DNA of 64,000 nt from Streptomyces sp. TG1A-60 (GTDB lineage Bacteria > Actinomycetota > Actinomycetes > Streptomycetales > Streptomycetaceae). Positions 1-64,000 of the stretch are shown here, one piece after another. Position numbers and translations under genes: made by a program. The notes under the pieces were generated by a model, which saw only the letters and a program-made list of their open reading frames with translations, had not been told where the DNA came from and made no database searches. The stretch lies in the NCBI RefSeq assembly GCF_037201975.1, contig NZ_CP147520.1, positions 7,316,001-7,380,000 of the forward strand, in the 5' to 3' direction. The first letter of the stretch is position 1; every line of letters begins with the position of its first letter.

Positions 1-224
1 GGAGTCGTGCCGCACCGAAGGCCTGGTGAGGCGGCTGCCGGCCGGGCTCGGATCCGGGCGCCGCACTCATTCTGGGCCGAGGCCCGCCTCGTCCGCTGCG
101 GCGTGACCCGTGTCCTGACGGTTCCGACGCGACCGGCACCGCCGGGACACGGCAGAAGTCCACGCCGCCTCGCGGGACCGCTCACCCGCGGCGGTCATCC
201 GCGCGCTCGACCAAGGAGATCCCC

Positions 225-584
225 ATGTCCCGCCGACTCCTCATCGTCCTGGGCAGCCATCGCGGCGACCAGAACACCGAGCTGCCCGCGCGCCGGGCCG
301 CCACGCTGCCGCCCGCCGACGTCGAGCAGCGGTGGGTCGAGCCGGCCGGGCATCCCCTCCTCCCGGTCTCGACTGCAAAGCGACCATGGCCGGACGCACC
401 CTGTGGGGTGTCACCACCTCCGCAGCGACCTGCCGTGGCTCGCCGAACCGCTGGTCAGCACGATGAACAAGGACACGGAGGCGCTGGCACACGCGCCAGG
501 GCGTTCTTCGCTCAGAAACCGAGGCTCGCCCGTTTCCCGGACGGTTGCACACGGCCCGAATCCGACGCGGAAGCCGCCGCATGA
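225..584 (+). pseudogene. Decayed NAD(P)H-dependent FMN reductase-like gene
   Basis: The N-terminus (MSRRLLIVLGSHRGDQNTEL) matches the FMN-binding start of flavodoxin-fold NAD(P)H oxidoreductases, and the C-terminus keeps the family-like AFFAQKPRLARFP. The middle, including the usual substrate-site segment, is missing. A piece reading GRTxxG...LAEPLVSTMNKDTEALA survives only in other frames near 390-500. A good AGGAGAT ribosome site precedes the ATG, so this was once a real gene of roughly 200 codons. It now has an internal deletion and at least two frame changes. Family assignment is from recognised motifs and has not been tested by alignment. Confidence 0.5.
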
Positions 585-853
585 GCGTCCTGCGGCGCGA
601 CCGGCAGGTGTGTGGTCGCCGCCTCCCCGAGGGGAGTCGCGACGGCTCATAGGTGGTCCGGTGAGGGACGCCGACAGCTTCCAGCCGAGTCCGGCCGCCG
701 GCCCCGCTGGAGAGGCAGAGTCGGGCCCAACCTCATCCGCCGCCGAGCGCCCTCGTCTGATCAGCACACGCGTCGGTCTCGCGACGTGACCAGTCACCAG
801 TCCTCCGTCTCCTGTCTTCCTTCTCCCGCCTTCCGTCGACCAAGAGAGTGGGC

Positions 854-1494
854 ATGTCCACCGAACCCCCCGAGTCAACTGTTTCTCCCCCGAGGGATCT
901 CCGTCCGCCCCCTCCCGGCGTACGTTCATCGCGACCACCACCGTCGTCGGCGGTGCGGTCGTGGCGGGCGGCCTGATAGCGGGCCCGTCCGTGTTCGGCG
1001 CCGAGTCCGCGGAGGCCGCCGAGGCGCCGCCCGGCAGCCGCGTCTCCCTGACCGTCAACGGCAAGCGGCACACCGTCACGGTCGACAACCGGACCTCGCT
1101 GCTGGACCTGCTGCGCGAACACCTCGACCTGACCGGCTCGAAGAAGGGCTGCAACGCCGGTGCCTGCGGCGCCTGCACCGTCCTGGTCGACGGCCGCCGG
1201 GTCAACTCCTGCCTGACGCTGGCGGTCCGGCTGGACGGCGCCGAGGTCACCACCATCGAAGGCCTGGCCAAGGGAGACCGACTGCACCCGCTGCAGCAGG
1301 CGTTCATCGACCAGGACGCCTTCCAGTGCGGCTTCTGTACCTCCGGCCAGATCATGTCCGGTGTCGGCTGCGTCAAGGAGGGGCACACCGGCTCACCGGA
1401 GGAGATCCGGGAGTTCATGAGCGGCAACATCTGCCGCTGCGGCTGCTACGTGAAGATCGTGCGCGCGGTCGAGCAGACCGCCCGCGGGAAATGA
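854..1494 (+). CDS. paoA: Aldehyde oxidoreductase 2Fe-2S subunit with Tat signal (frameshifted near the start)
   Basis: Small electron-transfer subunit of a PaoABC/YagTSR-type molybdenum aldehyde oxidoreductase. The plant-type ferredoxin motif CNAGACGAC and the second cluster motif GFCTSGQ...CRCGCY are both present. A twin-arginine signal (SRRTFIATT followed by a hydrophobic stretch and an Ala-rich cleavage region) lies at 916-1010, in frame with the iron-sulfur domain. The only good start is ATG 854, which lies in another frame. Adding one C to the five-C run at 887-891 joins the two and gives about 214 residues. Read literally, the ORF begins at GTG 961 and loses the Tat motif. It is followed by paoB after 13 bp. 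Function is confident; the broken start is probably a sequence error. Confidence 0.8.
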
Positions 1495-1507
1495 GGCACG
1501 GTTCCCC

Positions 1508-2488
1508 ATGCACCCCTTCTCCTACACCAAAGCCGCCAGCACCCGGCAAGCCCTCGACGCGGGCCGCGACGGCGGCCGGTACATCGCCGGCGGCACCACG
1601 CTGGTCGACCTGATGCGCGAGACCGTCGAACGCCCCGAGACGCTGGTCGACATCAGCGCCCTGCCCCTGCGCGAGATCACGGTCGCCAAGCGCGGGGGCC
1701 TGCGCATCGGCGCGCTGGTGCGGATGGCCGATGCCGCTGCCCACCGGGGAGTGCGCGCCCTGTATCCGGTCGTCTCCGAGGCGCTGGAGCTGAGCGCGTC
1801 CGCGCAGCTGCGTAACATGGCGACCATCGGCGGCAACATCATGCAGCGCACCCGCTGCACCTACTTCCGCGACGTGAGCGCCGACTGCAACAAGCGCGAG
1901 CCGGGATCCGGTTGCGCGGCCCTGCACGGCGTCAACCGCACCCACGCCATCCTCGGCACCTCCGACGACTGCGTGGCCACCCACCCCTCCGACGTCGCCG
2001 TGGCCTTCGCCGCCCTGGAAGCGACCGTGCACATCCTCGGCCCGGCCGGGGAGCGGACCGTGCCCTTCGCCGACTTCCTGCTCAAGCCGGGCAGCACACC
2101 CCGTCGTGAACAGGCCCTGCGCAAGGGTGAGTTGATCACCGCTGTCGAGGTTCCGGCCCTTCCGCGTCCGCTGAAGTCGGGCTACCTGAAGGTGCGCGAC
2201 CGGCAGTCCTACGAGTTCGCGCTCACCTCTGCGGCCGTCGCGCTGCACATCCGCGGCGGAGTGATCCGCGAAGCGAAGGTGGCCGCCGGAGGCGTGGGCA
2301 CCGTCCCCTGGAAGCTCACCGCCGTCGAGCGGCAGCTCGTCGGGCAGCGGCCGTCGAACGCCCTGTGGGCAAAGGCGGCCAAGCGGGCGGCGGACGGGGC
2401 CCGGCCCCTCCAACACAACCGTTTCAAGGTCGAGTTGCTCAAACGGACCATCGAGCGCCAACTGCGCGTCGTAGGAGGTGGCAAGTGA
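1508..2488 (+). CDS. paoB: Aldehyde oxidoreductase FAD-binding subunit with extra 4Fe-4S site
   Basis: FAD-carrying medium subunit (326 aa) of the molybdenum hydroxylase. It passes electrons between the 2Fe-2S subunit and FAD. The flavin motifs AGGTTLVDLM (27-36) and the TIGGNIMQRTRC region (106-117) are typical of the CoxM/YagS family. Four cysteines, C117, C127, C136 and C155, sit in the RCxYFRD...CNKREPGSGCAA context. In E. coli PaoB this context binds an additional 4Fe-4S cluster absent from ordinary xanthine dehydrogenases. The start is ATG 1508. The stop overlaps the GTG of paoC by 4 nt (GTGA), so translation of the two is probably coupled. Confidence 0.9.
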   Translation: MHPFSYTKAASTRQALDAGRDGGRYIAGGTTLVDLMRETVERPETLVDISALPLREITVAKRGGLRIGALVRMADAAAHRGVRALYPVVSEALELSASAQLRNMATIGGNIMQRTRCTYFRDVSADCNKREPGSGCAALHGVNRTHAILGTSDDCVATHPSDVAVAFAALEATVHILGPAGERTVPFADFLLKPGSTPRREQALRKGELITAVEVPALPRPLKSGYLKVRDRQSYEFALTSAAVALHIRGGVIREAKVAAGGVGTVPWKLTAVERQLVGQRPSNALWAKAAKRAADGARPLQHNRFKVELLKRTIERQLRVVGGGK

Positions 2489-4691
2489 GCCAGCAGCCAC
2501 AGGCAGCCGTCGGCGCACCGGTGTCCCGGGTGGACGGGCGGCTGAAGGTCACCGGCCAGGCCAAGTACGCCGCCGACCACGACATCGACGGCGTCGTCCA
2601 CGCCGTCATCGTCAGCAGCACCATCGCGCGCGGACGCGTCGCCGGTATCGACACCCGCGACGCCGAAGCCCAGCGTGGCGTCCTGAAGGTGATCACCCAC
2701 CGCAACGCGCCCAGGCTGGCGTACCGCGACAACCCGGTCACCTTCCCCTTCCCGGGCCGGCGCCTGCGCGCCTTCCAGGACGATGCCGTCCAGTTCTTCG
2801 GTCAGCCGGTCGCCGTGGTGGTGGCGACCACACTGGAGGCCGCGCAACACGCCGCCGACCTGGTCGAGGTCTCCTACGACGCCGAGAAGCCGTCAACCGA
2901 CCTGAACGACAGCCCGGCCGTGGACGGGCCCCCGCCCTTCGCGCAGCCCTACGCGCGAGGCGATGCCCGGGAAGCGCTGGGTTCGGCGGACGTCCGGATG
3001 GACATGACCTTCCGGCTCTCCCGCAACCACCACAATCCGATGGAGACGCACGCCACCATCGCCCGTTGGGACGGCGACAAGCTCACGCTGTGGGACAAGA
3101 CCCAGTGGGTGATCGGCGCGCAGAACGAGGCGGCGTCGGTGTTCGGCATTCCGCCGGAGAACGTGCGCGTCCTCTCGCCGTTCGTCGGCGGCGCGTTCGG
3201 CAACGCCCTGCGGACCTGGGTGCACGTCGTCATCGCGGCACTCGCCGCACGCGAGGTGGGACGCCCGGTGAAACTCTCGCTGACCCGCAGGCAGATGTAC
3301 TTCACGGTGGGCTACCGGCCCGCGTACGAGTACAAGCTGAGCCTGGGCAGCACCCGGCGCGGACGGCTGACCGCGATGACCCACGAGATGAGGTACGAGA
3401 CCTCCCGCTACGAGCAGTTCTGGGAGGCCAACCAGGCGCTCGGGCAGATGCTCTACGCCGTGCCCAACGTCAGCCAGAACGTCCAGATCGTGCCGCTCGA
3501 CGTCAGCACCCCGATGTGGATGCGCGGCCCCGGCTACGGCAGCGCCGCCTTCGCCATCGAGACCGCGATGGACGAACTCGCCTACAAACTGCGCATCGAC
3601 CCGATCGAGCTGCGGCTGCGCAACGAACCCGGCGAGGACCCGTCGACGCAACAGCCCTTCTCCACCCGGCGGCTGCGCGAGTGCTTCCGCGTCGGCGCCC
3701 GCGACTTCGGCTGGCACCGGCGCGATCCCAGGCCACGCTCCACCCGTGACGGCGACTGGCTCATCGGCACCGGCGTTGCCACCGGCTGCTACGACGTCTT
3801 CCTGGGAACGGCCCACGCCCACGCCCGGCTCGATGCCGACGGCACCGTGGTGGTCCAGTCCGCGACCCATGACGTGGGTACGGGCACGTACACCTCCATG
3901 ACCCAGATCGCCGCCGACGCCCTCGGCCTGGCCGTACGCAACGTCGACTTCCGGCTCGGCGACTCCACCATGCCGCCGGCCCCGCCACAGGGCGCCTCAC
4001 AGACCACGGCCAGTGTGGGGTCCGCCGTCCAGGACACCTGCGACAAGCTGCGGCAGCAGGCCATCACCCTCGCGGTGGAGGACGAGCGCTCACCGCTGCA
4101 CGGCGTCGCCGCCGACGACGTCGTGGTCCGCGGCGGACGGCTGCACGTCAAGGGCAACACCGCGCGGGGGAGACCTACCGGCAGCTTCTGGCCCGCAACA
4201 ACCGCACCCACCTGGAGGCGCGCGGGTCCTGGACCCCAGAGGAGAACAGCCGGTTCTCGATGTACGGCTACGCCGCGATGTTCGCCGAGGTCGCGGTCGA
4301 CGCCCGGCTCGGCCTTGTCCGGGTACGGCGGATGCTCGGCGTGTACGACGCAGGGCGCATCATCAGCCCCAAGCTCGCCGACAGTCAGGCCATCGGCGGC
4401 ATGGTGGGCGGCATCGGCGCGGCCCTCCTCGAGCACACGGTCACCGACCACCGCGACGGCCGGATCGTCAACGCCAACCTCGCCGACTACCTCGTCCCCG
4501 TCAACGCCGACATCCCCGACCTCAAGGCCGTCTACCTCAACGGGGAGGACTACAAGGCCGACCCCATCGGCGTGAAGAGCCTCGGAGAACTCGTGCAGAT
4601 CGGCGTGGCACCCGCCATCGCCAACGCGGTCTTCCACGCCACCGGCCGACGCGTCCGCGAACTGCCCATCACCGCCGAAGCCCTGCTCTGA
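2485..4691 (+). pseudogene. paoC: Aldehyde oxidoreductase molybdopterin-binding subunit (single frameshift)
   Basis: Large catalytic subunit that binds the molybdenum cofactor and oxidises aldehydes. It begins at GTG 2485 behind GGAGGTGG and has the family layout, with the substrate-side PFVGGAFGN motif in the first half. At the five-G run 4166-4170 the frame is lost. Downstream the natural frame resumes as GETYRQLLARNN and runs to TGA 4689-4691. The late part holds VKSLGELVQIG, whose Glu is the expected catalytic base, so the literal upstream ORF lacks the active-site base. One extra G restores a single protein of about 735 residues. The paoA gene has the same kind of lesion. I read it as a probably functional gene damaged by a sequencing indel, but genuine decay cannot be excluded from sequence alone. 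Confidence 0.85.
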
Positions 4692-4830
4692 ACCCCGGGC
4701 GGCACGGGGCCCCTCCCGCCATCCGGCCGGGGCCCTGAGAACCGTCCCACTGATCGGCCCGCCGCCGCGCCCCCCATCCCCCCATGCCGGCGCGGCGGCG
4801 GGCTTCCCCACCGCACGAGGAGATCCACTC

Positions 4831-5985
4831 ATGCTGAACATCGCGGACACGCTGTCCCGCTGGTGCCGCGAAGCCCGCCCCTTCGCGCTCGCCACCGTCA
4901 TCCAGGTCAGCGGCAGCGCACCCCTGCCACCCGGCACCGCACTGGCCGTGGACACCGACGGCAAGGCGGTCGGCAGCATCTCCGGAGGATGCGTGGAAGG
5001 CGCCGTCTACGAGCTGTGCAGGCAGGTGCTGGAGCCGGGCGAACCCCCGCAGCGGGCCTGGTTCGGCTACTCCGACGACGACGCCTTCGCCGTGGGCCTG
5101 ACCTGCGGCGGCGAGCTGGAGGTCCTGGTCCAGCGCGTCGACCCCGCCGACCAGCCCCACTTGTCCACCGCCCTGGAAGAGGTGACGTCCGGTCGGCCCG
5201 TCGCCGTGGCACAGGTGGTGGACGGGCCGCAGCGTCTTCTCGGCCGCACCCTGTCCGTGTTCGGGGGCGGCAGCGCGTACGACGGGACACTGGGCAGCCG
5301 GCAGGAGGACCGGGCGGTGGCGGCACGGGTCCGCGCGCTGCTGCGGGCAGGCCGGACCGCCCGCTTCGAGGTCGGTGGGGATGCCGACACCTGCCCGGAG
5401 AAGCTGACGCTCCTGGTCCACACCCACGCGGCGCCGCCCCGCATGCTGATCTTCGGCGCCGTCGACTTCGCCGCCGCCCTCAGCCAGACCGGACGCTTCC
5501 TCGGCTACCACGTCACCGTCTGCGACGCCCGCCCCGTCTTCGCCACCCACGCCCGCTTCCCACACGCCGAAGAGGTCGTCGTCGACTGGCCCCACCGCTA
5601 CCTGGAAGCCACAGAAGTCGACGCCCGCACCGCCATCTGCGTCCTCACCCACGACGCCAAGTTCGACATCCCGCTGCTGCGCCTGGCCCTCGACCTCCCG
5701 GCCGGCTACATCGGCGCGATGGGGTCCCGTCGTACCCACGAACACCGCCTGGAACGTCTGCGTGAGGCCGGCGTGTCCGATGAGCACCTCGCACGCCTGC
5801 ACTCACCGATCGGACTGGACCTCGGCGCCCACACCCCCGAGGAGACAGCGATCTCCATCACCGCCGAGATCATCGCCCACACCCACAACGGCACGGGCCT
5901 GCCCCTGTCCCGCGTGCCCGGTCCCATCCACGGTTCCGTCCCTGTGGCCCGGGTGTCGTCACCAGGCGCGCTCCTGGCCGCATGA
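4831..5985 (+). CDS. paoD: XdhC/CoxI-family molybdenum cofactor insertion chaperone
   Basis: The 384-aa protein resembles XdhC, PaoD and CoxI, cytoplasmic chaperones that bind the (sulfurated) molybdenum cofactor and load it into the partner oxidoreductase. They are not part of the final enzyme. The N-terminal segment has the family signature SGSAPLPPGTALAV and SGGCVEGAVYELC. The C-terminal half is Rossmann-like and includes the conserved GYIGAMGSRRTHEHR stretch. The start is ATG 4831 after CGAGGAGATC. It lies 139 bp after paoC and immediately before moaA. Its position directly after the three enzyme subunits makes paoC its likely client. Confidence 0.87.
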   Translation: MLNIADTLSRWCREARPFALATVIQVSGSAPLPPGTALAVDTDGKAVGSISGGCVEGAVYELCRQVLEPGEPPQRAWFGYSDDDAFAVGLTCGGELEVLVQRVDPADQPHLSTALEEVTSGRPVAVAQVVDGPQRLLGRTLSVFGGGSAYDGTLGSRQEDRAVAARVRALLRAGRTARFEVGGDADTCPEKLTLLVHTHAAPPRMLIFGAVDFAAALSQTGRFLGYHVTVCDARPVFATHARFPHAEEVVVDWPHRYLEATEVDARTAICVLTHDAKFDIPLLRLALDLPAGYIGAMGSRRTHEHRLERLREAGVSDEHLARLHSPIGLDLGAHTPEETAISITAEIIAHTHNGTGLPLSRVPGPIHGSVPVARVSSPGALLAA

Positions 5986-6057
5986 CCGCGGGCGCCGAGT
6001 CGTCGCGCGCCCGCCGACGAGCCACAAGAATCCGACCTGCCTGAGGAGAGGCCCCGC

Positions 6058-7047
6058 GTGCTCATCGACACCCACGGCCGGGTGGCCACCGACCTGAGGG
6101 TCTCACTGACCGACCGGTGCAACCTGCGCTGCACGTACTGCATGCCCGAGGAGGGCCTGCGGTGGCTGTCCAAGCCCGACCTGCTCACCGACGACGAGAT
6201 CGTCCGCCTCATCGACATCGCCGTCCGTCTCCTCGGCATCGCAGAGGCCCGCTTCACCGGTGGCGAGCCCTTGCTTCGCCCCGGCCTGGTCGGCATCATC
6301 GAGCGGGTCGCCGCCCTCGACCCGCGCCCCCAGATGTCCCTCACCACCAACGGCATCGGCCTCAAGCGCACGGCGACGGCCCTGAAGGCCGCGGGCCTGG
6401 ACCGGGTCAACGTCTCCCTGGACACCCTCCGCCCGGACGTCTTCAGGACCTTGACCCGCCGGGACCGTCACCAGGAGGTGCTCGACGGCATCGCAGCGGC
6501 CCGCGCGGTGGGCCTGACGCCGGTGAAGGTCAACTCCGTCCTGATGCCCGCCCTCAATGACGACGAGGCCCCCGATCTCCTCTCCTGGGCCATGGAGCAC
6601 AGCTACGAGCTGCGGTTCATCGAGCAGATGCCCCTCGACGCCCAGCACGGCTGGAAGCGCGAGGCCATGGTGACCGCGGGCGACGTTCTCGCCTCGCTGC
6701 GCACCCGCTTCGATCTCACCCCCGAGGGCAACGAGGAGCGCGGCCCCGCCCCGGCCGAGCGCTGGGTCGTGAACGGCGGGCCGCACCGCGTCGGCATCAT
6801 CGCCTCGGTCACCCGACCCTTCTGCGCGGCCTGCGACCGCACCCGCCTGACCGCCGACGGCCAGGTACGCACCTGCCTCTTCGCCCGCGAGGAGACCGAC
6901 CTGCGCATCGCACTCCGCTCGGGCGCCCCCGACGAGGAGATCGCGCGGATCTGGCGTGTGGCGATGTGGGGCAAGAAGGCGGCTTCAGGCCTGGACGAAC
7001 CCTCGTTCCTGCAGCCGGACCGCCCCATGTCGGCCATCGGCGGCTGA
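6058..7047 (+). CDS. moaA: GTP 3',8-cyclase MoaA
   Basis: Radical SAM enzyme for the first step of molybdenum cofactor synthesis: GTP to 3',8-cyclo-7,8-dihydro-GTP. The N-terminal 4Fe-4S motif is C21-x3-C25-x2-C28 in DRCNLRCTYCMPEEG. The GGEP motif of the SAM site is present (FTGGEPLLRPG). The second cluster cysteines are in FCAACDRTRLT and the TCLF that follows. Length is 329 aa, normal for the family, ending in a Gly-Gly tail (AIGG) as MoaA proteins do. The start is GTG 6058 behind GAGGAGAG. It lies between the oxidoreductase chaperone and moaE, so it probably feeds cofactor to PaoABC. moaC, moaD and the mob genes are not in this window. Confidence 0.93.
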   Translation: MLIDTHGRVATDLRVSLTDRCNLRCTYCMPEEGLRWLSKPDLLTDDEIVRLIDIAVRLLGIAEARFTGGEPLLRPGLVGIIERVAALDPRPQMSLTTNGIGLKRTATALKAAGLDRVNVSLDTLRPDVFRTLTRRDRHQEVLDGIAAARAVGLTPVKVNSVLMPALNDDEAPDLLSWAMEHSYELRFIEQMPLDAQHGWKREAMVTAGDVLASLRTRFDLTPEGNEERGPAPAERWVVNGGPHRVGIIASVTRPFCAACDRTRLTADGQVRTCLFAREETDLRIALRSGAPDEEIARIWRVAMWGKKAASGLDEPSFLQPDRPMSAIGG

Positions 7048-7087
7048 CCCCGACCCACCCACCTCACAGACAGGCGGACAGGCAGGC

Positions 7088-7552
7088 ATGGCGGTCCAGG
7101 AAACACACGAGCACCCCGGTGAACAGGCGCACCCCCAGCCGATCAGGCTGATGGCGATACGGCAGACACCGCTCTGCCTCGACGAGGTCTTCCAGGCTGT
7201 CGGCGACGAGGCGGCGGGCGGGATCGCACTGTTCGTCGGCACGGTGCGCAACCATGACGCGGGCGCGGACGTGGACGGCCTGGGGTACTCGTGCCACCCG
7301 ACGGCCGAGGCCGAGATGATGCGGATCGCTGAGAAGGTCGTGGCGGATTACCCGGTGCGTGCCCTCGCCGCGGTGCACCGGGTCGGGGAACTCGCGGTGG
7401 GAGACACGGCGGTCGTGGTCGCCGTGGCGTGTCCGCACCGGGGAGAGGCCTTCGAAGCCTGCAGGAAACTGATCGACGACCTCAAGCACGAGGTGCCCAT
7501 CTGGAAGCACCAGAGCTTCTCGGACGGAACCGATGCGTGGGTGGGGGCGTAG
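7088..7552 (+). CDS. moaE: Molybdopterin synthase catalytic subunit MoaE
   Basis: Large subunit of molybdopterin synthase, which with thiocarboxylated MoaD converts cyclic pyranopterin monophosphate to molybdopterin. Recognised by GGIALFVGTVRNHD, the HRVGELAVGD stretch, and the lysine-bearing DLKHEVPIWKHQ that supplies active-site residues. With the start at ATG 7088 the protein is 154 aa, typical length. The N-terminal 20 residues before RLMAIRQTPL are polar and probably disordered. It follows moaA by 40 bp. No moaD is adjacent, so the small subunit must be encoded elsewhere. Confidence 0.92.
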   Translation: MAVQETHEHPGEQAHPQPIRLMAIRQTPLCLDEVFQAVGDEAAGGIALFVGTVRNHDAGADVDGLGYSCHPTAEAEMMRIAEKVVADYPVRALAAVHRVGELAVGDTAVVVAVACPHRGEAFEACRKLIDDLKHEVPIWKHQSFSDGTDAWVGA

Positions 7553-7774
7553 CGCGGTCATCGGTCCCAGGCCTACGCCCAGCGCCTCATGGCCTGGGAT
7601 GTGCCGACATCCTCACGCAGGCCCAGGGCGACGCCGCACAACCGCACATCACCGGCAGGCCGGGCGAACGACCTGTGAGCGTGCGACAGTTCCGCAGCGA
7701 GCGTGGGGCAGTGCTGTTCGGCCCCGTTCCCGCCGTCAGGTGGCGGAGTCGGTCGTCCTTCACGACCTACGGTC

Positions 7775-7789
7775 TGATACTCGGTATCA
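7775..7789. promoter_or_regulatory. Perfect palindrome TGATAC-TCG-GTATCA upstream of the TetR gene
   Basis: Six-base arms with a 3-base spacer, placed about where a -35 box would lie for a TACTCT -10 candidate at 7806-7811. A site of this size and place is typical for autorepression by the adjacent TetR-family protein. The inferred transcript start falls almost on ATG 7819, so the mRNA may be leaderless. Binding is an inference. Confidence 0.45.
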
Positions 7790-7818
7790 AGTTGAGCCTT
7801 TGCTGTACTCTTGCATGT

Positions 7819-8442
7819 ATGACCGAATCCGCACGACCTTCCGCCCCGTCCGCAGGCAAGCCGACCGGCTTGCGAGAGCGCGTGCGTGCGACGGTTTGCG
7901 CGGAGGTGGTCGAGGTGGCGCACCGGCTCTTCACCGAGCAGGGATTCGACCGGACGACGGTTGATCAGATCGCCGCCGAGGTGGGATTGTCACGGGCCAC
8001 CCTCTTCCGGTACTTCGGGACCAAGGAAGACATCGTCCTGAGCCGCCTGGAGGACTCCGGCCGCCAGATCGCGGAAGAGCTTGCCACACGTCCCGAGAGC
8101 GAGCGCCCCTGGGAGGCGCTGCGCCGGGCGTTCGACGTCCTCATGCACAGAATCGCGGAGGCGCCCGAGCAGGCGCTCAGGTACCTGCGCATGCTCAATG
8201 AGACTCCGTCGCTGCGCGCCCGGCACTTCGAGAAGCAGCTGTACTGGCGGGAGCTGATGGTGCCGGAGATCGCCCGGCGTCTCGGAGCCGGTCCCGGCGA
8301 TCTCGAGGACCCTCGTCCGAGGGCACTGGTCGCTGCCGCGCTCGCTTGCCTGGACGCAGCCATGACGGTCTGGGTGGCCTGTGAGGGCGAGGTTCCGATG
8401 TCCGTGCTGCTTGATCGCGCGATGGGTGCCCTCGGGGAATAG
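7819..8442 (+). CDS. TetR-family transcriptional regulator
   Basis: A 207-aa one-component repressor. Residues about 20-70 form the TetR helix-turn-helix: AHRLFTEQGFDRTTVDQIAAEVG then LSRATLFRYFGTKEDIV. The C-terminal region is all-helical and ends in a segment typical of the MftR/AcrR-like C-terminal ligand domain. The start is ATG 7819; there is no clear ribosome site, consistent with a leaderless message. A palindrome at 7775-7789 sits over its promoter region. Neighbours are the moaE end upstream and a decayed enoyl-CoA hydratase-like gene 5 bp downstream, so it may once have controlled that catabolic cluster rather than the molybdenum genes. Confidence 0.85.
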   Translation: MTESARPSAPSAGKPTGLRERVRATVCAEVVEVAHRLFTEQGFDRTTVDQIAAEVGLSRATLFRYFGTKEDIVLSRLEDSGRQIAEELATRPESERPWEALRRAFDVLMHRIAEAPEQALRYLRMLNETPSLRARHFEKQLYWRELMVPEIARRLGAGPGDLEDPRPRALVAAALACLDAAMTVWVACEGEVPMSVLLDRAMGALGE

Positions 8443-8447
8443 CCCGT

Positions 8448-8700
8448 ATGGCCGGCGGACCGGCCGCGGCGGTGCGCAGGGCGGGCACCGACCCGGACGG
8501 GCGCGTGATCGTGCTCCAGGGCGCGGGACGGTCCTTCTGCTCGGGGTACGACCTCAGGATCTACGCCGAGGCCGGGCACGGAACCCGGGGCGCCGGTACC
8601 GGGACCGTGCGCCGCCCGTGCCGTCGCCGAACGCCCCGTCCTGGTCGGTGCCCGCAGCCGTCGAGGGAGCGTGGTGACCGTAGACGCCGGCACCTGCTTG
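8448..8700 (+). pseudogene. Enoyl-CoA hydratase/isomerase family remnant
   Basis: The readable piece GRVIVLQGAGRSFCSGYDLRIYAEAG is the crotonase-fold oxyanion-hole region (normally G-x-FCxGxDL). The rest of the fold is not recoverable in one frame; weak echoes continue to about 8870. An intact gene would need about 260 residues. It starts 5 bp after the TetR gene, as if formerly co-transcribed. Confidence 0.5.
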
Positions 8701-9037
8701 ACGCGGTCGCGGTGCGGCTCGGGCCGCCTGTCGATGCGTCAGCCCCGCGGTTCTGTCGCCGCACCGGACTGTGGCGTCGGCATCGGACCCGGCGCGGGCC
8801 TCGGCCGCTCCTCGCCGATCGTCGCGGCGGCCTGTGGCGACGCCGGTGCCCAGGTGGGGAGGCGCGTCAGGCCGCCAGCGGAAGGCAGCTCTGACCGCGG
8901 TGAACGGATCGCGTTCCGCGTACAAAGATGCGTCAGCTCGTCGTTGACCGGGGATCTGTGGCAGGGCCAGGGTGGTGGAGCCAGATCGGATTTCGATCTC
9001 CCGTTTCCGGCCACCGAACTGCGTGCAGGAGGCCGTC
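8701..9037. other. Unassigned stretch between two remnants
   Basis: No open frame with convincing codon use or recognisable motif. It probably contains the eroded 3' part of the crotonase-family gene. A ribosome site (GCAGGAGG) at its right end belongs to the next remnant. Confidence 0.3.
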
Positions 9038-9520
9038 ATGCTCCGGACAGACACCCTCGAACACACCGAAACCAAGGAAGACCGCGAAGTGGCCGCCGCC
9101 GTCACGACCGGGCCCGCCGTCACGACCGGGCCCGCCGTCACGACCGGGCCCGCCGTCACGACGGCGCCTGCCGCACCCGAAGGCACCGGCGGACCACGGC
9201 GCACTGTTCTTCCAGCGCTGCCTGTGGTGCGGCACTGCGGCCTACCGCCGCTCGTTCTGCCGTGCCTGCGGGTCCGTGGCCTTCCACGGGAACGCAGCGC
9301 GGGGGACGGGGGCGTGGTCCGCCGCCATGGCCATGTCCCGCACAACACGTGGTTCGTCGCCATGAACGAGGGATTCAACCTGCTCTGCCGGGCTACCGGG
9401 ACGGCGCCCGTCGCGGTCGGGTCGAGGGTGAGTGTCGTGCGGACCGGCGCCTGCCTCGGCCAGGGGCATCCCGTCGTCGAGCCCACCCGCCCGGCGTCGC
9501 CCCCGGACCGCTGGTGGTGA
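9038..9520 (+). pseudogene. Zn-ribbon/OB-fold (DUF35-type) acyl-CoA associated protein, frameshifted
   Basis: Starts at ATG 9038 behind GCAGGAGG. After a repeat-expanded N-terminus the reading switches frame to LFFQRCLWCGTAAYRRSFC and RACGSVAF, the CxxC...CxxC rubredoxin-like zinc ribbon. It then returns to the first frame for ERSAGDGGVV and NTWFVAMNEGFNLLCR, the OB-fold half. Two indels separate the pieces. DUF35 proteins usually accompany thiolase-like or acyl-CoA enzymes, which fits the downstream acyl-CoA dehydrogenase. In the current sequence no single frame encodes both domains. Confidence 0.6.
9101..9172 (+). repeat. Four tandem 18-bp units encoding VTTGPA
   Basis: Three identical copies of GTCACGACCGGGCCCGCC and a diverged fourth copy, in frame at the N-terminus of the DUF35-type gene. 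Identical units imply recent slippage expansion. There are no spacers, so this is not a CRISPR array. Confidence 0.9.
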
Positions 9521-9668
9521 CGGGAAACCGCTCGGGCGACCGTTTGCGCACTCATGCCGAACGGGTCGCCCATCGCACTGAACCACGGGACACCCCGACG
9601 TGGCGGCCGTGAGCCGCCGGCGCGGGCAGCACGACCCAATCGATCACAACGAACCCCAGGAGCTCACG

Positions 9669-10847
9669 ATGAGCGGCGCCAAGCCGATGAAGGACCCCCT
9701 CGACCTGCTCGACATCTCCTCCACCCTCACCGACGAGGAACGCGAGATCCAGGCCACCGTCGCCAAGTTCCTCGCCGACCGGGTGCGCCCGTACATCGGC
9801 GAGTGGTTCGAGAACGCCCACTTCGCCCGCGAACTCGCCCCCGAGCTAGGGAAGTTGGGTGTTCTGGGAATGCATCTCGAAGGCCACGGCTGTGCCGGGA
9901 CGAACGCGGTCAGCTACGGCCTCGCCTGTCTGGAGCTGGAGGCGGCGGACTCCGGCTTCCGCAGCTTCGTCTCCGTTCAGGGCTCGCTGTCGATGTTCTC
10001 CATCTGGAAGTGGGGTTCGGAGGAGCAGAAGCTTCAGTGGCTGCCCCGGCTCGCCGCCGGTGAGGCGATCGGCTGCTTCGGCCTGACCGAGCCCGACTTC
10101 GGCAGCAACCCCGCCGGGATGCGCACCAGAGCCGTGCGTGACGACGGCGACTGGATCCTGAACGGCTCCAAGATGTGGATCACCAACGGCGGCATCGCCG
10201 ATGTGGCCACCGTCTGGGCGCAGACCGAGGACGGAGTCCGGGGCTTCCTCGTACCGCGCGGAACACCGGGCTTCACCACCCAGGACATCAAGCAGAAGAT
10301 GTCCCTGCGCGCCTCCGTCACCTCGGAGCTGTACTTCGACAACGTACGGCTGCCCGACTCGGCGCGACTGCCGCTCGCGGAGGGCCTGCGCGGACCGCTG
10401 GCCTGCCTGAACGAGGCCCGCTTCGGCATCCTGTTCGGCGCGGTCGGCGCTGCCCGCGACTGCATCCAGGCGGCCATCCAATACGCCGACTCCCGCGTGC
10501 AGTTCGACAAGCCGATCAGCGCCTTCCAGCTCACGCAGAAGAAGCTCGCCGACATGAGCGTGTCCGTGGGCAACGCCGCGCTGCTCGCCGTGCACCTGGG
10601 CCGGCTCAAGGACCAGCACCGCATCCGGCCCGAGCAGATCAGCGTCGGCAAGCTCAACAACGTGCGAGAAGCGATCGCCATCGCGCGGGAGTGCCGCACC
10701 GTCCTGGGAGCCAACGGCATCTCCCTGGAGTACTCGCCGCTGCGCCACGCCAACAACCTGGAGTCCGTCCTGACCTACGAAGGCACCAGTGAGATGCACA
10801 CCCTGGTCGTGGGACAGGCGCTCACCGGCCAGGCGGCGTTCCGCTGA
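9669..10847 (+). CDS. Acyl-CoA dehydrogenase, glutaryl-CoA dehydrogenase-like
   Basis: A 392-aa FAD flavoenzyme of the acyl-CoA dehydrogenase family that forms the alpha,beta double bond of an acyl-CoA. The N-terminal helical domain is followed by the flavin-contact motifs CFGLTEPDFGSNPAGM and WILNGSKMWITNG. The C-terminal part has the catalytic Glu in LTYEGTSEMH. This context, together with RVQFDKPISAFQ, resembles the glutaryl-CoA dehydrogenase branch. Substrate cannot be fixed by reading. The start ATG 9669 follows AGGAGCTC. It is the only intact enzyme in a cluster of eroded acyl-CoA genes (crotonase-like, DUF35) and probably survives on its own. Confidence 0.9.
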   Translation: MSGAKPMKDPLDLLDISSTLTDEEREIQATVAKFLADRVRPYIGEWFENAHFARELAPELGKLGVLGMHLEGHGCAGTNAVSYGLACLELEAADSGFRSFVSVQGSLSMFSIWKWGSEEQKLQWLPRLAAGEAIGCFGLTEPDFGSNPAGMRTRAVRDDGDWILNGSKMWITNGGIADVATVWAQTEDGVRGFLVPRGTPGFTTQDIKQKMSLRASVTSELYFDNVRLPDSARLPLAEGLRGPLACLNEARFGILFGAVGAARDCIQAAIQYADSRVQFDKPISAFQLTQKKLADMSVSVGNAALLAVHLGRLKDQHRIRPEQISVGKLNNVREAIAIARECRTVLGANGISLEYSPLRHANNLESVLTYEGTSEMHTLVVGQALTGQAAFR

Positions 10848-10849
10848 CC

Positions 10850-10996
10850 GATGGTCAGGAAGGCTGCTGCGTGGGTGTTGGTCAGGGCGAGGAAGATGTT
10901 CGCCGTCGGGACCTTGCGTTCGGCCTCCAGACGGTCGTACAGGGGCTGTCGCGCCTCGTCGGCGTCCTCGCGGCGCAGGTAGGGGACTCGTGCCAT
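10850..10996 (-). pseudogene. Carboxymuconolactone decarboxylase-family N-terminal fragment
   Basis: Reads MARVPYLRREDADEA then PLYDRLEAERKVPTANIFLAL, the start of the AhpD/CMD-like family, and ends abruptly against the acyl-CoA dehydrogenase stop. The part carrying the redox or catalytic Cys/His is absent, so this is only about 45 of roughly 180 residues. Confidence 0.55.
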
Positions 10997-11240
10997 GGGT
11001 GCAGGTCGTGCGCCGCGGCGAACGGCCGCGACGCGGACACGATGACGTACGGACGGCTGGCGCGGAGCGTCGTACAGGACAGTCCGGCCTCGTCACCGAA
11101 CGCGTACAACAGAGCCACGTCGCACGATCCCTGGACCAACGCCTGTCGCATGTCGTCCTGCTGACCCTGGATCAGTTCCAGGCTGACCGCCGGGTGGAGC
11201 CGGGTGAACCCGTCCCACCAGGAGTGGAATCAGAAAGGGC
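10985..11240 (-). pseudogene. LysR-family regulator, substrate-binding-domain fragment
   Basis: One frame reads FTRLHPAVSLELIQGQQDDM, then LVQGSCDVALLYAFG and RPYVIVSASRPFAAAHDL. This is the strand-helix pattern of a LysR effector domain. The helix-turn-helix and the C-terminal third are missing. The break runs directly into the start of the CMD-family fragment, as after a deletion that joined the two. Confidence 0.55.
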
Positions 11241-11479
11241 GTAAGGGCCGCATATTGATCGGAAACCCATGGGGTTCTCGTCCGAATTCTCCGACCCGTA
11301 CACCGTGGCCTCCGCGCTGATCGGCGGCGAGGCTGGGCCTGCATCTCGACGACTTCTCACCCGAGGCGTTCGCGGACCCGTGGCGGCTCCGCGCTGGCGG
11401 AGAGCGCGGTTCCCCCGGAACCGTGTCTGTCGTAGCGTGTGCTGAGCCTGGTGACAGCGCGTACGGAGGGTGGTTGGAC

Positions 11480-11929
11480 GTGGATCCGGTATCGGTGGGG
11501 TTGCTGGCGGCGCTCGCGGGTGGCGTCGGCGGTGAGGTGGGCCGGCAGGCGTGGGCGGGGCTGAGCGCCCTGGTGCGGCGCCCGTTCCGGTCCGGGCGGG
11601 GCTCCGGCCAGGCCTCTGCGGTCAGTTCCGGCGAAGCCGAGCTGGTGGCCTTGGGCCAGGCGCCGGCCGATGTGACGCGTGCGCAGGCGCTCAGCACCGC
11701 TCTGGCGGTGCGGGCCTCGGTGGATGAGGAATTCGGGGACGGGCTTCGGCCATGGCATGAGCAGGCGAAGCTGGTACGCACCGGTGACGGCGAGGTGATC
11801 AACACGATCAGCGGTGGTACTCAGAATGGCCCCGTGGTACAGGGTCGGGACTTCTCGGGGATCTCCATCACCACCGCACCACCGCCCCCGGCCGTTCCTG
11901 GGGACAGCATGCCGCGCCGACAGGACTGA
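11480..11929 (+). CDS. Small helical protein with C-terminal amyloid-signalling-like motif
   Basis: 149 aa from GTG 11480, placed 9 nt after GGAGGG. It starts with a glycine-rich hydrophobic helix (DPVSVGLLAALAGGVGGEVG), then an amphipathic helical region (AGLSALVRRPF; GEAELVALGQAP). It ends with a motif at residues 108-130: NTISGGTQNGPVVQGRDFSG. No enzyme motif is seen. The motif has the G-x-x-x-G-P-V-x-Q-G-x-D/N-x-x-G pattern of RHIM/PP-like amyloid motifs reported beside bacterial NLRs. The next gene carries the same domain and motif at its N-terminus. I infer an effector of Bell/HeLo-like type that is triggered by the downstream ATPase. The family assignment is from memory and should be tested by profile search. 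Confidence 0.65.
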   Translation: MDPVSVGLLAALAGGVGGEVGRQAWAGLSALVRRPFRSGRGSGQASAVSSGEAELVALGQAPADVTRAQALSTALAVRASVDEEFGDGLRPWHEQAKLVRTGDGEVINTISGGTQNGPVVQGRDFSGISITTAPPPPAVPGDSMPRRQD

Positions 11930-11995
11930 GCGCCCACCGCCCGGGGGGTTTCAGGGTTGTCGGTCGTTTACAGTCGGCTTTCGGGGGGTGGCTGC

Positions 11996-14900
11996 GTGGA
12001 GCTTCTGTGGGAAGGGCTGCTGCTGGCGACGGTACGCGGCGATGAGGACGGGGCCTGTTCCCGTCGGGAAGCCTTGGCCGCCCTCGTACGTGGCCCCCTG
12101 CCTCACGGCATTGAATGTCCCACCGGTGAGGCCGAGCTCGCGGCCGTGACCGCCGCTCCTTCCGATCCCGCCCTCGCCGGAGCGCTCGCCCTCGCCCTCG
12201 GCAAGAGAGCTCAGGTCCAGCCCGGTTTCGCGGAGGCTCTTGACGCCCTCTGGGGCGTTGCGGACGGTGCCCACTACAATCTCATCGCCGGCGGGGTACA
12301 GAACGGCCCGGTCTTCCAGATCGGCAACAACTACGGGCCGGTCACCGTTCACACCTCGTCGCCGGATTCCCTGCCGGCTCATTTGCAGGACCCCGAGGCA
12401 TGGCCGGCGACCCGCGACTGGGACGGCCTGCTCGCCGGTGTACACCGCGCGCGCCCCGGGCAGGACGGCAGCGTCCTGCCCCCGTACGTCCCTCGGGACA
12501 TCGACGAGGAGCTGCGCGCCCTGCTGACCGCAGCCGCCGGCGACGGCGGACTGGTCCTGGTCACCGGTGACTCCACGTCGGGCAAGACGCGGGCCGCTTT
12601 CGAGGCGCTGCGTGCCTCGCTCCCCGACCACCGCGTTGTGCAGCCGGCCGACCACACCGAACTGCCCGGGGTGGCCCGCGCCGTGGCCCGCTCCTCGGAG
12701 CCCTGTGTCGTATGGCTGGACGACCTGGAGCGCTACCTCGGACCCGGACCGGACAGCCTGACCCCCGCATTGCTGAGCCACTTCGCCGCCGGCACCACCG
12801 CCCTCCTCGCCACAATGAGACTGCGGCAGTACGAGACCTACACGGCTGACCACGACAGGGCGCGAGGCACCGCCGGGGCCAACGGCGGAGCTCACAAAGG
12901 GGTGCTGGCCGCCGCCCGCCGCGTGAACCTGGACCGTATGTGGAGCGGCACCGAGCTGGCCCGAGCCCGCGCCTGCGCCGACGACCGCATCACACATGCC
13001 TTGGCCCACCACGGCCCCCATGGCATCGCCGAGTACCTTGCCGCTGGCCCCGCCCTGCTGGACGACTGGCACACCGCAGACCGCCCCGGCGGCCACCCGC
13101 GCGGCGCCGCGCTGGTGGCCACCGCGGTCGACCTGTCCCGCACCGGACTGCCCGGCCCCTACCCGCGCTCGCTGCTGCTCCGCCTGCACGAACAGCGCCT
13201 CGCCCAGGCCGGAGGCGCACTGCTGCGGCCGGAGACAGCGGACGAGGCGTTCGCCTGGGCAGGCGCGCTTCGCTTCGGCGTGACCAGCCTGCTCCTACCG
13301 GGCGACGAGCCGGACACCTGGATGCCGTTCGACTATCTCGTCGACCGCACCGAGGACCCCCTGCCGTCGGAGGTGTGGGACGAGGCGCTGATGAACGCCC
13401 CCGAACCGGCCGCCCGATTCGCCGTCGGCTTCTCCGCCCTCCAGGCCGACCTGCCGCACGTGGCGGAAGCCGCCTGGCGACCGCACGCCCACACCGTCCC
13501 GATAATCGCCTCCTGGCTCGGCCGGCTGCTGGATGCACAGGAGCGGCCCGGCGAGGCGGAAGAGGTTCTGCGTGCCGCGATCAGGGCCGGTTCCGTCATC
13601 GCCGCCACCGACCTGGGGCTGCTGCTCGCACGCACCCACCGCCCCAACGAGGCCGAAGCCTGGCTGCGGCTGGCCGCTCGCTACGACGACGCCCGCGCCA
13701 TGTACCTCCACGGCGAACTCCTGCGCCAAACCGGCCGGGAAGCGGAGGCCGAGCACTGGTTCCGACGTGCCGAGGCAGCCGGCAGCCAGGCCGCCACCAC
13801 CGCCTACGGGATTCTGCTCGCCGACCTGGGCCGCACGGAGGCGGCCGAAGAGCAGCTGAGCCGGGCAGCGGACGCGGACCTTCCAGGGGCCGCTGCCGTC
13901 CTCGGACTGCTGCTCGTACGGACCGGCAGACCGGAGGAGGCGGAGGAGCTGACGCGACGTCCCCTGCCCGAGCCCAGCTTCGCCCGCCTGCGCCTCTCCT
14001 TCGGCCTGAAATATGCGGGATTCCTCCTCAACAGACCCGACCGCGCGGAACTGGAGTACGCCCGTACCGCCCTGCTCTCCCGTATCGAGGCCGCCGGTGC
14101 ACCCGGCGGCGGGGTGTTCCTGCTGTCTCCGGATCTGGCGGAGGACGACGAGTACACCCACTGGTCGGCCAATCACGGCAACGTGTTCGCCGCCCTGGAC
14201 CTGGCCGGCCTCGGCCCAGGCGATCCTTCCGGCTTCGAGAACGAACTCCACCGTCGTATCATCGAGGCTGGCCGCAGCGGGGACAACGCACAGGCAGCGG
14301 CCCTCGCCCGCCCTGCGGCGGACGAGGGCGACAGTACCGCCAGAAGCATGCTCATCACCGCGCTCACGGCACTGGGCCGCGAGGATGAAGCCCTGCCCTA
14401 TGCGCGCGCCGCTGTGGCGGACGACGAGGATGACAAGGCCTGGCACCTGGCCGGCCTGCTTTACCTGACGGGCCGCCAAGATGAGGCAGAGCAATATCTT
14501 CCGCTTCTCGGTGAGAAGCAGGCAGAGGACACCTACCGCGAGGCCCGCTTCTTCCGTCTCATGGAATACACCGCCCGTATGGAGGAAGCGGAGGGGATCC
14601 GGCGTGAACGTCCCGAGCTGTGCGACCTGAGCTCAGCCGAGTGCCGCCGCAGGGTCGAAGGTTACCTGCGACTCGCCGCCCGCCTCGGACACTTTGAGGC
14701 CGCTGCCCAACTCGCCGATGTCCTCGACAAGTCCGGCCGGAGCACCGAGTCCACCCTCTACCATCGCCAGGCCGCCGACGGCGGAGACCTCCGGGCAGCC
14801 TTCATCACCGCCGAACGACTCCAGCGGGACGGCGACGTGCAAGCAGCGGAACGCTACTACCGCCGCGCCGCCGACCGGGACCACTCCAAGGCCGCCAGGC

Positions 14901-15301
14901 ACCTCGCCCGCCTGCTCGGTCAGTCCGGCCGCCGGGGCGAAGCCCGTGCCTACCGGCGCCGCGCAGCCCAGGCCGACCGCCGGGCCGATCGCCTCGAAGC
15001 AGGCATCCTCCAGCGTGCCACCTGGTGCCTGCTGACACTCGGCTCTCTGGGGCTGCTCTCCTGGGTGCCATTCCTCTACGTGGCTCTCCGACGCGGCCGT
15101 CGTCGTGACTGGTGGACCTGTGCCGCCTTCTTCGTGGTCCAGGCAGTGGTCGTCACAGCGGTGGTCCTCATCACACGTAGTCCCGGGGACCGCACTCTGG
15201 AGGCGCTGCAGCCGCTCTTCGGTAGCCTGATGCACATCACCCTCGCGTCAGGCCCGCTGATGCTGGCCTTCGCCACCTTCGACAGGCCGAGAGCTGACTG
15301 A
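11996..15301 (+). CDS. STAND/NLR-like P-loop ATPase with TPR/Sel1 repeats and membrane tail
   Basis: 1101 aa from GTG 11996 (GGGGGG ribosome site). Residues 1-94 are a helical domain that aligns with the whole upstream small protein. Residues 95-118 hold the motif NLIAGGVQNGPVFQIGNNYG. The P-loop domain follows, with Walker A G191-DSTSGKT-198 and Walker B CVVWLDDLE (237-245). Residues about 460-1000 are degenerate TPR/Sel1-type helical repeats (for example GLLLARTHRPNEAEAWLRLA). The tail has two or three hydrophobic helices (about 1008-1030, 1039-1061 and perhaps 1074-1095) separated by RRGRRRD. This is the sensor-switch-effector layout of NLR-like proteins, with the repeats as likely sensor. 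The ligand and biological role are unknown. It follows the small gene by 66 bp, probably in one operon. Confidence 0.75.
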   Translation: MELLWEGLLLATVRGDEDGACSRREALAALVRGPLPHGIECPTGEAELAAVTAAPSDPALAGALALALGKRAQVQPGFAEALDALWGVADGAHYNLIAGGVQNGPVFQIGNNYGPVTVHTSSPDSLPAHLQDPEAWPATRDWDGLLAGVHRARPGQDGSVLPPYVPRDIDEELRALLTAAAGDGGLVLVTGDSTSGKTRAAFEALRASLPDHRVVQPADHTELPGVARAVARSSEPCVVWLDDLERYLGPGPDSLTPALLSHFAAGTTALLATMRLRQYETYTADHDRARGTAGANGGAHKGVLAAARRVNLDRMWSGTELARARACADDRITHALAHHGPHGIAEYLAAGPALLDDWHTADRPGGHPRGAALVATAVDLSRTGLPGPYPRSLLLRLHEQRLAQAGGALLRPETADEAFAWAGALRFGVTSLLLPGDEPDTWMPFDYLVDRTEDPLPSEVWDEALMNAPEPAARFAVGFSALQADLPHVAEAAWRPHAHTVPIIASWLGRLLDAQERPGEAEEVLRAAIRAGSVIAATDLGLLLARTHRPNEAEAWLRLAARYDDARAMYLHGELLRQTGREAEAEHWFRRAEAAGSQAATTAYGILLADLGRTEAAEEQLSRAADADLPGAAAVLGLLLVRTGRPEEAEELTRRPLPEPSFARLRLSFGLKYAGFLLNRPDRAELEYARTALLSRIEAAGAPGGGVFLLSPDLAEDDEYTHWSANHGNVFAALDLAGLGPGDPSGFENELHRRIIEAGRSGDNAQAAALARPAADEGDSTARSMLITALTALGREDEALPYARAAVADDEDDKAWHLAGLLYLTGRQDEAEQYLPLLGEKQAEDTYREARFFRLMEYTARMEEAEGIRRERPELCDLSSAECRRRVEGYLRLAARLGHFEAAAQLADVLDKSGRSTESTLYHRQAADGGDLRAAFITAERLQRDGDVQAAERYYRRAADRDHSKAARHLARLLGQSGRRGEARAYRRRAAQADRRADRLEAGILQRATWCLLTLGSLGLLSWVPFLYVALRRGRRRDWWTCAAFFVVQAVVVTAVVLITRSPGDRTLEALQPLFGSLMHITLASGPLMLAFATFDRPRAD

Positions 15302-15415
15302 CCCCACCGTCAGGGTCGTACGGCTTCGCCGCTGCGAGGATGCGGCGGGCGCCGCGTACGACCGCCTCGTCGATCATCGAGTACCTTCCCCCGGGTCTCC
15401 CTGTCGCCCGCCCTG

Positions 15416-15750
15416 ATATCGGTCTGCGTGCAGGGCACCTCCACGACATGGCCGAGGCTGCGCCGACGGAGCCGTGTGGGGGTGAGCGTGCTCGCACAGG
15501 GACAGGACGCGGTCTGCCGGTCGCTGGCCGGCAAGCAGGGCGACCGGTTCGAGGGAGTCGACTGGGACGCCGCCGACGGCGGCGGCGGCGTGTACGTCCA
15601 CGGTGCCAGTCTCTGGCTGAGCTGCTCGCCGAACTCCCCGGCGGTGACCACGCGATCGTCCTGCTGGAGATCCAGGGCCTGAAGGCCGAACCCGACCGGG
15701 AACCCCTGGTGTCCCACAACAGCAGGTTCCGGCGCCTGGCCGTCTCGTAG
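15416..15750 (+). pseudogene. Flavin reductase (FMN-binding split-barrel) remnant
   Basis: One frame reads ISVCVQGTSTTWPRLR then VGVSVLAQGQ and GDRFEGVDWD, the FMN-binding barrel of DIM6/NTAB-type flavin reductases. After about 15625 the family-like continuation GDHAIVLLEIQGL and SRFRRLA is in another frame. The N-terminal third is missing, and an indel splits the rest. Confidence 0.6.
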
Positions 15751-16286
15751 ACCGGTGCCACTGCGCGGGCTCACGACGCCCGCCCGGACCCGCTGTCCCG
15801 AAGGCCACCGCCGGCCGCGGGCGACACCTGGCCTGTCGCCCGCGGCCGGCGGCGATCACAGCCTGGGAGCGTGTGGCGCGCGTCGGCGCTCTACGATGCC
15901 TCCATGTTCATACGGGGACGCGGAAGGCGGAGGGGGCGGCCCGCGTCACAGGCGGCCGTGGCCCTGAGTTCGGGCATCGAGCCGGCGGCGGCCACGGCCG
16001 CTTGTCGGAAGGGCGAGAAGGTCACCGGGAAGACCACGAGGGCCGCGGGCGCGTATCCGGACCGTGCCGAGCGGGCCTTTCCGGCGTTCGAGGGCGCGTC
16101 GACCGCGATCCCGCTCGGAGCCGGCCAACGACGTCGGATGCTCGATGCCGGGAACCGGGCATCGCCATCGACCCCGCACGTGCCGAACGCCGACGGCCGG
16201 CGAACCGGGACAGGGCCGTGGGCCACCGGCAGCCCCTTCCGCCAGTAAGCCTCTCTTTCCTTCGTGCCGCACCAGTGAAAGGACTG
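15751..16286. other. No recognisable gene; upstream region of the GH43 gene
   Basis: Open frames run through this stretch only because of GC bias, and none gives a motif I recognise. The last 25 bases hold the weak ribosome site (GAAAGGACTG) of the glycosidase gene. Confidence 0.3.
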
Positions 16287-17807
16287 ATGAGGGTGTCGAG
16301 CGTGTCCGGAACGGGCAACACCGTCAGCAACCCGGTGATCCCCGGCTTCTACCCCGACCCGTCCGTCTGCCGGGCGGGCGAGGACTACTACCTCGTGTGC
16401 TCCAGCTTCGAGTACTTCCCCGGCGTCCCCGTGTTCCACAGCCGGGACCTGGTGCACTGGACCCAGATCGGCAACGCGCTCGACCGCCCGAGCCAACTGC
16501 GCCTGCCGCTGGACACGCCGGCCTCAGGGGGGATATACGCACCCACACTGCGGTATCGCGACGGCCGTTTCTGGCTGATCGTCACGAACGTGAGCGGCGA
16601 CGGCAATCTGTTGTTCACGGCCACCGATCCGGCCGGCCCCTGGTCCGAGCCGATCCGGTTGCCCGGGGTGCACGGCATCGACCCGGACCTCGCCTGGGAC
16701 GACGACGGCACCTGCTGGTGCACCACGGCCGGAGTCGGCCAGGTCCGCATCGACCCCCACACCGGGGAGACCTTCGGGCCCTCGCGCCGCCTGTGGTCCG
16801 GCACGCCCGGCGCCAAGGCCCCCGAGGCGCCGCACCTGTACCGGATCGGCGACTACTGGTACCTGCTCATCGCCGAGGGCGGCACCGAGCGGTGCCACGG
16901 CGTCTCGATCGCCCGTGGCCACACGCCCACGGGTCCGTTCGAACCGTGCCCGGCCAACCCGATCCTGACCCACCGGGGCACCGACCACCCCATCCAGAAC
17001 ACCGGCCACGCCGATCTGGTGCAAGGGCCCGACGGTTCGTGGTGGATGGTGCTGCTCGGCGTACGGCCGGGGGGCGGCACACCCGGCTGGCACGTACTCG
17101 GCCGGGAGACCTTCCTCGTACCGGTCGACTGGGTCGACGGCTGGCCCGTCGTCGGCGAACTGTCGTCCGTCATGCCCGCACCCTCCTGGCCACTGCGGCC
17201 GGATGACGTGGTGCCGGAGGGCCGGGACGACTTCGACGCGAGCGAGCTGGCCCCGCACTGGATCTCGCTGCGTCACCGCTCCGCGGAGGAGTGCACCACG
17301 AGGGAACGGCCCGGCCGGCTCACCCTGCGCGCCCGTGGCGGATCGCTCGACGACACCGACGTGACCTTCGTGGGACGGCGGCAGCAACATCCGTCGTGTC
17401 GGGTGCGGACCTCGGTCGACGCGGCGGAAGGGCAGGGCGGCCTTGCGGTTCGCCTTGACGAGCGCCACCACTACGCCGTCGAGGTCGCGTCCGGGCAGGT
17501 GCGGGTCCGGGCCCGTATCGGCCCGTTGAACACCGCCGTGGCATCCCGGCCGACACCCCCCGGGCCGGTGGTCCTCCGCATCGAGGTGAGTGCCGTGGAC
17601 ACCGTGCACGACGCGCGCACCGGCCCCGACACCGTCTCGATCGGAATGGAGGAACCGGACGGCACATTCGTCGAACTCGCCTCACTGGACGGCCGGTACC
17701 TCTCCACGGAGGTCGCCGGCGGCTTCACCGGCCGGGTCATCGGCATGTACGCCTCGGCCGGCTCCGTCCACTTCGACTGGTTCGAGTACGAGCCGCTCGA
17801 CCGCTGA
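16287..17807 (+). CDS. Glycoside hydrolase family 43 (beta-xylosidase/arabinofuranosidase type)
   Basis: 506-aa glycosidase. Residues about 15-310 form the five-bladed beta-propeller of GH43. The predicted catalytic residues are visible: general base D24 in PGFYPDPS, pKa-modulating D132 in HGIDPDLAW, and general acid E180 in KAPEAPHLY. The C-terminal 190 residues form the beta-sandwich seen in XynB-like GH43 enzymes (fused concanavalin-like domain ending VHFDWFEYEPL). The likely substrates are xylo- or arabino-oligosaccharides. No signal peptide follows ATG 16287, so it probably acts in the cytoplasm on imported oligomers. No transporter or regulator is adjacent, and both flanks are remnants. 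Confidence 0.88.
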   Translation: MRVSSVSGTGNTVSNPVIPGFYPDPSVCRAGEDYYLVCSSFEYFPGVPVFHSRDLVHWTQIGNALDRPSQLRLPLDTPASGGIYAPTLRYRDGRFWLIVTNVSGDGNLLFTATDPAGPWSEPIRLPGVHGIDPDLAWDDDGTCWCTTAGVGQVRIDPHTGETFGPSRRLWSGTPGAKAPEAPHLYRIGDYWYLLIAEGGTERCHGVSIARGHTPTGPFEPCPANPILTHRGTDHPIQNTGHADLVQGPDGSWWMVLLGVRPGGGTPGWHVLGRETFLVPVDWVDGWPVVGELSSVMPAPSWPLRPDDVVPEGRDDFDASELAPHWISLRHRSAEECTTRERPGRLTLRARGGSLDDTDVTFVGRRQQHPSCRVRTSVDAAEGQGGLAVRLDERHHYAVEVASGQVRVRARIGPLNTAVASRPTPPGPVVLRIEVSAVDTVHDARTGPDTVSIGMEEPDGTFVELASLDGRYLSTEVAGGFTGRVIGMYASAGSVHFDWFEYEPLDR

Positions 17808-18183
17808 GACAGCCATCGGCGCCCCGGCCGTGAGGCGAGGAGTCCGGCCGGGGCGGAACGTCCGTCATCACGGCGACCTCGGGACGACGCCATCCCCGAC
17901 TGGCTGCAGGTAGTGGCCTACATCACAGTAGCCTGTCGAGGTTCGGTGGGGTCTCTGCCGACGATCGACCGCCGTTGGCCCGTCATGCCGGCGGACGGGT
18001 TTCACGCCGACTGCTGCTGCTTCTTCTTCTTCTTCTTCGCAGCCGCTCCGTGGTTGGCGGCTCAGGACTGAGCGCAGCCGCCCAGAGGCAGCTCGGTGCC
18101 CGTCGTACGGCAGGCTTCTGCGGACACGGGCGACCCCTCGGCCGGGGAAGACCGAAGGGGACGGCGGGAGTCCCAGTCCCAGG
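17808..18183. other. Non-coding stretch with low-complexity tract
   Basis: No supported gene. At 18012-18042 there is a run of CTG then CTT/TTC triplets. On the minus strand this would encode Lys6-Gln3 just before a stop, but only after another in-frame stop, so it looks like debris of an eroded C-terminus. Confidence 0.35.
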
Positions 18184-18750
18184 GAAGACGCCGCCCCGGT
18201 CGGGGCTCATCACCATGGCGGAACGCAGGGCCACCTTGCGGGTGCGCGGGGTGTCGGCCTCCTCGAGTTCCCGCTCCCAGGCACTGGCGATGTCGACGCT
18301 GTAGGACCAGTAACCCGGTACGTCGGGCTCGGTGCCGCCCGGCACGCCGGCGGCCTCGTCGTTGGGCGCGTCGAAGCGGTGGGCGTAGAGGGTGGCGGTA
18401 CTCATCTGCAGTCAGACCCGGGAGGGCTGGAGGCGGCGGCGATCGCCTCGCCGACGACCCGGGCGGAGTGCACGCGCGAGTCCATCATCGCCCGCAGATT
18501 GTCGGGGGTGTAGCGGCAGCTCACGCTGCGGCCGGCCGGGTTGACCAGGACATCGCAGCCGTCGACCACCTCGGCCCACCGCCCCAGGGTCGCACCGTCC
18601 CAGGCGACCTCACCGCGCTGCGCCGGCCGTCGGCTCAGGACCACGACCTCGTGCCCGGCCGCCGTCACTGCGCGGTTCAGGATCGCGCCCACCTGCCCGG
18701 TTCCTCCGGGGATCACGATCTTCTCCGGCTTCCCTTCGCGTGTACCGAGA
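18184..18750 (-). pseudogene. TIGR01777-type NAD-dependent epimerase, broken
   Basis: The N-terminal Rossmann piece KIVIPGGTGQVGAILNRAV and EVVVLSRRP runs to about 18425. The family continues in another frame as TATLYAHRFDAPNDEA and KVALRSAMVMSPDRGGVF, then ends. Restoring the frame at the junction still leaves a TGA where a Trp codon is expected, and about 100 C-terminal residues are missing. With three separate lesions this is a true pseudogene rather than a base-calling error. The family is a SulA/YfcH-like SDR of unknown substrate. Confidence 0.7.
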
Positions 18751-19220
18751 TGACTCTGGCCCAGAATTGAACATGTTCTAAAAATGCTGTCCCGTTGCGT
18801 GCCGGGCCATCGGCGGGCCGTGGGCGCGATCACGGCGCTGATCCGGTGGTTCCGGGTGTCCGGGGGAAGCCGGGCGCGACCGGGCAGCGTGGCCGGCGGG
18901 CGCCGGGCGGCTCGTGAGGCGGTCGGCGCCTGACCGGAAGGGCGTGTGTGCGGGTCCGGCCGTTGTCGCGCCCGCACGCGACGGTCACGGGAGACGCCGG
19001 ACGCCGGCGGAGCACCACCGGCCGACGTGACGCCGTCGGATCCGAGGCCGGCCCGCCGAAGGACTGACCAGCGTGGCCGGGTGCCGCACCGAAAGCGGAT
19101 GCCGCCCTCCCGTCCTGTTTTGTCAGATTCCGCATGTATCGGAGATATGCGACACCGGCCGGGGTACCCGCCGCGCACAGGCGCTCATCGGGACGCGCCC
19201 CGGACGAGAAGGTCGGTTCC
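18751..19220. other. Intergenic region upstream of the DUF4383 gene
   Basis: No supported gene. A TTGTCA hexamer at 19120-19125 with a GATATG about 18 bases downstream is a weak promoter candidate for the next gene. The rest shows nothing recognisable. Confidence 0.3.
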
Positions 19221-19673
19221 ATGGCCACACGTACTCGTGCGAAGAGCGGTACCCGTACCCCTGTCCAGCAGGCGGCGCTGCTGGTCGGTGTGGTGTTCCT
19301 CCTGATGGGGATCCTGGGATTCGTTCCGGGGATCACGACCGACTACGACACGATGGAGTTCGCCTCCCACGACTCCGGTGCCCAACTCCTCGGTATCTTC
19401 CAGGTGTCCGTCCTGCACAACCTCGTACATCTGGCGTTCGGCGTGGCCGGCATCGCCATGGCCCGCGCCGTGTCGTCCGCCCGCACCTTCCTGCTGGTGG
19501 GCGGAGCCGTCTATCTGGTGCTGTGGTTGTACGGCCTGATCATCGACCATGGCAGCGCGGCCAACTTCGTGCCGGTGAACACGGCCGACAACTGGCTGCA
19601 CTTCTTCCTCGGCATCGGCATGATCGCGCTCGGAGCGCTGCTCAGCCGCCCCCGCGCCAACGCCTCCTCCTGA
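19221..19673 (+). CDS. DUF4383 four-helix membrane protein
   Basis: 150 aa from ATG 19221. Four hydrophobic segments: AALLVGVVFLLMGILGFVPG, NLVHLAFGVAGIAMA, TFLLVGGAVYLVLWLYGLI and NWLHFFLGIGMIALGALL. The FVPG...HNLVHLAFG...DNWLHFFLG pattern is diagnostic for DUF4383. Function is unknown. These genes are common in actinobacteria and are often stress-inducible. An upstream in-frame extension to ATG 19134 is unlikely because it would add a non-hydrophobic, arginine-rich leader. Confidence 0.88.
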   Translation: MATRTRAKSGTRTPVQQAALLVGVVFLLMGILGFVPGITTDYDTMEFASHDSGAQLLGIFQVSVLHNLVHLAFGVAGIAMARAVSSARTFLLVGGAVYLVLWLYGLIIDHGSAANFVPVNTADNWLHFFLGIGMIALGALLSRPRANASS

Positions 19674-19832
19674 AGGTGAGGGCCGGGGAGCCGGAGGGCC
19701 GCGTCCGGGCGGATGACATGGCCTGCCGCACGGCGATCCAGCGGGAAGCAGGCCCACGGCGAAGGTGTCACGTCTTCGGTACCCGGTACTCCGCAGGGAG
19801 ACCGAAACCAGCCACTGCCCCCGGAGGCGATC

Positions 19833-20321
19833 ATGAGTGACCAGAACATGGCGGACGACGCATACCAGCCCACGCGGAACAACGAGGAGCAGGAGGACGC
19901 GGCGCCGCTGGACCTCCAGGACGCGGTCGACGAGCGCACGTACGACGACATGCTGGACGAGGGCTACTCGCCGCCGGAGAAGCCTCTCGGCGTCACGAAG
20001 ACCGGCACGACGGCGGCCGAGCAGCACGAGGGCGAGTCGCTGGACGAGAGGCTGCGCCAGGAGGTGCCCGACGTGCAGGCGCCGGCCGGGGACGGCATCG
20101 GCGACCTGCCGGGCGGTGAGGGAGAACCGCTACACCCGGAGGCCGGCACGGACCGCGCCGGCCGTCTGGTGGCACCGGACGAGGGCCTGCGGAGGGACAC
20201 CACCAGGGAACTCGTCGCCGAGGACGAGGGCATCGACGGCGGAGCGGCGGGCGCGGAGGAGGCCGCGATGCACGTCGTGCCCGACGATCGGCTGCCCCCG
20301 TCGGGCGAGCGGGGCGCATGA
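19833..20321 (+). CDS. DUF5709 acidic protein
   Basis: 162 aa, strongly acidic and hydrophilic, with no membrane segment or catalytic motif. Recognised by the DUF5709 pattern: DERTYDDMLDEGYSPPEKPLG near residue 35, LDERLRQEVPD, GRLVAPDEG and the ending ...EEAAMHVVPD. The start ATG 19833 follows CCGGAGGCG. Function is unknown. Such proteins are widespread in Streptomyces and are probably intrinsically disordered. It sits between another small stress-type gene and the cobalamin genes and is probably transcribed alone. Confidence 0.85.
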   Translation: MSDQNMADDAYQPTRNNEEQEDAAPLDLQDAVDERTYDDMLDEGYSPPEKPLGVTKTGTTAAEQHEGESLDERLRQEVPDVQAPAGDGIGDLPGGEGEPLHPEAGTDRAGRLVAPDEGLRRDTTRELVAEDEGIDGGAAGAEEAAMHVVPDDRLPPSGERGA

Positions 20322-20554
20322 CAGGGACGCCGGGTGCGAGCCGGGCCCCACGAGCGGCCCGATGCGCGGGTGTCGCGGCTTCGAGGACCAGGTGCCGTCG
20401 GCGGGTTCGGCGCGGCCGAGGGACGTGGGCGGAGGGCGGCGCGTGAGCGGCCGAGGGCGGCGGGAGGTGTACCCGGGCACGGCCGTGCAGGTCACCGGGC
20501 AGTAGAGTGCGCCTCTGTCGCCCCGAGAGCCGCCCGAACCCGAGGTACCGAGCA

Positions 20555-21820
20555 GTGATCCCCGCACGACAAGGACCGCCGTACGCCGTCACCGTCGTCG
20601 GGCTCGGCGCCGACGGCTGGCCGGGCATCACCGACGCCTCAAGGACGGCTCTGCGGGAGGCCGAGGTACTGATCGGCGGGCCGCGGCAGCTGGACCTGCT
20701 GCCCCCGGAGTGCGAGGGGGAGCGGATCGCCTGGCCCTCGCCCCTGCGCCCCGCCGTCCCCGGCCTGCTCGCCGCGCACGCTGGCCGGCGGATCGCCGTG
20801 CTCGCCAGCGGCGACCCCATGTTCCACGGCATCGGCCGCGCCCTCGCCGAGGAGGCCGGCGACCGGCTGCGGATCCTGCCGCACCCGTCCTCCGTCTCCT
20901 ACGCCGCCGCCCGGCTCGGCTGGCCGCTGGAGGACGTCGAGGTGGTCACCCTCGTCGGCAGACCCGCCGCCCGCCTCTCCGCCGCCCTGCACGAGGGCCG
21001 GCGGCTCCTCGTGCTCAGCGCGGACGCCGGGACGCCCGCCGAGGTCGCCGCCCTGCTGCGGGACCGAGGCTTCGGGCCGAGCCGGATGCGGATCCTGGAA
21101 CAGCTGGGCGGACAGAAGGAGCGGACGACCGAGGCGACCACCGCCGACGACCGGGTACCAACGCGCCCACCCGTCGATCCCCTCAACATCGTCGCCGTCG
21201 AGTGCCGGCGGGCCCCCGACAGGCTCCGGCTCGGCGCCGTACCGGGGCTCCCGGACGAGGCGTACGAGCACGACGGGCAGCTCACCAAGCGGTATGTGCG
21301 CGCCGCCACGCTGGCCGCGCTCGCCCCGGCACCCGGTGAGCTGCTCTGGGACATCGGCGGAGGGTCCGGCTCCATCGCGATCGAGTGGATGCGTACGCAC
21401 CCCTCCTGCCGGGCGGTCACCGTCGAACGTGATCCGGTGCGGGCCGAGCGCATCACCCGCAACGCCGAACGGCTCGGCGTGCCCGGGCTGCGGGTCGTCA
21501 CCGGTGCCGCGCCCGCCGCGCTGGCCGAACTGCCGCCGCCCGACGCCGTGTTCATCGGCGGCGGGCTCACCGCGCCCGGCCTCCTCGACGCGTGCTGGGC
21601 GGCTCTGCCCGACGGCGGGCGGCTGGTCGCCAACACCGTGACGCTGGAGTCCGAGGGGCTGCTCGCCGCCGCCCACCGGCGGCACGGCGGCGAGCTGGTG
21701 CGTCTCGCGGTGGCGCACGCGGTGCCCGTGGGCGGCTTCACCGGGTGGCGGCAGGCGATGCCGGTGACCCAGTGGGCCGTACAGAGAACCCTCAACACCG
21801 TTCCGGGAGCAGACAGATGA
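20555..21820 (+). CDS. cobL: Precorrin-6Y C5,15-methyltransferase (decarboxylating), CbiE-CbiT fusion
   Basis: 421-aa fusion enzyme of cobalamin synthesis that methylates C5 and C15 and decarboxylates the C12 acetate. Residues about 10-230 are the CbiE-like tetrapyrrole methylase domain (VTVVGLGADGWPGI; VLASGDPMFHGIG). Residues about 240-415 are the CbiT domain with the SAM motif LLWDIGGGSGSIAIEW. The start is GTG 20555; the CGAGGTACCG before it is a moderate ribosome site. The stop overlaps cobM by 4 nt (ATGA). A 54-residue linker around ERTTEATTADDR is probably flexible. Confidence 0.92.
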   Translation: MIPARQGPPYAVTVVGLGADGWPGITDASRTALREAEVLIGGPRQLDLLPPECEGERIAWPSPLRPAVPGLLAAHAGRRIAVLASGDPMFHGIGRALAEEAGDRLRILPHPSSVSYAAARLGWPLEDVEVVTLVGRPAARLSAALHEGRRLLVLSADAGTPAEVAALLRDRGFGPSRMRILEQLGGQKERTTEATTADDRVPTRPPVDPLNIVAVECRRAPDRLRLGAVPGLPDEAYEHDGQLTKRYVRAATLAALAPAPGELLWDIGGGSGSIAIEWMRTHPSCRAVTVERDPVRAERITRNAERLGVPGLRVVTGAAPAALAELPPPDAVFIGGGLTAPGLLDACWAALPDGGRLVANTVTLESEGLLAAAHRRHGGELVRLAVAHAVPVGGFTGWRQAMPVTQWAVQRTLNTVPGADR

Positions 21821-22566
21821 CCGTGTACTTCATCGGCGCCGGCCCCGGCGCCGCCGACCTGATCACGGTCCGGGGCGCCCGGAGGCTCGCCGCCTGCCGG
21901 GTCTGCCTGTACGCGGGCAGCCTCGTCCCGCGCGAACTGCTGGCCACATGCCCGCCGGACGCCCGGCTGGTGGACACCGCCCAGCTCGACCTGGACCAGA
22001 TCACCGCCGAGCTGGTCCGCGCGCACGAGGAGGGGCACGACGTGGCCCGGCTGCACTCCGGGGACCCGTCCGTGTTCAGCGCGGTCGCCGAGCAGATGCG
22101 GCGGCTGGACGCGGCCGGGGTGCCGTACGAGGTGGTGCCGGGCGTGCCCGCGTTCGCCGCCGCGGCGGCCTCCCTGAAGCGGGAGCTGACCGTGCCGACC
22201 GTCGGCCAGACCGTCATCCTCACCCGCGTCGCCCAACGCGCCACCGCCATGCCGGAGGGCGAGGACCTGGCCACCCTCGGCCGCAGCGGTGCGCTGATCG
22301 TGCTGCACCTCGCCGCCACGTACGTGGACCGTGTGGTCGCCGAACTGCTCCCGCACTACGGCGCCGACTGCCCCGCCGCGGTCGTCGCCTACGCCTCCCG
22401 CCCCGAGGAACTGATCATCCGGGGCACGCTGGAGGAGATCGCCGGGAGGGTGAAGGAGGCCGGTGTCCTGCGCACCGCAGTGATCATGGTCGGGCGGACG
22501 CTGGGTGCCGAACAGTTCCGCGACAGCCACCTGTACTCGCCGGACCGGGAACGCCACATCTGCTGA
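21817..22566 (+). CDS. cobM: Precorrin-4 C11-methyltransferase
   Basis: 249-aa class III SAM methyltransferase (CobM/CbiF) that methylates C11 of precorrin-4. The N-terminal FIGAGPGAADLITVRG and the ARLHSGDPSVFSAV motif form the SAM and substrate clefts. VVPGVPAFAAAAASL is the family's third signature. Length is normal. It starts inside the cobL stop (ATGA), so the two are translationally coupled. It is followed by about 230 bp containing no gene and then the convergent cbiD. Confidence 0.93.
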   Translation: MTVYFIGAGPGAADLITVRGARRLAACRVCLYAGSLVPRELLATCPPDARLVDTAQLDLDQITAELVRAHEEGHDVARLHSGDPSVFSAVAEQMRRLDAAGVPYEVVPGVPAFAAAAASLKRELTVPTVGQTVILTRVAQRATAMPEGEDLATLGRSGALIVLHLAATYVDRVVAELLPHYGADCPAAVVAYASRPEELIIRGTLEEIAGRVKEAGVLRTAVIMVGRTLGAEQFRDSHLYSPDRERHIC

Positions 22567-22796
22567 CCCCGGACGGTACGGGGCCGCTCACCCGACGTTC
22601 GCCACGCTGCCGGAGCTCCGGTGGGGGAGTCCGGCGGACCGGCGGTCCCTCACGTGAGCCCGATCGCCGCCCCAGGGGGCGGAAAGGGGAGCGGCGTCGT
22701 TCCGCGCGGGGGTCGCCGCGGTCGGGGTGGCTGTGCGGGCGAGCGTGCGCGACGCGGCGGCGGTCCGGGCGCGGTGTGCGGGCAGGGGCGATCGCG

Positions 22797-23948
22797 CTAC
22801 CGGACCGCGCTGCGCCCCACGATCGTGCCCGCCCGGTCGATACAGATCACGTCGACCGCGACGGGCGCGCCCCGCAGCACGGCCAGGGCCTCGTCGCGGG
22901 CCGTCGTCGCGACCAGATCGCCCAGCTGCACACGGGCCGCCCGGCACAGCTGGAGCGCGGCGAGCCCGGTGTTGGCGTCGGCCACCTCGGCGGCCAGGGC
23001 CTCTCCCGCGCCGCCGCGCCGGGCCAGCTCGGCGAGGAAGGCCTTGTCGACCTGGGAGCGGGCGGAGTGCAGATCGAGATGGCCGGCGGCGAGCTTGGAG
23101 AGCTTGGCGAAACCGCCGCAGATCGTCAGCCGCTCGACGGGATGCCGGCGCACGTACTTCAGCACCGCGCCCGCGAAGTCACCCATGTCGAGCAGCGCGT
23201 CCTCGGGCAGCTCGTACTCGGCGACGACCGTCCTCTCCGACGTCGACCCGGTGCACCCGGCCACATGCGTGCGCCCGGCCGCCCGTGCCACGTCCACGCC
23301 CCGCCGGATGGAGTCGATCCACGCCGAACAGGAGTACGGGACCACGATCCCGGTGGTGCCCAGGATCGACAGACCGCCGAGGATGCCGAGGCGCGGGTTC
23401 CAGGTGGAGCGGGCGATCTCCTCGCCGTGGTCCACGGAGACGGTGACTTCGACGTCACCGGTGCCGCCGTGCCGGGCGGCGACCCGGGCGACATGGTCCC
23501 GCATCATCTGACGGGGGACCGGGTTCACCGCCGGTTCACCGACGGGCAGGGGCAGGCCCGGACGGGTGATGGTCCCGACGCCGGGTCCGGCCCTGAAGAC
23601 CACCCCGGCCCCGGCCGTCAGCCGCCGTACCGTGGCCCGCACCAGCGCGCCGTGCGTGACGTCCGGGTCGTCACCCGCGTCCTTCACGACCCCCGCCATC
23701 GCGCTCTCGCCGGTCAGCTCCTCGACCGCGAGCGCGAACGACGGGGTCTGCCCCTTCGGCAGGGTGATCGTCACCGGGTCGGGGAACTCGCCGGTCAGCA
23801 GCGCGGTGTACGCGGCCGTCGTCGCCGCCGTCGCACAGGCGCCGGTGGTCCAGCCGTGCCGCAGACCGGTGTGCTTGAGTTGGGCCGCGCGACCGCCCTT
23901 CGCCGAACCGGCGGCACCACCCGCACCTTGCTCTTCACTTCTGCTCAT
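22797..23948 (-). CDS. cbiD: Cobalt-precorrin-5B C1-methyltransferase
   Basis: 383-aa enzyme that methylates C1 and is best known from the anaerobic corrin route, where it takes the place of CobF. Signatures are HGWTTGACATAATTAAY near the N-terminus, GTTGIVVPYSCSAWIDS in the middle and TICGGFAKLSKLAAGH. The chosen start ATG 23948 begins MSRSEEQG; an ATG 24 nt upstream (MHGSPGPF) is possible but would reach into cobK. It is divergent from cobK, with only 18 bp between the two start codons. Finding it beside cobG implies a mixed pathway. Confidence 0.92.
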   Translation of the reverse strand: MSRSEEQGAGGAAGSAKGGRAAQLKHTGLRHGWTTGACATAATTAAYTALLTGEFPDPVTITLPKGQTPSFALAVEELTGESAMAGVVKDAGDDPDVTHGALVRATVRRLTAGAGVVFRAGPGVGTITRPGLPLPVGEPAVNPVPRQMMRDHVARVAARHGGTGDVEVTVSVDHGEEIARSTWNPRLGILGGLSILGTTGIVVPYSCSAWIDSIRRGVDVARAAGRTHVAGCTGSTSERTVVAEYELPEDALLDMGDFAGAVLKYVRRHPVERLTICGGFAKLSKLAAGHLDLHSARSQVDKAFLAELARRGGAGEALAAEVADANTGLAALQLCRAARVQLGDLVATTARDEALAVLRGAPVAVDVICIDRAGTIVGRSAVR

Positions 23949-23966
23949 GAACGGACCCGGACTTCC

Positions 23967-24713
23967 ATGCATGTACTGATACTCGGCGGAACCACGGAGG
24001 CCCGCCGCCTGGCCGAGCTGCTGCACCGCACCCCGGGCCTGACCCTGACCAGCTCCCTCGCCGGACGGGTCGCCGGCCCCCGGCTGCCCCCGGGGAAGGT
24101 CCGGGTCGGTGGCTTCGGCGGGGCCGAGGGCCTGGCTGCCTGGCTGCGCGAGCACACCGTCGACGCGCTCATCGACGCCACCCACCCTTTCGCCGGGACC
24201 ATGAGTTTCCACGCGGCGCGGGCAGCCGCCACCACCCATGTTCCCCTGCTCGCGCTGCGCCGCCCCGGCTGGGTCCCGGTCGACGGCGACGACTGGCACG
24301 CGGCCGCCACCCTGGCAGAGGCCGCGACCCTGCTGCCCGCGCTCGGCCGGCGCGTCTTCCTCACCACCGGACGCATGGGCCTGGCCGCGTTCGCCGCCCT
24401 CGACGACCTGTGGTTCCTCGTACGGTCCGTCGACGCGCCCGAGGCCCCGCACCCGGCCCGTATGGAGGTGCTGCTCGACCGGGGCCCCTTCACCCTCGAC
24501 GGGGAGCGCGAGCTGCTGCGCCGCCACCGTGTCGACGTCGTCGTGACGAAGGACAGCGGGGGAGCCGCCACCGCTCCGAAACTGACGGCCGCCCGTGAGG
24601 CCGGGCTGCCCGTCGTCGTGGTGCGCAGGCCGCCCGCGCCGGAGGGCGTCCCCGTGGTGGCCGACCCCGAGGCGGCGGCCCGTTGGGTCGAGGAGCGTGT
24701 CCCCGCCCGCTGA
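23967..24713 (+). CDS. cobK: Precorrin-6A reductase
   Basis: 248-aa NADPH-dependent reductase (CobK/CbiJ) that reduces precorrin-6A. The N-terminus MHVLILGGTTEARRLAE is the typical nucleotide-binding start, followed by DALIDATHPFAGTMS and, late in the protein, VVTKDSGGAATAPKL. Length is normal. ATG 23967 has no good ribosome site; the message may be leaderless or share a very compact divergent promoter with cbiD. It ends 52 bp from the convergent cobIJ, with a strong hairpin between. Confidence 0.92.
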   Translation: MHVLILGGTTEARRLAELLHRTPGLTLTSSLAGRVAGPRLPPGKVRVGGFGGAEGLAAWLREHTVDALIDATHPFAGTMSFHAARAAATTHVPLLALRRPGWVPVDGDDWHAAATLAEAATLLPALGRRVFLTTGRMGLAAFAALDDLWFLVRSVDAPEAPHPARMEVLLDRGPFTLDGERELLRRHRVDVVVTKDSGGAATAPKLTAAREAGLPVVVVRRPPAPEGVPVVADPEAAARWVEERVPAR

Positions 24714-24728
24714 CTCCCGGCAGCCGAC

Positions 24729-24761
24729 GCGCGGCGCCGCACACGTGGCGCGGCGCCGCGC
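24729..24761. terminator. Bidirectional hairpin between cobK and cobIJ
   Basis: Perfect 12-bp inverted repeat GCGCGGCGCCGC / GCGGCGCCGCGC around a 9-base loop, in the short gap between convergent genes. No U-tract is present, which is normal for Streptomyces terminators. Confidence 0.65.
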
Positions 24762-24765
24762 ACGC

Positions 24766-26274
24766 TCAGCCCTCCGGATAGCGGCGAGGCGTCCAGACGA
24801 TCTCCTCGCCGTGCCCGCGCCGTGCGACCCGGGTCTGCGAGGACCCGACCAGCAGGATCGTCCGCATGTCGACCTCCGCCGGGTCCAGGTCGGCCAGCCG
24901 TACGATCCGGACGCGTTCCCCGGAGCCGCCCACGTCCCGCGCGACCACGACCGGGGTGTCCGGCGCCCGGTGCTCCAGCAGCAGCTCGCGCGCCTTGCCC
25001 ACCTGCCAGGTGCGGCTTCGGGAACCGGGGTTGTACAGGGCAAGGACCAGGTCCGCCGAGGCCGCGGCGCGCAGCCGCTCGGCGATCACCTCCCACGGCT
25101 TGAGCCGGTCGGAGAGGGAGAGGGCGGCGTAGTCGTGGCCGAGCGGGGCGCCCGCGCGGGCGGCGGCGGCGTTGGCGGCGGTCACGCCCGGCAGCACACG
25201 CACCGGAACCCCCGTGTACTCCTCCTGCGCGGCGACCTCCAGCACGGCCGTCGCCATGGCGAAGACGCCCGGGTCGCCGCCGGAGACGACCGCGACCCGC
25301 CGCCCACGCCGGGCCAGACCGAGGGCGAACTCGGCGCGCTCCGACTCGACCCGGTTGTCCGAGCCGTGCCGCACCTGGCCCGCCCGGAGCGGCACCCGGT
25401 CCAGGTAGGTGGTGTAGCCGACCAGGTCGTCGGCGGCGGCGAGCGCGCCCCGCGACTCGGGCGTCAGCCACAGCGGGCCGGCCGGACCGGTCCCGACCAC
25501 GACCACCTCGCCCCGCTGCCGCTCCTCGCCCCGCTCCCGGGCCACGGGCCGCTCGGCGTCGACCTGGCTGGGCAGCACGGCCACCGAGAAGTACGGCACC
25601 GACTCCGCGTCCACGTCCGCCAGTTCGGCGAGCCGCTCCCCGGCCATGGTGGCCCGCTCGACATACCGGGCCTCACCCAGCCGTCCCGAACTCTCCAGCG
25701 CGCCGCGGACCTTGCTGAAGGTCCGGCCCAGCTTCATCACCACGGCCACGTCCGTCGCGGCCAGCCGCGCGGTCAGCTCCTCCTCGGGCAGGGTGCCCGG
25801 CAGGATCGTCAGCACCTCCTCGCCCTCGGCGAGCGGCGTGCCCAGCCGGGCCGCGGCGGCGGACACCGACGTCACCCCCGGGATGACCTCGGTGTCGTAG
25901 CGGTCGACGAGCCGCTTGTGCATGTGCATGTAGGAGCCGTAGAAGAGCGGATCGCCCTCGGCGAGGACCGCGACCGTGCGCCCCGCGTCGAGATGCGCCG
26001 CCAGCCGGGCCGACGCCTGCGCGTAGAACTCCTCCATCGCGCCCTTGTAACCGCCCGGATGGTCGGTGGTCTCCGTCGTCACCGGGTAGACCAGCCGCTC
26101 CTCGATGTGGTCGGCGCGGATGTGCCGTGCCGCGATCGAGCGGGCGATGGACCGGCCGTGCCGGGCACTGTGGTACGCGATCACATCCGCCTCGGCGATG
26201 ACCTCGACGGCCCGTACGGTCATCAGGGACGGGTCACCGGGGCCGAGCCCCACCCCGTACAGCTTGCCGCTCAC
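24766..26274 (-). CDS. cobIJ: Fused precorrin-2 C20- and precorrin-3B C17-methyltransferase
   Basis: 502-aa fusion of two corrin-ring methylases. Residues 1-240 are CobI ([48 protein letters not shown]). Residues about 255-502 are CobJ ([66 protein letters not shown]). A short charged linker ([12 protein letters not shown]) joins them. The start is GTG 26274, overlapping the cobH stop (GTGA). Such fusions are common in actinobacteria and let consecutive-pathway intermediates be handled by one chain. Confidence 0.93.
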
Positions 26275-26933
26275 TCTTCCTCACTCGCGATCGCGTTGAG
26301 CGCGGCGGCGGCGACGGCACTGCCGCCCCGCCGGCCGCGTACGACGATGTGCTCCAGGCCCGAGGGGTGCGCGGCCAGCGCGTCCTTGGACTCCGCGGCG
26401 CCGACGAACCCGACCGGCACGCCGATGACGGCGGCGGGCCGGGGCGCGCCCTCCTCGATCATCTCCAGCAGCCGGAACAGTGCGGTGGGCGCGTTGCCGA
26501 CGGCCACGACCGAACCCTCCAGCCGGTCCCGCCACAGCTCCAGAGCGGCGGCGCTGCGGGTGGTGCCCAGCTTCGCCGCCAGCTCGGGGACGGCCGGGTC
26601 GGAGAGTGTGCACAGCACGTCGTTGTCGGCGGGCAGCCGCTTGCGGGTGACACCGCTGGCCACCATCCGGACGTCGGTGAAGATCGGCGCCCCGGCACGC
26701 AGGGCCTCGCGGGCGCGGGCCACCACGTGGGGCGTGTACGCCAGGTCCCGTACCAGGTCGACCATTCCGCAGGCGTGGATCATCCGGACCGCGACCTGGC
26801 TGACGTCGGCGGGCAGGTCCGCGAGGTCCGCCTCCGCGCGGATGGTGGCGAAGGACCGCCGGTAGATGGCCGGGCCGTCCTTCTCGTAGTCGTACGTGGT
26901 CACGGTGGTGTTCTCGCTGCTCTCGGTCGTCAT
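26271..26933 (-). CDS. cobH: Precorrin-8X methylmutase
   Basis: 220-aa CobH/CbiC enzyme that moves the C11 methyl group to C12, forming hydrogenobyrinate. The catalytic His lies in [14 protein letters not shown], and the family motifs [16 protein letters not shown] and [18 protein letters not shown] are complete. The start ATG 26933 begins MTTESSEN. The first 20 residues are a polar extension before [13 protein letters not shown]. It lies 59 bp after cobG and overlaps cobIJ by 4 nt in the same minus-strand operon. Confidence 0.93.
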
Positions 26934-26992
26934 AGGGGTGTCGTTCGTGCGGCTCGTGCGGATGCTGGGTTCGTGAGGTTCGTGATGGCTTG

Positions 26993-28297
26993 TCAGGTGA
27001 TCGCCGCCAGGGCGGTGGCGAGTCGGGACGGGTCGGCCGGGGGCGCGGTGCGCGGGTCCTGGCCGGGTGCGGTGCGGGAGAGCTGATAGCCGCCGTCCGG
27101 GACGGCGACCACGTCGATCCGTTCGCCCCGGGGGTGGCCGCAGCGGCGCTCGCAGCCTGACCAGTACACGGGGAGGCCGGCGCGCCCGGCCGCCGCGAGG
27201 TTCTCGGTCGCGTCCGCCCGCACGTCCGCCAGGGACTTCGCGCATCCGGGCCGCCCGACGCAGGCGCCGACGCGCAGCCAGGGGGAGTCCGGGACGGTGA
27301 CGAGACCGGCCGCCGAGAGCCGGGCCAGCGTTTCGGACGCCTGTTCCTCGCTCATGCCGGGCGTGGGGACGACGACGCCGCGCCAGGGGGTCAGTCGCAG
27401 TTCACGGCAGGGGGTCCCGGAGGCGAGGTGTGTCAGTTCCCGCCACTGGGGGGTGGTGAGGCGGCCGAACGGGGCGTGTACGGAGAGGGCGTCGCCGACG
27501 GCTCCGGGAGGCGGGCCCTCGGCGTCGGCCGTCCCGACCCGCGGTCGGCTCGTGGCGTCGATGCCGTCGGCCGCCAGCCGACGGCGGACCAGGGGGAGCA
27601 GCTGTTCCTGGAAGGGGAGTTCGGTCACACGCCAGACCCGGGCCCCGCTCTCCCGCGCGGCCTCCAGGAACGTCTCGGCGGCTGCCAGCGCGGCGCGCGG
27701 CGCGTCTCCGGCGGGCACCGACAGGGCCTTCTCGGCGGTGCCGATGGCCAGCAGCGCGCCACCGTCCCCGGCTGCCCGGAGGGTCACATCGGCGCCGAGC
27801 GCGGCCACATCACCGCGCCCGTCGTCGAGCGCGAACAGGAACCGGCCCGACAGCGCCCGCGCCGCCTCGCTCCCGCACAGCGCCGCGTCTAGGCCCGACA
27901 GCCAGGGCCGTACGTCGCCCAGGCCCCGCCCGTCGAGGCCGGACAGCGGCGAGGCGACGATGTTGCGCACCCGCTCGTGTCCGGGGGAAGGGAGCAGCCC
28001 GGCCGTGTCCAGCGAGTCGGCCAACTCGGCCCCGCAGTCGCCGGCCAGCCCCCGTACCTGCACATTGCCGCGCGAGGTCAGATGAAGCTCACCGTCGCCG
28101 AGCCGCCGCGCCACCTCCGAGAGCGTCTCGGCCTGGCGGACGGTCAGCACCCCACCGGGGACCCGGACACGGGCCAGGGCCCCGTCGTCCGCCGTGTGCA
28201 GCCGCAGCGTCCCCGGGCAGGCGTCGCCACGGTCCCGTGAGACCGCTGTGGCCTGGGGCGATGGACGAAGGGGAGGCGTGGGCATGGCGGCGAGCAT
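26993..28297 (-). CDS. cobG: Precorrin-3B synthase
   Basis: 434-aa sulfite/nitrite-reductase-like oxygenase that uses O2 to make precorrin-3B ahead of ring contraction in the aerobic pathway. Two ferredoxin-like half domains are visible ([14 protein letters not shown] near residue 80). The 4Fe-4S/siroheme-type cysteine motifs follow: [13 protein letters not shown] and [15 protein letters not shown] near the C-terminus. I chose ATG 28297 because GAGGGTGGG lies just upstream; ATG 28285 would give four fewer residues. It is divergent from cobN and heads the cobG-cobH-cobIJ operon. Confidence 0.9.
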
Positions 28298-28344
28298 ACC
28301 CACCCTCACCACGGACGTATGCCCCGCCCTTTTGAGGCGACCCT

Positions 28345-28350
28345 TACTAT
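28345..28350 (+). promoter_or_regulatory. Candidate -10 box of the cobN transcript
   Basis: TACTAT fits the TANNNT -10 pattern. It is placed so that transcription would begin at about 28357, right at the left edge of the riboswitch. No good -35 is seen. Confidence 0.4.
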
Positions 28351-28352
28351 GC

Positions 28353-28545
28353 TCCTCGGGTGGATCATCCGGTCCGCCCTCGCCACGACGGCGACAGGGG
28401 AGGAAGTCCGGTGTGAGTCCGGCGCGGTCCCGCCACTGTGAGCCCGACCCCACCTGGGGACGGGCGAGCCAGGAACTCCCTTCCCCGAGTCTCGGCCCGG
28501 CCGAGCAGGGGAGACTCCGATCCGACACCGCCCGGGGCGCGGACC
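28353..28545 (+). promoter_or_regulatory. Cobalamin (B12) riboswitch
   Basis: Contains the conserved core GACAGGGGAGGAAGTCCGGT, then GCGGTCCCGCCACTGTGA and the B12-box-like GAGCCAGGAACT at 28466-28477, in the correct order and spacing for the adenosylcobalamin aptamer. The region after the B12 box (GGCCCGGCCGAGCAGGGGAG) could form the expression platform ahead of the cobN ribosome site (GAGGAAGG). It is predicted to reduce cobN expression when cobalamin is plentiful. Confidence 0.92.
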
Positions 28546-28567
28546 CCGAGGAAGGCCCAGCCGCCAC

Positions 28568-31500
28568 ATGATCCTGCTCCTGTCGACGTCCGACACCGAC
28601 CTGCTCAGCGCCCGAGCGGCAGCCGGCCCGGTCCCGTACCGCTTCGCCAACCCCTCGCGCCTCGACCTCGACGACCTCCCCGCCCTCCTCGACGGCGCCG
28701 ACCTGGTCGTCGTACGCCTCCTCGGCGGCATCCGCGCCTGGCAGGACGGCCTCGACCTGCTGCTCGCGGACGGCCGCCCGGTCGTCGTCCTCACCGGCGA
28801 ACAGGCCCCCGACGCTCAGCTGATGGCCGCCTCCACGGTCCCGGTCGGCATCGCCGCCGAGGCCCACGCCTACCTCGCCCACGGCGGCCCCGCCAACCTG
28901 GAGCAGCTCGCCCGCTTCCTCTCCGACACGGTCCTGCTCACCGGCCACGGCTTCGAGGCCCCCTCGCCCGCCCCCGCCTGGGGTCCGCTGGAGCGCACCC
29001 CGCGCGACGGCGTCGACGGCCCGACCGTCGCCGTGCTCTACTACCGCGCCCACCACATGAGCGGCAACACGGCGTTCGTGGACGCCCTGTGCGAGGCCGT
29101 CGAGGACGCCGGCGCACGGGCGCTGCCCCTGTACGTGGCGTCCCTGCGCACCCCCGAGCCCGAGCTGATCGAGGAACTCCGCGCCGCCGACGCCATCGTC
29201 ACCACCGTCCTCGCGGCCGGCGGCACCAAGCCCGCCGCGGCGTCCGCCGGCGGCGACGACGAGTCCTGGGACGCGGGCGCCCTCGCCGCCCTGGACGTGC
29301 CGATCCTCCAGGCCCTGTGCCTGACCGGCTCGCGCGCCGCCTGGGAGGAGAACGACGAGGGCGTCTCCCCGCTGGACGCGGCCAGCCAGATCGCCGTCCC
29401 CGAGTTCGACGGCCGCCTGATCACTGTCCCGTTCTCCTTCAAGGAGATCGACGCCGACGGCCTCCCGGCCTACGTCGCCGACCCCGAGCGCGCCGCCCGC
29501 GTGGCCGGAACCGCCGTACGTCACGCCCGGCTTCGCCACATCGCCAACGCCGACAAGCGTCTCGCGCTCGTCCTCTCCGCCTACCCGACCAAGCACTCCC
29601 GTATCGGCAACGCGGTGGGCCTGGACACCCCCGCCAGCGCGGTCGCCCTGCTGCGCCGACTGTGCGACGAGGGCTACGACTTCGGTGGCGCCGACGTCCC
29701 CGGCCTGGCTTCCGGCGACGGTGACGAGCTGATCCGCGCGCTGATCGAGGCGGGCGGCCACGACCAGGACTGGCTCACCGAGGAGCAGCTGGCCCGCAAC
29801 CCGGTCCGTATCCCGGCGGCCGACTACCGCCGCTGGTACGCCACCCTCCCCGCGGAACTCCGCAGTGCCGTCGAGGAGCACTGGGGCCCGGCACCGGGCG
29901 AGATGTTCGTGGACCGCAGCCGCGACCCGGAGGGCGACATCGTCCTCGCGGCCCTCCGCTTCGGCAACCTGCTGATCCTCATCCAGCCCCCGCGCGGCTT
30001 CGGCGAGAACCCGATCGCGATCTACCACGACCCGGACCTCCCGCCCTCCCACCACTACCTGGCCGCCTACCGCTGGATCGCCGCCCGCGCCGAGGACGGC
30101 GGCTTCGGCGCCGACGCGATGATCCACCTCGGCAAGCACGGCAATTTGGAGTGGCTGCCGGGCAAGAACGCGGGCCTGTCCGCCGCCTGCGGCCCCGACG
30201 CCGCCCTCGGAGACCTCCCCCTGGTCTACCCGTTCCTGGTCAACGACCCGGGCGAGGGCACCCAGGCCAAGCGCCGCGTCCACGCCACCCTCGTCGACCA
30301 CCTCGTCCCGCCGATGGCCCGCGCCGACTCCTACGGTGACATCGCGCGCCTGGAGCAACTCCTCGACGAGTACGCCCAGATCTCCTCCATGGACCCCGCC
30401 AAGCTCCCGGCGATCCGCGCCCAGATCTGGACCCTCATCCAGGCCGCCAAGCTGGACCACGACCTCGGCCTGAACGACCGCCCGGAGGACGACGGCTTCG
30501 ACGACTTCCTCCTGCATGTCGACGGCTGGCTCTGCGAGGTCAAGGACGCCCAGATCCGCGACGGCCTGCACGTCCTCGGCAATCCGCCCACCGGCGCCGA
30601 CCACGTCAACCTCGTCCTCGCCGTCCTCCGCGCCCGCCAGATCTGGGGCGGCACCACCGCCCTGCCCGGCCTGCGCGAGGCGCTCGGCCTCGACGAGTCC
30701 GCCGCGACCCGTACGACCGCCGACGCCGCCGAGGAGAAGGCCCGGGTGCTGGTCCAGGCGATGGAGGACGCGGACTGGGACCTGGCCGCCGTCCCCACCG
30801 AGCACGGCGAACAGGTCGCCGCCATCCTGGAGTTCGCCGCCCGCGAGGTCGTCCCGCGCCTCGCGGCCACGACCGCCGAGCTCGACCACACCGTCCACGC
30901 CCTGAACGGCGGCTTCGTCCCGCCGGGCCCCTCCGGCTCCCCGCTGCGCGGCCTCGTGAACGTCCTGCCGACCGGCCGCAACTTCTACTCCGTCGATCCC
31001 AAGGCCGTCCCCTCCCGCCTCGCCTGGGAGACGGGCCAGGCGCTCGCGGACTCCCTGCTGGAACGCTACCGCGCCGACAACGGCGAATGGCCCAGCTCCG
31101 TCGGCCTCTCCCTGTGGGGCACGAGCGCCATGCGCACGGCCGGGGACGACGTCGCGGAGGCCCTGGCCCTGCTCGGCGTCCGCCCCGTCTGGGACGACGC
31201 CTCCCGCCGGGTGACCGGCCTGGAGCCCATCCCGTACGAGGAGTTGGGCCGCCCCCGCGTCGATGTCACCCTGCGCATCTCGGGCTTCTTCCGCGACGCG
31301 TTCCCGCACACGATCGGGCTGCTCGACGACGCCGTACGCCTGGCCGCGTCGCTGGACGAACCGGCCGAGGCCAACCACGTCCGCGCCCACGTCCAGGCGG
31401 ACCTGGCCGCCCACGGCGACGAACGCCGCGCCACCACCCGCATCTTCGGCTCCCGGCCCGGCACGTACGGCGCCGGCCTGCTCCAGCTCATCGACTCCCG

Positions 31501-32161
31501 CGACTGGCGCACCGACGCCGACCTCGCCGAGGTCTACACGGTATGGGGCGGCTACGCCTACGGCCGCGAACTCGACGGCCGCCCGGCCCGCGACGAGATG
31601 GAGACGGCGTACAAGCGGATCGAGGTCGCCGCGAAGAACACCGACACCCGCGAGCACGACATCGCCGACTCCGACGACTACTTCCAGTACCACGGCGGCA
31701 TGGTCGCCACGGTGCGCGCCCTGCGCGGCACGGCCCCCGAGGCGTACATCGGCGACTCCACCCGCCCGGAGACGGTCCGCACCCGCACCCTCGTGGAGGA
31801 GACGTCCAGGGTTTTCCGCGCCCGCGTGGTGAACCCCAAGTGGATCGAGGCGATGCGCCGCCACGGCTACAAGGGTGCCTTCGAACTCGCCGCCACCGTC
31901 GACTACCTGTTCGGCTACGACGCCACCACCGGCGTCATCGCCGACTGGATGTACGACAAGCTCACCGAGACCTACGTCCTGGACGAGACCAACCGCGAGT
32001 TCCTCCAGCAGGCCAACCCCTGGGCCCTGCACGGCATCGCGGAGCGGCTGCTGGAGGCGGAGTCGCGGGGCATGTGGGAGAAGCCCGGCCCGGCGGTGCT
32101 GGAGGGGCTGCGCCAGGTGTACCTGGAGGCGGAGGGCGACCTCGAAGGCGGCGACGCCTGA
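28568..32161 (+). CDS. cobN: Cobaltochelatase CobN subunit
   Basis: 1197-aa ATP-dependent cobalt chelatase large subunit that inserts cobalt into hydrogenobyrinic acid a,c-diamide in the aerobic pathway. The N-terminal part (MILLLSTSDTDLLSARAA) is the receptor-like domain. The body has the CobN/BchH signatures YYRAHHMSGNTAFVDAL, SAYPTKHSRIGNAVGLDTP, HLGKHGNLEWLPGKNAGLS and GRNFYSVDPKAVPSRLAW. Length matches actinobacterial CobN. ATG 28568 lies 23 nt after the riboswitch. The ATPase partners (CobS/CobT or ChlI/ChlD types) are not in this window. A strong terminator follows at 32200. Confidence 0.95.
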   Translation: MILLLSTSDTDLLSARAAAGPVPYRFANPSRLDLDDLPALLDGADLVVVRLLGGIRAWQDGLDLLLADGRPVVVLTGEQAPDAQLMAASTVPVGIAAEAHAYLAHGGPANLEQLARFLSDTVLLTGHGFEAPSPAPAWGPLERTPRDGVDGPTVAVLYYRAHHMSGNTAFVDALCEAVEDAGARALPLYVASLRTPEPELIEELRAADAIVTTVLAAGGTKPAAASAGGDDESWDAGALAALDVPILQALCLTGSRAAWEENDEGVSPLDAASQIAVPEFDGRLITVPFSFKEIDADGLPAYVADPERAARVAGTAVRHARLRHIANADKRLALVLSAYPTKHSRIGNAVGLDTPASAVALLRRLCDEGYDFGGADVPGLASGDGDELIRALIEAGGHDQDWLTEEQLARNPVRIPAADYRRWYATLPAELRSAVEEHWGPAPGEMFVDRSRDPEGDIVLAALRFGNLLILIQPPRGFGENPIAIYHDPDLPPSHHYLAAYRWIAARAEDGGFGADAMIHLGKHGNLEWLPGKNAGLSAACGPDAALGDLPLVYPFLVNDPGEGTQAKRRVHATLVDHLVPPMARADSYGDIARLEQLLDEYAQISSMDPAKLPAIRAQIWTLIQAAKLDHDLGLNDRPEDDGFDDFLLHVDGWLCEVKDAQIRDGLHVLGNPPTGADHVNLVLAVLRARQIWGGTTALPGLREALGLDESAATRTTADAAEEKARVLVQAMEDADWDLAAVPTEHGEQVAAILEFAAREVVPRLAATTAELDHTVHALNGGFVPPGPSGSPLRGLVNVLPTGRNFYSVDPKAVPSRLAWETGQALADSLLERYRADNGEWPSSVGLSLWGTSAMRTAGDDVAEALALLGVRPVWDDASRRVTGLEPIPYEELGRPRVDVTLRISGFFRDAFPHTIGLLDDAVRLAASLDEPAEANHVRAHVQADLAAHGDERRATTRIFGSRPGTYGAGLLQLIDSRDWRTDADLAEVYTVWGGYAYGRELDGRPARDEMETAYKRIEVAAKNTDTREHDIADSDDYFQYHGGMVATVRALRGTAPEAYIGDSTRPETVRTRTLVEETSRVFRARVVNPKWIEAMRRHGYKGAFELAATVDYLFGYDATTGVIADWMYDKLTETYVLDETNREFLQQANPWALHGIAERLLEAESRGMWEKPGPAVLEGLRQVYLEAEGDLEGGDA

Positions 32162-32199
32162 CAAGTCTGCCGCGGAACCTCTGACACACGTGCAGGGGT

Positions 32200-32231
32200 G
32201 CGGGGCGACGTCCGACCGGACGTCGCCCCGC
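32200..32231 (+). terminator. Rho-independent-type hairpin after cobN
   Basis: Perfect 15-bp stem GCGGGGCGACGTCCG / CGGACGTCGCCCCGC with a 2-base loop sequence, 38 bp after the cobN stop. It could also stop minus-strand transcription coming from 32250. Confidence 0.8.
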
Positions 32232-32249
32232 GCCCTCCGGCCACCACGG

Positions 32250-32500
32250 TCAGCCGGACCCTCCGCCCTTGCGCGCGATCGGCTCCATGAACTGCGGGCC
32301 GACGTTCGTGCGGAAGGACATGGTCCGCTGCTCCGCCGACATGATCGTCAGCGCGTGAGGCCTCGACACCTCGGTCAGGCGCTCCACGATCGCGTCGGCC
32401 TCGCGGCGCTCGATCATCTCGTAGAGGTTGGCGTACCGGTACAGACGGTCGAAGTCCCCTGGGACGGTGTCCGCCCACTCATCCTCGTGCTCCCGAACTC
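32250..32500 (-). pseudogene. Unrecognised protein fragment
   Basis: One frame gives a protein-like stretch, DEWADTVPGDFDRLYRYANL then EMIERREADAIVERLTEVS and RTMSFRTNVGPQFMEPIA. It has good codon use but no start of its own that fits; upstream it merges into the next gene's frame region. I do not recognise the family. It looks like the C-terminal 75-80 residues of a larger lost protein. Confidence 0.35.
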
Positions 32501-33054
32501 GTTCGGTCCGGTGTCCGGAAGGTGGTCGGGACCTGTCGCAGGTGCAGTTCCTCCAAGGTCCGCAGCTGTCCGTCGGCACGTCGGGCGAGGTCGTCGAGCA
32601 GGTGTGGGTCGAGACCTTCCTCGCTGTCGCAGAGCCGTCGCAGGGTCTGCCAGACTGCCCGCTTGCCCGACACTCCCACCCGCAGCACCTCCAGTTCGAT
32701 CAAGGTGCTGAGCGGGGAGCGGCGCACCAGCCTGCCGTTTCCCTTCAACCGGCCCGCCTTCTCGGTCGCCCAGCCCGCCCAGACCTTGTAGCGGCGAGTC
32801 TGCACGTTCAGCTGTTCCATCAGCTCCGTCAGACTGCGCCGATCCTGGGCGATCTCCGCGGCGAGCTCCTCCACGGCCGGAGCGAACGCCGTACCACGGC
32901 AGGACCGCGCCAGATGACGGACACGGTCGACACCCGCGGTGGCGCCGGCCAGGTGGTCGTTGAGGTAGATGCCGAGCAGGTTCGCGTCCATGCCCGGGGC
33001 AGTCCCCTTGCCGAAGTGGGGCCGGGAGGTGCCGGAGTGCGTTCGGTGACTCAT
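32479..33054 (-). CDS. Conserved hypothetical helical protein
   Basis: 191 aa, mostly alpha-helical, no membrane segment. It has a strong ribosome site (GAAGGAGTC) seven bases before ATG 33054. The core from MDANLLGIYLNDHLAGATAG through QTRRYKVWAGWATEKAGRLK to LSTLIELEVLRVGVSGK looks like a conserved Streptomyces family that I remember only as hypothetical; an M at residue 22 (32991) could be an alternative start. The last 15 residues (TTFRTPDRTSSGARG) overlap the region of the unrecognised fragment, so the native C-terminus may be replaced. No function can be assigned. Confidence 0.7.
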   Translation of the reverse strand: MSHRTHSGTSRPHFGKGTAPGMDANLLGIYLNDHLAGATAGVDRVRHLARSCRGTAFAPAVEELAAEIAQDRRSLTELMEQLNVQTRRYKVWAGWATEKAGRLKGNGRLVRRSPLSTLIELEVLRVGVSGKRAVWQTLRRLCDSEEGLDPHLLDDLARRADGQLRTLEELHLRQVPTTFRTPDRTSSGARG

Positions 33055-33193
33055 CGCGACTCCTTCAGGGTCTGGGTGCCGCCGGCGGACCCGGTCCGGC
33101 CCGCCCGTGCGGATCGTTACGGCGGAGGAGACCTCCGCCCACGGTCTTCCGCGCGGCCGTGAGCCGGTTCACGGCCGGCCACGCGCGCGCATG

Positions 33194-33559
33194 TCATTCA
33201 CGCCGGAGACGTCGGGCCACGACCACCAGGTCCACAACCGCCGTCAGGGCCAGCGCCCCGCAGACGACGGCGAGGACGGTCAGGGCACCGCTCCCGGGCG
33301 TGTCGGCCGATCCGGAGTTCGCGGCCCAGACGGCGAAGAGCACGGTCGCGGCGGCGAAGAAGGGCAGGAAGACACCGGCGAGGATCAGCCGCAGGCGGAG
33401 CGCGCTGAGAGCCGTACGCGGTTCCGACCCAGTTCTCCGGGTCCTCCGGGCCCTCCGGGTTCCGCGGGTGGTCCGCACCGGAACCGCGGCACCGGCTCGA
33501 GCGCCACCTGGGCGCCGGCCGTCGGCGCTGTGCGACCGCTCGGAACGTTTGCCGTCCAT
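33194..33559 (-). CDS. DUF6343-type small membrane protein
   Basis: 121 aa from ATG 33559 (GGGAGGGCGTCCC upstream). The N-terminal 50 residues are Arg/Ser-rich and probably cytoplasmic. GSEPRTALSALRLRLILAGVF begins the DUF6343-like core, followed by two hydrophobic helices (FLPFFAAATVLFAVWAA and GALTVLAVVCGALALTAVVDL) and a basic end RRLRRE. Function is unknown. It is probably monocistronic. Confidence 0.7.
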   Translation of the reverse strand: MDGKRSERSHSADGRRPGGARAGAAVPVRTTRGTRRARRTRRTGSEPRTALSALRLRLILAGVFLPFFAAATVLFAVWAANSGSADTPGSGALTVLAVVCGALALTAVVDLVVVARRLRRE

Positions 33560-33826
33560 GGGACGCCCTCCCGGGTCGTGGCGGGTCAGGACCGCCTCCG
33601 GACCCGGGGACCTTCCCCAAGCCCCCGGTCCTCCTCGCGCTCCTCCTCCTGCTGCGTCCGCGCCTCGTTCCAACGCCTCCCGCAGGGTGCGGCCCGTGGC
33701 ACCCGAGTGGGCACGCTCTCCGTCGCCCTCGGGCTTCCCGGGCTCCATGACGTCGCAGGTGGTCTTCGTCTTCGGCCGGTTCCCCTCGGGGGCGGCCGTA
33801 GCGGGACCCCTTCGTGATCGTGTCGG

Positions 33827-34031
33827 TCATGTCCCGCTGCGAGTACCCGGCGATCCGCGAGGAAACCCGTGCGACGGGGGCAACGAGTGGGGGAGCAGAC
33901 GGGTCGCCGGGGCGCCCTCGGTGCGGCACGGCATCGTCACGGGCGCGGCCCTCGTCGCGACGGCCCGCACGGCCGGACCGGCCAGGAGGACGCTGTCGAA
34001 ACCGTCCGGCCACACGACCAGGGCCTTCATG
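33827..34031 (-). pseudogene. Glycosyltransferase family 9, N-terminal fragment
   Basis: Reads MKALVVWPDGFDSVLLAGPA and VRAVATRAAPVTMPC, clearly like the start of the intact GT9 at 43031 (LVVRLDSAGDVLLAGPAVRAVA). The normally conserved D-x-x-G-D is altered to DGFDS. Only about 55 of 350 residues remain. Its ATG overlaps the stop of the epimerase fragment by 4 nt, as in the intact operon further right. Confidence 0.55.
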
Positions 34032-34185
34032 ACGCCCCCGTTTCCCGGGCGTCCATCACCGGGACACGAGAGCGGGAGGTCCGGGTGAAGTGGGCGACGG
34101 TCCGCTCCAGGCCTTCCTGCCACGACACCCTCGGCAGGCGGGTCGCGTCGCATTGGTGAACCTGATGGGCGTCGTGTGCACCACC
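34028..34185 (-). pseudogene. NAD-dependent epimerase, C-terminal fragment
   Basis: LPRVSWQEGLERTVAHFTRT and a short tail ending GAS-stop match the final helix region of extended SDR sugar-nucleotide epimerases. TPIRFTNATR lies just upstream in another frame. With the GT9 fragment it preserves an epimerase-GT9 gene order with an ATGA overlap. Confidence 0.5.
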
Positions 34186-34257
34186 CTCCTGGCGCGACTT
34201 CTCACAGGGCTTCCTGGCGGCGGCCGGACGGGTGCCCCGGGTGGATCTCCCCCACAC

Positions 34258-34681
34258 CCGGCCGTCGGGTACGTCCCCGGCGACAGGCGGCGGGGACGGA
34301 GCGGTCGGCCGCGCGGGTGGGCGGCGGTGTTGCGGGCGTCACGCCCGGCGGGGGTGCCGCCTCGGTGCGGCGAGCGCTGTGAGCAAGCCCACCTGGTCGG
34401 GCAAGTTTGTGTGGCACAAAGTGAATTGACCGGTAGGCCGGCCGCGGTCGCGGCCGTCTCGGAGGGGCGCGCCCGCCCCGTCTGCCACGATGGGCGTCGC
34501 CGTGCCCGAGAGGGGCGGCCCCACGCCACAGCTGTCGTGGGACGCCGGCCCGGTGGCACCGCCTCCGGACGATCCGGCGGAGCCGCCGCGCAGCGAGCCG
34601 GCGTTCCGACACCCCGCCGATGTGCTCTCGCCTGCCTCTGCCCCTGCCCGAGTCCACGGACCCGTCTCCGAGTAGCTCACT
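34258..34681. other. Upstream region of the MFS gene, no gene seen
   Basis: No frame here has convincing family similarity on either strand. It holds the palindrome listed at 34406-34420 and presumably the MFS promoter. Confidence 0.3.
34406..34420. promoter_or_regulatory. Perfect palindrome TTTGTG-TGG-CACAAA
   Basis: Six-base arms with a 3-base spacer, AT-rich against the GC-rich background, about 260 bp before the MFS start. It resembles a MarR/TetR-type operator, but no regulator gene is beside it. Binding is inferred only. Confidence 0.4.
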
Positions 34682-36127
34682 GTGACTTCTTCGCCCCCGG
34701 GCCGTGCGCCCGCGCCCGTACCCGCCCCCGGGCTCCCGCGCGTCGCCGTGCCTGTGGACGCTTCGCGCTCGCCCTGGCGGTCCCTGAAGTACCCCAGCAT
34801 GCGCTGGTGGTCCCTCGCGAACTTCCTGTCCAACGCGGGGACCTGGATGCAGCTCACGGTGCAGAACCTTCTGGTCCTGCAGATCACCGGCTCCGCCGCC
34901 GCGACCGGGCTGTCCATCTCCGTCCAGGCCGCTCCCGCGCTGCTCGTGAGCCTCGCGGGCGGCGCGGCCGTGGACCGCTGGCCTCGGAAGGTGACGGCCG
35001 CCGTCAGCCAGGCACTGCTCGGCGCCGTGGCGTTCGTGACCGCCGTCCTCGTCACGCTGGACCGGCTCGACCTGACCGTGCTGATGGTGCTGGCCGCCGT
35101 CACCGGGCTCGTCGCGACGGTCGACGGTCCCGCCTGTGCGCTCCTCGGCAACGACCTCGTCCGCAGGGAGGACGTGCCGTCCGCCATCGGTGTCGGCTCG
35201 CTGGTGCACAGCGCGGGACGGCTCGCCGGGACCGCGCTCGCCGGCGTGACCGTCACCCTCCTCGGCACGGCCGCCGCGTACACCGCCAACGGACTGTCGT
35301 TCCTGTTCGTCGCCGCGGTCATCCCGTTCCTCCGTCCGGCGCGGGAGGTGTCACAGGATGCCGGGACCGCCAAGGCCGGTGTGACCGACCAGGACGGGGC
35401 GAAGCAGAAGCAGAAGGCAGACGGCTCGGACATGACGGTGCGTCAGGGGTTGGCCTTCTTCGCGCGCCGGCCCCGGCTGGTCGCGCTGGCCGGGATCACC
35501 GGGATCAGCTCGGTGTTCGGGCGGAACTACGGGCTCACTCTGGCCGTGCTCGTCACCGGACCCCTCGCGGGCGGCGCCGGGGCGTTCGGCACGGTCTCGA
35601 CCGTGCTCGCCGTGGGCGGCATCCTCGGCGCGGTCCTCGGTGCCCGGCTGCGCAGCCCGTCGGTACGCCTCGTCGGTCTGCTGGCGGCCGGGGGAGCGCT
35701 GCTCCAGGCGGTGGCCGGGCTCTCCCCGTCGCTGGCCGTGCTGTTGGTCCTCGTCCTGCCGATGGCCGTGCTGGAGTCCGTCTCCGACACCGCGCGCACC
35801 ACCGTCCTGCAGACCGATCCGCCCGCCCACCTCCGGGGCCGGGTGCTCGGCGTCTGGGGCAGCATCGGCACGGTCTGGGGTCTCGGCGGACCCCCGGTGC
35901 TCGGTCTCCTGATGGAGCTGGCCGGGGCGCGCGGCGCCCTCGTGGCCGGCGGCCTCGTCATCGCGGGCGCGATCGGAACGGGTTTCGCCCTTCTGCGCCG
36001 GCGCCGGGCCACCACGCCGGTGGTCCTGGAGGCTGAGGGGCACGGGGGGCGGGACCTCGACTCCGACTCGGGAGTCGTCGCGGGGCACGCTGCGACGCAG
36101 AGACCGGGCCTGAGCACCGCCGCCTGA
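34682..36127 (+). CDS. Major facilitator superfamily transporter
   Basis: 481-aa integral membrane protein of the MFS-3/enterobactin-exporter-like group (EntS type), expected to export small molecules by proton antiport. About 11-12 hydrophobic helices follow a Pro-rich 35-residue cytoplasmic N-terminus. The loop GGAAVDRWPRKV after helix 2 is the MFS A-motif variant GxxxDRxxRR. A charged central loop (DQDGAKQKQKADGSD, about residues 235-250) divides the halves. The start is GTG 34682; the region before it has no strong ribosome site. The substrate is unknown. It is convergent with the heptose operon, and fragments of a second such operon lie behind it. Confidence 0.88.
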   Translation: MTSSPPGRAPAPVPAPGLPRVAVPVDASRSPWRSLKYPSMRWWSLANFLSNAGTWMQLTVQNLLVLQITGSAAATGLSISVQAAPALLVSLAGGAAVDRWPRKVTAAVSQALLGAVAFVTAVLVTLDRLDLTVLMVLAAVTGLVATVDGPACALLGNDLVRREDVPSAIGVGSLVHSAGRLAGTALAGVTVTLLGTAAAYTANGLSFLFVAAVIPFLRPAREVSQDAGTAKAGVTDQDGAKQKQKADGSDMTVRQGLAFFARRPRLVALAGITGISSVFGRNYGLTLAVLVTGPLAGGAGAFGTVSTVLAVGGILGAVLGARLRSPSVRLVGLLAAGGALLQAVAGLSPSLAVLLVLVLPMAVLESVSDTARTTVLQTDPPAHLRGRVLGVWGSIGTVWGLGGPPVLGLLMELAGARGALVAGGLVIAGAIGTGFALLRRRRATTPVVLEAEGHGGRDLDSDSGVVAGHAATQRPGLSTAA

Positions 36128-36190
36128 GCCCGCCGCCCCGGGCGCCTGCGGCACACCGACGCCGACAACGCCCCGGACCCGCGCCGTGCC

Positions 36191-36325
36191 TCACCGGCGG
36201 TGTGAGGGACGGTCGGGTTTGGGTGGGTGGTCGGGCCGGGTGTGTTGAGGGGCCGGACGCGGTGGGCCGGGTCCGTTGCGCGGATGGTGGGCCGGGGCGC
36301 TGTTCGGTGGGCTGTGTGTGCTCAT
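36191..36325 (-). CDS. Tiny Pro/His-rich ORF overlapping the end of the heptose operon
   Basis: 44 aa starting MSTHSPPN; rich in Pro, His, Arg and Ser, with no hydrophobic segment and no known family. Its ATG overlaps the stop of the GT9 gene by the same 4-nt ATGA arrangement found at six other junctions of this operon. That is the main reason to list it; coding status is uncertain because low-complexity Pro/Arg frames arise easily in GC-rich DNA. Confidence 0.35.
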   Translation of the reverse strand: MSTHSPPNSAPAHHPRNGPGPPRPAPQHTRPDHPPKPDRPSHRR

Positions 36326-37382
36326 CGGAAGGCCTTCGGGGCGAGGGCCCCGTCGTTGTCCGGGCAGGGCCGGGCCGGGGCGTGCGCCAGCAGGTCGACG
36401 ACCTCGTCGACGACCTCGTCGACGGTGATCCGCAGCAGGCGTTGGTCGGGCCGAGTGCCGTGCGCGTCGCCGGGGCGGGCCGAGTCGTCGCCGGCCGGGT
36501 GCCACAGCACGCGGTGCCGGGGACGGGCGGGCGGCCCCCACAGCCGGGGCGCGACCGGGCCGAACAGGACGACCGACGGCGTGCCCAGCGCGGTGGCCAG
36601 ATGGGCCGGTCCGGTGTCGCCCACGACCACGCAGCGGGCCCCGCCGACGAGCGCCGCCAGCCGGTCGAACGGCAGGTCGCCGTCCGCACCGCCCAGCACG
36701 GTGTCCACCGGCAGCCCCGCCGCCGCGGCCACGGACCGGGCGGCCTCCTTCTCCCCGGCACCCGCGGTCAGCACCACGTCCAGCCCGCGCCGCCGCAGTT
36801 CCCGGGCCACGGCCGCGAACCGTTCCCCGGGCCAGCGGCGTGCCCCGGCGTCGGCACCGGGATGGACGACGACCGCGCCGGGGGCCGGGGACGGAGTCGG
36901 CGGCGGCGGTATGCCCAGAGACTCGGGGTCCGCTGCGATGCCGTACCAGCCGAGCAGGCGGCACCAGCGTTCCCGCTCGTGCTCGTCGTCCCGCCACACC
37001 GGACCGGGGACACCGGGCGTCCCCGGGTGCGCGTACGCGAAGAGCCGCCGTGGGTTCAGCCGCTGGAGCAGCAGATGGCTCGGCGGGCCGTTGCCGTGCA
37101 GATCCACCGCGAGGTCGGGCGGGGATCCGGTCCAGTCCAGCTCCGCCGGCATCGCGCGCCCGGCGGCGGACGTCGGCAGCAGCCGGTCCACCAGGCTGGT
37201 CGCCGCCGTCGCCGCCGCCAGCCGTGCGGGCGCGGCGAGCACCGTCTCGTGGCCGGGCAGATGCCGTCGCAGGGCCCGCAACGCGGGTACGGCGGTGAGC
37301 AGGTCGCCGAGCCCGAGCGCGCGGAGCACGAGCACCCGAGGACGTCCCCGCGCGCTCTCCCCCGCAGTGCACCGACTTTCAT
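36322..37382 (-). CDS. Glycosyltransferase family 9 (heptosyltransferase-like), frameshifted at N-terminus
   Basis: Predicted ADP-heptose-type glycosyltransferase of GT-B fold. The N-terminal RVLVLRALGLGDLLTAVPAL is the acceptor-side signature. In the C-terminal half VVVGDTGPAHLATALG and VVLFGPVAPRLWGP form the GT9 donor site. The literal ORF starts at GTG 37335 with no ribosome site. ATG 37382 has an excellent one (GGAGGTGGG) and begins MKVGALRG. One more base in the five-C run 37359-37363 (plus strand) joins it in frame through ESARGRPRVLVL. It lies 37 bp after hldE and overlaps the tiny ORF. Confidence 0.85.
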
Positions 37383-37419
37383 GAGTGTGCCCACCTCCGG
37401 CAGTCGTGGCGGATCACGG

Positions 37420-38928
37420 TCACCGGCCCCCGGCCTTGGCCGGGCCGAACGGTACGGCGGCCCGCGCGGCCCGCCGGGCCAGCAGGGTGGTCGAACGGCC
37501 AACGAGGTACGGCAGGACGACCGCCTGGCCGCCCCACGCGCGCAGCACCTCCGCCTCGGGGAGATCCCGGACGGCGTAGTCGCCGCCCTTGACCCAGACG
37601 TCGGGCCGCAGCCGCCGCAGCAGCGCCTGAGGCGTGTCCTCCTCGAAGACCACGACCGCGTCGACGCTGCCGAGGGCCGCCAGCACCCGGGCACGGTCGG
37701 CCTGCGGGGTGAGCGGCCGGCCAGGGCCCTTGCGGCGGGCGAGGGACGCGTCCGAGTTGAGGCACACGATCAGGCAGTCGCCGATGCGCCGGGCGCTCTC
37801 CAGCAGGCCCACATGGCCGGCGTGCAGCAGGTCGAAGCAGCCGCCGGTGGCCACCACCGTGCCGCCGCCCGCCCGCACCCGCTCCGCCAGCGCGAACGCG
37901 TCGCCACCCGGCTCGTCCGCCGGCCGGGCCGCGTGCTCCGCGCACCACAGCGCCGGGTTGCCCGCACCGCCCGCCGAGACGAACGCGGCGGCCTCGGCGA
38001 CCGCCCGCTGGACGGCCTCCTCCGGGAGCGCGCCGTCCGCGAGCGCCGCGACCGTCGCCGCCGCGAAGCGGTCACCCGCACCGCACGGGTCACCCACGGC
38101 CCGGTAGGGCGCCGGGACCAGCATCGGCGTGCCACCGCCGGACCTGGTCAGCAGCGCGCCCCGCTCACCCAGCGTCACCGCCACCCCCGCGGCCCGCCAG
38201 CGGTCGGCCAGCTCGGCTCCCCGCTCGGCGTACGCGCGCAGCGAGGCGTCCTCGCCGCGGCGCAGCGCCCGCGCCGCCTCCTGCGTCACCGGCGCTCCCG
38301 CCGTGTGCCGGCGCTCGGCCCGCGCGACATCCGCCGCCCCCGATGTCCGCCCGCCGGGGCACAGGACACGCGTCTCGGCCGCGTTCGGCGTGACGAGCCG
38401 CGCCCCGGGCACGGGAGCGCCTCCCTTGGGGTGCGGGTCCCACACCAGTGGCGTCCTGGGGGCGACGGCCGCCAGGCGGTCCCGTACGGCGTCCGCCGTG
38501 CCCCGGCCGTAGTCGGCGACGAGGACCGCGGCAGCCCCGTCCAGCGCCTCCCGCACGGCCGCGTCCGGCGTGCCGGGTGTCCCGCCGCCCCGGTCCATCC
38601 GGACGACGGGGCGCCCGCCCGCCATGACCCGGGTCTTCACGGGCAGGGTGCCGTCCAGGGGCAGTTCGACGAGCTGGACCCGCCCGCGCAGTTCACGGCG
38701 CACGGCATCGCCGGCAGCGTCGTCCCCCAGCGCGGTCACCAGCAGCACGCCACGGCCGTCCCCGGCAGCCAGCGCGGCGGCGAGTCCGGCTCCCCCCGGG
38801 CGGCGACGGCTGCCGGTGACGTCGACGACGGGCGCGGGCGCGTCCGGGGACAGCCGGGTGGCGGTGCCCTCGATGTCCTCGTCGAGCAGGGTGTCCCCGA
38901 CGACCACGAGCGGCCGGGGCCCGGTCAC
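37420..38928 (-). CDS. hldE: Bifunctional heptose-7-phosphate kinase / heptose-1-phosphate nucleotidyltransferase
   Basis: 502 aa. Residues 1 to about 330 are a PfkB/ribokinase-like kinase that makes heptose 1,7-bisphosphate (VVVGDTLLDEDIEGTATRLS; VLVADYGRGT; catalytic DPCGAGDRFAAATVAALA). Residues about 360-495 are a cytidylyltransferase-like domain (GGCFDLLHAGHVGLLESA; VCLNSDASLARRKGPGRP; PDVWVKGGDY) that activates heptose 1-phosphate, as ADP-heptose in characterised cases. An extra helical insertion (about 190-240) lies in the kinase half. GTG 38928 overlaps the gmhA stop by 4 nt. Together with gmhA and gmhB it gives the complete heptose activation route, which is unusual in a Gram-positive genome. 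Confidence 0.92.
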   Translation of the reverse strand: MTGPRPLVVVGDTLLDEDIEGTATRLSPDAPAPVVDVTGSRRRPGGAGLAAALAAGDGRGVLLVTALGDDAAGDAVRRELRGRVQLVELPLDGTLPVKTRVMAGGRPVVRMDRGGGTPGTPDAAVREALDGAAAVLVADYGRGTADAVRDRLAAVAPRTPLVWDPHPKGGAPVPGARLVTPNAAETRVLCPGGRTSGAADVARAERRHTAGAPVTQEAARALRRGEDASLRAYAERGAELADRWRAAGVAVTLGERGALLTRSGGGTPMLVPAPYRAVGDPCGAGDRFAAATVAALADGALPEEAVQRAVAEAAAFVSAGGAGNPALWCAEHAARPADEPGGDAFALAERVRAGGGTVVATGGCFDLLHAGHVGLLESARRIGDCLIVCLNSDASLARRKGPGRPLTPQADRARVLAALGSVDAVVVFEEDTPQALLRRLRPDVWVKGGDYAVRDLPEAEVLRAWGGQAVVLPYLVGRSTTLLARRAARAAVPFGPAKAGGR

Positions 38929-39584
38929 GACGCCCTTCCCCGGACCGGCACCGGGTGACGGGCCCCGGCGCCCACGGCGAACCCCAGCGGCGGCTCGGCG
39001 AGGGCGGCGTCGAAGCACTCGCACAGCAGGTGCACGGCGACCAGATGTGCTTCCTGGACGGTCGCCGTGTTGCCGGCGTCGATGGCCAGCGTCTCGTCGG
39101 CGGCGTCGGCCAGCGGATTGGGCGAGGGCCCGGTCATCGCCCAGACCCGCAGGCCGGCCCGGCGCCCCGTGACGGCCGCGGTGAGCAGGTTGGCGCTGCG
39201 GCCGGACGTGGACAGCAGCACAAGCAGGTCGCCGGGGCGGCCGTGGGCGGAGACCTGCCGGGCGAAGACGTGGTCGAAGCCGTAGTCGTTGCCGATGGCC
39301 GTCACACTGGAGGTCTCGGCGTGCAGGGCGATCGCCGAGTACGCCGGCCGTTCCTGCCGGTAGCGGCCTACCAGTTCGGCGGTCAGGTGCTGGGCCTGGG
39401 CGGCGCTGCCGCCGTTGCCCGCCGCCAGCAGCCTGCCGCCGGTCGCGAGGACGTCGGCGAGCAGGCCGCCCCACCGCGCGATCCGGTCGAGGCCGTCGCG
39501 GCGGAGTCGGCCGAGCGTCTGTTCCAGCGACCGGCAGTGCAGGTGCGCGGCGTCCAGTACGGGGGATACGGGGGATTCAGTCAT
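38925..39584 (-). CDS. gmhA: Sedoheptulose-7-phosphate isomerase (SIS domain)
   Basis: 219-aa SIS-domain isomerase that converts sedoheptulose 7-phosphate to D-glycero-D-manno-heptose 7-phosphate, the entry step of heptose synthesis. The phosphate-binding loops are LLAAGNGGSAAQAQHLTAEL and LVLLSTSGRSANLLTA. The C-terminal EAHLVAVHLLCECFDAAL carries the active-site His/Glu cluster typical of GmhA rather than other SIS proteins. The start is ATG 39584; the protein begins with a short extension before the first helix. It lies 107 bp after the GT4 gene, the largest gap in the operon, where an internal promoter could sit. Confidence 0.9.
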   Translation of the reverse strand: MTESPVSPVLDAAHLHCRSLEQTLGRLRRDGLDRIARWGGLLADVLATGGRLLAAGNGGSAAQAQHLTAELVGRYRQERPAYSAIALHAETSSVTAIGNDYGFDHVFARQVSAHGRPGDLLVLLSTSGRSANLLTAAVTGRRAGLRVWAMTGPSPNPLADAADETLAIDAGNTATVQEAHLVAVHLLCECFDAALAEPPLGFAVGAGARHPVPVRGRAS

Positions 39585-39691
39585 GGTGATCGGGAGTGCC
39601 GCGTCACGGGGACGGCGGCGTGACCCGCACCTCCTTCGGACCTCGGGGATCGGCGGTCTCGGTGCCGTGGTGGGCTCGGTTCCGGGGGCTG

Positions 39692-40960
39692 TCAAACCAC
39701 GCCGGTCATGGCGGGCCGGGCGTCGACGACCTCCTCGTACGCCGCCTCCGTCGCCGCGGCGACACGGCCCCAGCAGTGGCGGCGCAGCACGCGACGGCGG
39801 CCGGTCTCCCCGCAGGCCGCGCGAGCCGCGGGGTCGGCGAGGAGTTCACCCACGGCACGCGCGAGCGCCTCGGGGTCGCGCGGCGGTACCAGCCGCCCGG
39901 TGCCCGGGTCGGCGACGGTGTCGAGCTGCCCGCCCACCGCGCTGGCCACCACCGGCCGGCCGCAGGCCATCGCCTCCAGCGGGACGATGCCGAACGGCTC
40001 GTAGTCCGCGGGGCACACCACCACGTCGGCGCCGCGCAGCAGCGGAGGCACCTCCTGGCCGGCCACTCCGCCCGTGAAGCGGACCCGGTCCGCCACCCCG
40101 GCCTCGTCGGCGAGGGCGCGCAGCCTGCGGACCTCCGGGTCGTCGTCGAGCCGGTTCTCCGGGGGACCGCCGGCCACCACGAGTTCGGTGTCGGGGAGCA
40201 GGGCGAGGGCGGTGACGGCGACGGCCGCGCCCTTGCGCGGAACCAGCCGCCCGAGCTGCAGGATCCGGTGAGGGAGGGGGCCGTGCTCCATGACGGGCCC
40301 GCGCGGGGTGAACAGGTCGGTGTCCACCCCGCAGGGCACGATCGTGACCCGGCTCGCCGGCACGCCCATCCGGGCGAGTTCGTCGACCTCGTCGCGGCAG
40401 GTGGCGACGACCCGGTCGCAGCCGAGACCCACGTCCCGCTCCAACGCGATGCGACCGGGCGGGCTGGTGTCGGCGAGTCGCTGGTGCCGTCGCTTCACCG
40501 TGCCCAGCGCGTGGTACGTGTGCAGCAGCGGCAGCCCCAGCCCGCGCGCGGCACGCAGCGAGGCGACACCCGACATCCAGAAGTGCGAGTGCACCACGTC
40601 CGGCGGCTGTCTCCGCCACATATGGACCAGATGGCGTCCGAAGTCCCCCATGTACGGCAGCAGGTCGTCCTTCGGAACCCGCTCCGGAGGGCCGGCGGGC
40701 ACATGGCACACCTCCACCCCGGCACGCATCCGAACCCGGTCCGGCAGGTCCGGCGAGTCGCGACGGGTGTACACGGTCACCTCGTGGCCGCGGTCCGCGA
40801 GGGTGCCGGCGAGCGCGGCGACGTGGACGTTCTGCCCGCCCGCGTCCACTCCGCCGAGGACGGCGAGCGGGCTCGCGTGTTCCGAGACAAGCGCGATCGA
40901 CCTGGGGCGTGGGCCGGACGTGACACCGCCGAGCTGGAGGGGGGTGAGGATCGGGTTCAT
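39692..40960 (-). CDS. Glycosyltransferase family 4 (GT-B)
   Basis: 422-aa retaining glycosyltransferase. The N-terminal half has the acceptor loop VLGGVDAGGQNVHVAALAGT and PPDVVHSHFWMSG, as in sucrose-phosphate-synthase/MshA-like enzymes. The C-terminal half has the donor signature LGRLVPRKGAAVAVTAL and the E-x7-E motif in ADYEPFGIVPLEAMACGRPV. A nucleotide-sugar donor is certain by family; its identity is not. ATG 40960 overlaps the previous gene's stop by 4 nt. It is probably cytoplasmic and adds one residue to the heptose-containing glycan. Confidence 0.88.
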   Translation of the reverse strand: MNPILTPLQLGGVTSGPRPRSIALVSEHASPLAVLGGVDAGGQNVHVAALAGTLADRGHEVTVYTRRDSPDLPDRVRMRAGVEVCHVPAGPPERVPKDDLLPYMGDFGRHLVHMWRRQPPDVVHSHFWMSGVASLRAARGLGLPLLHTYHALGTVKRRHQRLADTSPPGRIALERDVGLGCDRVVATCRDEVDELARMGVPASRVTIVPCGVDTDLFTPRGPVMEHGPLPHRILQLGRLVPRKGAAVAVTALALLPDTELVVAGGPPENRLDDDPEVRRLRALADEAGVADRVRFTGGVAGQEVPPLLRGADVVVCPADYEPFGIVPLEAMACGRPVVASAVGGQLDTVADPGTGRLVPPRDPEALARAVGELLADPAARAACGETGRRRVLRRHCWGRVAAATEAAYEEVVDARPAMTGVV

Positions 40961-41922
40961 GAGCGCGCCTCCGTCATCACACACTCCCAGTCGTCCAGGA
41001 AGCGCTTGAGCCCGTAGCGTTCGAGGGCCGCCTGCCGGGCGCGCGCACCGTCGGCCGCCGCCGCTCCGGGGTCCTCCAGGTAGTTCCGTGCGGCCCTCGC
41101 CAGCACCTCGGGCCGGGTGGAGAGGGTGCCCGCGCCCGGCGGGACCGCCTCGACGGCCTCGGTGGCGGCGAGGGCCACGACCGGCATGCCCAGATGCATC
41201 GCCTCCAGCAGGGACAGGCCGAGGGACGTCCAGCGCACCGGGTGCACGTAGAGGCGACGCTCGGCCATGGCGGTGTGCAGTTCGCTCTGGGGCAGATCGG
41301 CGCCGCGACAACGGTCCTCCGGCAGGCCGAGCCGGGCGGCGAGGCCGTCGGTGCGCATGCCGAACACGTCCAGCGGCACCGCGTCGGCGAGGGCGGGCAG
41401 CAGGTCGGTGCCCGTGTGACGACCGCGCCGCAGCGGTTCGTTGACCACGACGGCCGCACGGGCGAGCCGGCCCGTGTACCGGTGCCCGGGATCGACGATG
41501 CCGTGCTCGATCACCTCGGTGCGGGTGGAGCCGCAGTCCCAGAACAGCCGGTTGAAGTGGGTGACGTGAACGAGCGTCAGGTCGTCGCGGTCGACGAACG
41601 GGTGCCGGGTGCTCGGGACGTCGCCGTCCGGGGCGTTGTGCTCCAGGTACACGGCGGGCACGTCCCGTCCGGGACGGCGCCCGCCCAGCCATCGCTCGGC
41701 GAGCTCCGGTTCGTGCGGCCGTTGCAGGATCACCAGGTCCACCGGTGTCTCCCGCAGCTCCTCGGGCGTCACCTCACGCACCGAGGCCGGCCAGGAGAAC
41801 GTACGGGCCCGGCCGAGGCCGTCCGGGCCGCGGTCCGGTGTCACGGGAACCAGGTAGGTGTGGGGGCCCTGCACGAAGGCCGTGGTCCAGGAGCCGTGCA
41901 CGTGCCACAGCAGGATGTTCAT
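40957..41922 (-). CDS. Glycosyltransferase (GT-B, GT1/GT4-like)
   Basis: 321 aa starting MNILLWHVHGSWTTAFVQG, the short form typical of actinobacterial glycan clusters. The first half has VDLVILQRPHEPELAERWLG and VTHFNRLFWDCG. The C-terminal donor half is recognisable from MAERRLYVHPVRWTSLGLSL and EAMHLGMPVVALAATE, the conserved E-containing motif. Shorter than the usual 370-400 residues but without a gap in the motifs. Both junctions overlap neighbours by 4 nt. Donor and acceptor are unknown. Confidence 0.8.
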   Translation of the reverse strand: MNILLWHVHGSWTTAFVQGPHTYLVPVTPDRGPDGLGRARTFSWPASVREVTPEELRETPVDLVILQRPHEPELAERWLGGRRPGRDVPAVYLEHNAPDGDVPSTRHPFVDRDDLTLVHVTHFNRLFWDCGSTRTEVIEHGIVDPGHRYTGRLARAAVVVNEPLRRGRHTGTDLLPALADAVPLDVFGMRTDGLAARLGLPEDRCRGADLPQSELHTAMAERRLYVHPVRWTSLGLSLLEAMHLGMPVVALAATEAVEAVPPGAGTLSTRPEVLARAARNYLEDPGAAAADGARARQAALERYGLKRFLDDWECVMTEARS

Positions 41923-43031
41923 ACGGTCGCTCCTCGTTGCGTCGCGCGGTCTCCACCCGGCCCGGGGGGCGGGCTCGCGGCGGCACCCCGCGGGGCGGTA
42001 CGGCGGCGGGGAGGGCCGCCCAGTGCCGTGACGGCCGCGAGGACCTGCCCGTCGCCGACCCCGTCGAGGCAGGGGTGCCCTGCCAAGGGGCAGCGCCGGG
42101 CCCGGCTCCCGGCACAGGCGACGTCCTGGTCGCCGAGCAGGACGTGCGGTACGCCGTACGGGCCCCAGCGCTCGGCCGGCACCACCGGTGCGAACAGACA
42201 GACGACGGGGGTGCCCACCGCGGCGGCGAGATGCGTCGGCCCGGTGTTGCCGGCCACCACCACGCGAGCCCCGGCCAGGAGCCCCGCCAGCTGTCGCAGA
42301 TCGGTGGCCCCGCCCAGGTCCAGCGCGTGCCCGCCCGACACGTGGGAGGTGAGGTCCCGCTCGCCCCGGCCCCCGGTCACCACCACCCGGTGACCCGCGG
42401 CGGACAGGGCGGCAGCGGCCCGTGCCGCGCGGGCCGGGCTCCACGCGCGCGCCGGCACCGCCGCGCCAGGGTGGAGCACCACGTAGGGCTCGGCCCCGGT
42501 CAGGTGTGTGGTGTCCGGCGGCGGCTCCACCCGCAGTGTCCCGTCGTCGCCGGAAGGCAGCGAGAAGCCCGCGTCGCGTGCCAGGTCCAGCGCGGCCAGG
42601 ACCTCGTGACGGTGCGGCAGGCGGTGGTGGCGCAGGTCGAGCAGGACGCCCGGGTAGTCCTCGCTGTCCGCGGCGGTCCAGCCGACCCCGGCCAGCTTTA
42701 GCAGCAGTGCCACCGGCAGCGGGCTCTGGTGGTACGACACGAGGACCAGTGCGCGGTCGAAGCGCCGGGCCGACAGCTCCCGGAGCAGCCGGTCCGTCAC
42801 CTCCCGTGACACCGCCGGGGGTTTCAGCCCCACCCAGGGGGCGTCGTACTCGATCACCTCGTCCACGCCCGGCAGCAGGTGCCCGGCCGCGACCCCCTGA
42901 GAGCCGCACAGCAGCGCGGTGTGGGAGGACCCGGCGGCCACCGCGCGGACGGCGGGACCTGCCAGCAGCACGTCACCGGCGCTGTCCAGCCGCACGACGA
43001 GGGTGCGGGGCAGGGGAGCGTAGGTGTTCAT
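41919..43031 (-). CDS. Glycosyltransferase family 9 (heptosyltransferase-like)
   Basis: 370 aa. The N-terminal TLVVRLDSAGDVLLAGPAVR contains the conserved Asp-Gly-Asp acceptor-side motif. In the middle, FDRALVLVSYHQSPLPVALL is typical of actinobacterial GT9. The C-terminal VVVAGNTGPTHLAAAVGTP and CLFAPVVPAERWGPYG form the nucleotide-heptose site. A cysteine-containing tail (ACAGSRARRCPLAGHPC) follows and is seen in many GT9 proteins. Start ATG 43031 and stop 41919 both overlap neighbours by 4 nt. It is the best candidate to use the heptose made by GmhA/HldE/GmhB. Confidence 0.9.
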   Translation of the reverse strand: MNTYAPLPRTLVVRLDSAGDVLLAGPAVRAVAAGSSHTALLCGSQGVAAGHLLPGVDEVIEYDAPWVGLKPPAVSREVTDRLLRELSARRFDRALVLVSYHQSPLPVALLLKLAGVGWTAADSEDYPGVLLDLRHHRLPHRHEVLAALDLARDAGFSLPSGDDGTLRVEPPPDTTHLTGAEPYVVLHPGAAVPARAWSPARAARAAAALSAAGHRVVVTGGRGERDLTSHVSGGHALDLGGATDLRQLAGLLAGARVVVAGNTGPTHLAAAVGTPVVCLFAPVVPAERWGPYGVPHVLLGDQDVACAGSRARRCPLAGHPCLDGVGDGQVLAAVTALGGPPRRRTAPRGAAASPPPGPGGDRATQRGATV

Positions 43032-43678
43032 CGCCGGCCTCCCGAGGCCACGGCTCGCGCGGGGCCGGCACCGAGTTCCGGGCCGAGCAGCAGCCGCACC
43101 GCGCCCAGCAGGTCGTCGGCGACACGGTCGGCGGCGGCGATCTCCGCACGCCGGGTCACGGGTGTCGGTACCAGCACCCCGCGCGCGCCCGCGGCACGGG
43201 CGGCGGCCAGGTCGGCGCCGATGTCCCCGATGACGGCGGTGCGCCGGGCCCGCACGCCGAGCCGGTCGCAGGCGGCGAGCACGAGACCGGGTGCGGGCTT
43301 GCGGCAGGGGCACTCGTCGTCCGGCCCGTGCGGGCACACCGCCCACACGTCGAACTGGCCGAGCAACTCCTCCACCCGCTGCCGTACGGCGGCGACCTGC
43401 CGGTACGTCAGCAGGCCCCGGGCGACACCCGACTGGTTGCTCACGACGCCGACCGGGACGCCCCGCGCGCGCACGGCCGCGACGGCCTCCCGCGCCGAGG
43501 GCATGGGCTCGACCCGCTCGGGGTCACCGTTGTAGGGGACGTCGGCCACCAGGGTGCCGTCCCGGTCGAAGAGGACGGCCCCCGGGAGGGCGGTCCCGGC
43601 CGCTTCCGCCGTCGGCGGCCGGTGACCGGTGGGGCCGAACAGCCAGGGCGCGAAACCGTGCCCCCACACCGCGATCAT
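43028..43678 (-). CDS. gmhB: Heptose-1,7-bisphosphate phosphatase (HAD-IIIA)
   Basis: 216-aa HAD phosphatase. The nucleophile and acid are D38 and D40 in VLFDRDGTLVADVPYNGDP. The HisB/GmhB-type zinc loop CPHGPDDECPCRKPAPG and the VIGDIGADLAAARAAGA motif complete the fold. It removes the C7 phosphate from heptose 1,7-bisphosphate between the two HldE reactions. The N-terminal 33 residues (MIAVWGHGFAPWLFGPTG) are an extension not needed for the HAD core. ATG 43678 overlaps the predicted GT2 stop by 4 nt. Confidence 0.88.
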   Translation of the reverse strand: MIAVWGHGFAPWLFGPTGHRPPTAEAAGTALPGAVLFDRDGTLVADVPYNGDPERVEPMPSAREAVAAVRARGVPVGVVSNQSGVARGLLTYRQVAAVRQRVEELLGQFDVWAVCPHGPDDECPCRKPAPGLVLAACDRLGVRARRTAVIGDIGADLAAARAAGARGVLVPTPVTRRAEIAAADRVADDLLGAVRLLLGPELGAGPARAVASGGRR

Positions 43679-44767
43679 GACCGCGCGCCTTCCTCATGGG
43701 CCGCCCGCACCGTGGACGCGGGCGGGCGGAACGGGGCCGTCCCCGGTGCGTGAGCTGACCGCGCAGCCGGTGCCAGGCGGCGGCGGGCGGAATGAGCACG
43801 CTGGTCAGCACCATGGTGACGATCTCGTCCCGGGTGCGGGGGCCCGGCGTGATCCGCGCCAGGGCGAACTCCGCGGTGCCCGCCAGCCAGCCGGCGGCAC
43901 AGGCCGCGGCGGCGCGCGGCCGTCCCCGGACGGCGCAGCTCAGGGAGGCCGCCGCGAGCGCGGTCACCGCCAGGTGGCCGGGCAGGCGCCCCCGTGGCGC
44001 TCCGGCCCGTTCCCACCAGTCACGGCCGTGCCGCCGCGCCATCAGCACGTCGTCGGCGTTGCCCGCCTGGAGCCGTACGGAGGTCCAGCGGCCCGCCGGG
44101 CGCACCGGGTGCCGCGTACGGCGATTCCCGGAGGTCAGCGTCCAGCCGGCGCCCAGGACGCGCAGCGCGAGGTCGGCGTCCTCCCGGAAGGCCCGCCGGA
44201 ACCGCTCGTCGAAGCCGCCGACCCACTCCAGCGCCTCCCTCCGGTACGCCATGTCGGCGGTGATCCACCGGGCCGTGGCCAGCCCCGCCGTGTTGCGCTC
44301 CCAGTCCGTGGGCCGTCGCCCCGCCGGAAGCGGTACCTCGATCCGGGCGGTGACCCCGGCGCTCTCGGGCGGCGCGGCGGCCAGGTCCAGCGCGAGGTCG
44401 TCCGCCCAGGACGGGCCGGGCACCACGTCGTCGTCCAGGAAGACGATCCAGGGCACGCGGCCGGCCGCCCGCCAACCGGTGTTGCGCGCGGCGGCCGGCC
44501 CTTCGGCGCGTCCCTTCACCAGGGTCGTGACGTCCCGCAGGGACGGGGGATCTCGGAGTCGAGTGGCACGCCGTCCGGCTCGGGACGGTCGTCGACGACG
44601 ACGACCCGGACCGGAGCCGGTCCCTCGGCCAGGGCCAGCGCGCGCAGACACACCCGCAGACTCGGGCGCCCCAGCGTCGGGATCGCCACGGCGTACGCGC
44701 CGCTCCCGTCACCGGAGCCGGTCCGGTCCGCGAGGTGTCCGGACCGCTGCCGGGTGAAGTCCTTCAT
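43675..44767 (-). pseudogene. Glycosyltransferase family 2, frameshifted
   Basis: GT-A glycosyltransferase. ATG 44767 overlaps the carbamoyltransferase stop. The N-terminal YAVAIPTLGRPSLRVCLRAL and VRVVVVDDRPEPDGVPL run to a five-G run (plus 44545-44549). The family continues in another frame as DVTTLVKGRAEGPAAARNTG, with the DxD-type VFLDDDVVPGPSWAD and the GGFDERFRRAFREDADLALR motif. One additional base in the run restores it. Near the C-terminus a second shift at about 43735 would end the protein as VRAAHEEGARS at 43675, giving a 4-nt overlap with gmhB; without it the frame would run on to 43524. The first break is probably a sequence error; the second is less certain. Confidence 0.75.
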
Positions 44768-46428
44768 CGGGCCGCTCCCTCGTCGCCGCTGCCGAAGAGG
44801 CCTTGCCGCCGCACCGCGTACGGGCCGATCGCCAGCAGGTCGACGGAGGAGGAGCCGAAGCACTCCAGCGCGTCCCGGGGATCGTCGACCATGGGCCGGC
44901 CCGCGGTGTTCAGACTGGTGTTGACCACCACGGGCAGTCCGGTCAGCTCCTCGAAGGCGCTGAGCACGCGGGCCACCAGCGGCTCCCGCGCGGCGTCCAC
45001 GGTCTGGATGCGGGCCGTCCCGTCGACGTGCACGACGGCGGGGATCCGCTCACGCCACTCGGGAGCCACGTCGTGCACGAACAGCATGTACGGGCTCGGC
45101 AGCGGGCCGTCGAAGATCTGCCCGGCCCGGTCGGCGAGGACCATCGGCGCCACCGGCCGGAACTGCTCGCGGCCCTTGACGTCGTTGAGCCGCTCCAGGT
45201 TGCCCGCGTGCCCGGGGTGGGCGAGCAGGGAGCGGTGTCCGAGTGCCCTCGGCCCGTACTCGGAGCGGCCCTGGAACCAGGCGACGATGTCGTTGTCCGC
45301 CAGCGACCGGGCCACCGTCGCGGCGATGTCCGCCGGCCGCTCGAAGGGCACTCCCGCCGTTTTCAGCCAGGCCCCGAGTTCGGCGTCCGACCAGTCCCGG
45401 CCCAGATCCGCGCCCGGCATGGGCTCGGGTTCCTCACCCCCGACCGCCGCGAGCAGCAGCGCGCCGCCCAGCGCGGTCCCGGCGTCCCCGGCGGCCGGCT
45501 GCACCCACACCCGGGAGAAGGGGCCCTCATCCGCGATCCGGGAGTTGGCGACACAGTTCAGGGCGACGCCTCCGGCGAGGGTCAGTGTGCTGTCGTGAGC
45601 CCTCCCGTGCAGCCAGCGCACGAGGTCCAGCAGGGTCTCCTCCAGGACGGCCTGGGCACTGGCCGCGACATCGGCGTGCTCCCGCGTCCACGGCTCGTCC
45701 GGGCCGCGCGGCGGGCACAGCTCGTGCCAGGGCACGTTCGTGGCACGGAACCCGCCGTCGCCGGTGGGCTGCACATGTCTGCGCAGTTCGGACAGCATGC
45801 GCGGGGTGCCGTGCGAGGCGAGGGCCATCACCTTGAACTCGTCGGAGGAGCGCAGGAACCCCAGATGTTCGGTCAACTCCTCGTACACCAGCCCGAGGGA
45901 ATGGGGCAGGTCCTGCGCGTACAGGGGTTCCAGACGGTCGCCGACGCGCCGTGCGGCCAGGTGCGAGGCGCGTTCGCCGCGGCCGTCCAGCACCAGCACG
46001 GAGGAGTCCCCGGCATCCGGTGCGGCGAACGCGCCCGACGCGGCGTGGGCCATGTGGTGCGGTACGAATCGGACGATGCCGGGGTCCAGTCCGGGCAGGG
46101 CTGCCCGCAGGAACCCCGGGGCCTCCCGCGCGTACGTCTGCCGCAGGTGGTCCCACGGGTCGTCGAGGCCCATGTCCTGGGCCGGCCGGGCGAGTCGCGG
46201 GTCGTAGGAGTAGGTGACCGCGTCGAGGTCCTGGGGACGCAGGCCCGCCCGGGTCAGGCACCACGCGGCGGCCTTCTCCGGCATCTCCCAGGCGGCGAAG
46301 GGCACCGGTCGTTTCCCGTGTTTGCGCCGGGAGAACCGTTCCTCCTCGGCGGCGGCGACGGTGCGGCCGTCGATCAGGAGCGCGGCGGCGGGGTCGTGGA
46401 ACAGCGCGTTGATTCCGAGAATGCGCAT
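44764..46428 (-). CDS. Carbamoyltransferase (NodU/CmcH/TobZ family)
   Basis: 554-aa enzyme that transfers a carbamoyl group from carbamoyl phosphate, via carbamoyl-adenylate, to a sugar hydroxyl. The N-terminal YrdC/Kae1-like domain has MRILGINALFHDPAAALL and the metal-binding VPHHMAHAASGAF, then SVLVLDGRGE and LAGGVALNCVANSRI. The C-terminal domain has GPRALGHRSLLAHP, KGREQFRPVAPMV and VNTSLNTAGRPMVDDP. The full set of family motifs is present. It overlaps GT2 by 4 nt and follows the epimerase by 92 bp. It probably carbamoylates the heptose or another sugar of the glycan, a decoration otherwise best known from Nod factors and aminoglycosides. Confidence 0.9.
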   Translation of the reverse strand: MRILGINALFHDPAAALLIDGRTVAAAEEERFSRRKHGKRPVPFAAWEMPEKAAAWCLTRAGLRPQDLDAVTYSYDPRLARPAQDMGLDDPWDHLRQTYAREAPGFLRAALPGLDPGIVRFVPHHMAHAASGAFAAPDAGDSSVLVLDGRGERASHLAARRVGDRLEPLYAQDLPHSLGLVYEELTEHLGFLRSSDEFKVMALASHGTPRMLSELRRHVQPTGDGGFRATNVPWHELCPPRGPDEPWTREHADVAASAQAVLEETLLDLVRWLHGRAHDSTLTLAGGVALNCVANSRIADEGPFSRVWVQPAAGDAGTALGGALLLAAVGGEEPEPMPGADLGRDWSDAELGAWLKTAGVPFERPADIAATVARSLADNDIVAWFQGRSEYGPRALGHRSLLAHPGHAGNLERLNDVKGREQFRPVAPMVLADRAGQIFDGPLPSPYMLFVHDVAPEWRERIPAVVHVDGTARIQTVDAAREPLVARVLSAFEELTGLPVVVNTSLNTAGRPMVDDPRDALECFGSSSVDLLAIGPYAVRRQGLFGSGDEGAAR

Positions 46429-46520
46429 CAGGGGCAGAACCTTTCGCCGAGGGAGTGACGCCGGTGCCGGGCGCGCGAGGGCAGACGGGGCGGTCCGGCG
46501 CCGGGCCCGCGGGCCGGGGG

Positions 46521-47504
46521 TCAGCGCGGTGGGGGCGCCGCCGCGTTCTCCGCCTCGGCGCGGAACCAAGCGATCGTGCGGCGCAGCCCCTCCACGGGCG
46601 TGACCTGTGGTTCCCAACCGAGCTTGTCGTGGGCCAGGGTGATGTCCGGGCAGCGCAACGCCGGGTCGTCGGTGGGGCGTTCGACGAAGCGGATCTCGGA
46701 GTCGGACCCGGTGAGGGCGATGACCAGGCGAGCCAGGTCGAGCATGGTGATCTCGCCGGGATTGCCGATGTTCACGGGGCCGCGCATGCCGTGGGCAGCC
46801 GCCGCGAGCACACCGCGTACGGTGTCGTCGACGTAGCACAGCGAGCGGGTCTGCCGCCCGTCCCCGGTGACCGTGAGGGGCTCGCCGGCGAGCGCCTGCC
46901 GGACGAACGTCGGTACGGCGCGGCCGTCGTGCCCACGCATGCGCGGGCCGTAGGTGTTGAACAGGCGCACGATGCCGGTGTCGGTGCCCTTGGCGTCGGC
47001 GTGGGCGGTGGTCAGCGCCTCACCGAAGCGCTTGGCCTCGTCGTACACACTCCGTGGCCCGACGGGGTTCACATGGCCCCAGTAACGCTCGTCCTGCGGA
47101 TTCTCCTGGGGGTCTCCGTACACCTCCGACGTGGAGGCGAGGACGAAGCGTGCTCCGGACGCGTGGGCGAGTTCCAGGGCGTGACGGGTGCCCAGGCTGC
47201 CGGTGTCCATCGTGTGCAGGGGCAGTCGCAGATAGTCGGCGGGGGACGCCGGGGACGCGAAGTGCAGGATCAGGTCGGGTGGCCGCTCGACCGGGATCCC
47301 CTCCGCGACGTCGGCCTCCAGCGCGGTGAATCCGGGACGGTCACGGAGCGTGGCGACATTGTCTAGACGGCCGGTACTGAGGTCGTCGACGCAGGTGACG
47401 TCCACCCCCGAGTCCAACAGGGCTGTGCACAGGTGTGAACCGACGAAACCGGCACCGCCGGTGACGACTGCGTGCTGCCAGTTCGGTGAGAAGACGGTGG
47501 TCAT
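46521..47504 (-). CDS. Extended SDR sugar-nucleotide epimerase/dehydratase (UXS-like)
   Basis: 327 aa. The NAD-binding motif is VVTGGAGFVGSHLCTALL, and the catalytic Ser-Tyr-Lys region is LASTSEVYGDP...SVYDEAKRFGE. IVRLFNTYGPRM, GRQTRSLCYVDD and the GNPGEITMLDLARLV motif resemble UDP-glucuronate decarboxylases (UXS) more than UDP-galactose epimerases. It is the first gene of the heptose operon, with an ideal ribosome site (CGGAGGAGATC) before ATG 47504. It probably makes a nucleotide pentose or modified hexose as a second building block. Exact chemistry cannot be read from the sequence. Confidence 0.85.
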   Translation of the reverse strand: MTTVFSPNWQHAVVTGGAGFVGSHLCTALLDSGVDVTCVDDLSTGRLDNVATLRDRPGFTALEADVAEGIPVERPPDLILHFASPASPADYLRLPLHTMDTGSLGTRHALELAHASGARFVLASTSEVYGDPQENPQDERYWGHVNPVGPRSVYDEAKRFGEALTTAHADAKGTDTGIVRLFNTYGPRMRGHDGRAVPTFVRQALAGEPLTVTGDGRQTRSLCYVDDTVRGVLAAAAHGMRGPVNIGNPGEITMLDLARLVIALTGSDSEIRFVERPTDDPALRCPDITLAHDKLGWEPQVTPVEGLRRTIAWFRAEAENAAAPPPR

Positions 47505-48206
47505 GACGATCTCCTCCGTACGCGGCGACGGCGTAGCGCCTCCTGGGAGCACGCCGGCATGACGGCGCGCCGCTGCAGGCGGCCTGCGGGGATCAGTGGT
47601 CCGGCGCGGAGTCCCGGGGGAACGGCCACCACGACGCTGTGGTGGGGGCTCCCGGGCGTGGTCGCCCCGCGCGGGACGGGCGAGGGATGCCGGGGAGGGA
47701 TGGAGTACCCCGGCGTCGTTCCTCCGCGTCGGCGTCGGGCCGGTGGGCTGGATGCGCACCGTCGGCGGAGGACGCCCGAGAAACGAGTTTCACATCTACT
47801 GGTCCGGCTCGCGACCGGTGCGGGCCTGCGGCCCCCGGCCACATTGCCGACATCGTTGCGTGAGGGGCATGCGCACGAAGTTCCCCATAGATCGTGACTC
47901 ATGCGGAGTCGTCCCCGGCGGTTGCGGTCGGCCGCGGTTCCGGTACACGGCCGGCTGCCGTGAGCGGCCGAGCCGCGAGGCTGGGCCGTTCGTGGGTACG
48001 CGCTGGCAGGCCCCGGAACGCCGGGCCGGGGCCTGCCCGAGAGGGAACGGCGCAGGTCATGGGAGCGGCGGCCTCGGTCGGCCGATCGGGCCGCCCGCTC
48101 CTCCGTGACGTCAATACCTCGGATGCGGAGGCGGAGGGGATTCACTGACCCCGCAGAGGACCCTGTCGGAACGGGCAGGGAAAGCGGCAGGAGAGGAGCG
48201 AAGGAC
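47505..48206. other. Long intergenic region between divergent transcription units
   Basis: No gene supported on either strand; open frames are arginine-rich products of GC bias. It must hold the promoter of the 11-kb heptose operon (minus) and that of the hemerythrin gene (plus), but I could not pick convincing -10/-35 pairs. The hemerythrin ribosome site GGAGAGGAGCGAAGG lies at its right end. Confidence 0.35.
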
Positions 48207-48770
48207 ATGGGACACGGCGGAGACGTCATCGCCGAACTGACCACGGACCACCAGGAAGTGGAGGAGATGTTCGGCGAGATCGAGGCACTGCCTTCCGGTG
48301 ACCCGCAGCGCAAGCAGTACGCGGACAAGGTCACCATCGAGCTGGTGCGTCACTCGATCGCCGAGGAGGCGTATCTCTACCCGGCGGTCCGTGAGCACGT
48401 CCCGGACGGTGACACGGTCGCCGACCGGGAACTCGAGGACCACGCCGAGGCCGAGCGGACCATGAAGGAGCTGGAGCGGTGCGAGGCTGACGACCCCGAG
48501 TTCGACCGGCTGATCACGCAGCTGATGACGGAGATCAGAAGGCACATCCAGGACGAGGAGGACAACCTCTTCCCCCGGCTGCGCGAGTCCTGTTCGGCGG
48601 ACGCACTGAACAGCCTGGGCGAGAAGGTGCGCACGGCCAAGAAGACGGCGCCGACCCGGCCCCACCCGGCGGCCCCGGACACCCCTCCGGCCAACAGGCT
48701 GCTCGCCCCCGGCATGGGCCTCGTCGACCGGATGCGCGACGCGCTGACCGGCCGTGGAAAGGACGACTGA
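48207..48770 (+). CDS. Hemerythrin-domain protein
   Basis: 187 aa from ATG 48207 behind GAGAGGAGCGAAGG. The four-helix bundle with di-iron ligands is visible: TTDHQEVEEMF, VRHSIAEEAYLYP, LEDHAEAERTM and RRHIQDEEDNLFPRL. The C-terminal 50 residues are Pro-rich and flexible and end in a basic helix (MRDALTGRGKDD). It is expected to bind O2 or sense redox/iron. In Streptomyces such proteins are often induced under general stress. A strong terminator follows directly. Confidence 0.9.
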   Translation: MGHGGDVIAELTTDHQEVEEMFGEIEALPSGDPQRKQYADKVTIELVRHSIAEEAYLYPAVREHVPDGDTVADRELEDHAEAERTMKELERCEADDPEFDRLITQLMTEIRRHIQDEEDNLFPRLRESCSADALNSLGEKVRTAKKTAPTRPHPAAPDTPPANRLLAPGMGLVDRMRDALTGRGKDD

Positions 48771-48793
48771 CCACCCGTACGGGGCAGGCGGGA

Positions 48794-48835
48794 AAAGGCC
48801 GGCGGGGACAGTTCAGCCTGTCCCCGCCGGCCTTT
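48794..48835. terminator. Strong hairpin terminator after the hemerythrin gene
   Basis: 18-bp perfect stem AAAGGCCGGCGGGGACAG / CTGTCCCCGCCGGCCTTT with loop TTCAGC, 23 bp after the stop. A-rich on one side and T-rich on the other, so it can work in both directions. Confidence 0.88.
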
Positions 48836-48858
48836 CTGGATTCGTCCGCCGCCGGGGG

Positions 48859-49029
48859 TCAGTCGTCACCCCTGACGATGTTCGAGTCCGCCTCGGTTTC
48901 CGCCGTACGGGGGCCGTGCCTTCCCGTGAGGGCGGGAAGGCACAGGCGCACACCCTTCCCGCGTCGATGCCGGGCCTTGGCCCAGCCGCTCTCGCGGACG
49001 ACGAGCTTCTCGACGGTGTGCGTGCTCAC
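48859..49029 (-). CDS. Possible small basic protein (56 aa)
   Basis: GTG 49029 opens a 57-codon frame: MSTHTVEKLVVRESGWAKAR, a basic middle, and the acidic end SNIVRGDD. About 85 percent of third positions are G or C by my count, in keeping with a coding frame, and it ends just before the bidirectional terminator. I recognise no family. An 11-bp hairpin GTGCCTTCCCG / CGGGAAGGCAC (48916-48943) lies inside it and is an alternative explanation for the region. Confidence 0.33.
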   Translation of the reverse strand: MSTHTVEKLVVRESGWAKARHRRGKGVRLCLPALTGRHGPRTAETEADSNIVRGDD

Positions 49030-49671
49030 GACGCCTCATCTTCTTTCCGATCCTGGGCCGGACAGCCCTTCGACGGGCTGCACAGCGCCGCTTCCTCATG
49101 TGCGCTCCACGGGTTCCCAGCGGCGAGGAGCCCAAACCGCGGTGACGCCGCGTCACTCCAGCAGCCTGAGCAGCGCCTCCTCGACGGCCGCGGCAACACG
49201 TCACCAGATCCAGCCGGGACAGTGCTCCGTCACCCCCGCCGAGGCCGGACTCACGGTGGTCTCCTCGCCGGCCCCGCTCGTCCAGGTCGAGATCCACCGC
49301 GCCGCGCCGGTCGGCGCTGGCCAGGCCGTCGAGGTCGAGGAAGAAGCCTGAGCACGTCCACGCGACAGCGAAGTGTTCCGCTCGCGGTTCATGCTCGCCT
49401 CCCGGCGCTGTGATGGTGTGGACCGGCCGCTCGGCCATCGCGGAGGTCCATGGTGCGGTCGGTGATCGCTCCGGCGACGTCGGCGTCGGGCGGCGGCGCG
49501 GTTCCTGCCGAGGCGCCCGAGCGGTGAGCGCGTCGTGCCTCGCAGGTGTGGGGAGGCGGGGCGGGGGGACTTGATGGGAAGGCCGGATACGGCGGCGTTC
49601 CCCTGGGGGCCGGTTCGGCCAGGCTTCTCTGGTTCTGACTGTGTGCCGGGGGAGCCGCCCGCCGGGGGTGG
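49030..49671. other. No recognisable gene
   Basis: Several GC-driven open frames overlap here, but none shows a family motif, a consistent frame or a supported start. I see no hairpin or repeat of note. Confidence 0.3.
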
Positions 49672-50370
49672 TCAGAGGCTGCCGTGTTCGCAGACGCGGC
49701 GGGCGATCTCGCGGAGTTTGATGTTGTTCTCCTGCGAGTAGCGGCGCAGTACGCCGAAGGCCTGGTCCTCGGTGAGGTGGTGGCTGCCCATGAGGATGCC
49801 CATGGCCTCCCCGATCACATGGCGGGTGGCGACGGCGTGTTCCATCTGGGCGTGGGTACGGGCGCTGGAGAAGGCCACCGCCGCGTGGGAGGCCAGCAGC
49901 CAGCCCGCCAACTCGCTGACCTCACCGAACGCACCCGGCTTGTAGGAGTAGAGATTCAGTGCGCCGAGTTCTTCGTCCTCGGTGAACAGCAGGAAGCCCA
50001 TCATGCTGCCCACTCCGAGCTGGCGGGCCCGGGGGGCGTAGGCGGGCCAGCGGGGCGGTTCGTCGGTGAGGTCGGCGATGCGGAAGACCCGCTCGCCGTG
50101 TGAGCTGCGGGCGGCGTCGAAGCAGGGGCCCTCGCCCAGGTGTTCCTGCAGCCGGTCGCTGTCGGTGACCAGCGGGTGGGTGGGGGCGAGGGTCTCCACC
50201 CGGGTGCCGTGCAGCACGAGGATGCCGGCCGCGTCACAGCCCGCCACCAGTTCGGTGGCCGAGGAGGTGATCCGCTCCAGCGTGGTGTCCACCGAATCCC
50301 GCGCCAGCAGATCCCGCGCCAGCGACGCCATCTGCAACGCGAACCGCTCCCAGTCCACACCGACCTCCAC
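49672..50370 (-). CDS. GAF-ANTAR regulatory protein
   Basis: 232 aa from GTG 50370 with GGGAGG upstream. Residues about 25-165 form a GAF domain (ERITSSATELVAGCDAAGIL; GEGPCFDAARSSHGERVFRI; MGFLLFTEDEELGALNLYS). Residues about 172-228 are the ANTAR RNA-binding domain (MEHAVATRHVIGEAMGILMG; LTEDQAFGVLRRYSQENNIKLREIA). ANTAR proteins bind paired hairpins in nascent RNA and prevent termination; the GAF part senses a small ligand. No obvious target gene lies next to it. It is common in Streptomyces as an orphan gene. Confidence 0.9.
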   Translation of the reverse strand: MEVGVDWERFALQMASLARDLLARDSVDTTLERITSSATELVAGCDAAGILVLHGTRVETLAPTHPLVTDSDRLQEHLGEGPCFDAARSSHGERVFRIADLTDEPPRWPAYAPRARQLGVGSMMGFLLFTEDEELGALNLYSYKPGAFGEVSELAGWLLASHAAVAFSSARTHAQMEHAVATRHVIGEAMGILMGSHHLTEDQAFGVLRRYSQENNIKLREIARRVCEHGSL

Positions 50371-50543
50371 ATCCGCCTCCCGTCAGCCGAAGCCGCCCTC
50401 CCCAGCCTGACACGCGGACGCCACCAAAGCGCCGGGGCACCCGCCTGACCGCGTACGTGGCCGGATCCCTCTGCCAGGGGTGCGTGGCGAGGCGATGGCA
50501 CGAGTTCCGCGCGCGACGGCCGACCGTGCCCCCCGGCCGCAGG

Positions 50544-50715
50544 TCATCGGGTGCCGACGCTGCAGCCGGTCACGGCGATGACCTCGCCGACCGTGTAGCC
50601 GGAGTCGGCGTCGGAGGCCAGATGGACGTAGGCCGGCGCGAGCTCTTCCGGCTGCGCCGCGCGGCACAGCGGTGCCTCGCTGCCGGTGCGCGCCAGACCG
50701 TCGCGCGGCATGGGC
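50544..50715 (-). pseudogene. Short-chain dehydrogenase C-terminal fragment
   Basis: APLCRAAQPEELAPAYVHLA then SDADSGYTVGEVIAVTG matches the last 45 residues of glucose-dehydrogenase-like SDR proteins (QPEEVAPAYVFLAS...G.VI.V.GG). The catalytic Tyr/Lys and Rossmann parts are gone. The tail CSVGTR replaces the usual G-x-end. Confidence 0.55.
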
Positions 50716-50983
50716 TGGTGGTCCGCCCGGTGGCGCGGCGCGGTGCGGGGCGGATGTCGGCCTAACGGGCCGGGGCTGCCGCTGCTTGTCCGAGTCACGG
50801 GGCGGTGAGGGCTCGCAGGTGGCCTGTGGTGCGGACTGCTCGTGCCGCGCCGTGTTCGCACGTACCGCGTGCCCGCCACGGCAGCGGTCACGCCATGATC
50901 TTCGACAGGTGATCGGGTTTCGTCCGCGGCGAAGTCGCGGTTCGGTGGGTGCCTCCCGTCCCTGCCGTGGCACTTGGTGTGTC

Positions 50984-52144
50984 ATGGAATGGACTGGCAG
51001 GACGGTACGGGAGGTTCGGCGACGCGGCGCGGCAGCCGTACAGACGGTGCGGTTGGCGTGGGAGGGGCCGGGCCGTGAGCGGGACCTGATGGCACAGGCC
51101 GGCAAAGCGGCGCTGGCCGCCTGGTTGGCGTGGGCGGTGGCGGGCTGGTGGCTCGCGGCTCCGATGGCGTTCGTGGCGCCCTGGGCGGCGGTCGTCCTCG
51201 TGGAGTCGACGGTGTACCGGTCGCTCGCCCACGGCATGCAGCAGCTCGCGGCGATCGCGGTGGGTACGGTGGTGGCGACCGCGCTGGGGCTGGTGCTCGA
51301 CGACTCGTTGGTCACGATGGCCCTCGTCCTGCCGACGGTGCTGCTGCTGGGGCAGTGGCAGCGCCTGGGAAGCCAGGGTGTCTACGCCGCCACCGGCGCG
51401 CTCTTCGTGCTGACCAGCAGTGGCCCGGTCACCGTCGCCGCGTCGGCCGCCCGCATCGCCGAGGCGGTCTTCGGCGCGGTGGTCGGCGTCGCGGTCAACG
51501 CGTTCGTCCGGCCTCCCGTGTACCTGCGCGACACCCGCTCCGCGTTGGAGGACGCCACCCGAGAGGCCCAGGACATCCTGGACTCGGTGGCCGACGGACT
51601 GGACACCGGCGAGTGGGACGAGCAGGAGGCCGGGGACTGGCACGAGCGCGCGCTGCGGCTGGGCCGTCTGGTCGAGCAGGCCCGGTCGGCGATCGGCTGG
51701 AGCCGGGAGAGCATGCGTGTCAACCCGCGGGGGCGCCGCACGCACGCCGTCGCCCCGCCCGGCGAGACGTACGCCGACGCGCTGGTCGTCCTCGACTACG
51801 TAGCCGTCCACACCGCGGGCGTGACCCGGACGGTGTGGGAGACCGTGGACCAGAGCGGCAGGGCGGCCCTGCCGAGCGCGGGGATCACCCGCTCCTACGC
51901 CACCTTCCTGCGCCACACCGCACGTGCCATCCGGCTGTACCACGGGACCCGGTTCGCCCCGAGCGGCCACGACGACTCCGCCGCGCGGGCGCTGCGCGAG
52001 GCGGTCGGAGAACTGCACCGCACGCTCGACGCGTTCCGCCGACAGCTGCCGGGCGTCGCGACGGACGACCCCGACGCGCTGGTGACCTACGGAACGCTGC
52101 TCGCCCAGGCCCACCGCCTCGCCGACCAACTGGTCCACGACTGA
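50984..52144 (+). CDS. FUSC-family membrane protein
   Basis: 386 aa from ATG 50984 (MEWTGRTVREV). About six closely spaced hydrophobic segments between residues 40 and 170 (AALAAWLAWAVAGWWLAAP; FVAPWAAVVLVESTVYRSL; VALVLPTVLLLG-like) form a fusaric-acid-resistance/aromatic-acid-exporter type pore module. The C-terminal 210 residues are helical and cytoplasmic (TRSALEDATREAQDILDSVA; FLRHTARAIRLY). The family may export aromatic acids or tune membrane stress; substrate is unknown. No partner subunit is adjacent. Confidence 0.82.
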   Translation: MEWTGRTVREVRRRGAAAVQTVRLAWEGPGRERDLMAQAGKAALAAWLAWAVAGWWLAAPMAFVAPWAAVVLVESTVYRSLAHGMQQLAAIAVGTVVATALGLVLDDSLVTMALVLPTVLLLGQWQRLGSQGVYAATGALFVLTSSGPVTVAASAARIAEAVFGAVVGVAVNAFVRPPVYLRDTRSALEDATREAQDILDSVADGLDTGEWDEQEAGDWHERALRLGRLVEQARSAIGWSRESMRVNPRGRRTHAVAPPGETYADALVVLDYVAVHTAGVTRTVWETVDQSGRAALPSAGITRSYATFLRHTARAIRLYHGTRFAPSGHDDSAARALREAVGELHRTLDAFRRQLPGVATDDPDALVTYGTLLAQAHRLADQLVHD

Positions 52145-52253
52145 CCGCGACAGGTCGTCTGCACGCAATACTCACGTTTCCTTCACGATTTGACCGTTGT
52201 GTCCGCCAGGGCGGGGGCTACCCGCAGGAAGGAGCTTCCCGAGAGGAGTCGTC

Positions 52254-52460
52254 ATGGTCGTCGCCGCCCTCCTGCTGCCGCCGGGATTGATGTGCCTGCT
52301 ACTGGTACTGGGACGCTATGAGGAGTGGTTGCTCAAGCAGCCCGCGCGTCACGCCCACCGCAAGCGCCACCTGGCCCTTGTTCCGCCGGTTCCGCCGACG
52401 GAGCCCCAGCCCGAGCGAGACGACCACGAGGGCGCGCGGCCGGTCGCCGACGCGGCCTGA
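52254..52460 (+). CDS. Small single-pass membrane protein
   Basis: 68 aa from ATG 52254 behind GAGAGGAG. One hydrophobic helix (MVVAALLLPPGLMCLLLVLG) is followed by a charged tail, RYEEWLLKQP and then a basic and proline-rich segment. I believe similar proteins are common in Streptomyces without known function. It may be expressed alone, since 109 bp separate it from the FUSC gene. Confidence 0.7.
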   Translation: MVVAALLLPPGLMCLLLVLGRYEEWLLKQPARHAHRKRHLALVPPVPPTEPQPERDDHEGARPVADAA

Positions 52461-52555
52461 GCGAGGGCCCGGACCCGGAGCGGACCAACAGCGTCCCGGA
52501 GCGCGCCGGGCCACGGCGGCGCGTACGGGCCCAACCGTGACCAGCGCCCGTACCG

Positions 52556-52816
52556 GGTACCTTCATCGCCTACAAGGCGAAGCGCTCCGGCGTCCCTGTG
52601 GTGTACATCAACCCGGCGTACACCAGCCAGGAATGCTCCCGGTGCCATCACACCGAACGAAGGAACCGGCCATCCCAGGCCGTCTCCACCTGCAGAGCCT
52701 GCGGCTTCGTTGAGCACGCGGATCTGAACCCGTCCCACAACATCGCAGCCCGAGGCTGGATGGCGTGGGTTCGCGGGGGTGAGTCACAGGCCCCTGCCCT
52801 CGCCCTCATCGCGTGA
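52556..52816 (+). pseudogene. IS605/IS1341-type TnpB C-terminal remnant
   Basis: FIAYKAKRSGVPVVYINPAY then TSQECSRCHH and CRACGFVEHADLNPSHNIAA are the target-strand-loading zinc ribbon and the RuvC-III Asp (in HAD) of TnpB, the RNA-guided nuclease of IS200/IS605 elements. Only the last ~85 of about 400 residues remain, and no TnpA is present, so the element is dead. Confidence 0.82.
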
Positions 52817-52864
52817 GAGCTGGACGCAGCCGAGACCCAACACCGCCAGTGACGACTCGAGCAG

Positions 52865-52895
52865 CAAGCCCGGTCGTTCACGGCCGGGTAGTTGA
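52865..52895 (+). mobile_element. Right-end hairpin of the TnpB element
   Basis: AAGCCCGGTCG-TTCA-CGGCCGGGTAGTTGAC resembles the conserved IS605-group right end (8-bp stem with one G-U type pair, then the TTGAC tail). In live elements this is the 3' end of the guide RNA. It is placed about 50 bp after the TnpB remnant, as expected. Confidence 0.6.
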
Positions 52896-54017
52896 CTGAC
52901 GGGGTGACCGGCGCACGGTCAGGACGGCGACGTCGTCGCGCCGGCCGCCGCCGCCCGCGTATGCGCGGGCGTCCTCGTACAGGGCCCGCGGCAGGTCGGT
53001 GGGGGAGAGGTCGAGGTGCTGCGTCAGGCGTTCGTCGACCGGGTAGAACGTGCCGTCTGCGGCGCGGGTCTCGGTGAGACCGTCGGTGCTCAGCAGCAGC
53101 GTCGCGCCGTCCGGGAACGGAAACCAGTCCACGGTCGTGGGTTCCAGGGCGAGTTCGGCGAGCCCGAGCGGGACGCCGGAGTCGAGCACCGCCGTGGTGA
53201 CCGTGTCCTCGTGCATCACGTACGGCAGGACGTGCCCGCAGTTGACGGCCTGCACCTCGTCGGTGTCCGTGTCGACGCCGAGGACGAGGGCGGTGACGAA
53301 GCGTTCGTCGTCGCCGGTGTGTTCGGCGTAGGAGTTGTGGCGGACGACGGCGGCGTCCAGGGCGTCGACGAGCGCGGTGAGCGTGGGCTCGCGGTAGGCC
53401 GCCTCGCGAAAGGTGCCGATCACGGCGAACGCGGTCCCCACGGCGGCCAGCCCCTTGCCCTGTACGTCCCCGATCAGTACCCGGGTTCCCCAGGGCGAGG
53501 CGACGACGTCGTAGATGTCCCCGCCGACGAGCCGGTCCTCCTGGAGGGGTTCGTAGACGCCGTTGACCAGGACGTCGTCGGTGATCAGGGGCAGCGGATG
53601 CAGGATGTGCCGCTGCATCGCGGCGGCCGTGGAGCGCAGCCGCAGCATCTCCAGCTCGCGCCTGATCCGCCGGTGGCAGGCGTACACCGAGGCCACGCCC
53701 AGGGTCAGGGTGAGCAGCACCAGCAGGAGCCGGTCGATCCACCGGTCCGCGTCGACGTTGCGCACCACGGCGGTGGTGGTGACGACGAGCGTGGTCCACG
53801 CGGCGACGAAAGCCGTCTGCCGGACCGTGCACAGCGCCGACGCCGTTCCCGGCAGGAACACCAGCAGCCCGAGCAGCCACACCTCGGACCCGGACAGCAG
53901 CCCGAGGACCTCCACCACGGCCGTCACCGCCAGCACACCGAGGACCAGTTCGGCGTTGCCCGGCGGCTCGATGGCCTCGAAGGCTTCGACGGGTCTCTTC
54001 CGGCGGCTACCGGCCAT
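52878..54017 (-). CDS. Membrane PP2C/SpoIIE-type protein phosphatase
   Basis: 379 aa from ATG 54017. Four hydrophobic helices lie in residues about 25-110 (ELVLGVLAVTAVVEVLGLL; VWLLGLLVFLPGTASAL; LLLVLLTLTLGVASVYA). A short linker precedes the PP2C-like domain from about 135: EDRLVGGDIYDVV, TRVLIGDVQGKGLAAVGTA, LLLSTDGLTETR and GGRRDDVAVLTVRR supply the metal-binding Asp/Gly pattern. It probably dephosphorylates an anti-sigma-factor antagonist (Ser/Thr). The last residues (QSTTRP) are encoded by the TnpB right-end hairpin, so the native C-terminus may have been replaced by the insertion. Confidence 0.88.
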   Translation of the reverse strand: MAGSRRKRPVEAFEAIEPPGNAELVLGVLAVTAVVEVLGLLSGSEVWLLGLLVFLPGTASALCTVRQTAFVAAWTTLVVTTTAVVRNVDADRWIDRLLLVLLTLTLGVASVYACHRRIRRELEMLRLRSTAAAMQRHILHPLPLITDDVLVNGVYEPLQEDRLVGGDIYDVVASPWGTRVLIGDVQGKGLAAVGTAFAVIGTFREAAYREPTLTALVDALDAAVVRHNSYAEHTGDDERFVTALVLGVDTDTDEVQAVNCGHVLPYVMHEDTVTTAVLDSGVPLGLAELALEPTTVDWFPFPDGATLLLSTDGLTETRAADGTFYPVDERLTQHLDLSPTDLPRALYEDARAYAGGGGRRDDVAVLTVRRSPRQSTTRP

Positions 54018-54256
54018 GCGAACTCCCGGGCTGATCGTGCTCTCCCCGTACGGTAAGCCGGGCCCCGCCGCGCGCGAGAGGCGCCCCGCCGAGTCGCCTC
54101 TCCGAGGGTCCGCCGGCCGGGGTCGACATGGATCTGCGGACGGGTCCCGCACCCGACGGGCGTTCACCGGCGAGCAGGGGGCCTCGACGTCGTCACCGGC
54201 CGACTCCGGCGATGGCGACCCCGGCCTCGGACCGGGCGGGACCGGCCACGCACCGG

Positions 54257-54388
54257 ATGCGCCGGGTACTGGACGGCGAGAGCGACCGCGAGGCGCTACT
54301 CGCCGGTTCCGTCACCTCCCTGGAGCAGGACGACGAGCGGCTGCCGCGTGAGCTGCTGCGCCGGGCGAAGAGCGACGGGAACGACTGA
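54257..54388 (+). CDS. Possible small charged protein
   Basis: 43 aa from ATG 54257: MRRVLDGESDREALLAGSVT then a charged end RAKSDGND. Codon use looks coding and the sequence is soluble and helical, but it may instead be the surviving C-terminus of a longer gene, since the frame is open upstream to 54128 with arginine-rich sequence. No family recognised. Confidence 0.35.
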   Translation: MRRVLDGESDREALLAGSVTSLEQDDERLPRELLRRAKSDGND

Positions 54389-54391
54389 GCA

Positions 54392-54438
54392 TGACGTTTG
54401 ACCCCGGCAAGAGACGATCTTGTCGAGGTCAAACGTCA
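54392..54438. repeat. Long inverted repeat (nested hairpin)
   Basis: Perfect 12-bp arms TGACGTTTGACC / GGTCAAACGTCA, with an inner 5-bp stem CAAGA / TCTTG in the 23-base loop. It starts 3 bp after the small ORF's stop. It could be a terminator, an IS end pair or a palindromic repeat element; the arms are AT-richer than the surroundings. Confidence 0.7.
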
Positions 54439-54537
54439 AGCTGAGGCCTCCCGAGGATCCTCCCTTCCGGCCGCCGGCGCCGCCGCTTCTGTGACGCGTG
54501 AGGCCGCAGAGCGTGCTGAGTCGAGTGCGGCGACTGT

Positions 54538-54551
54538 ACGTATATCTACGT
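54538..54551. promoter_or_regulatory. Palindrome ACGTA-TATC-TACGT upstream of the LCP gene
   Basis: An AT-rich inverted repeat in otherwise GC-rich DNA, 92 bp before GTG 54644. The TATCTACGTGGATGTAGAGT region could contain the -10 box (TAGAGT at 54557-54562). Probable promoter with an operator; no experimental basis. Confidence 0.4.
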
Positions 54552-54643
54552 GGATGTAGAGTCCTGCGGGTTCGGGGATCTCAAGTGCCGGGCGTGCAGG
54601 GGGAAGTCGACCGGCCGGGTGCGGCCGAGGCAGGGGAAGGCCG

Positions 54644-56029
54644 GTGAGTGGTACGGGAAAGCGGCGCGCGGGTGCCGGCGGCAGTGGCGTGCGGCTGACG
54701 CGGCGCGGCCGGGCGGTGGGTTGGCTCGCGGGCGGCGCGGCCGTCCTCGTCCTGGGAGTCGGTGGTGTCGGTGCCTGGGTGTACAAGGACCTGGACAACA
54801 ACATCACGGGGGCCGACGTCGACGGCAAGCTCGGCGGGGATCGTCCGGTCAATCTCAGCCCGGGGTCCAAGAACATCCTGGTGGTCGGCTCGGACAGTCG
54901 TGACGGGGCGAACGCGAAGTACGGCAGGGACCTGACCACCATGCAGTCGGACACGCTGATGGTGCTGCACGTCCCCGCGAACCGGGAGTGGGCGACGGTG
55001 GTGTCGTTGCCGCGTGACTCGTGGGTGGAGATATCGGCGTGCGACAAGGGGGATGGCAGCTTGTCCGATCCGCACCAGGCGAAGATCAACGAGGCGTTCG
55101 CGATCGGCGGCGCCGGCGGCGAGGTCGCCGGCGCCGCCGCCTGCTCGATCAGGACGGTCGAGGCCAACACCGGTCTGCGCATCGACAACTTCGTGTCGGT
55201 CGACTTCCAGGGCTTCAAGGGGATGGTCGACGCTCTTGAGGGCATAGAGGTCTGTCCCGAGCAGGCCATCCGCGACGAGAACGCCCACCTCGACATGGAG
55301 GCCGGCTGCCAGACCGTCCAGGGCGAGACGGCGCTCGGCTACGTACGCACCCGCTACGCCGTCGGCGACGGCTCGGACATCGGACGCATCGGCCGCCAGC
55401 AGGAGTTCATGGAGGCCCTGGCCGCCAAGGCCAAGTCCAAGCTGACCAGCCCCAGTTCCCTCTACGACTTCATGCAGTCCGCCACCAAGTCCCTGACCAC
55501 GGACGAGGATCTCGCCGGCATCGACCCGCTCAATGACCTCGCCTCCGAACTCACAAGCATCCCCAGCGACCGGCTGACCTTCCTGACCGTCCCCCACTAC
55601 CCCCGCGAGGCCGACGTCCCCGCCGACAAGGCCAACATCGTCTGGCAGTACCCCCACGCCGCCGACCTGTTCACCTCCCTCGCAGGCGACAAGGAGGTGG
55701 ACAAGAAGCGACTCCAGGCACAGGCCGAGAACGACCTCGTCTACGCCTCCGCCGTACGCGTCCAGGTCCTCAACGGCACCGGCGTCACCGGGCGCGCCGC
55801 CGCCGTCGCCGAGAAGCTGCGCGCGGCCGGCTTCACCGTCGTCGGCACGGGCAACGCGCCCGAGAACACCGGCACCACCACGGTCGCTTACCCGGCCGCC
55901 CTCGCCAGGCAGGCGAAGGTCCTCGCCTCGCGGCTGCCCGAAACCAAGGCCGCCCAGGCCGCGGATGCCACCGCGGGCGTGGTGACCCTGGTCGTCGGAA
56001 CGGACCTCGACCTCGGCAGGCTTCGGTGA
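54644..56029 (+). CDS. LytR-CpsA-Psr (LCP) family glycopolymer ligase
   Basis: 461 aa from GTG 54644 with GGCCGGTGAG upstream. A basic cytoplasmic start is followed by one membrane anchor (about residues 24-46, VGWLAGGAAVLVLGVGGVGA). The extracellular LCP domain has the pyrophosphate and catalytic motifs NILVVGSDSRDG, VVSLPRDSWVEI, KINEAFAIGG and YVRTRYA...GRIGRQQEF. A C-terminal LytR_C domain (from about 365, VRVQVLNGTGVTGRAAAVAE) completes the usual two-domain form. It attaches undecaprenyl-linked glycopolymers to peptidoglycan and could be a late partner for surface glycans, although no link to the heptose operon is shown. Confidence 0.92.
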   Translation: MSGTGKRRAGAGGSGVRLTRRGRAVGWLAGGAAVLVLGVGGVGAWVYKDLDNNITGADVDGKLGGDRPVNLSPGSKNILVVGSDSRDGANAKYGRDLTTMQSDTLMVLHVPANREWATVVSLPRDSWVEISACDKGDGSLSDPHQAKINEAFAIGGAGGEVAGAAACSIRTVEANTGLRIDNFVSVDFQGFKGMVDALEGIEVCPEQAIRDENAHLDMEAGCQTVQGETALGYVRTRYAVGDGSDIGRIGRQQEFMEALAAKAKSKLTSPSSLYDFMQSATKSLTTDEDLAGIDPLNDLASELTSIPSDRLTFLTVPHYPREADVPADKANIVWQYPHAADLFTSLAGDKEVDKKRLQAQAENDLVYASAVRVQVLNGTGVTGRAAAVAEKLRAAGFTVVGTGNAPENTGTTTVAYPAALARQAKVLASRLPETKAAQAADATAGVVTLVVGTDLDLGRLR

Positions 56030-56040
56030 CAGCCTGTCAG

Positions 56041-56266
56041 CCCTCCTCTTTCTCCTCCTCGCTCTCGAGGAAGTCCCCGATGCCGTCGACGACTTAGAAT
56101 GTGGCCATCAGGGTGCCGTCGCCGCTGATCCCGAAGGCGCGCAGGCTGGGGGCGGCGGTGGGGCGGGGGCGGCCGAGCCGGTGCCCGGTGCGTCGAGCGT
56201 GAGCGCCGTCGACGCCACCATGACCGCGATCGCCGCCATGATTATCCTTCTCGTGACTGCTTTCAT
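56041..56266 (-). pseudogene. Secreted DUF4394-like protein, broken after the signal peptide
   Basis: ATG 56266 gives a typical Sec signal peptide (MKAVTRRIIMAAIAVMVAST...GTGSAAPAP). The frame then runs into a stop at 56108. In the next frame SLRAFGISGDGTLMATF matches the first strand of DUF4394-type beta-propeller proteins and stops at 56095. A further open piece ending DFLESEEEKEEG follows. Frameshift plus truncation. Confidence 0.5.
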
Positions 56267-56313
56267 CGGAGCATCCCTCCCGTACGGCATGCGCCATTGC
56301 GTGGCGCGCCGCT

Positions 56314-56967
56314 GTGGAATTCACGTACCGTGCCCGCGCTGATTTCCGGAGCCGGGCCGGAGCCATGTCAGCGGTATGTCGGAGGCATGTCGGACTGACG
56401 GACTCGGGTTTTCCCCCACGGGCGTGTACGCGGTTCCCATTAAGGACAGTTCACAGTTCCTCCACGAGCGGAAGGGGTAGGGAGAACGACCCGATCCGGG
56501 AACCTTTCGCACTGTGGCAAAGCCCGGTCGGTGGCTTTCCCGCCGATCTGTTCGTACGGGTCCTGCGCCGCCGAATGCCGTACACCGAACAGGTCTCCCT
56601 GCTCACCCGGTCACTGCCGAACGGTGACGCCATCGCGGCGGAACTCGCCTCGGCCGTCGACATGGAACTGCCCGATCACTGCGCGGCGATACTGGCCGTC
56701 GCTGACGCGCCGTCCGTCGACGCCCGGCTCCGCACGCCGGCCCGCCGCCCGGAATCCGGCCCGGACCTCCTCGTCACCCTCGACGCCTACTACCGCCACG
56801 ACATGCACCGGGGTACCACGGCGACCGCCCTCAACGTGCACACCCGTACGCTCGACTACCGCCTCGGCCGGGTGCGGGATCTCACCGGCATCGACCCGGG
56901 CTCGACGCGGGGCGTGCGTACGCTCAGCGCCGTCGTCACCCGGCGCCTGTCGGGCGCGTGGCGCTGA
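56314..56967 (+). pseudogene. Truncated PucR/CdaR-type regulator
   Basis: The last 70 residues, LLVTLDAYYRHDMHRGTTAT then VHTRTLDYRLGRVRDLTGID, are the PucR C-terminal helix-turn-helix. The preceding part (MPYTEQVSLLTRSLPN) is only a short piece of the expected regulator, and the first 80 residues of the frame have no recognisable content. The usual proteins are over 350 residues. The open frame is intact, so a short DNA-binding protein could still be made. Confidence 0.5.
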
Positions 56968-57039
56968 TCGCACCGGTGTTTCCCGGAATCAGGGCGGGCG
57001 CCGTCCCCGCGCCGCTGGGCGATACGGCAGGCTGGGGCC

Positions 57040-57678
57040 GTGAGCAACTCCAGTGACTTGAGCAACTCCAGTGATCGCCTCTTCGTGAAGATCTGCGGTC
57101 TGAAGACCGAGCGGGACGTCGACACGGCCGTCGAGGCGGGAGCCGACGCCATCGGGTTCGTCTTCTCGGCCAGTCCGCGCCGGATCGACGCCGCCACGGC
57201 CGCACGGCTGAGCCGACGGGTACCGGAGCACGTCCTGACCGTCGGTGTCTTCCGCGACGAACCCCTCCACGACGTACGGTCCCTGGCCACCGACTCGGGG
57301 ATCCGGGCCGTGCAGCTGCACGGCCCGGAGGACCGCGCCTACTACGGCGACCTCGCGACGGGCGAGTGGACCCTTATCCGCGCCGCGGCGTTCGGCGGTT
57401 CCGTACCGCGCTGCGGGGAGTTCGGCGAGGACATGCTCCTCCTCGACGCCCCGGTCCCGGGCTCCGGCATCGCCTGGGACTGGTCCACCAAGCCGCTGGC
57501 CGGCCCCGGGGAGAAGTGGCTCCTGGCCGGCGGCCTCACCCCGGACAACGTACGCGACGCCGTCGCCACCACCCGTCCCTGGGGCGTCGACGTGTCCAGC
57601 GGCGTGGAACACAGCCGGGGCGTCAAGGACCCCGCCCTGATCACCGAGTTCGTCGAGGCGGCCCGCGGCGGGCACTGA
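57040..57678 (+). CDS. trpF: Phosphoribosylanthranilate isomerase
   Basis: 212-aa (beta/alpha)8-barrel enzyme of tryptophan synthesis. The catalytic Cys is in FVKICGLKTERDVD; GADAIGFVF, IRAVQLHG, LLDAPVPGSG, LLAGGLTPDNV and VDVSSGVEHSRG complete the family set. The start is GTG 57040. The N-terminus contains a duplicated 18-bp unit (SNSSDL-SNSSDR). No other trp gene is nearby. In Streptomyces the bifunctional PriA normally performs this step, so this copy is expected to be redundant or linked to secondary metabolism. Confidence 0.9.
   Translation: MSNSSDLSNSSDRLFVKICGLKTERDVDTAVEAGADAIGFVFSASPRRIDAATAARLSRRVPEHVLTVGVFRDEPLHDVRSLATDSGIRAVQLHGPEDRAYYGDLATGEWTLIRAAAFGGSVPRCGEFGEDMLLLDAPVPGSGIAWDWSTKPLAGPGEKWLLAGGLTPDNVRDAVATTRPWGVDVSSGVEHSRGVKDPALITEFVEAARGGH
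57042..57077 (+). repeat. Tandem 18-bp duplication at the trpF N-terminus
   Basis: Two units beginning GAGCAACTCCAGTGA, identical at the first 15 bases, in frame directly after the start codon. Confidence 0.85.
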
Positions 57679-57914
57679 CGGGCCGCCGCCGAGGTCACCG
57701 CATGGTCCGGCCGGCCGCGAGCACCGGGATCCGCGCTGCGCGGGCCGCCTCGGAGCGGGTGGTTGTCGTGTGTTTCACGGCGGTGAGTCATGGGTCTGGA
57801 GCAAGTGAGTGTGAAGCCCGGCGTTCCCCCGGAAGTGCCCCTGGGGTAGGGTCCCCACCGTTTCCGGCTACCGGCTGAAGGTGGGCCGGTACAGGGAGTG
57901 TCGAAGGGGCGGGG

Positions 57915-59339
57915 ATGGTGAGGGAAACGCAGTCGGGTGAGGTCGGGTCCGTGGAGTCGAGAGGTGCGGGACTGGAGGCGATGTCTCCTGAACCTCTGCT
58001 GACCCGGGACTACGAGACGCGCCCCTCGCTGGTGTACGAGCGGCTGAGGCAGCGGCACGGGGCGGTGGCGCCGGTCGACCTGCTGGGCGTGCCCGCCTGG
58101 CTGGTCCTGGGCTACCGCGAGGCGCTGCAGGTGCTCCAGGACGACGCCGGCTGGCCCAAGGGCCTGGAGAACTGGCGGGCCCGCACCGAGGGCAGGGTCC
58201 CGGCCGACTGGCCGCTCGGGCCGTCCCTGGAGGTCAACCACGTGCTCATCCAGGGCGGCCCCGGCTACCGGCCGCTGCGGACGGCGTGGGACCAGGCGCT
58301 CAAGCCGTTCCAGGATCCCCGCAACCCCCAGGCCAAGCGGCTGAAGACGGCCGTGACGGCCTACGCCGACGAACTGATCACCTTGATGGGTCAGGCGGGC
58401 GGCACGGGGCTCGCGGACCTGTCCGCCCAGTTCTCCCGGCCACTGCCGCTGATGGTGGCCAGCCATCTGCTCGGCTTCCCCGGTTCCCAGGGCGACGACG
58501 CCCTGATGGACATGTGGCGGGTACTGGACGCGGGCCCCGACGCGGGGCCCGCCCTTGACCGGCTGCTGGGCGCGCTGGCGGAACTGGCGCAGCTGAAGCT
58601 GAGGACGCCGGGCGAGGACTTCCCCTCGCACCTGCTGGCCGCCCACCCCGACCTCTCGCTCGACGAGCTGGCCCGCGAACTCTTCATGCTGCTCGGCATG
58701 ACCTCCGACCACGTCGGCATCCTCATCTCCAACACGGTGGTCGAGGTCCTCTCGGGCGAGAACAGCGTGCGGGCCAGCCTCTCCGCCGGCATGGTCCGCG
58801 AGGCCATGAACCGGGTCGTCATGCGGAAGCCGCCACTGGTGAACTTCGTACCGAGGTTCGCGGCCAAGGACACCCCGCTCGGCAACTACACGATCCGCGC
58901 GGGCGACCCGGTCTGGGTCTCCTCCGCTGCGGCGCACGCCGACCCGCTCTTCGCCGACCACGTGGCGACCAGCACCACGGTCAGCACCCGCGCCCACCTG
59001 TCCTGGGGCGCGGGCCCCCGCCAGTGCCCGGCCCGCGAACTCGCCTCGACGGTCGCGGCCGTCGGGGTGGGCCGGCTGTTCGAGCGCTTCGCCCACCTGG
59101 ACCTCGCTCTCCCCGTCGACCAACTGCCGTGGCGCTCCTCGCCGTTCATGCGGGGGCTGCGCTCGCTGCCCGTACGGTACGAACTCGCGCCGACGCCGGA
59201 GCGGCCCGTGGCGGGCGGGTCGGCGGTCGCGTCGACAGGGGCAGGGGAGGCCGGGGCGGCGGTGACGCCGGACCCGTCCGCACGGCAGCGCTCCTCGCTG
59301 TGGCGCTACCTGACGGGACTGATCCGCCCCGGCCGCTGA
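57915..59339 (+). CDS. Cytochrome P450 with atypical motifs (CYP157-like)
   Basis: 474 aa from ATG 57915. The heme-ligand loop is LSWGAGPRQCPARELA with Cys371; the usual Phe is Trp and the Gly after Cys is Pro. At the I-helix, where a (A/G)Gx(D/E)T pattern is expected, the protein has LLGMTSDH (259-266). The normally invariant ExxR of helix K is REAMNR, with E296 and R300 spaced by four. CYP157 members of Streptomyces are known to lack a canonical ExxR, and this protein resembles them. Those are often part of conservons (cvn), but no cvn genes are here. The C-terminal 50 residues are a Ser/Ala/Gly-rich extension. The substrate is unknown. Confidence 0.85.
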   Translation: MVRETQSGEVGSVESRGAGLEAMSPEPLLTRDYETRPSLVYERLRQRHGAVAPVDLLGVPAWLVLGYREALQVLQDDAGWPKGLENWRARTEGRVPADWPLGPSLEVNHVLIQGGPGYRPLRTAWDQALKPFQDPRNPQAKRLKTAVTAYADELITLMGQAGGTGLADLSAQFSRPLPLMVASHLLGFPGSQGDDALMDMWRVLDAGPDAGPALDRLLGALAELAQLKLRTPGEDFPSHLLAAHPDLSLDELARELFMLLGMTSDHVGILISNTVVEVLSGENSVRASLSAGMVREAMNRVVMRKPPLVNFVPRFAAKDTPLGNYTIRAGDPVWVSSAAAHADPLFADHVATSTTVSTRAHLSWGAGPRQCPARELASTVAAVGVGRLFERFAHLDLALPVDQLPWRSSPFMRGLRSLPVRYELAPTPERPVAGGSAVASTGAGEAGAAVTPDPSARQRSSLWRYLTGLIRPGR

Positions 59340-59497
59340 CCCGCTCGCCGCGCGGCGGACGCGCGGCGGGTGGCCCTCGGGGCGAGCTCGGCGAGCAGCG
59401 CGAAGCACACCAACGTGCCATTCGCAAAACTCCATTGACTGTCATTCAGCCACCGACAACTCTGCATGACCATATGCGGTCGGGTAGGGGGGCAGCT

Positions 59498-60637
59498 TTG
59501 ATCAGTTTTGACGCGGTGACCAAAAAATATCCGAACGGCACGACAGCGGTGGACGATCTGTCCCTGGAACTGGCCGAGGGGCGCATCACCGTCCTGGTCG
59601 GCCCCTCCGGCTGCGGCAAGACCACCACCCTGCGCATGATCAACCGCATGGTGGAACCCACCACCGGCACGGTGAGCCTGCGCGGCCGGGACATCCGGGA
59701 GGTCAACGCGCCCGAGCTGCGCCGGGGCATCGGATACGTCATCCAGCACGCCGGGCTGTTCCCGCACCGCACCGTCCTGGACAACATAGCGACCGTTCCC
59801 CTGCTGCGCGGCTGGGGAAAGAAGAAGGCGCGGGCCCGAGCGGCGGAGCTGCTGGAACTGGTGGGCCTGCCCGCCGAGATGGCCAAGCGCTACCCCAACC
59901 AGCTCTCCGGCGGGCAGCAGCAGCGCGTCGGCGTGGCCAGGGCACTGGGCGCCGACCCGCCGGTGCTGCTGATGGACGAGCCGTTCAGCGCGGTCGACCC
60001 GATCGTGCGGGCGGAACTCCAGGCCGAGTTCATCCGGCTGCAGAAGGAACTGCACAAGACGATCGTCTTCGTCACCCATGACATCGACGAGGCGATCAGA
60101 CTCGGCGACGCCATCGCCGTCTTCCGCACCGGCGGCCGGCTCGCCCAGTTCGACACCCCCGAGCGGCTCCTCGCCCGGCCCGCCGACGACTTCGTGGCCG
60201 ACTTCGTGGGACACGACCGGGGAATCCGCCGGCTGTCCTTCGTCAAGGCGGCGGAGCTGCCGCTGCGCGACGGCCCGGTCCTGCCGGCCACCGCTCCCGT
60301 CGCCGAGGCCCGTGCGGCGGACGAGCCCTGGGTGCTCGTCGTCGACGACGGCCGACGACCGCTCGGCTGGGCCCCGGTCGCCGAGCTGCCGGACGGCGGC
60401 ACCCTCGCGGACACTCCGCTGGCCCCGATCGGCCACACCTTCAGCCTCGTCGGCGACTCGGCGCGCGCCGCCCTCGACTCGGCCCTGCTCTCGCCCGCCC
60501 GCCTCGCGGTGGGCGTCGACGCGGCAGGCGCGGTCGTCGGCGTCGTGAACGCGTACGAACTGTCCGCCGGGGCGGCGAAGCAGGCCCCGGCCCTCGACAA
60601 GGTGACGGCCGACGCCCCGGGCGGCGGTGACCGATGA
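59498..60637 (+). CDS. Glycine betaine/choline-type ABC transporter ATP-binding protein
   Basis: 379 aa. I place the start at TTG 59498 (LISFDAVTKKYP), which has GGGGGG at the right distance and matches where homologs begin; ATG 59474 in the same frame lacks a ribosome site. Walker A is GPSGCGKT (35-42), the signature is LSGGQQQRV and Walker B is VLLMDEPFSAVD. The C-terminal 130 residues are a degenerate CBS/OpuA-like regulatory region (LVVDDGRRPLGWAPVAELPD). It overlaps the first permease by 4 nt (ATGA). Together with the next three genes it forms a complete osmoprotectant importer. Confidence 0.9.
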   Translation: MISFDAVTKKYPNGTTAVDDLSLELAEGRITVLVGPSGCGKTTTLRMINRMVEPTTGTVSLRGRDIREVNAPELRRGIGYVIQHAGLFPHRTVLDNIATVPLLRGWGKKKARARAAELLELVGLPAEMAKRYPNQLSGGQQQRVGVARALGADPPVLLMDEPFSAVDPIVRAELQAEFIRLQKELHKTIVFVTHDIDEAIRLGDAIAVFRTGGRLAQFDTPERLLARPADDFVADFVGHDRGIRRLSFVKAAELPLRDGPVLPATAPVAEARAADEPWVLVVDDGRRPLGWAPVAELPDGGTLADTPLAPIGHTFSLVGDSARAALDSALLSPARLAVGVDAAGAVVGVVNAYELSAGAAKQAPALDKVTADAPGGGDR

Positions 60638-61299
60638 ACGACGACGAACCGCTGATCCGGTGGCAGTGGATAGCCGACCACTCCGCCGAACTCGCCGACT
60701 ACACCGGCATCCACCTCCGACTCGCCCTGCTGCCGGTGCTGTTCGGTCTGATCGTCTCCGTGCCGCTCGGGATTCTGTGCCACCGCTGGCGCCGGCTCTA
60801 CCCGCCGGTGCTGACCGTGGCCAACATCCTGTACTCGATCCCGTCACTCGCCCTGTTCATGATCTTCGTCCGCTACACCGGGCTGACCGAACAGACGGTG
60901 ATGATCCCGCTGACGCTCTACACCCTGTCCGTGCTGGTCCCCAACGTCGTGGACGGACTCGCCTCGGTCCCTGAACCCGTCCGGCTCGCGGCCACCGCGA
61001 TGGGGTTCGGCGCCGTACGCCGGGTCGTCCAGGTCGAACTGCCGATCGCCGTCCCCGTCGTCATCGCCGGTGTACGCGTCGCCGCCGTCTCCTCCATCAG
61101 CCTCGTCGCCGTGGGCCAGCTGATCGGCCAGGGCGGCCTCGGCCACTACATCACCCGCGGGCTCCAGCTCGACTTCCCCACCCCGATCGTCACCGCGATC
61201 GGGCTGATCATGCTGCTCGCGCTCACCACCGACGCGCTGCTGGTCCTGGCGCAACGGCTGCTCACCCCGTGGTCCCGTGGCAAGGCGGCGGCGGCATGA
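60634..61299 (+). CDS. Glycine betaine/choline-type ABC transporter permease 1
   Basis: 221-aa inner-membrane permease of the OpuCB/ProW type with five or six helices. The cytoplasmic coupling loop is EPVRLAATAMGFGAVRRVVQ and ELPIAVPVVIAGVR (EAA motif). Helix-rich segments include LALLPVLFGLIVSVPLGIL and LVPNVVDGLASV. It overlaps both neighbours by 4 nt. It pairs with the second permease to form the pore. Confidence 0.9.
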   Translation: MNDDEPLIRWQWIADHSAELADYTGIHLRLALLPVLFGLIVSVPLGILCHRWRRLYPPVLTVANILYSIPSLALFMIFVRYTGLTEQTVMIPLTLYTLSVLVPNVVDGLASVPEPVRLAATAMGFGAVRRVVQVELPIAVPVVIAGVRVAAVSSISLVAVGQLIGQGGLGHYITRGLQLDFPTPIVTAIGLIMLLALTTDALLVLAQRLLTPWSRGKAAAA

Positions 61300-61985
61300 A
61301 CGATCTCCTGAACCAGATCCGGCTCGCGGCCGACTGGCTGACCTCCTCGGCACAGTGGCACGGCGACGAGGGCATCCCGCGGCGACTCCTGGAACACCTC
61401 ACCTACAGCGGACTGTCGCTGCTGTTCGCCGCCCTGATCGGGCTGACGTGCGGACTGCTCGTCGGGCACACCGGCCGTGGCGCCTTCGCCGTGGCCGGCG
61501 TGGCCAACCTCGCGCGGGCGATCCCCACCTTCGGCCTGGTCGTCCTGGTCGTCACCCTGGCCGGACTCAGCACCGCACCCGTGCTGGTGGCCCTGGTCGC
61601 CCTCGCGGTCCCGCCGATCCTCATCAACACCTTCGAGGGCGTACAGGGCGTGGACCCCGCCACCCGGGACGCCGCGCGCGGGGTCGGCATGACCGGGTGG
61701 GAGGTCCTGACCCGGGTCGAGGTGCCGATGGCGCTGCCGCTGATCCTCCTCGGTCTGCGTGGCGCCGCGATCCAGGTGGTGGCCACCGCGACCGTCGCCG
61801 CCTACCCCGGTCTGGGCGGCCTGGGCCGCTTCATCGTCGACGGACTCGCCCGCAACGACTACGAGCTGGTCATCGGCGGCTCCACGGTGGTCGTCGTGCT
61901 CGCGCTCGTCGTCCAGGTCGCGTTCACCACGCTGCGCCGCGTCGTCGTCTCGCCGGGCCTCAGGGTCTCGGCACCGCGGTCCTGA
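61296..61985 (+). CDS. Glycine betaine/choline-type ABC transporter permease 2
   Basis: 229 aa from ATG 61296, OpuCD/YehW type. About six helices (LSLLFAALIGLTCGLLVG; LVVLVVTLAGLSTAPVLVAL). The EAA loop is DPATRDAARGVGMTGWEVLT and RVEVPMALPLILLGLRG. Together with the preceding permease it forms a heterodimeric channel. The stop lies 90 bp before the binding-protein gene. Confidence 0.9.
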   Translation: MNDLLNQIRLAADWLTSSAQWHGDEGIPRRLLEHLTYSGLSLLFAALIGLTCGLLVGHTGRGAFAVAGVANLARAIPTFGLVVLVVTLAGLSTAPVLVALVALAVPPILINTFEGVQGVDPATRDAARGVGMTGWEVLTRVEVPMALPLILLGLRGAAIQVVATATVAAYPGLGGLGRFIVDGLARNDYELVIGGSTVVVVLALVVQVAFTTLRRVVVSPGLRVSAPRS

Positions 61986-62075
61986 GTCTCCGCGGTCCTG
62001 AATCCCCGGACCTCCTGATCCACGGTTTCTGATCCCGCATTCGAACGAGCCCCGGCTCCGAGAGAGGAACAACCC

Positions 62076-62999
62076 ATGCCAGGCATGTACCGAGTCGCCG
62101 CCCTCGCCCTGACCACCGCACTCACGCTGACCGCCTGCGGCGGTGGCGGAGGCGACGACAACCCGCTCACGGGCGACGGCGGTGGCGGCGAGTCCATCGT
62201 CGTCGGCTCGGCGAACTTCCCCGAGAACCAGCTGCTCGCCGAGATCTATGCGCAGGCCCTGGAGGACAAGGGCCTGAAGGTGACCCGGAAGTTCGACATC
62301 GGGGCCCGCGAGGTCTACTACGACCAGGTCGTCAAGGGCGGCATAGGTGTCTTCCCGGAGTACAACGGCGCCCTGCTGTCGGTGGCGGTCGACAAGGACA
62401 GCACCGCGACCAGCACCGAGGAGATCAACGCCGAGCTGAGGGAGAAGCTCCCGAAGTCGGTGGAGATACTCGACTCCGCCGCGGCCGAGGACAAGGACTC
62501 CGTCTCGGTCACCGCCGAGACCGCCGCCGAGTACGACCTCAAGACCCTCGCCGACCTCAAGCCGGTCGCGGGGGACATGACGCTCGGCGCAGGGTCGGAG
62601 TTCAAGACCCGGGTGCAGGGCGGTGTCGGCCTGAAGAAGGTGTACGGCGTCGAGTTCGGGAAGTTCCAGCCGCTCGACGCGGGCGCCCAGACTACCCTGG
62701 TGAAGCTCCTGAAGGACGACAAGGTGCAGGCCGCCAACCTCTACACCACCGACCCCGCCATCGTCGCGGACAAGCTTGTGGTCCTGGAGGACCCGAAGAA
62801 CCTCTTCTCCTCGCAGAACGTCACACCTCTCGTCCACAGGGACGCGGTGAACGACAAGGCCAAGCAGGCCCTCAACGCCGTCTCGGCGGAGCTCACCACC
62901 GAGGACCTGCTGGAGATGATGAAGAAGCTCGTCAACGACAAGGAGGACGCCGACACCGTGGCCGAGGACTGGCTGACCGCCGCCGGCCTTCTCAGCTGA
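62076..62999 (+). CDS. Glycine betaine/choline-type substrate-binding lipoprotein
   Basis: 307 aa with a lipoprotein signal: LALTTALTLTAC, lipid-anchored Cys21, then a Gly/Asp linker. The mature part resembles OpuCC/OsmF-type (QAT family) proteins: IVVGSANFPENQLLAEIYAQ, GGIGVFPEYNGALL, LGAGSEFKTRVQG and LKDDKVQAANLYTTDPAI. It captures osmoprotectants (betaine, choline, carnitine or similar) outside the membrane for the permeases. The start is ATG 62076 after GAGAGGAACAACCC. Confidence 0.9.
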   Translation: MPGMYRVAALALTTALTLTACGGGGGDDNPLTGDGGGGESIVVGSANFPENQLLAEIYAQALEDKGLKVTRKFDIGAREVYYDQVVKGGIGVFPEYNGALLSVAVDKDSTATSTEEINAELREKLPKSVEILDSAAAEDKDSVSVTAETAAEYDLKTLADLKPVAGDMTLGAGSEFKTRVQGGVGLKKVYGVEFGKFQPLDAGAQTTLVKLLKDDKVQAANLYTTDPAIVADKLVVLEDPKNLFSSQNVTPLVHRDAVNDKAKQALNAVSAELTTEDLLEMMKKLVNDKEDADTVAEDWLTAAGLLS

Positions 63000-63143
63000 C
63001 CGGCCCGGTCCACCTGGCCGGGGTCAGCCGAGGGCACGCCGGCGCGGGCGCGTACCCCGTCGCCGCGCGTGGTCACGCTGCGACGGGGCCGTTCGTCGAC
63101 CGATCGGCGGGCTCGTCACCTCGCCCCGGCCCTGCGGCCGGCC

Positions 63144-64000
63144 TCAGTCCGTGGCGCGCAGCGCCCCCCAGGTCTGCTGACGGACGACGCCGTCGGCCGG
63201 CAGGCCCCTGTCGGCCTGGAAGCTCTGTACCGCGGCCTCCGTCCCGGCGTCGAACTCGCCGTCCACACCGTCGTCCCCCAGGCTGTATCCGCGCTTGGTC
63301 AGCATACACTGCACCTGCAGCACGCGTTTGCCGGTCGTCCCCGGGCGCGTACGGCCGGAGCCGGAGTAGTACGTGCAGTCCGAGATCCAGGCCGGGGTGC
63401 CGGACCCGGTCGGCGCGTCGCTCGGCGACGGCGTGGCCTCGGCGGGGGCACTGGTCGCGTCGGCGGGGGCGGAGGAGTCGGAGTCCCGGTCGTCTTCGGT
63501 CGTGCCCGAGCCCGGGTCGGACGCCTCGGGACGCGCGGTGTCACCGTCGGCCGCGGCCCGGTCACCCTTGCCGGAGACCTCCGAGACCGTGGACCCACCG
63601 TCCGGGGTGGGCGCGCTGTCCCCTCCGTCGGCCGTCGAGGCCGAGGCCGCGTCGCGCGGCAGGGCATCCTCGGAGGTCGCCCGGTCCGCCTCCGGCGAGG
63701 CGCTGGTGGTGGAGGGCTCCTGGACGGTGAGGACGACGACACCGCCGACCACCGCGCAGAGCGCCAGGCCCGCGACGCCGACCAGCGCCCGCTTGCGGCG
63801 CGTCGACGTACGGGGCTCCGTCGTGGGCGTCAGCCGCCCCGGTACGTCGGCGGACGGAGCCGGCGCCTTCGCCGCCGGCTCGGCACCGGGCTGGTCGAGA
63901 GGGAGCCGGCACAGCACCTCGTACGCCTGCTGCCGGGCGAGCACCCTGCCGCCCAGCGGCTCGGGCCAGGGGGACGGCCCAGGCGCTCCGGGCACACCGG
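63144..64000 (-). CDS. Membrane-anchored peptidoglycan-binding protein (5' end outside window)
   Basis: At least 283 aa; the start lies beyond 64000 or near ATG 63995. A cytoplasmic N-terminus (VLARQQAYEVLCRLPLDQP) is followed by basic TRRKRALVG and one transmembrane helix (VAGLALCAVVGGVVVLTVQ). A long Ser/Thr/Asp/Pro-rich wall-spanning linker comes next. The C-terminal PG_binding_1 domain has RVLQVQCMLTKRGYSLGDDG and FDAGTEAAVQSFQADRGLPA. It probably has a structural or sensing role at the cell wall. The partner gene, if any, is outside the window. Confidence 0.8.
   Translation of the reverse strand, partial: GVPGAPGPSPWPEPLGGRVLARQQAYEVLCRLPLDQPGAEPAAKAPAPSADVPGRLTPTTEPRTSTRRKRALVGVAGLALCAVVGGVVVLTVQEPSTTSASPEADRATSEDALPRDAASASTADGGDSAPTPDGGSTVSEVSGKGDRAAADGDTARPEASDPGSGTTEDDRDSDSSAPADATSAPAEATPSPSDAPTGSGTPAWISDCTYYSGSGRTRPGTTGKRVLQVQCMLTKRGYSLGDDGVDGEFDAGTEAAVQSFQADRGLPADGVVRQQTWGALRATD

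What the first reader, a model, noticed from the sequence alone, without database searches (positions are those of the whole stretch)
11480..15301. Two-gene amyloid-signalling-like cassette: small motif protein plus NLR-like ATPase
Seen: a 149-aa helical protein ends with a motif at residues 108-130 (GGTQNGPVVQGRDFSG), and the next gene, a P-loop ATPase with repeat domain, carries GGVQNGPVFQIGNNYG at residues 99-114 ahead of the ATPase. The shared GG-x-QNGPV-x-Q core and the QIGNN stretch resemble RHIM/PP-type amyloid cores. Known: bacterial NLR-type proteins are often paired with a small effector (Bell domain) sharing such a motif, and the cassette is thought to act as an innate-immune or cell-death switch. 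Inferred: the ATPase oligomerises on ligand binding, exposes its motif and templates the small protein into a membrane-active state. Its ligand and trigger are unknown.
Basis: partly seen in the sequence, partly recalled or inferred. Interest (0 to 1): 0.85.

Follow-up and report, generated by a model that had tools for sequence, protein, structure and literature searches.

The report
Streptomyces receptor and small effector pair
Two neighbouring Streptomyces genes look like a sensor and a small, possibly membrane-active partner that talk through a shared, possibly self-assembling motif; the kind is known, but here the sensor also carries its own altered copy of the partner's helical domain.

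Summary
A 149-aa helical protein (11480-11929) ends in GGTQNGPVVQGRDFSG. The next gene (11996-15301, 1101 aa) carries GGVQNGPVFQIGNNYG ahead of a P-loop NTPase and TPR/Sel1-like repeats. About 139 residues align (37%, E 9e-14), so the receptor starts with a homologue of the whole small protein, not only its motif.

Four further contigs encode both proteins. In the wider family 14 of 59 small proteins have a motif-bearing large neighbour, control mean 0.05. True partners' motifs match better than re-paired ones (38 of 10,000 permutations as good, 11 pairs). The motif is predicted disordered.

This fits the published Bell/BASS/NLR amyloid-signalling kind. The RHIM/PP label is not supported: a published BASS3 peptide does not match the motif model; a fungal sigma peptide does. 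New here: the receptor's copy has a charged first helix where 175 small proteins have a glycine-rich, low-charge one, and the receptor ends in hydrophobic segments; this N-terminal copy was found in six proteins. Amyloid, cell death and trigger are inferred. Ten flanking genes show no convincing defence function.

The parts
11480..11929 (+). Small Bell-like effector candidate, 149 aa, GTG start
   Evidence: Four 149-aa orthologues at 85-94% identity and 1077 homologues at E <= 0.001; family start mostly MDP.
11495..11779 (+). Predicted helical bundle of the small protein (residues 6-100), with a glycine-rich, weakly hydrophobic first part
   Evidence: AlphaFold2: five helices in residues 6-100, block means of pLDDT 80-87 with a dip to 70 and 59 at residues 31-50; first 25 residues low in charge and rich in glycine across 175 stand-alone proteins.
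11813..11860 (+). Effector-side signalling motif GGTQNGPVVQGRDFSG (residues 112-127)
   Evidence: Much of it invariant or nearly so in 50 aligned members; pLDDT below 50.
11996..15301 (+). NLR-like receptor, 1101 aa (ORF listing gives a longer frame from TTG 11957)
   Evidence: Start from orthologues; 66 bp after the small gene, same strand.
11996..12265 (+). Receptor N-terminal helical domain homologous to the small protein, first helix charged instead of hydrophobic
   Evidence: BLASTP E 9e-14; alignment; 6-10 charged residues in the first 25 in 6 of 6 receptors against at most 4 in 175 stand-alone proteins. Its own fold is not modelled with confidence.
12290..12337 (+). Receptor-side signalling motif GGVQNGPVFQIGNNYG (residues 99-114)
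   Evidence: Aligned with the effector motif; QIG invariant in the window and five orthologues.
12566..12589 (+). Walker A GDSTSGKT
   Evidence: GDST-x-GKT invariant in 6 orthologues; G-x-S-x-x-GKT invariant in 10 family members.
12713..12730 (+). Walker B-like WLDDLE
   Evidence: Invariant in 6 orthologues; WLD-x-LE invariant in 10 family members.
13367..14923 (+). TPR/Sel1-like repeat array (about residues 458-976), candidate ligand-sensing part
   Evidence: Pfam TPR_8 and TPR_16 above cut-off; helical repeats, largely pLDDT 78-89 with low-confidence gaps.
15026..15175 (+). C-terminal hydrophobic segments (residues 1011-1029 and 1042-1060), candidate membrane anchor
   Evidence: Mean hydropathy 1.76 and 2.53; 2-3 such segments in 6 of 6 clade members, and none at the C-terminus of the six receptor relatives scanned.

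Best explanation
A two-gene regulated-death or immunity-like switch of the bacterial Bell/amyloid-signalling/NLR kind. Shown: a small helical protein with a predicted disordered C-terminal motif sits directly upstream of a P-loop/TPR receptor carrying a like motif, and both proteins recur together. Also shown: in this clade the receptor starts with a homologue of the effector's helical domain whose first helix is charged rather than glycine-rich and hydrophobic, and the receptor ends in hydrophobic segments. Inferred: ligand binding at the repeats drives NTP-dependent receptor clustering, probably at the membrane; clustered motifs nucleate the effector's motif; the assembled effectors release their first helix into the membrane and harm or kill the cell. 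Inferred: the receptor's altered helical domain is a non-toxic docking or chaperoning copy that lets receptor and effector meet through two homotypic surfaces (domain and motif).
For: Homology of the receptor N-terminus to the small protein over 139 aa. Four further contigs with both proteins, by equal contig length and in one case neighbouring locus tags. Motif-bearing large neighbours for 14 of 59 family members, control mean 0.05 over 20 permuted models. Partner motifs more alike than re-paired ones, 38 of 10,000 in 11 non-redundant pairs. In the same receptor subfamily T stands in place of the core Q on both sides in the pairs of L078, L130 and L213. Motif disordered in the model. Charge contrast of the first helix, 6 of 6 receptors against 0 of 175. 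C-terminal hydrophobic segments, 6 of 6. Published anatomy of such cassettes (PMC7889193, passages).
Against: No measurement of amyloid, membrane activity or death. The published BASS models could not be run. 45 of 59 small proteins have no motif-bearing large neighbour by the rule used, and only 10 of the 14 that do have it downstream on the same strand. Only 3 of 36 receptor relatives had a small-family gene in the stretch held, one of them weak. Outside the subfamily the core residue differs between partners in L042, L080, L082, L085 and L086. The receptor's NTPase passes no NB-ARC or NACHT model and matches a NACHT set only weakly (probability 61; the NB-ARC and NACHT sets match each other at 78). 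The receptor model is poor over the N-terminus and NTPase. No convincing defence neighbours. The six receptors are one clade, so the helix change is one event, not a repeated pattern; the most distant of them overlaps the small proteins in hydropathy (0.74 against a minimum of 0.66).
Confidence: 0.62

Rival explanations
1. A homotypic adaptor pair without amyloid: the small protein and the receptor N-terminus bind as folded domains, as effector-associated domains are thought to do, and the short motif is a folded or beta-completing tail.
For: The whole helical domain is shared, not only the motif. The EAD logic of a domain shared by neighbouring genes is published (PMC7159879, passages).
Against: Receptor relatives with a small-protein partner (L078, L130, L139, L213) carry the motif without the helical domain, so the motif is the part kept in common. 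No Pfam match for the small protein. The motif is predicted disordered.
Confidence: 0.2
2. An ordinary STAND/TPR-type regulator with a small modulator, controlling development or metabolism rather than death or defence.
For: Flanking genes are mostly metabolic: acyl-CoA dehydrogenase, GH43, molybdenum and cobalamin genes. No PADLOC match for the pair.
Against: No DNA-binding or enzymatic output domain found in the receptor by Pfam or NCBIfam; patchy distribution, 67 of 246 genus genomes for the small family, own included; relatives on plasmids.
Confidence: 0.13
3. A RHIM/PP (BASS3) cassette.
For: QIG in the receptor motif recalls the RHIM tetrad, which is recalled, not from a call.
Against: The BASS3 peptide does not match the motif model. 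Glutamine spacing is 6 here and 7 in the BASS3 peptide and in the S. atratus mutant numbering Q113/Q120.
Confidence: 0.05

Closest known systems
Bell/BASS/NLR bacterial amyloid-signalling cassettes (Dyrka et al. 2020; paper not held, known here through passages of PMC7889193, PMC8086366, PMC9815663 and PMC12261475)
   Same: Adjacent genes; small helical protein with C-terminal motif; NLR-like receptor with a like motif ahead of its NTPase; a filamentous actinomycete.
   Different: The receptor also carries a homologue of the effector's helical domain, with its first helix altered, plus C-terminal hydrophobic segments; BASS class not assigned; NTPase type not settled.
RHIM / PP / BASS3 motifs
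   Same: Short Gly/Gln/Val-rich signalling motif; QIG in the receptor.
   Different: Different core and Gln spacing; the BASS3 peptide does not score on the motif model.
Fungal sigma motif (Nectria AAS80314 peptide, PMC8086366 Table 2)
   Same: Scores 17.0 bits on the Streptomyces motif model, above all of 20,000 shuffles (best 15.0); NEVSGGNFYGSV resembles NEISGGTFHGPV of L089.
   Different: One match of four peptides tried; plain pairwise alignment does not set it apart from background frames; PMC12261475 (passage) states that sigma lacks sequence homology to BASS. Convergence or composition is possible.
Effector-associated domains (PMC7159879, passages)
   Same: A non-enzymatic domain shared by an NTP-dependent protein and its neighbour.
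   Different: No Pfam match for the small protein; different core proteins.
Receptors with another fused helical-plus-motif N-terminus (L202, L203, L204; NB-ARC in L204, the one scanned)
   Same: Helical region, motif, then NTPase in one protein.
   Different: Their first helix stays hydrophobic; separate group in the tree.

Membership tests
Bell/BASS/NLR cassette | Same short motif at the C-terminus of a small protein and the N-terminal part of an adjacent NLR-like protein | tested here: met
Bell/BASS/NLR cassette | Small protein is an alpha-helical bundle | tested here: met
   AlphaFold2: five helices in residues 6-100.
Bell/BASS/NLR cassette | Hydrophobic transmembrane helix in the small protein | tested here: inconclusive
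   Best 19-residue hydropathy in the first 40 residues averages 1.22 over 175 proteins, below the 1.6 used for membrane segments; glycine-rich and low in charge.
Bell/BASS/NLR cassette | Receptor NTPase is of NLR/STAND type | tested here: inconclusive
   Walker A and B conserved; no NB-ARC or NACHT Pfam hit; profile match probability 61 to a NACHT set and 6.8 to an NB-ARC set, those two sets 78 to each other.
Bell/BASS/NLR cassette | Match to one of the BASS1-10 profiles | not testable with these tools
   Profiles not held; source paper not held.
Bell/BASS/NLR cassette | Motif forms amyloid and transmits it from receptor to effector | not testable with these tools
   Needs peptides and fusions in the laboratory.
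RHIM/PP/BASS3 | RHIM-like core as in the published BASS3 peptide | tested here: not met
   One BASS3 peptide tried: -0.6 bits on the motif model; by best-domain score 9,520 of 20,000 shuffles are as good or better.
Effector-associated domains | Match to an EAD profile | tested here: not met
   No Pfam family for the small protein up to E 10, and only TPR, AAA, ANAPC3 and DUF models for the receptor; that EAD models are in this library is recalled.
HeLo/MLKL-type executioner domains | Same four-helix-bundle fold | tested here: inconclusive
Known anti-phage defence systems | Match to a PADLOC model | tested here: not met
   No match for either protein at E <= 1.

The most novel reading that the evidence does not exclude
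The receptor carries a disarmed copy of its own effector: the same helical domain and motif, but with the membrane-active first helix replaced by a charged one, and with its own C-terminal membrane anchor. It would act as a safe, membrane-tethered template that captures and nucleates the armed effector through two matched surfaces, or restrains it in the resting state. The motif class would be a bacterial relative of the fungal sigma motif rather than of RHIM/PP.
Probability: 0.3. Interest if true: 0.7.

Novelty: new variant of a known kind. Interest (0 to 1): 0.52.

Why it matters
Bacterial amyloid signalling has been described mostly from motif pairs; which parts give partner specificity, and how the effector stays quiet, are open as far as I know. 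A clade in which the receptor carries an altered copy of the effector's domain beside a free-standing effector offers a direct test: delete or swap domain and motif separately and see which one signals. The matched motif changes in related pairs give a natural test of motif-encoded specificity.

Tried and rejected
RHIM/PP (BASS3) membership: rejected on the one published BASS3 peptide I had.

A profile test against BASS1-10: not possible; the source paper is not held and the models are not in the libraries used. A passage of PMC12261475 places a BASS1 motif at residues 9-27 of a Streptomyces NB-ARC protein, and several large neighbours here (NB-ARC in the two of them scanned, L041 and L044) carry their motif at about residues 4-39 of the open frame. 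This hints at BASS1, but it is not a test.

Recent local duplication of the small gene into the receptor: not supported. The receptor copy is about equally distant from its partner and from other small proteins (36-42%) and forms its own long branch whose place is unsure.

Fold matches for the small protein: none meaningful. Sequence relatives in the PDB: none convincing for either domain. The receptor model was too poor over the N-terminus and NTPase, so I ran no fold search with it.

Phage carriage: the small protein has no match among phage records; the receptor was not searched there. Defence island: of ten flanking genes scanned, PADLOC hits two, a MoaA-like gene (as viperin) and a tetrapyrrole methylase-like gene (as mad2); both look like shared-domain matches.

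Further clade members: a scan of genome contigs gave 36 receptor relatives, best 51% over a part, none with the N-terminal helical domain fully matched (the tool may leave out near genomes). The receptor N-domain in 392 genus genomes: no other clade member among the hits (11 candidates scored per genome). In 150 relatives, own included, one other match, to the NTPase part only (G069). The partner of the sixth receptor (P0126) was not seen.

Sigma by plain pairwise alignment: family members reach 51, but so does a background frame among 2,429 (some of which carry the motif), so only the profile score favours it.

Literature: searches listed no title or abstract on a receptor carrying an altered copy of its effector; most subscription papers are not held, so this is weak.
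Full report
What is there. The window lies in a 7.83-Mb chromosome; the genus, Streptomyces, follows from the named homologues. Two genes on the + strand: 11480-11929 (149 aa) and 11996-15301 (1101 aa), 66 bp apart. The receptor start is taken from its orthologues, which align from MELLWEG or MELVWNG. The database entry that matches this genome starts 50 residues later (P0125); residues 1-50 are conserved in the other five and align with the small protein, so I use the upstream start.

The motif and more. A DNA pattern for GG-x-QNGPV has 2 matches in the genome, both here. BLASTP aligns the small protein with the receptor N-terminus over 139 aa at 37%, E 9e-14. The helical region GEAEL...AP.D...A.AL..AL..RA aligns as well as the motif. 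So the receptor starts with a homologue of the whole small protein.

Recurrence of the pair. The small protein has 1077 homologues at E <= 0.001, of which 120 were listed. Searching with receptor residues 1-160 gave 6 proteins, one of them this genome's own (7,996 candidates scored). Four of the other five share a contig length with one of the four closest small-protein orthologues, and one such pair has neighbouring locus tags, AB0J25_01140 and 01135; I did not see the DNA between them. The fifth (P0126) has no partner seen. In 246 genomes of the genus, 67 have the small family at E <= 1e-4, own included (15 candidates scored per genome); in 296 genomes of the phylum, 5 do, in 2 of 198 genera (13 scored per genome). 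These counts are lower bounds.

Neighbours of the wider small-protein family. I fetched neighbourhoods of 63 of the 78 non-own matches, in 60 stretches; the 15 others, mostly the weakest, were left out. 59 family members were found as open frames of 80 aa or more. 14 of 59 have an open frame of 250 aa or more within 1.5 kb with the motif in its first 260 residues (score 6 or more): 10 downstream on the same strand, 2 upstream on the same strand, 2 upstream on the other strand. 20 column-permuted models gave 0 nineteen times and 1 once. The limits were set after I had seen the hits. Two more have a short open frame with the motif beside them (L045, L054). 45 of 59 have none by this rule, so most members are orphans or have undetected partners. 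Receptor types are mixed: NB-ARC (L041, L044), NACHT (L082) and the present TPR type (L078); L063 has no Pfam match. Named plasmid examples with adjacent genes are Streptomyces sp. NBC_00105 (overlap of 4 bp), NBC_00853 (5 bp apart; receptor motif TITGGVFFHAVIQGQDITV) and NBC_00390 (small gene not in the table; same length and place as the record behind L078, so not a further case). NBC_00280 has no such neighbour annotated within 4 kb. The other four plasmid matches were not looked at.

Receptor relatives. Of 36 named receptor relatives, 3 have a small-family gene in the stretch held (L130, L139, L164; L164 weak, E 0.002). Several (L132-L135, L138) have the motif at the extreme N-terminus without a detected partner. 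In L078, L130, L139 and L213 the receptor carries the motif and no helical domain. Within this receptor type, the integrated helical domain was seen in the clade of six only.

Matched motifs. Over 19 pairs (14, plus L130, L139, L045, L054 and the window), true partners score 52.6 on average against 44.1 for all pairings, and 1 of 10,000 permutations reaches the observed value; after collapsing similar receptors, 11 pairs, 38 of 10,000. Ranks are uneven: in the 11-pair set the true partner is best in 5, second in 1 (the window), fourth in 1 and seventh or worse in 4. In the same receptor subfamily the pairs of L078, L130 and L213 have T in place of the core Q on both sides, while the window and L139 pairs have Q on both sides. 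Elsewhere the core residue differs between partners in L042, L080, L082, L085 and L086. Shared ancestry and the choice of pairs by motif detection could inflate the match.

Structure. AlphaFold2 on 50 sequences gives five helices in residues 6-100 and pLDDT below 50 for residues 103-149, where the motif lies (mean pLDDT 66.9). Fold searches found nothing above what helical bundles give by chance. The receptor model has confident repeats only (mean pLDDT 56).

The receptor's copy is altered. Of 180 collected stand-alone proteins, 175 were measured (5 dropped for length or first residue). Their first 25 residues have at most 4 charged residues (mean 2.9) and 5.3 glycines on average (minimum 3); the six receptors have 6-10 charged residues and 2-5 glycines. 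Hydropathy is lower too (0.00-0.74 against a mean of 1.22), but overlaps at the edge (minimum 0.66; 20 of 175 at 1.0 or less). The receptors end in 2-3 hydrophobic segments; six related receptors scanned have none at the C-terminus (some of these frames may be incomplete). L202-L204 show another fusion with the hydrophobic helix kept, and an NB-ARC-like frame beside L052 has a similar N-terminus (by eye). The tree puts the six receptors in one group and the three L202-L204 proteins in another, but has few columns and long branches.

Which motif class. The motif model (59 small proteins, window not included) gives the published BASS3 peptide -0.6 bits and the fungal sigma peptide 17.0, about as much as the window's receptor motif (16.7). 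Over 20,000 shuffles each, none reaches sigma's 17.0 (best 15.0), and 9,520 reach the BASS3 value. Four peptides were tried; the other two gave no match. By plain pairwise alignment sigma is not special. So the sigma link is a lead only.

Papers. I saw passages of PMC7889193, PMC9815663, PMC12261475 and PMC7159879, passages plus section 13 of PMC8086366, and in PMC8195603 and PMC12881547 only passages of the reference lists; the 2020 BASS paper itself was not held.

Verdict. A good example of the known Bell/amyloid-signalling/NLR kind, wrongly labelled RHIM-like, with an unusual receptor that carries an altered copy of its effector's domain. The mechanism beyond anatomy is inferred.

Noticed in passing
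window 10775-11344: Between the acyl-CoA dehydrogenase and the cassette lie short frames on the - strand that look (by eye, no search) like truncated enzyme and LysR-type regulator pieces, suggesting decay or insertion at this site.
   Followed up: no
L202, L203, L204: Receptors with a fused hydrophobic helical region and motif (GGVNHGPVFQGSHIHG-like) ahead of the NTPase: possible single-protein versions of the system.
   Followed up: partly
L072 1494-4225: Several neighbouring frames carry motif variants (145, 202 and 215 aa, and a weak one of 173 aa), possibly a multi-effector cluster.
   Followed up: no
L132, L134, L135, L138: TPR receptors begin with a near-identical motif (NHISGGEQRDVIQAQSIGSVTFG; L134 has two such frames in tandem) but no small-family gene was found in the stretch held.
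   Followed up: partly
window 20507-32158: Ordinary cobalamin-pathway genes (CbiD, tetrapyrrole methylases, CobN) downstream.
   Followed up: no
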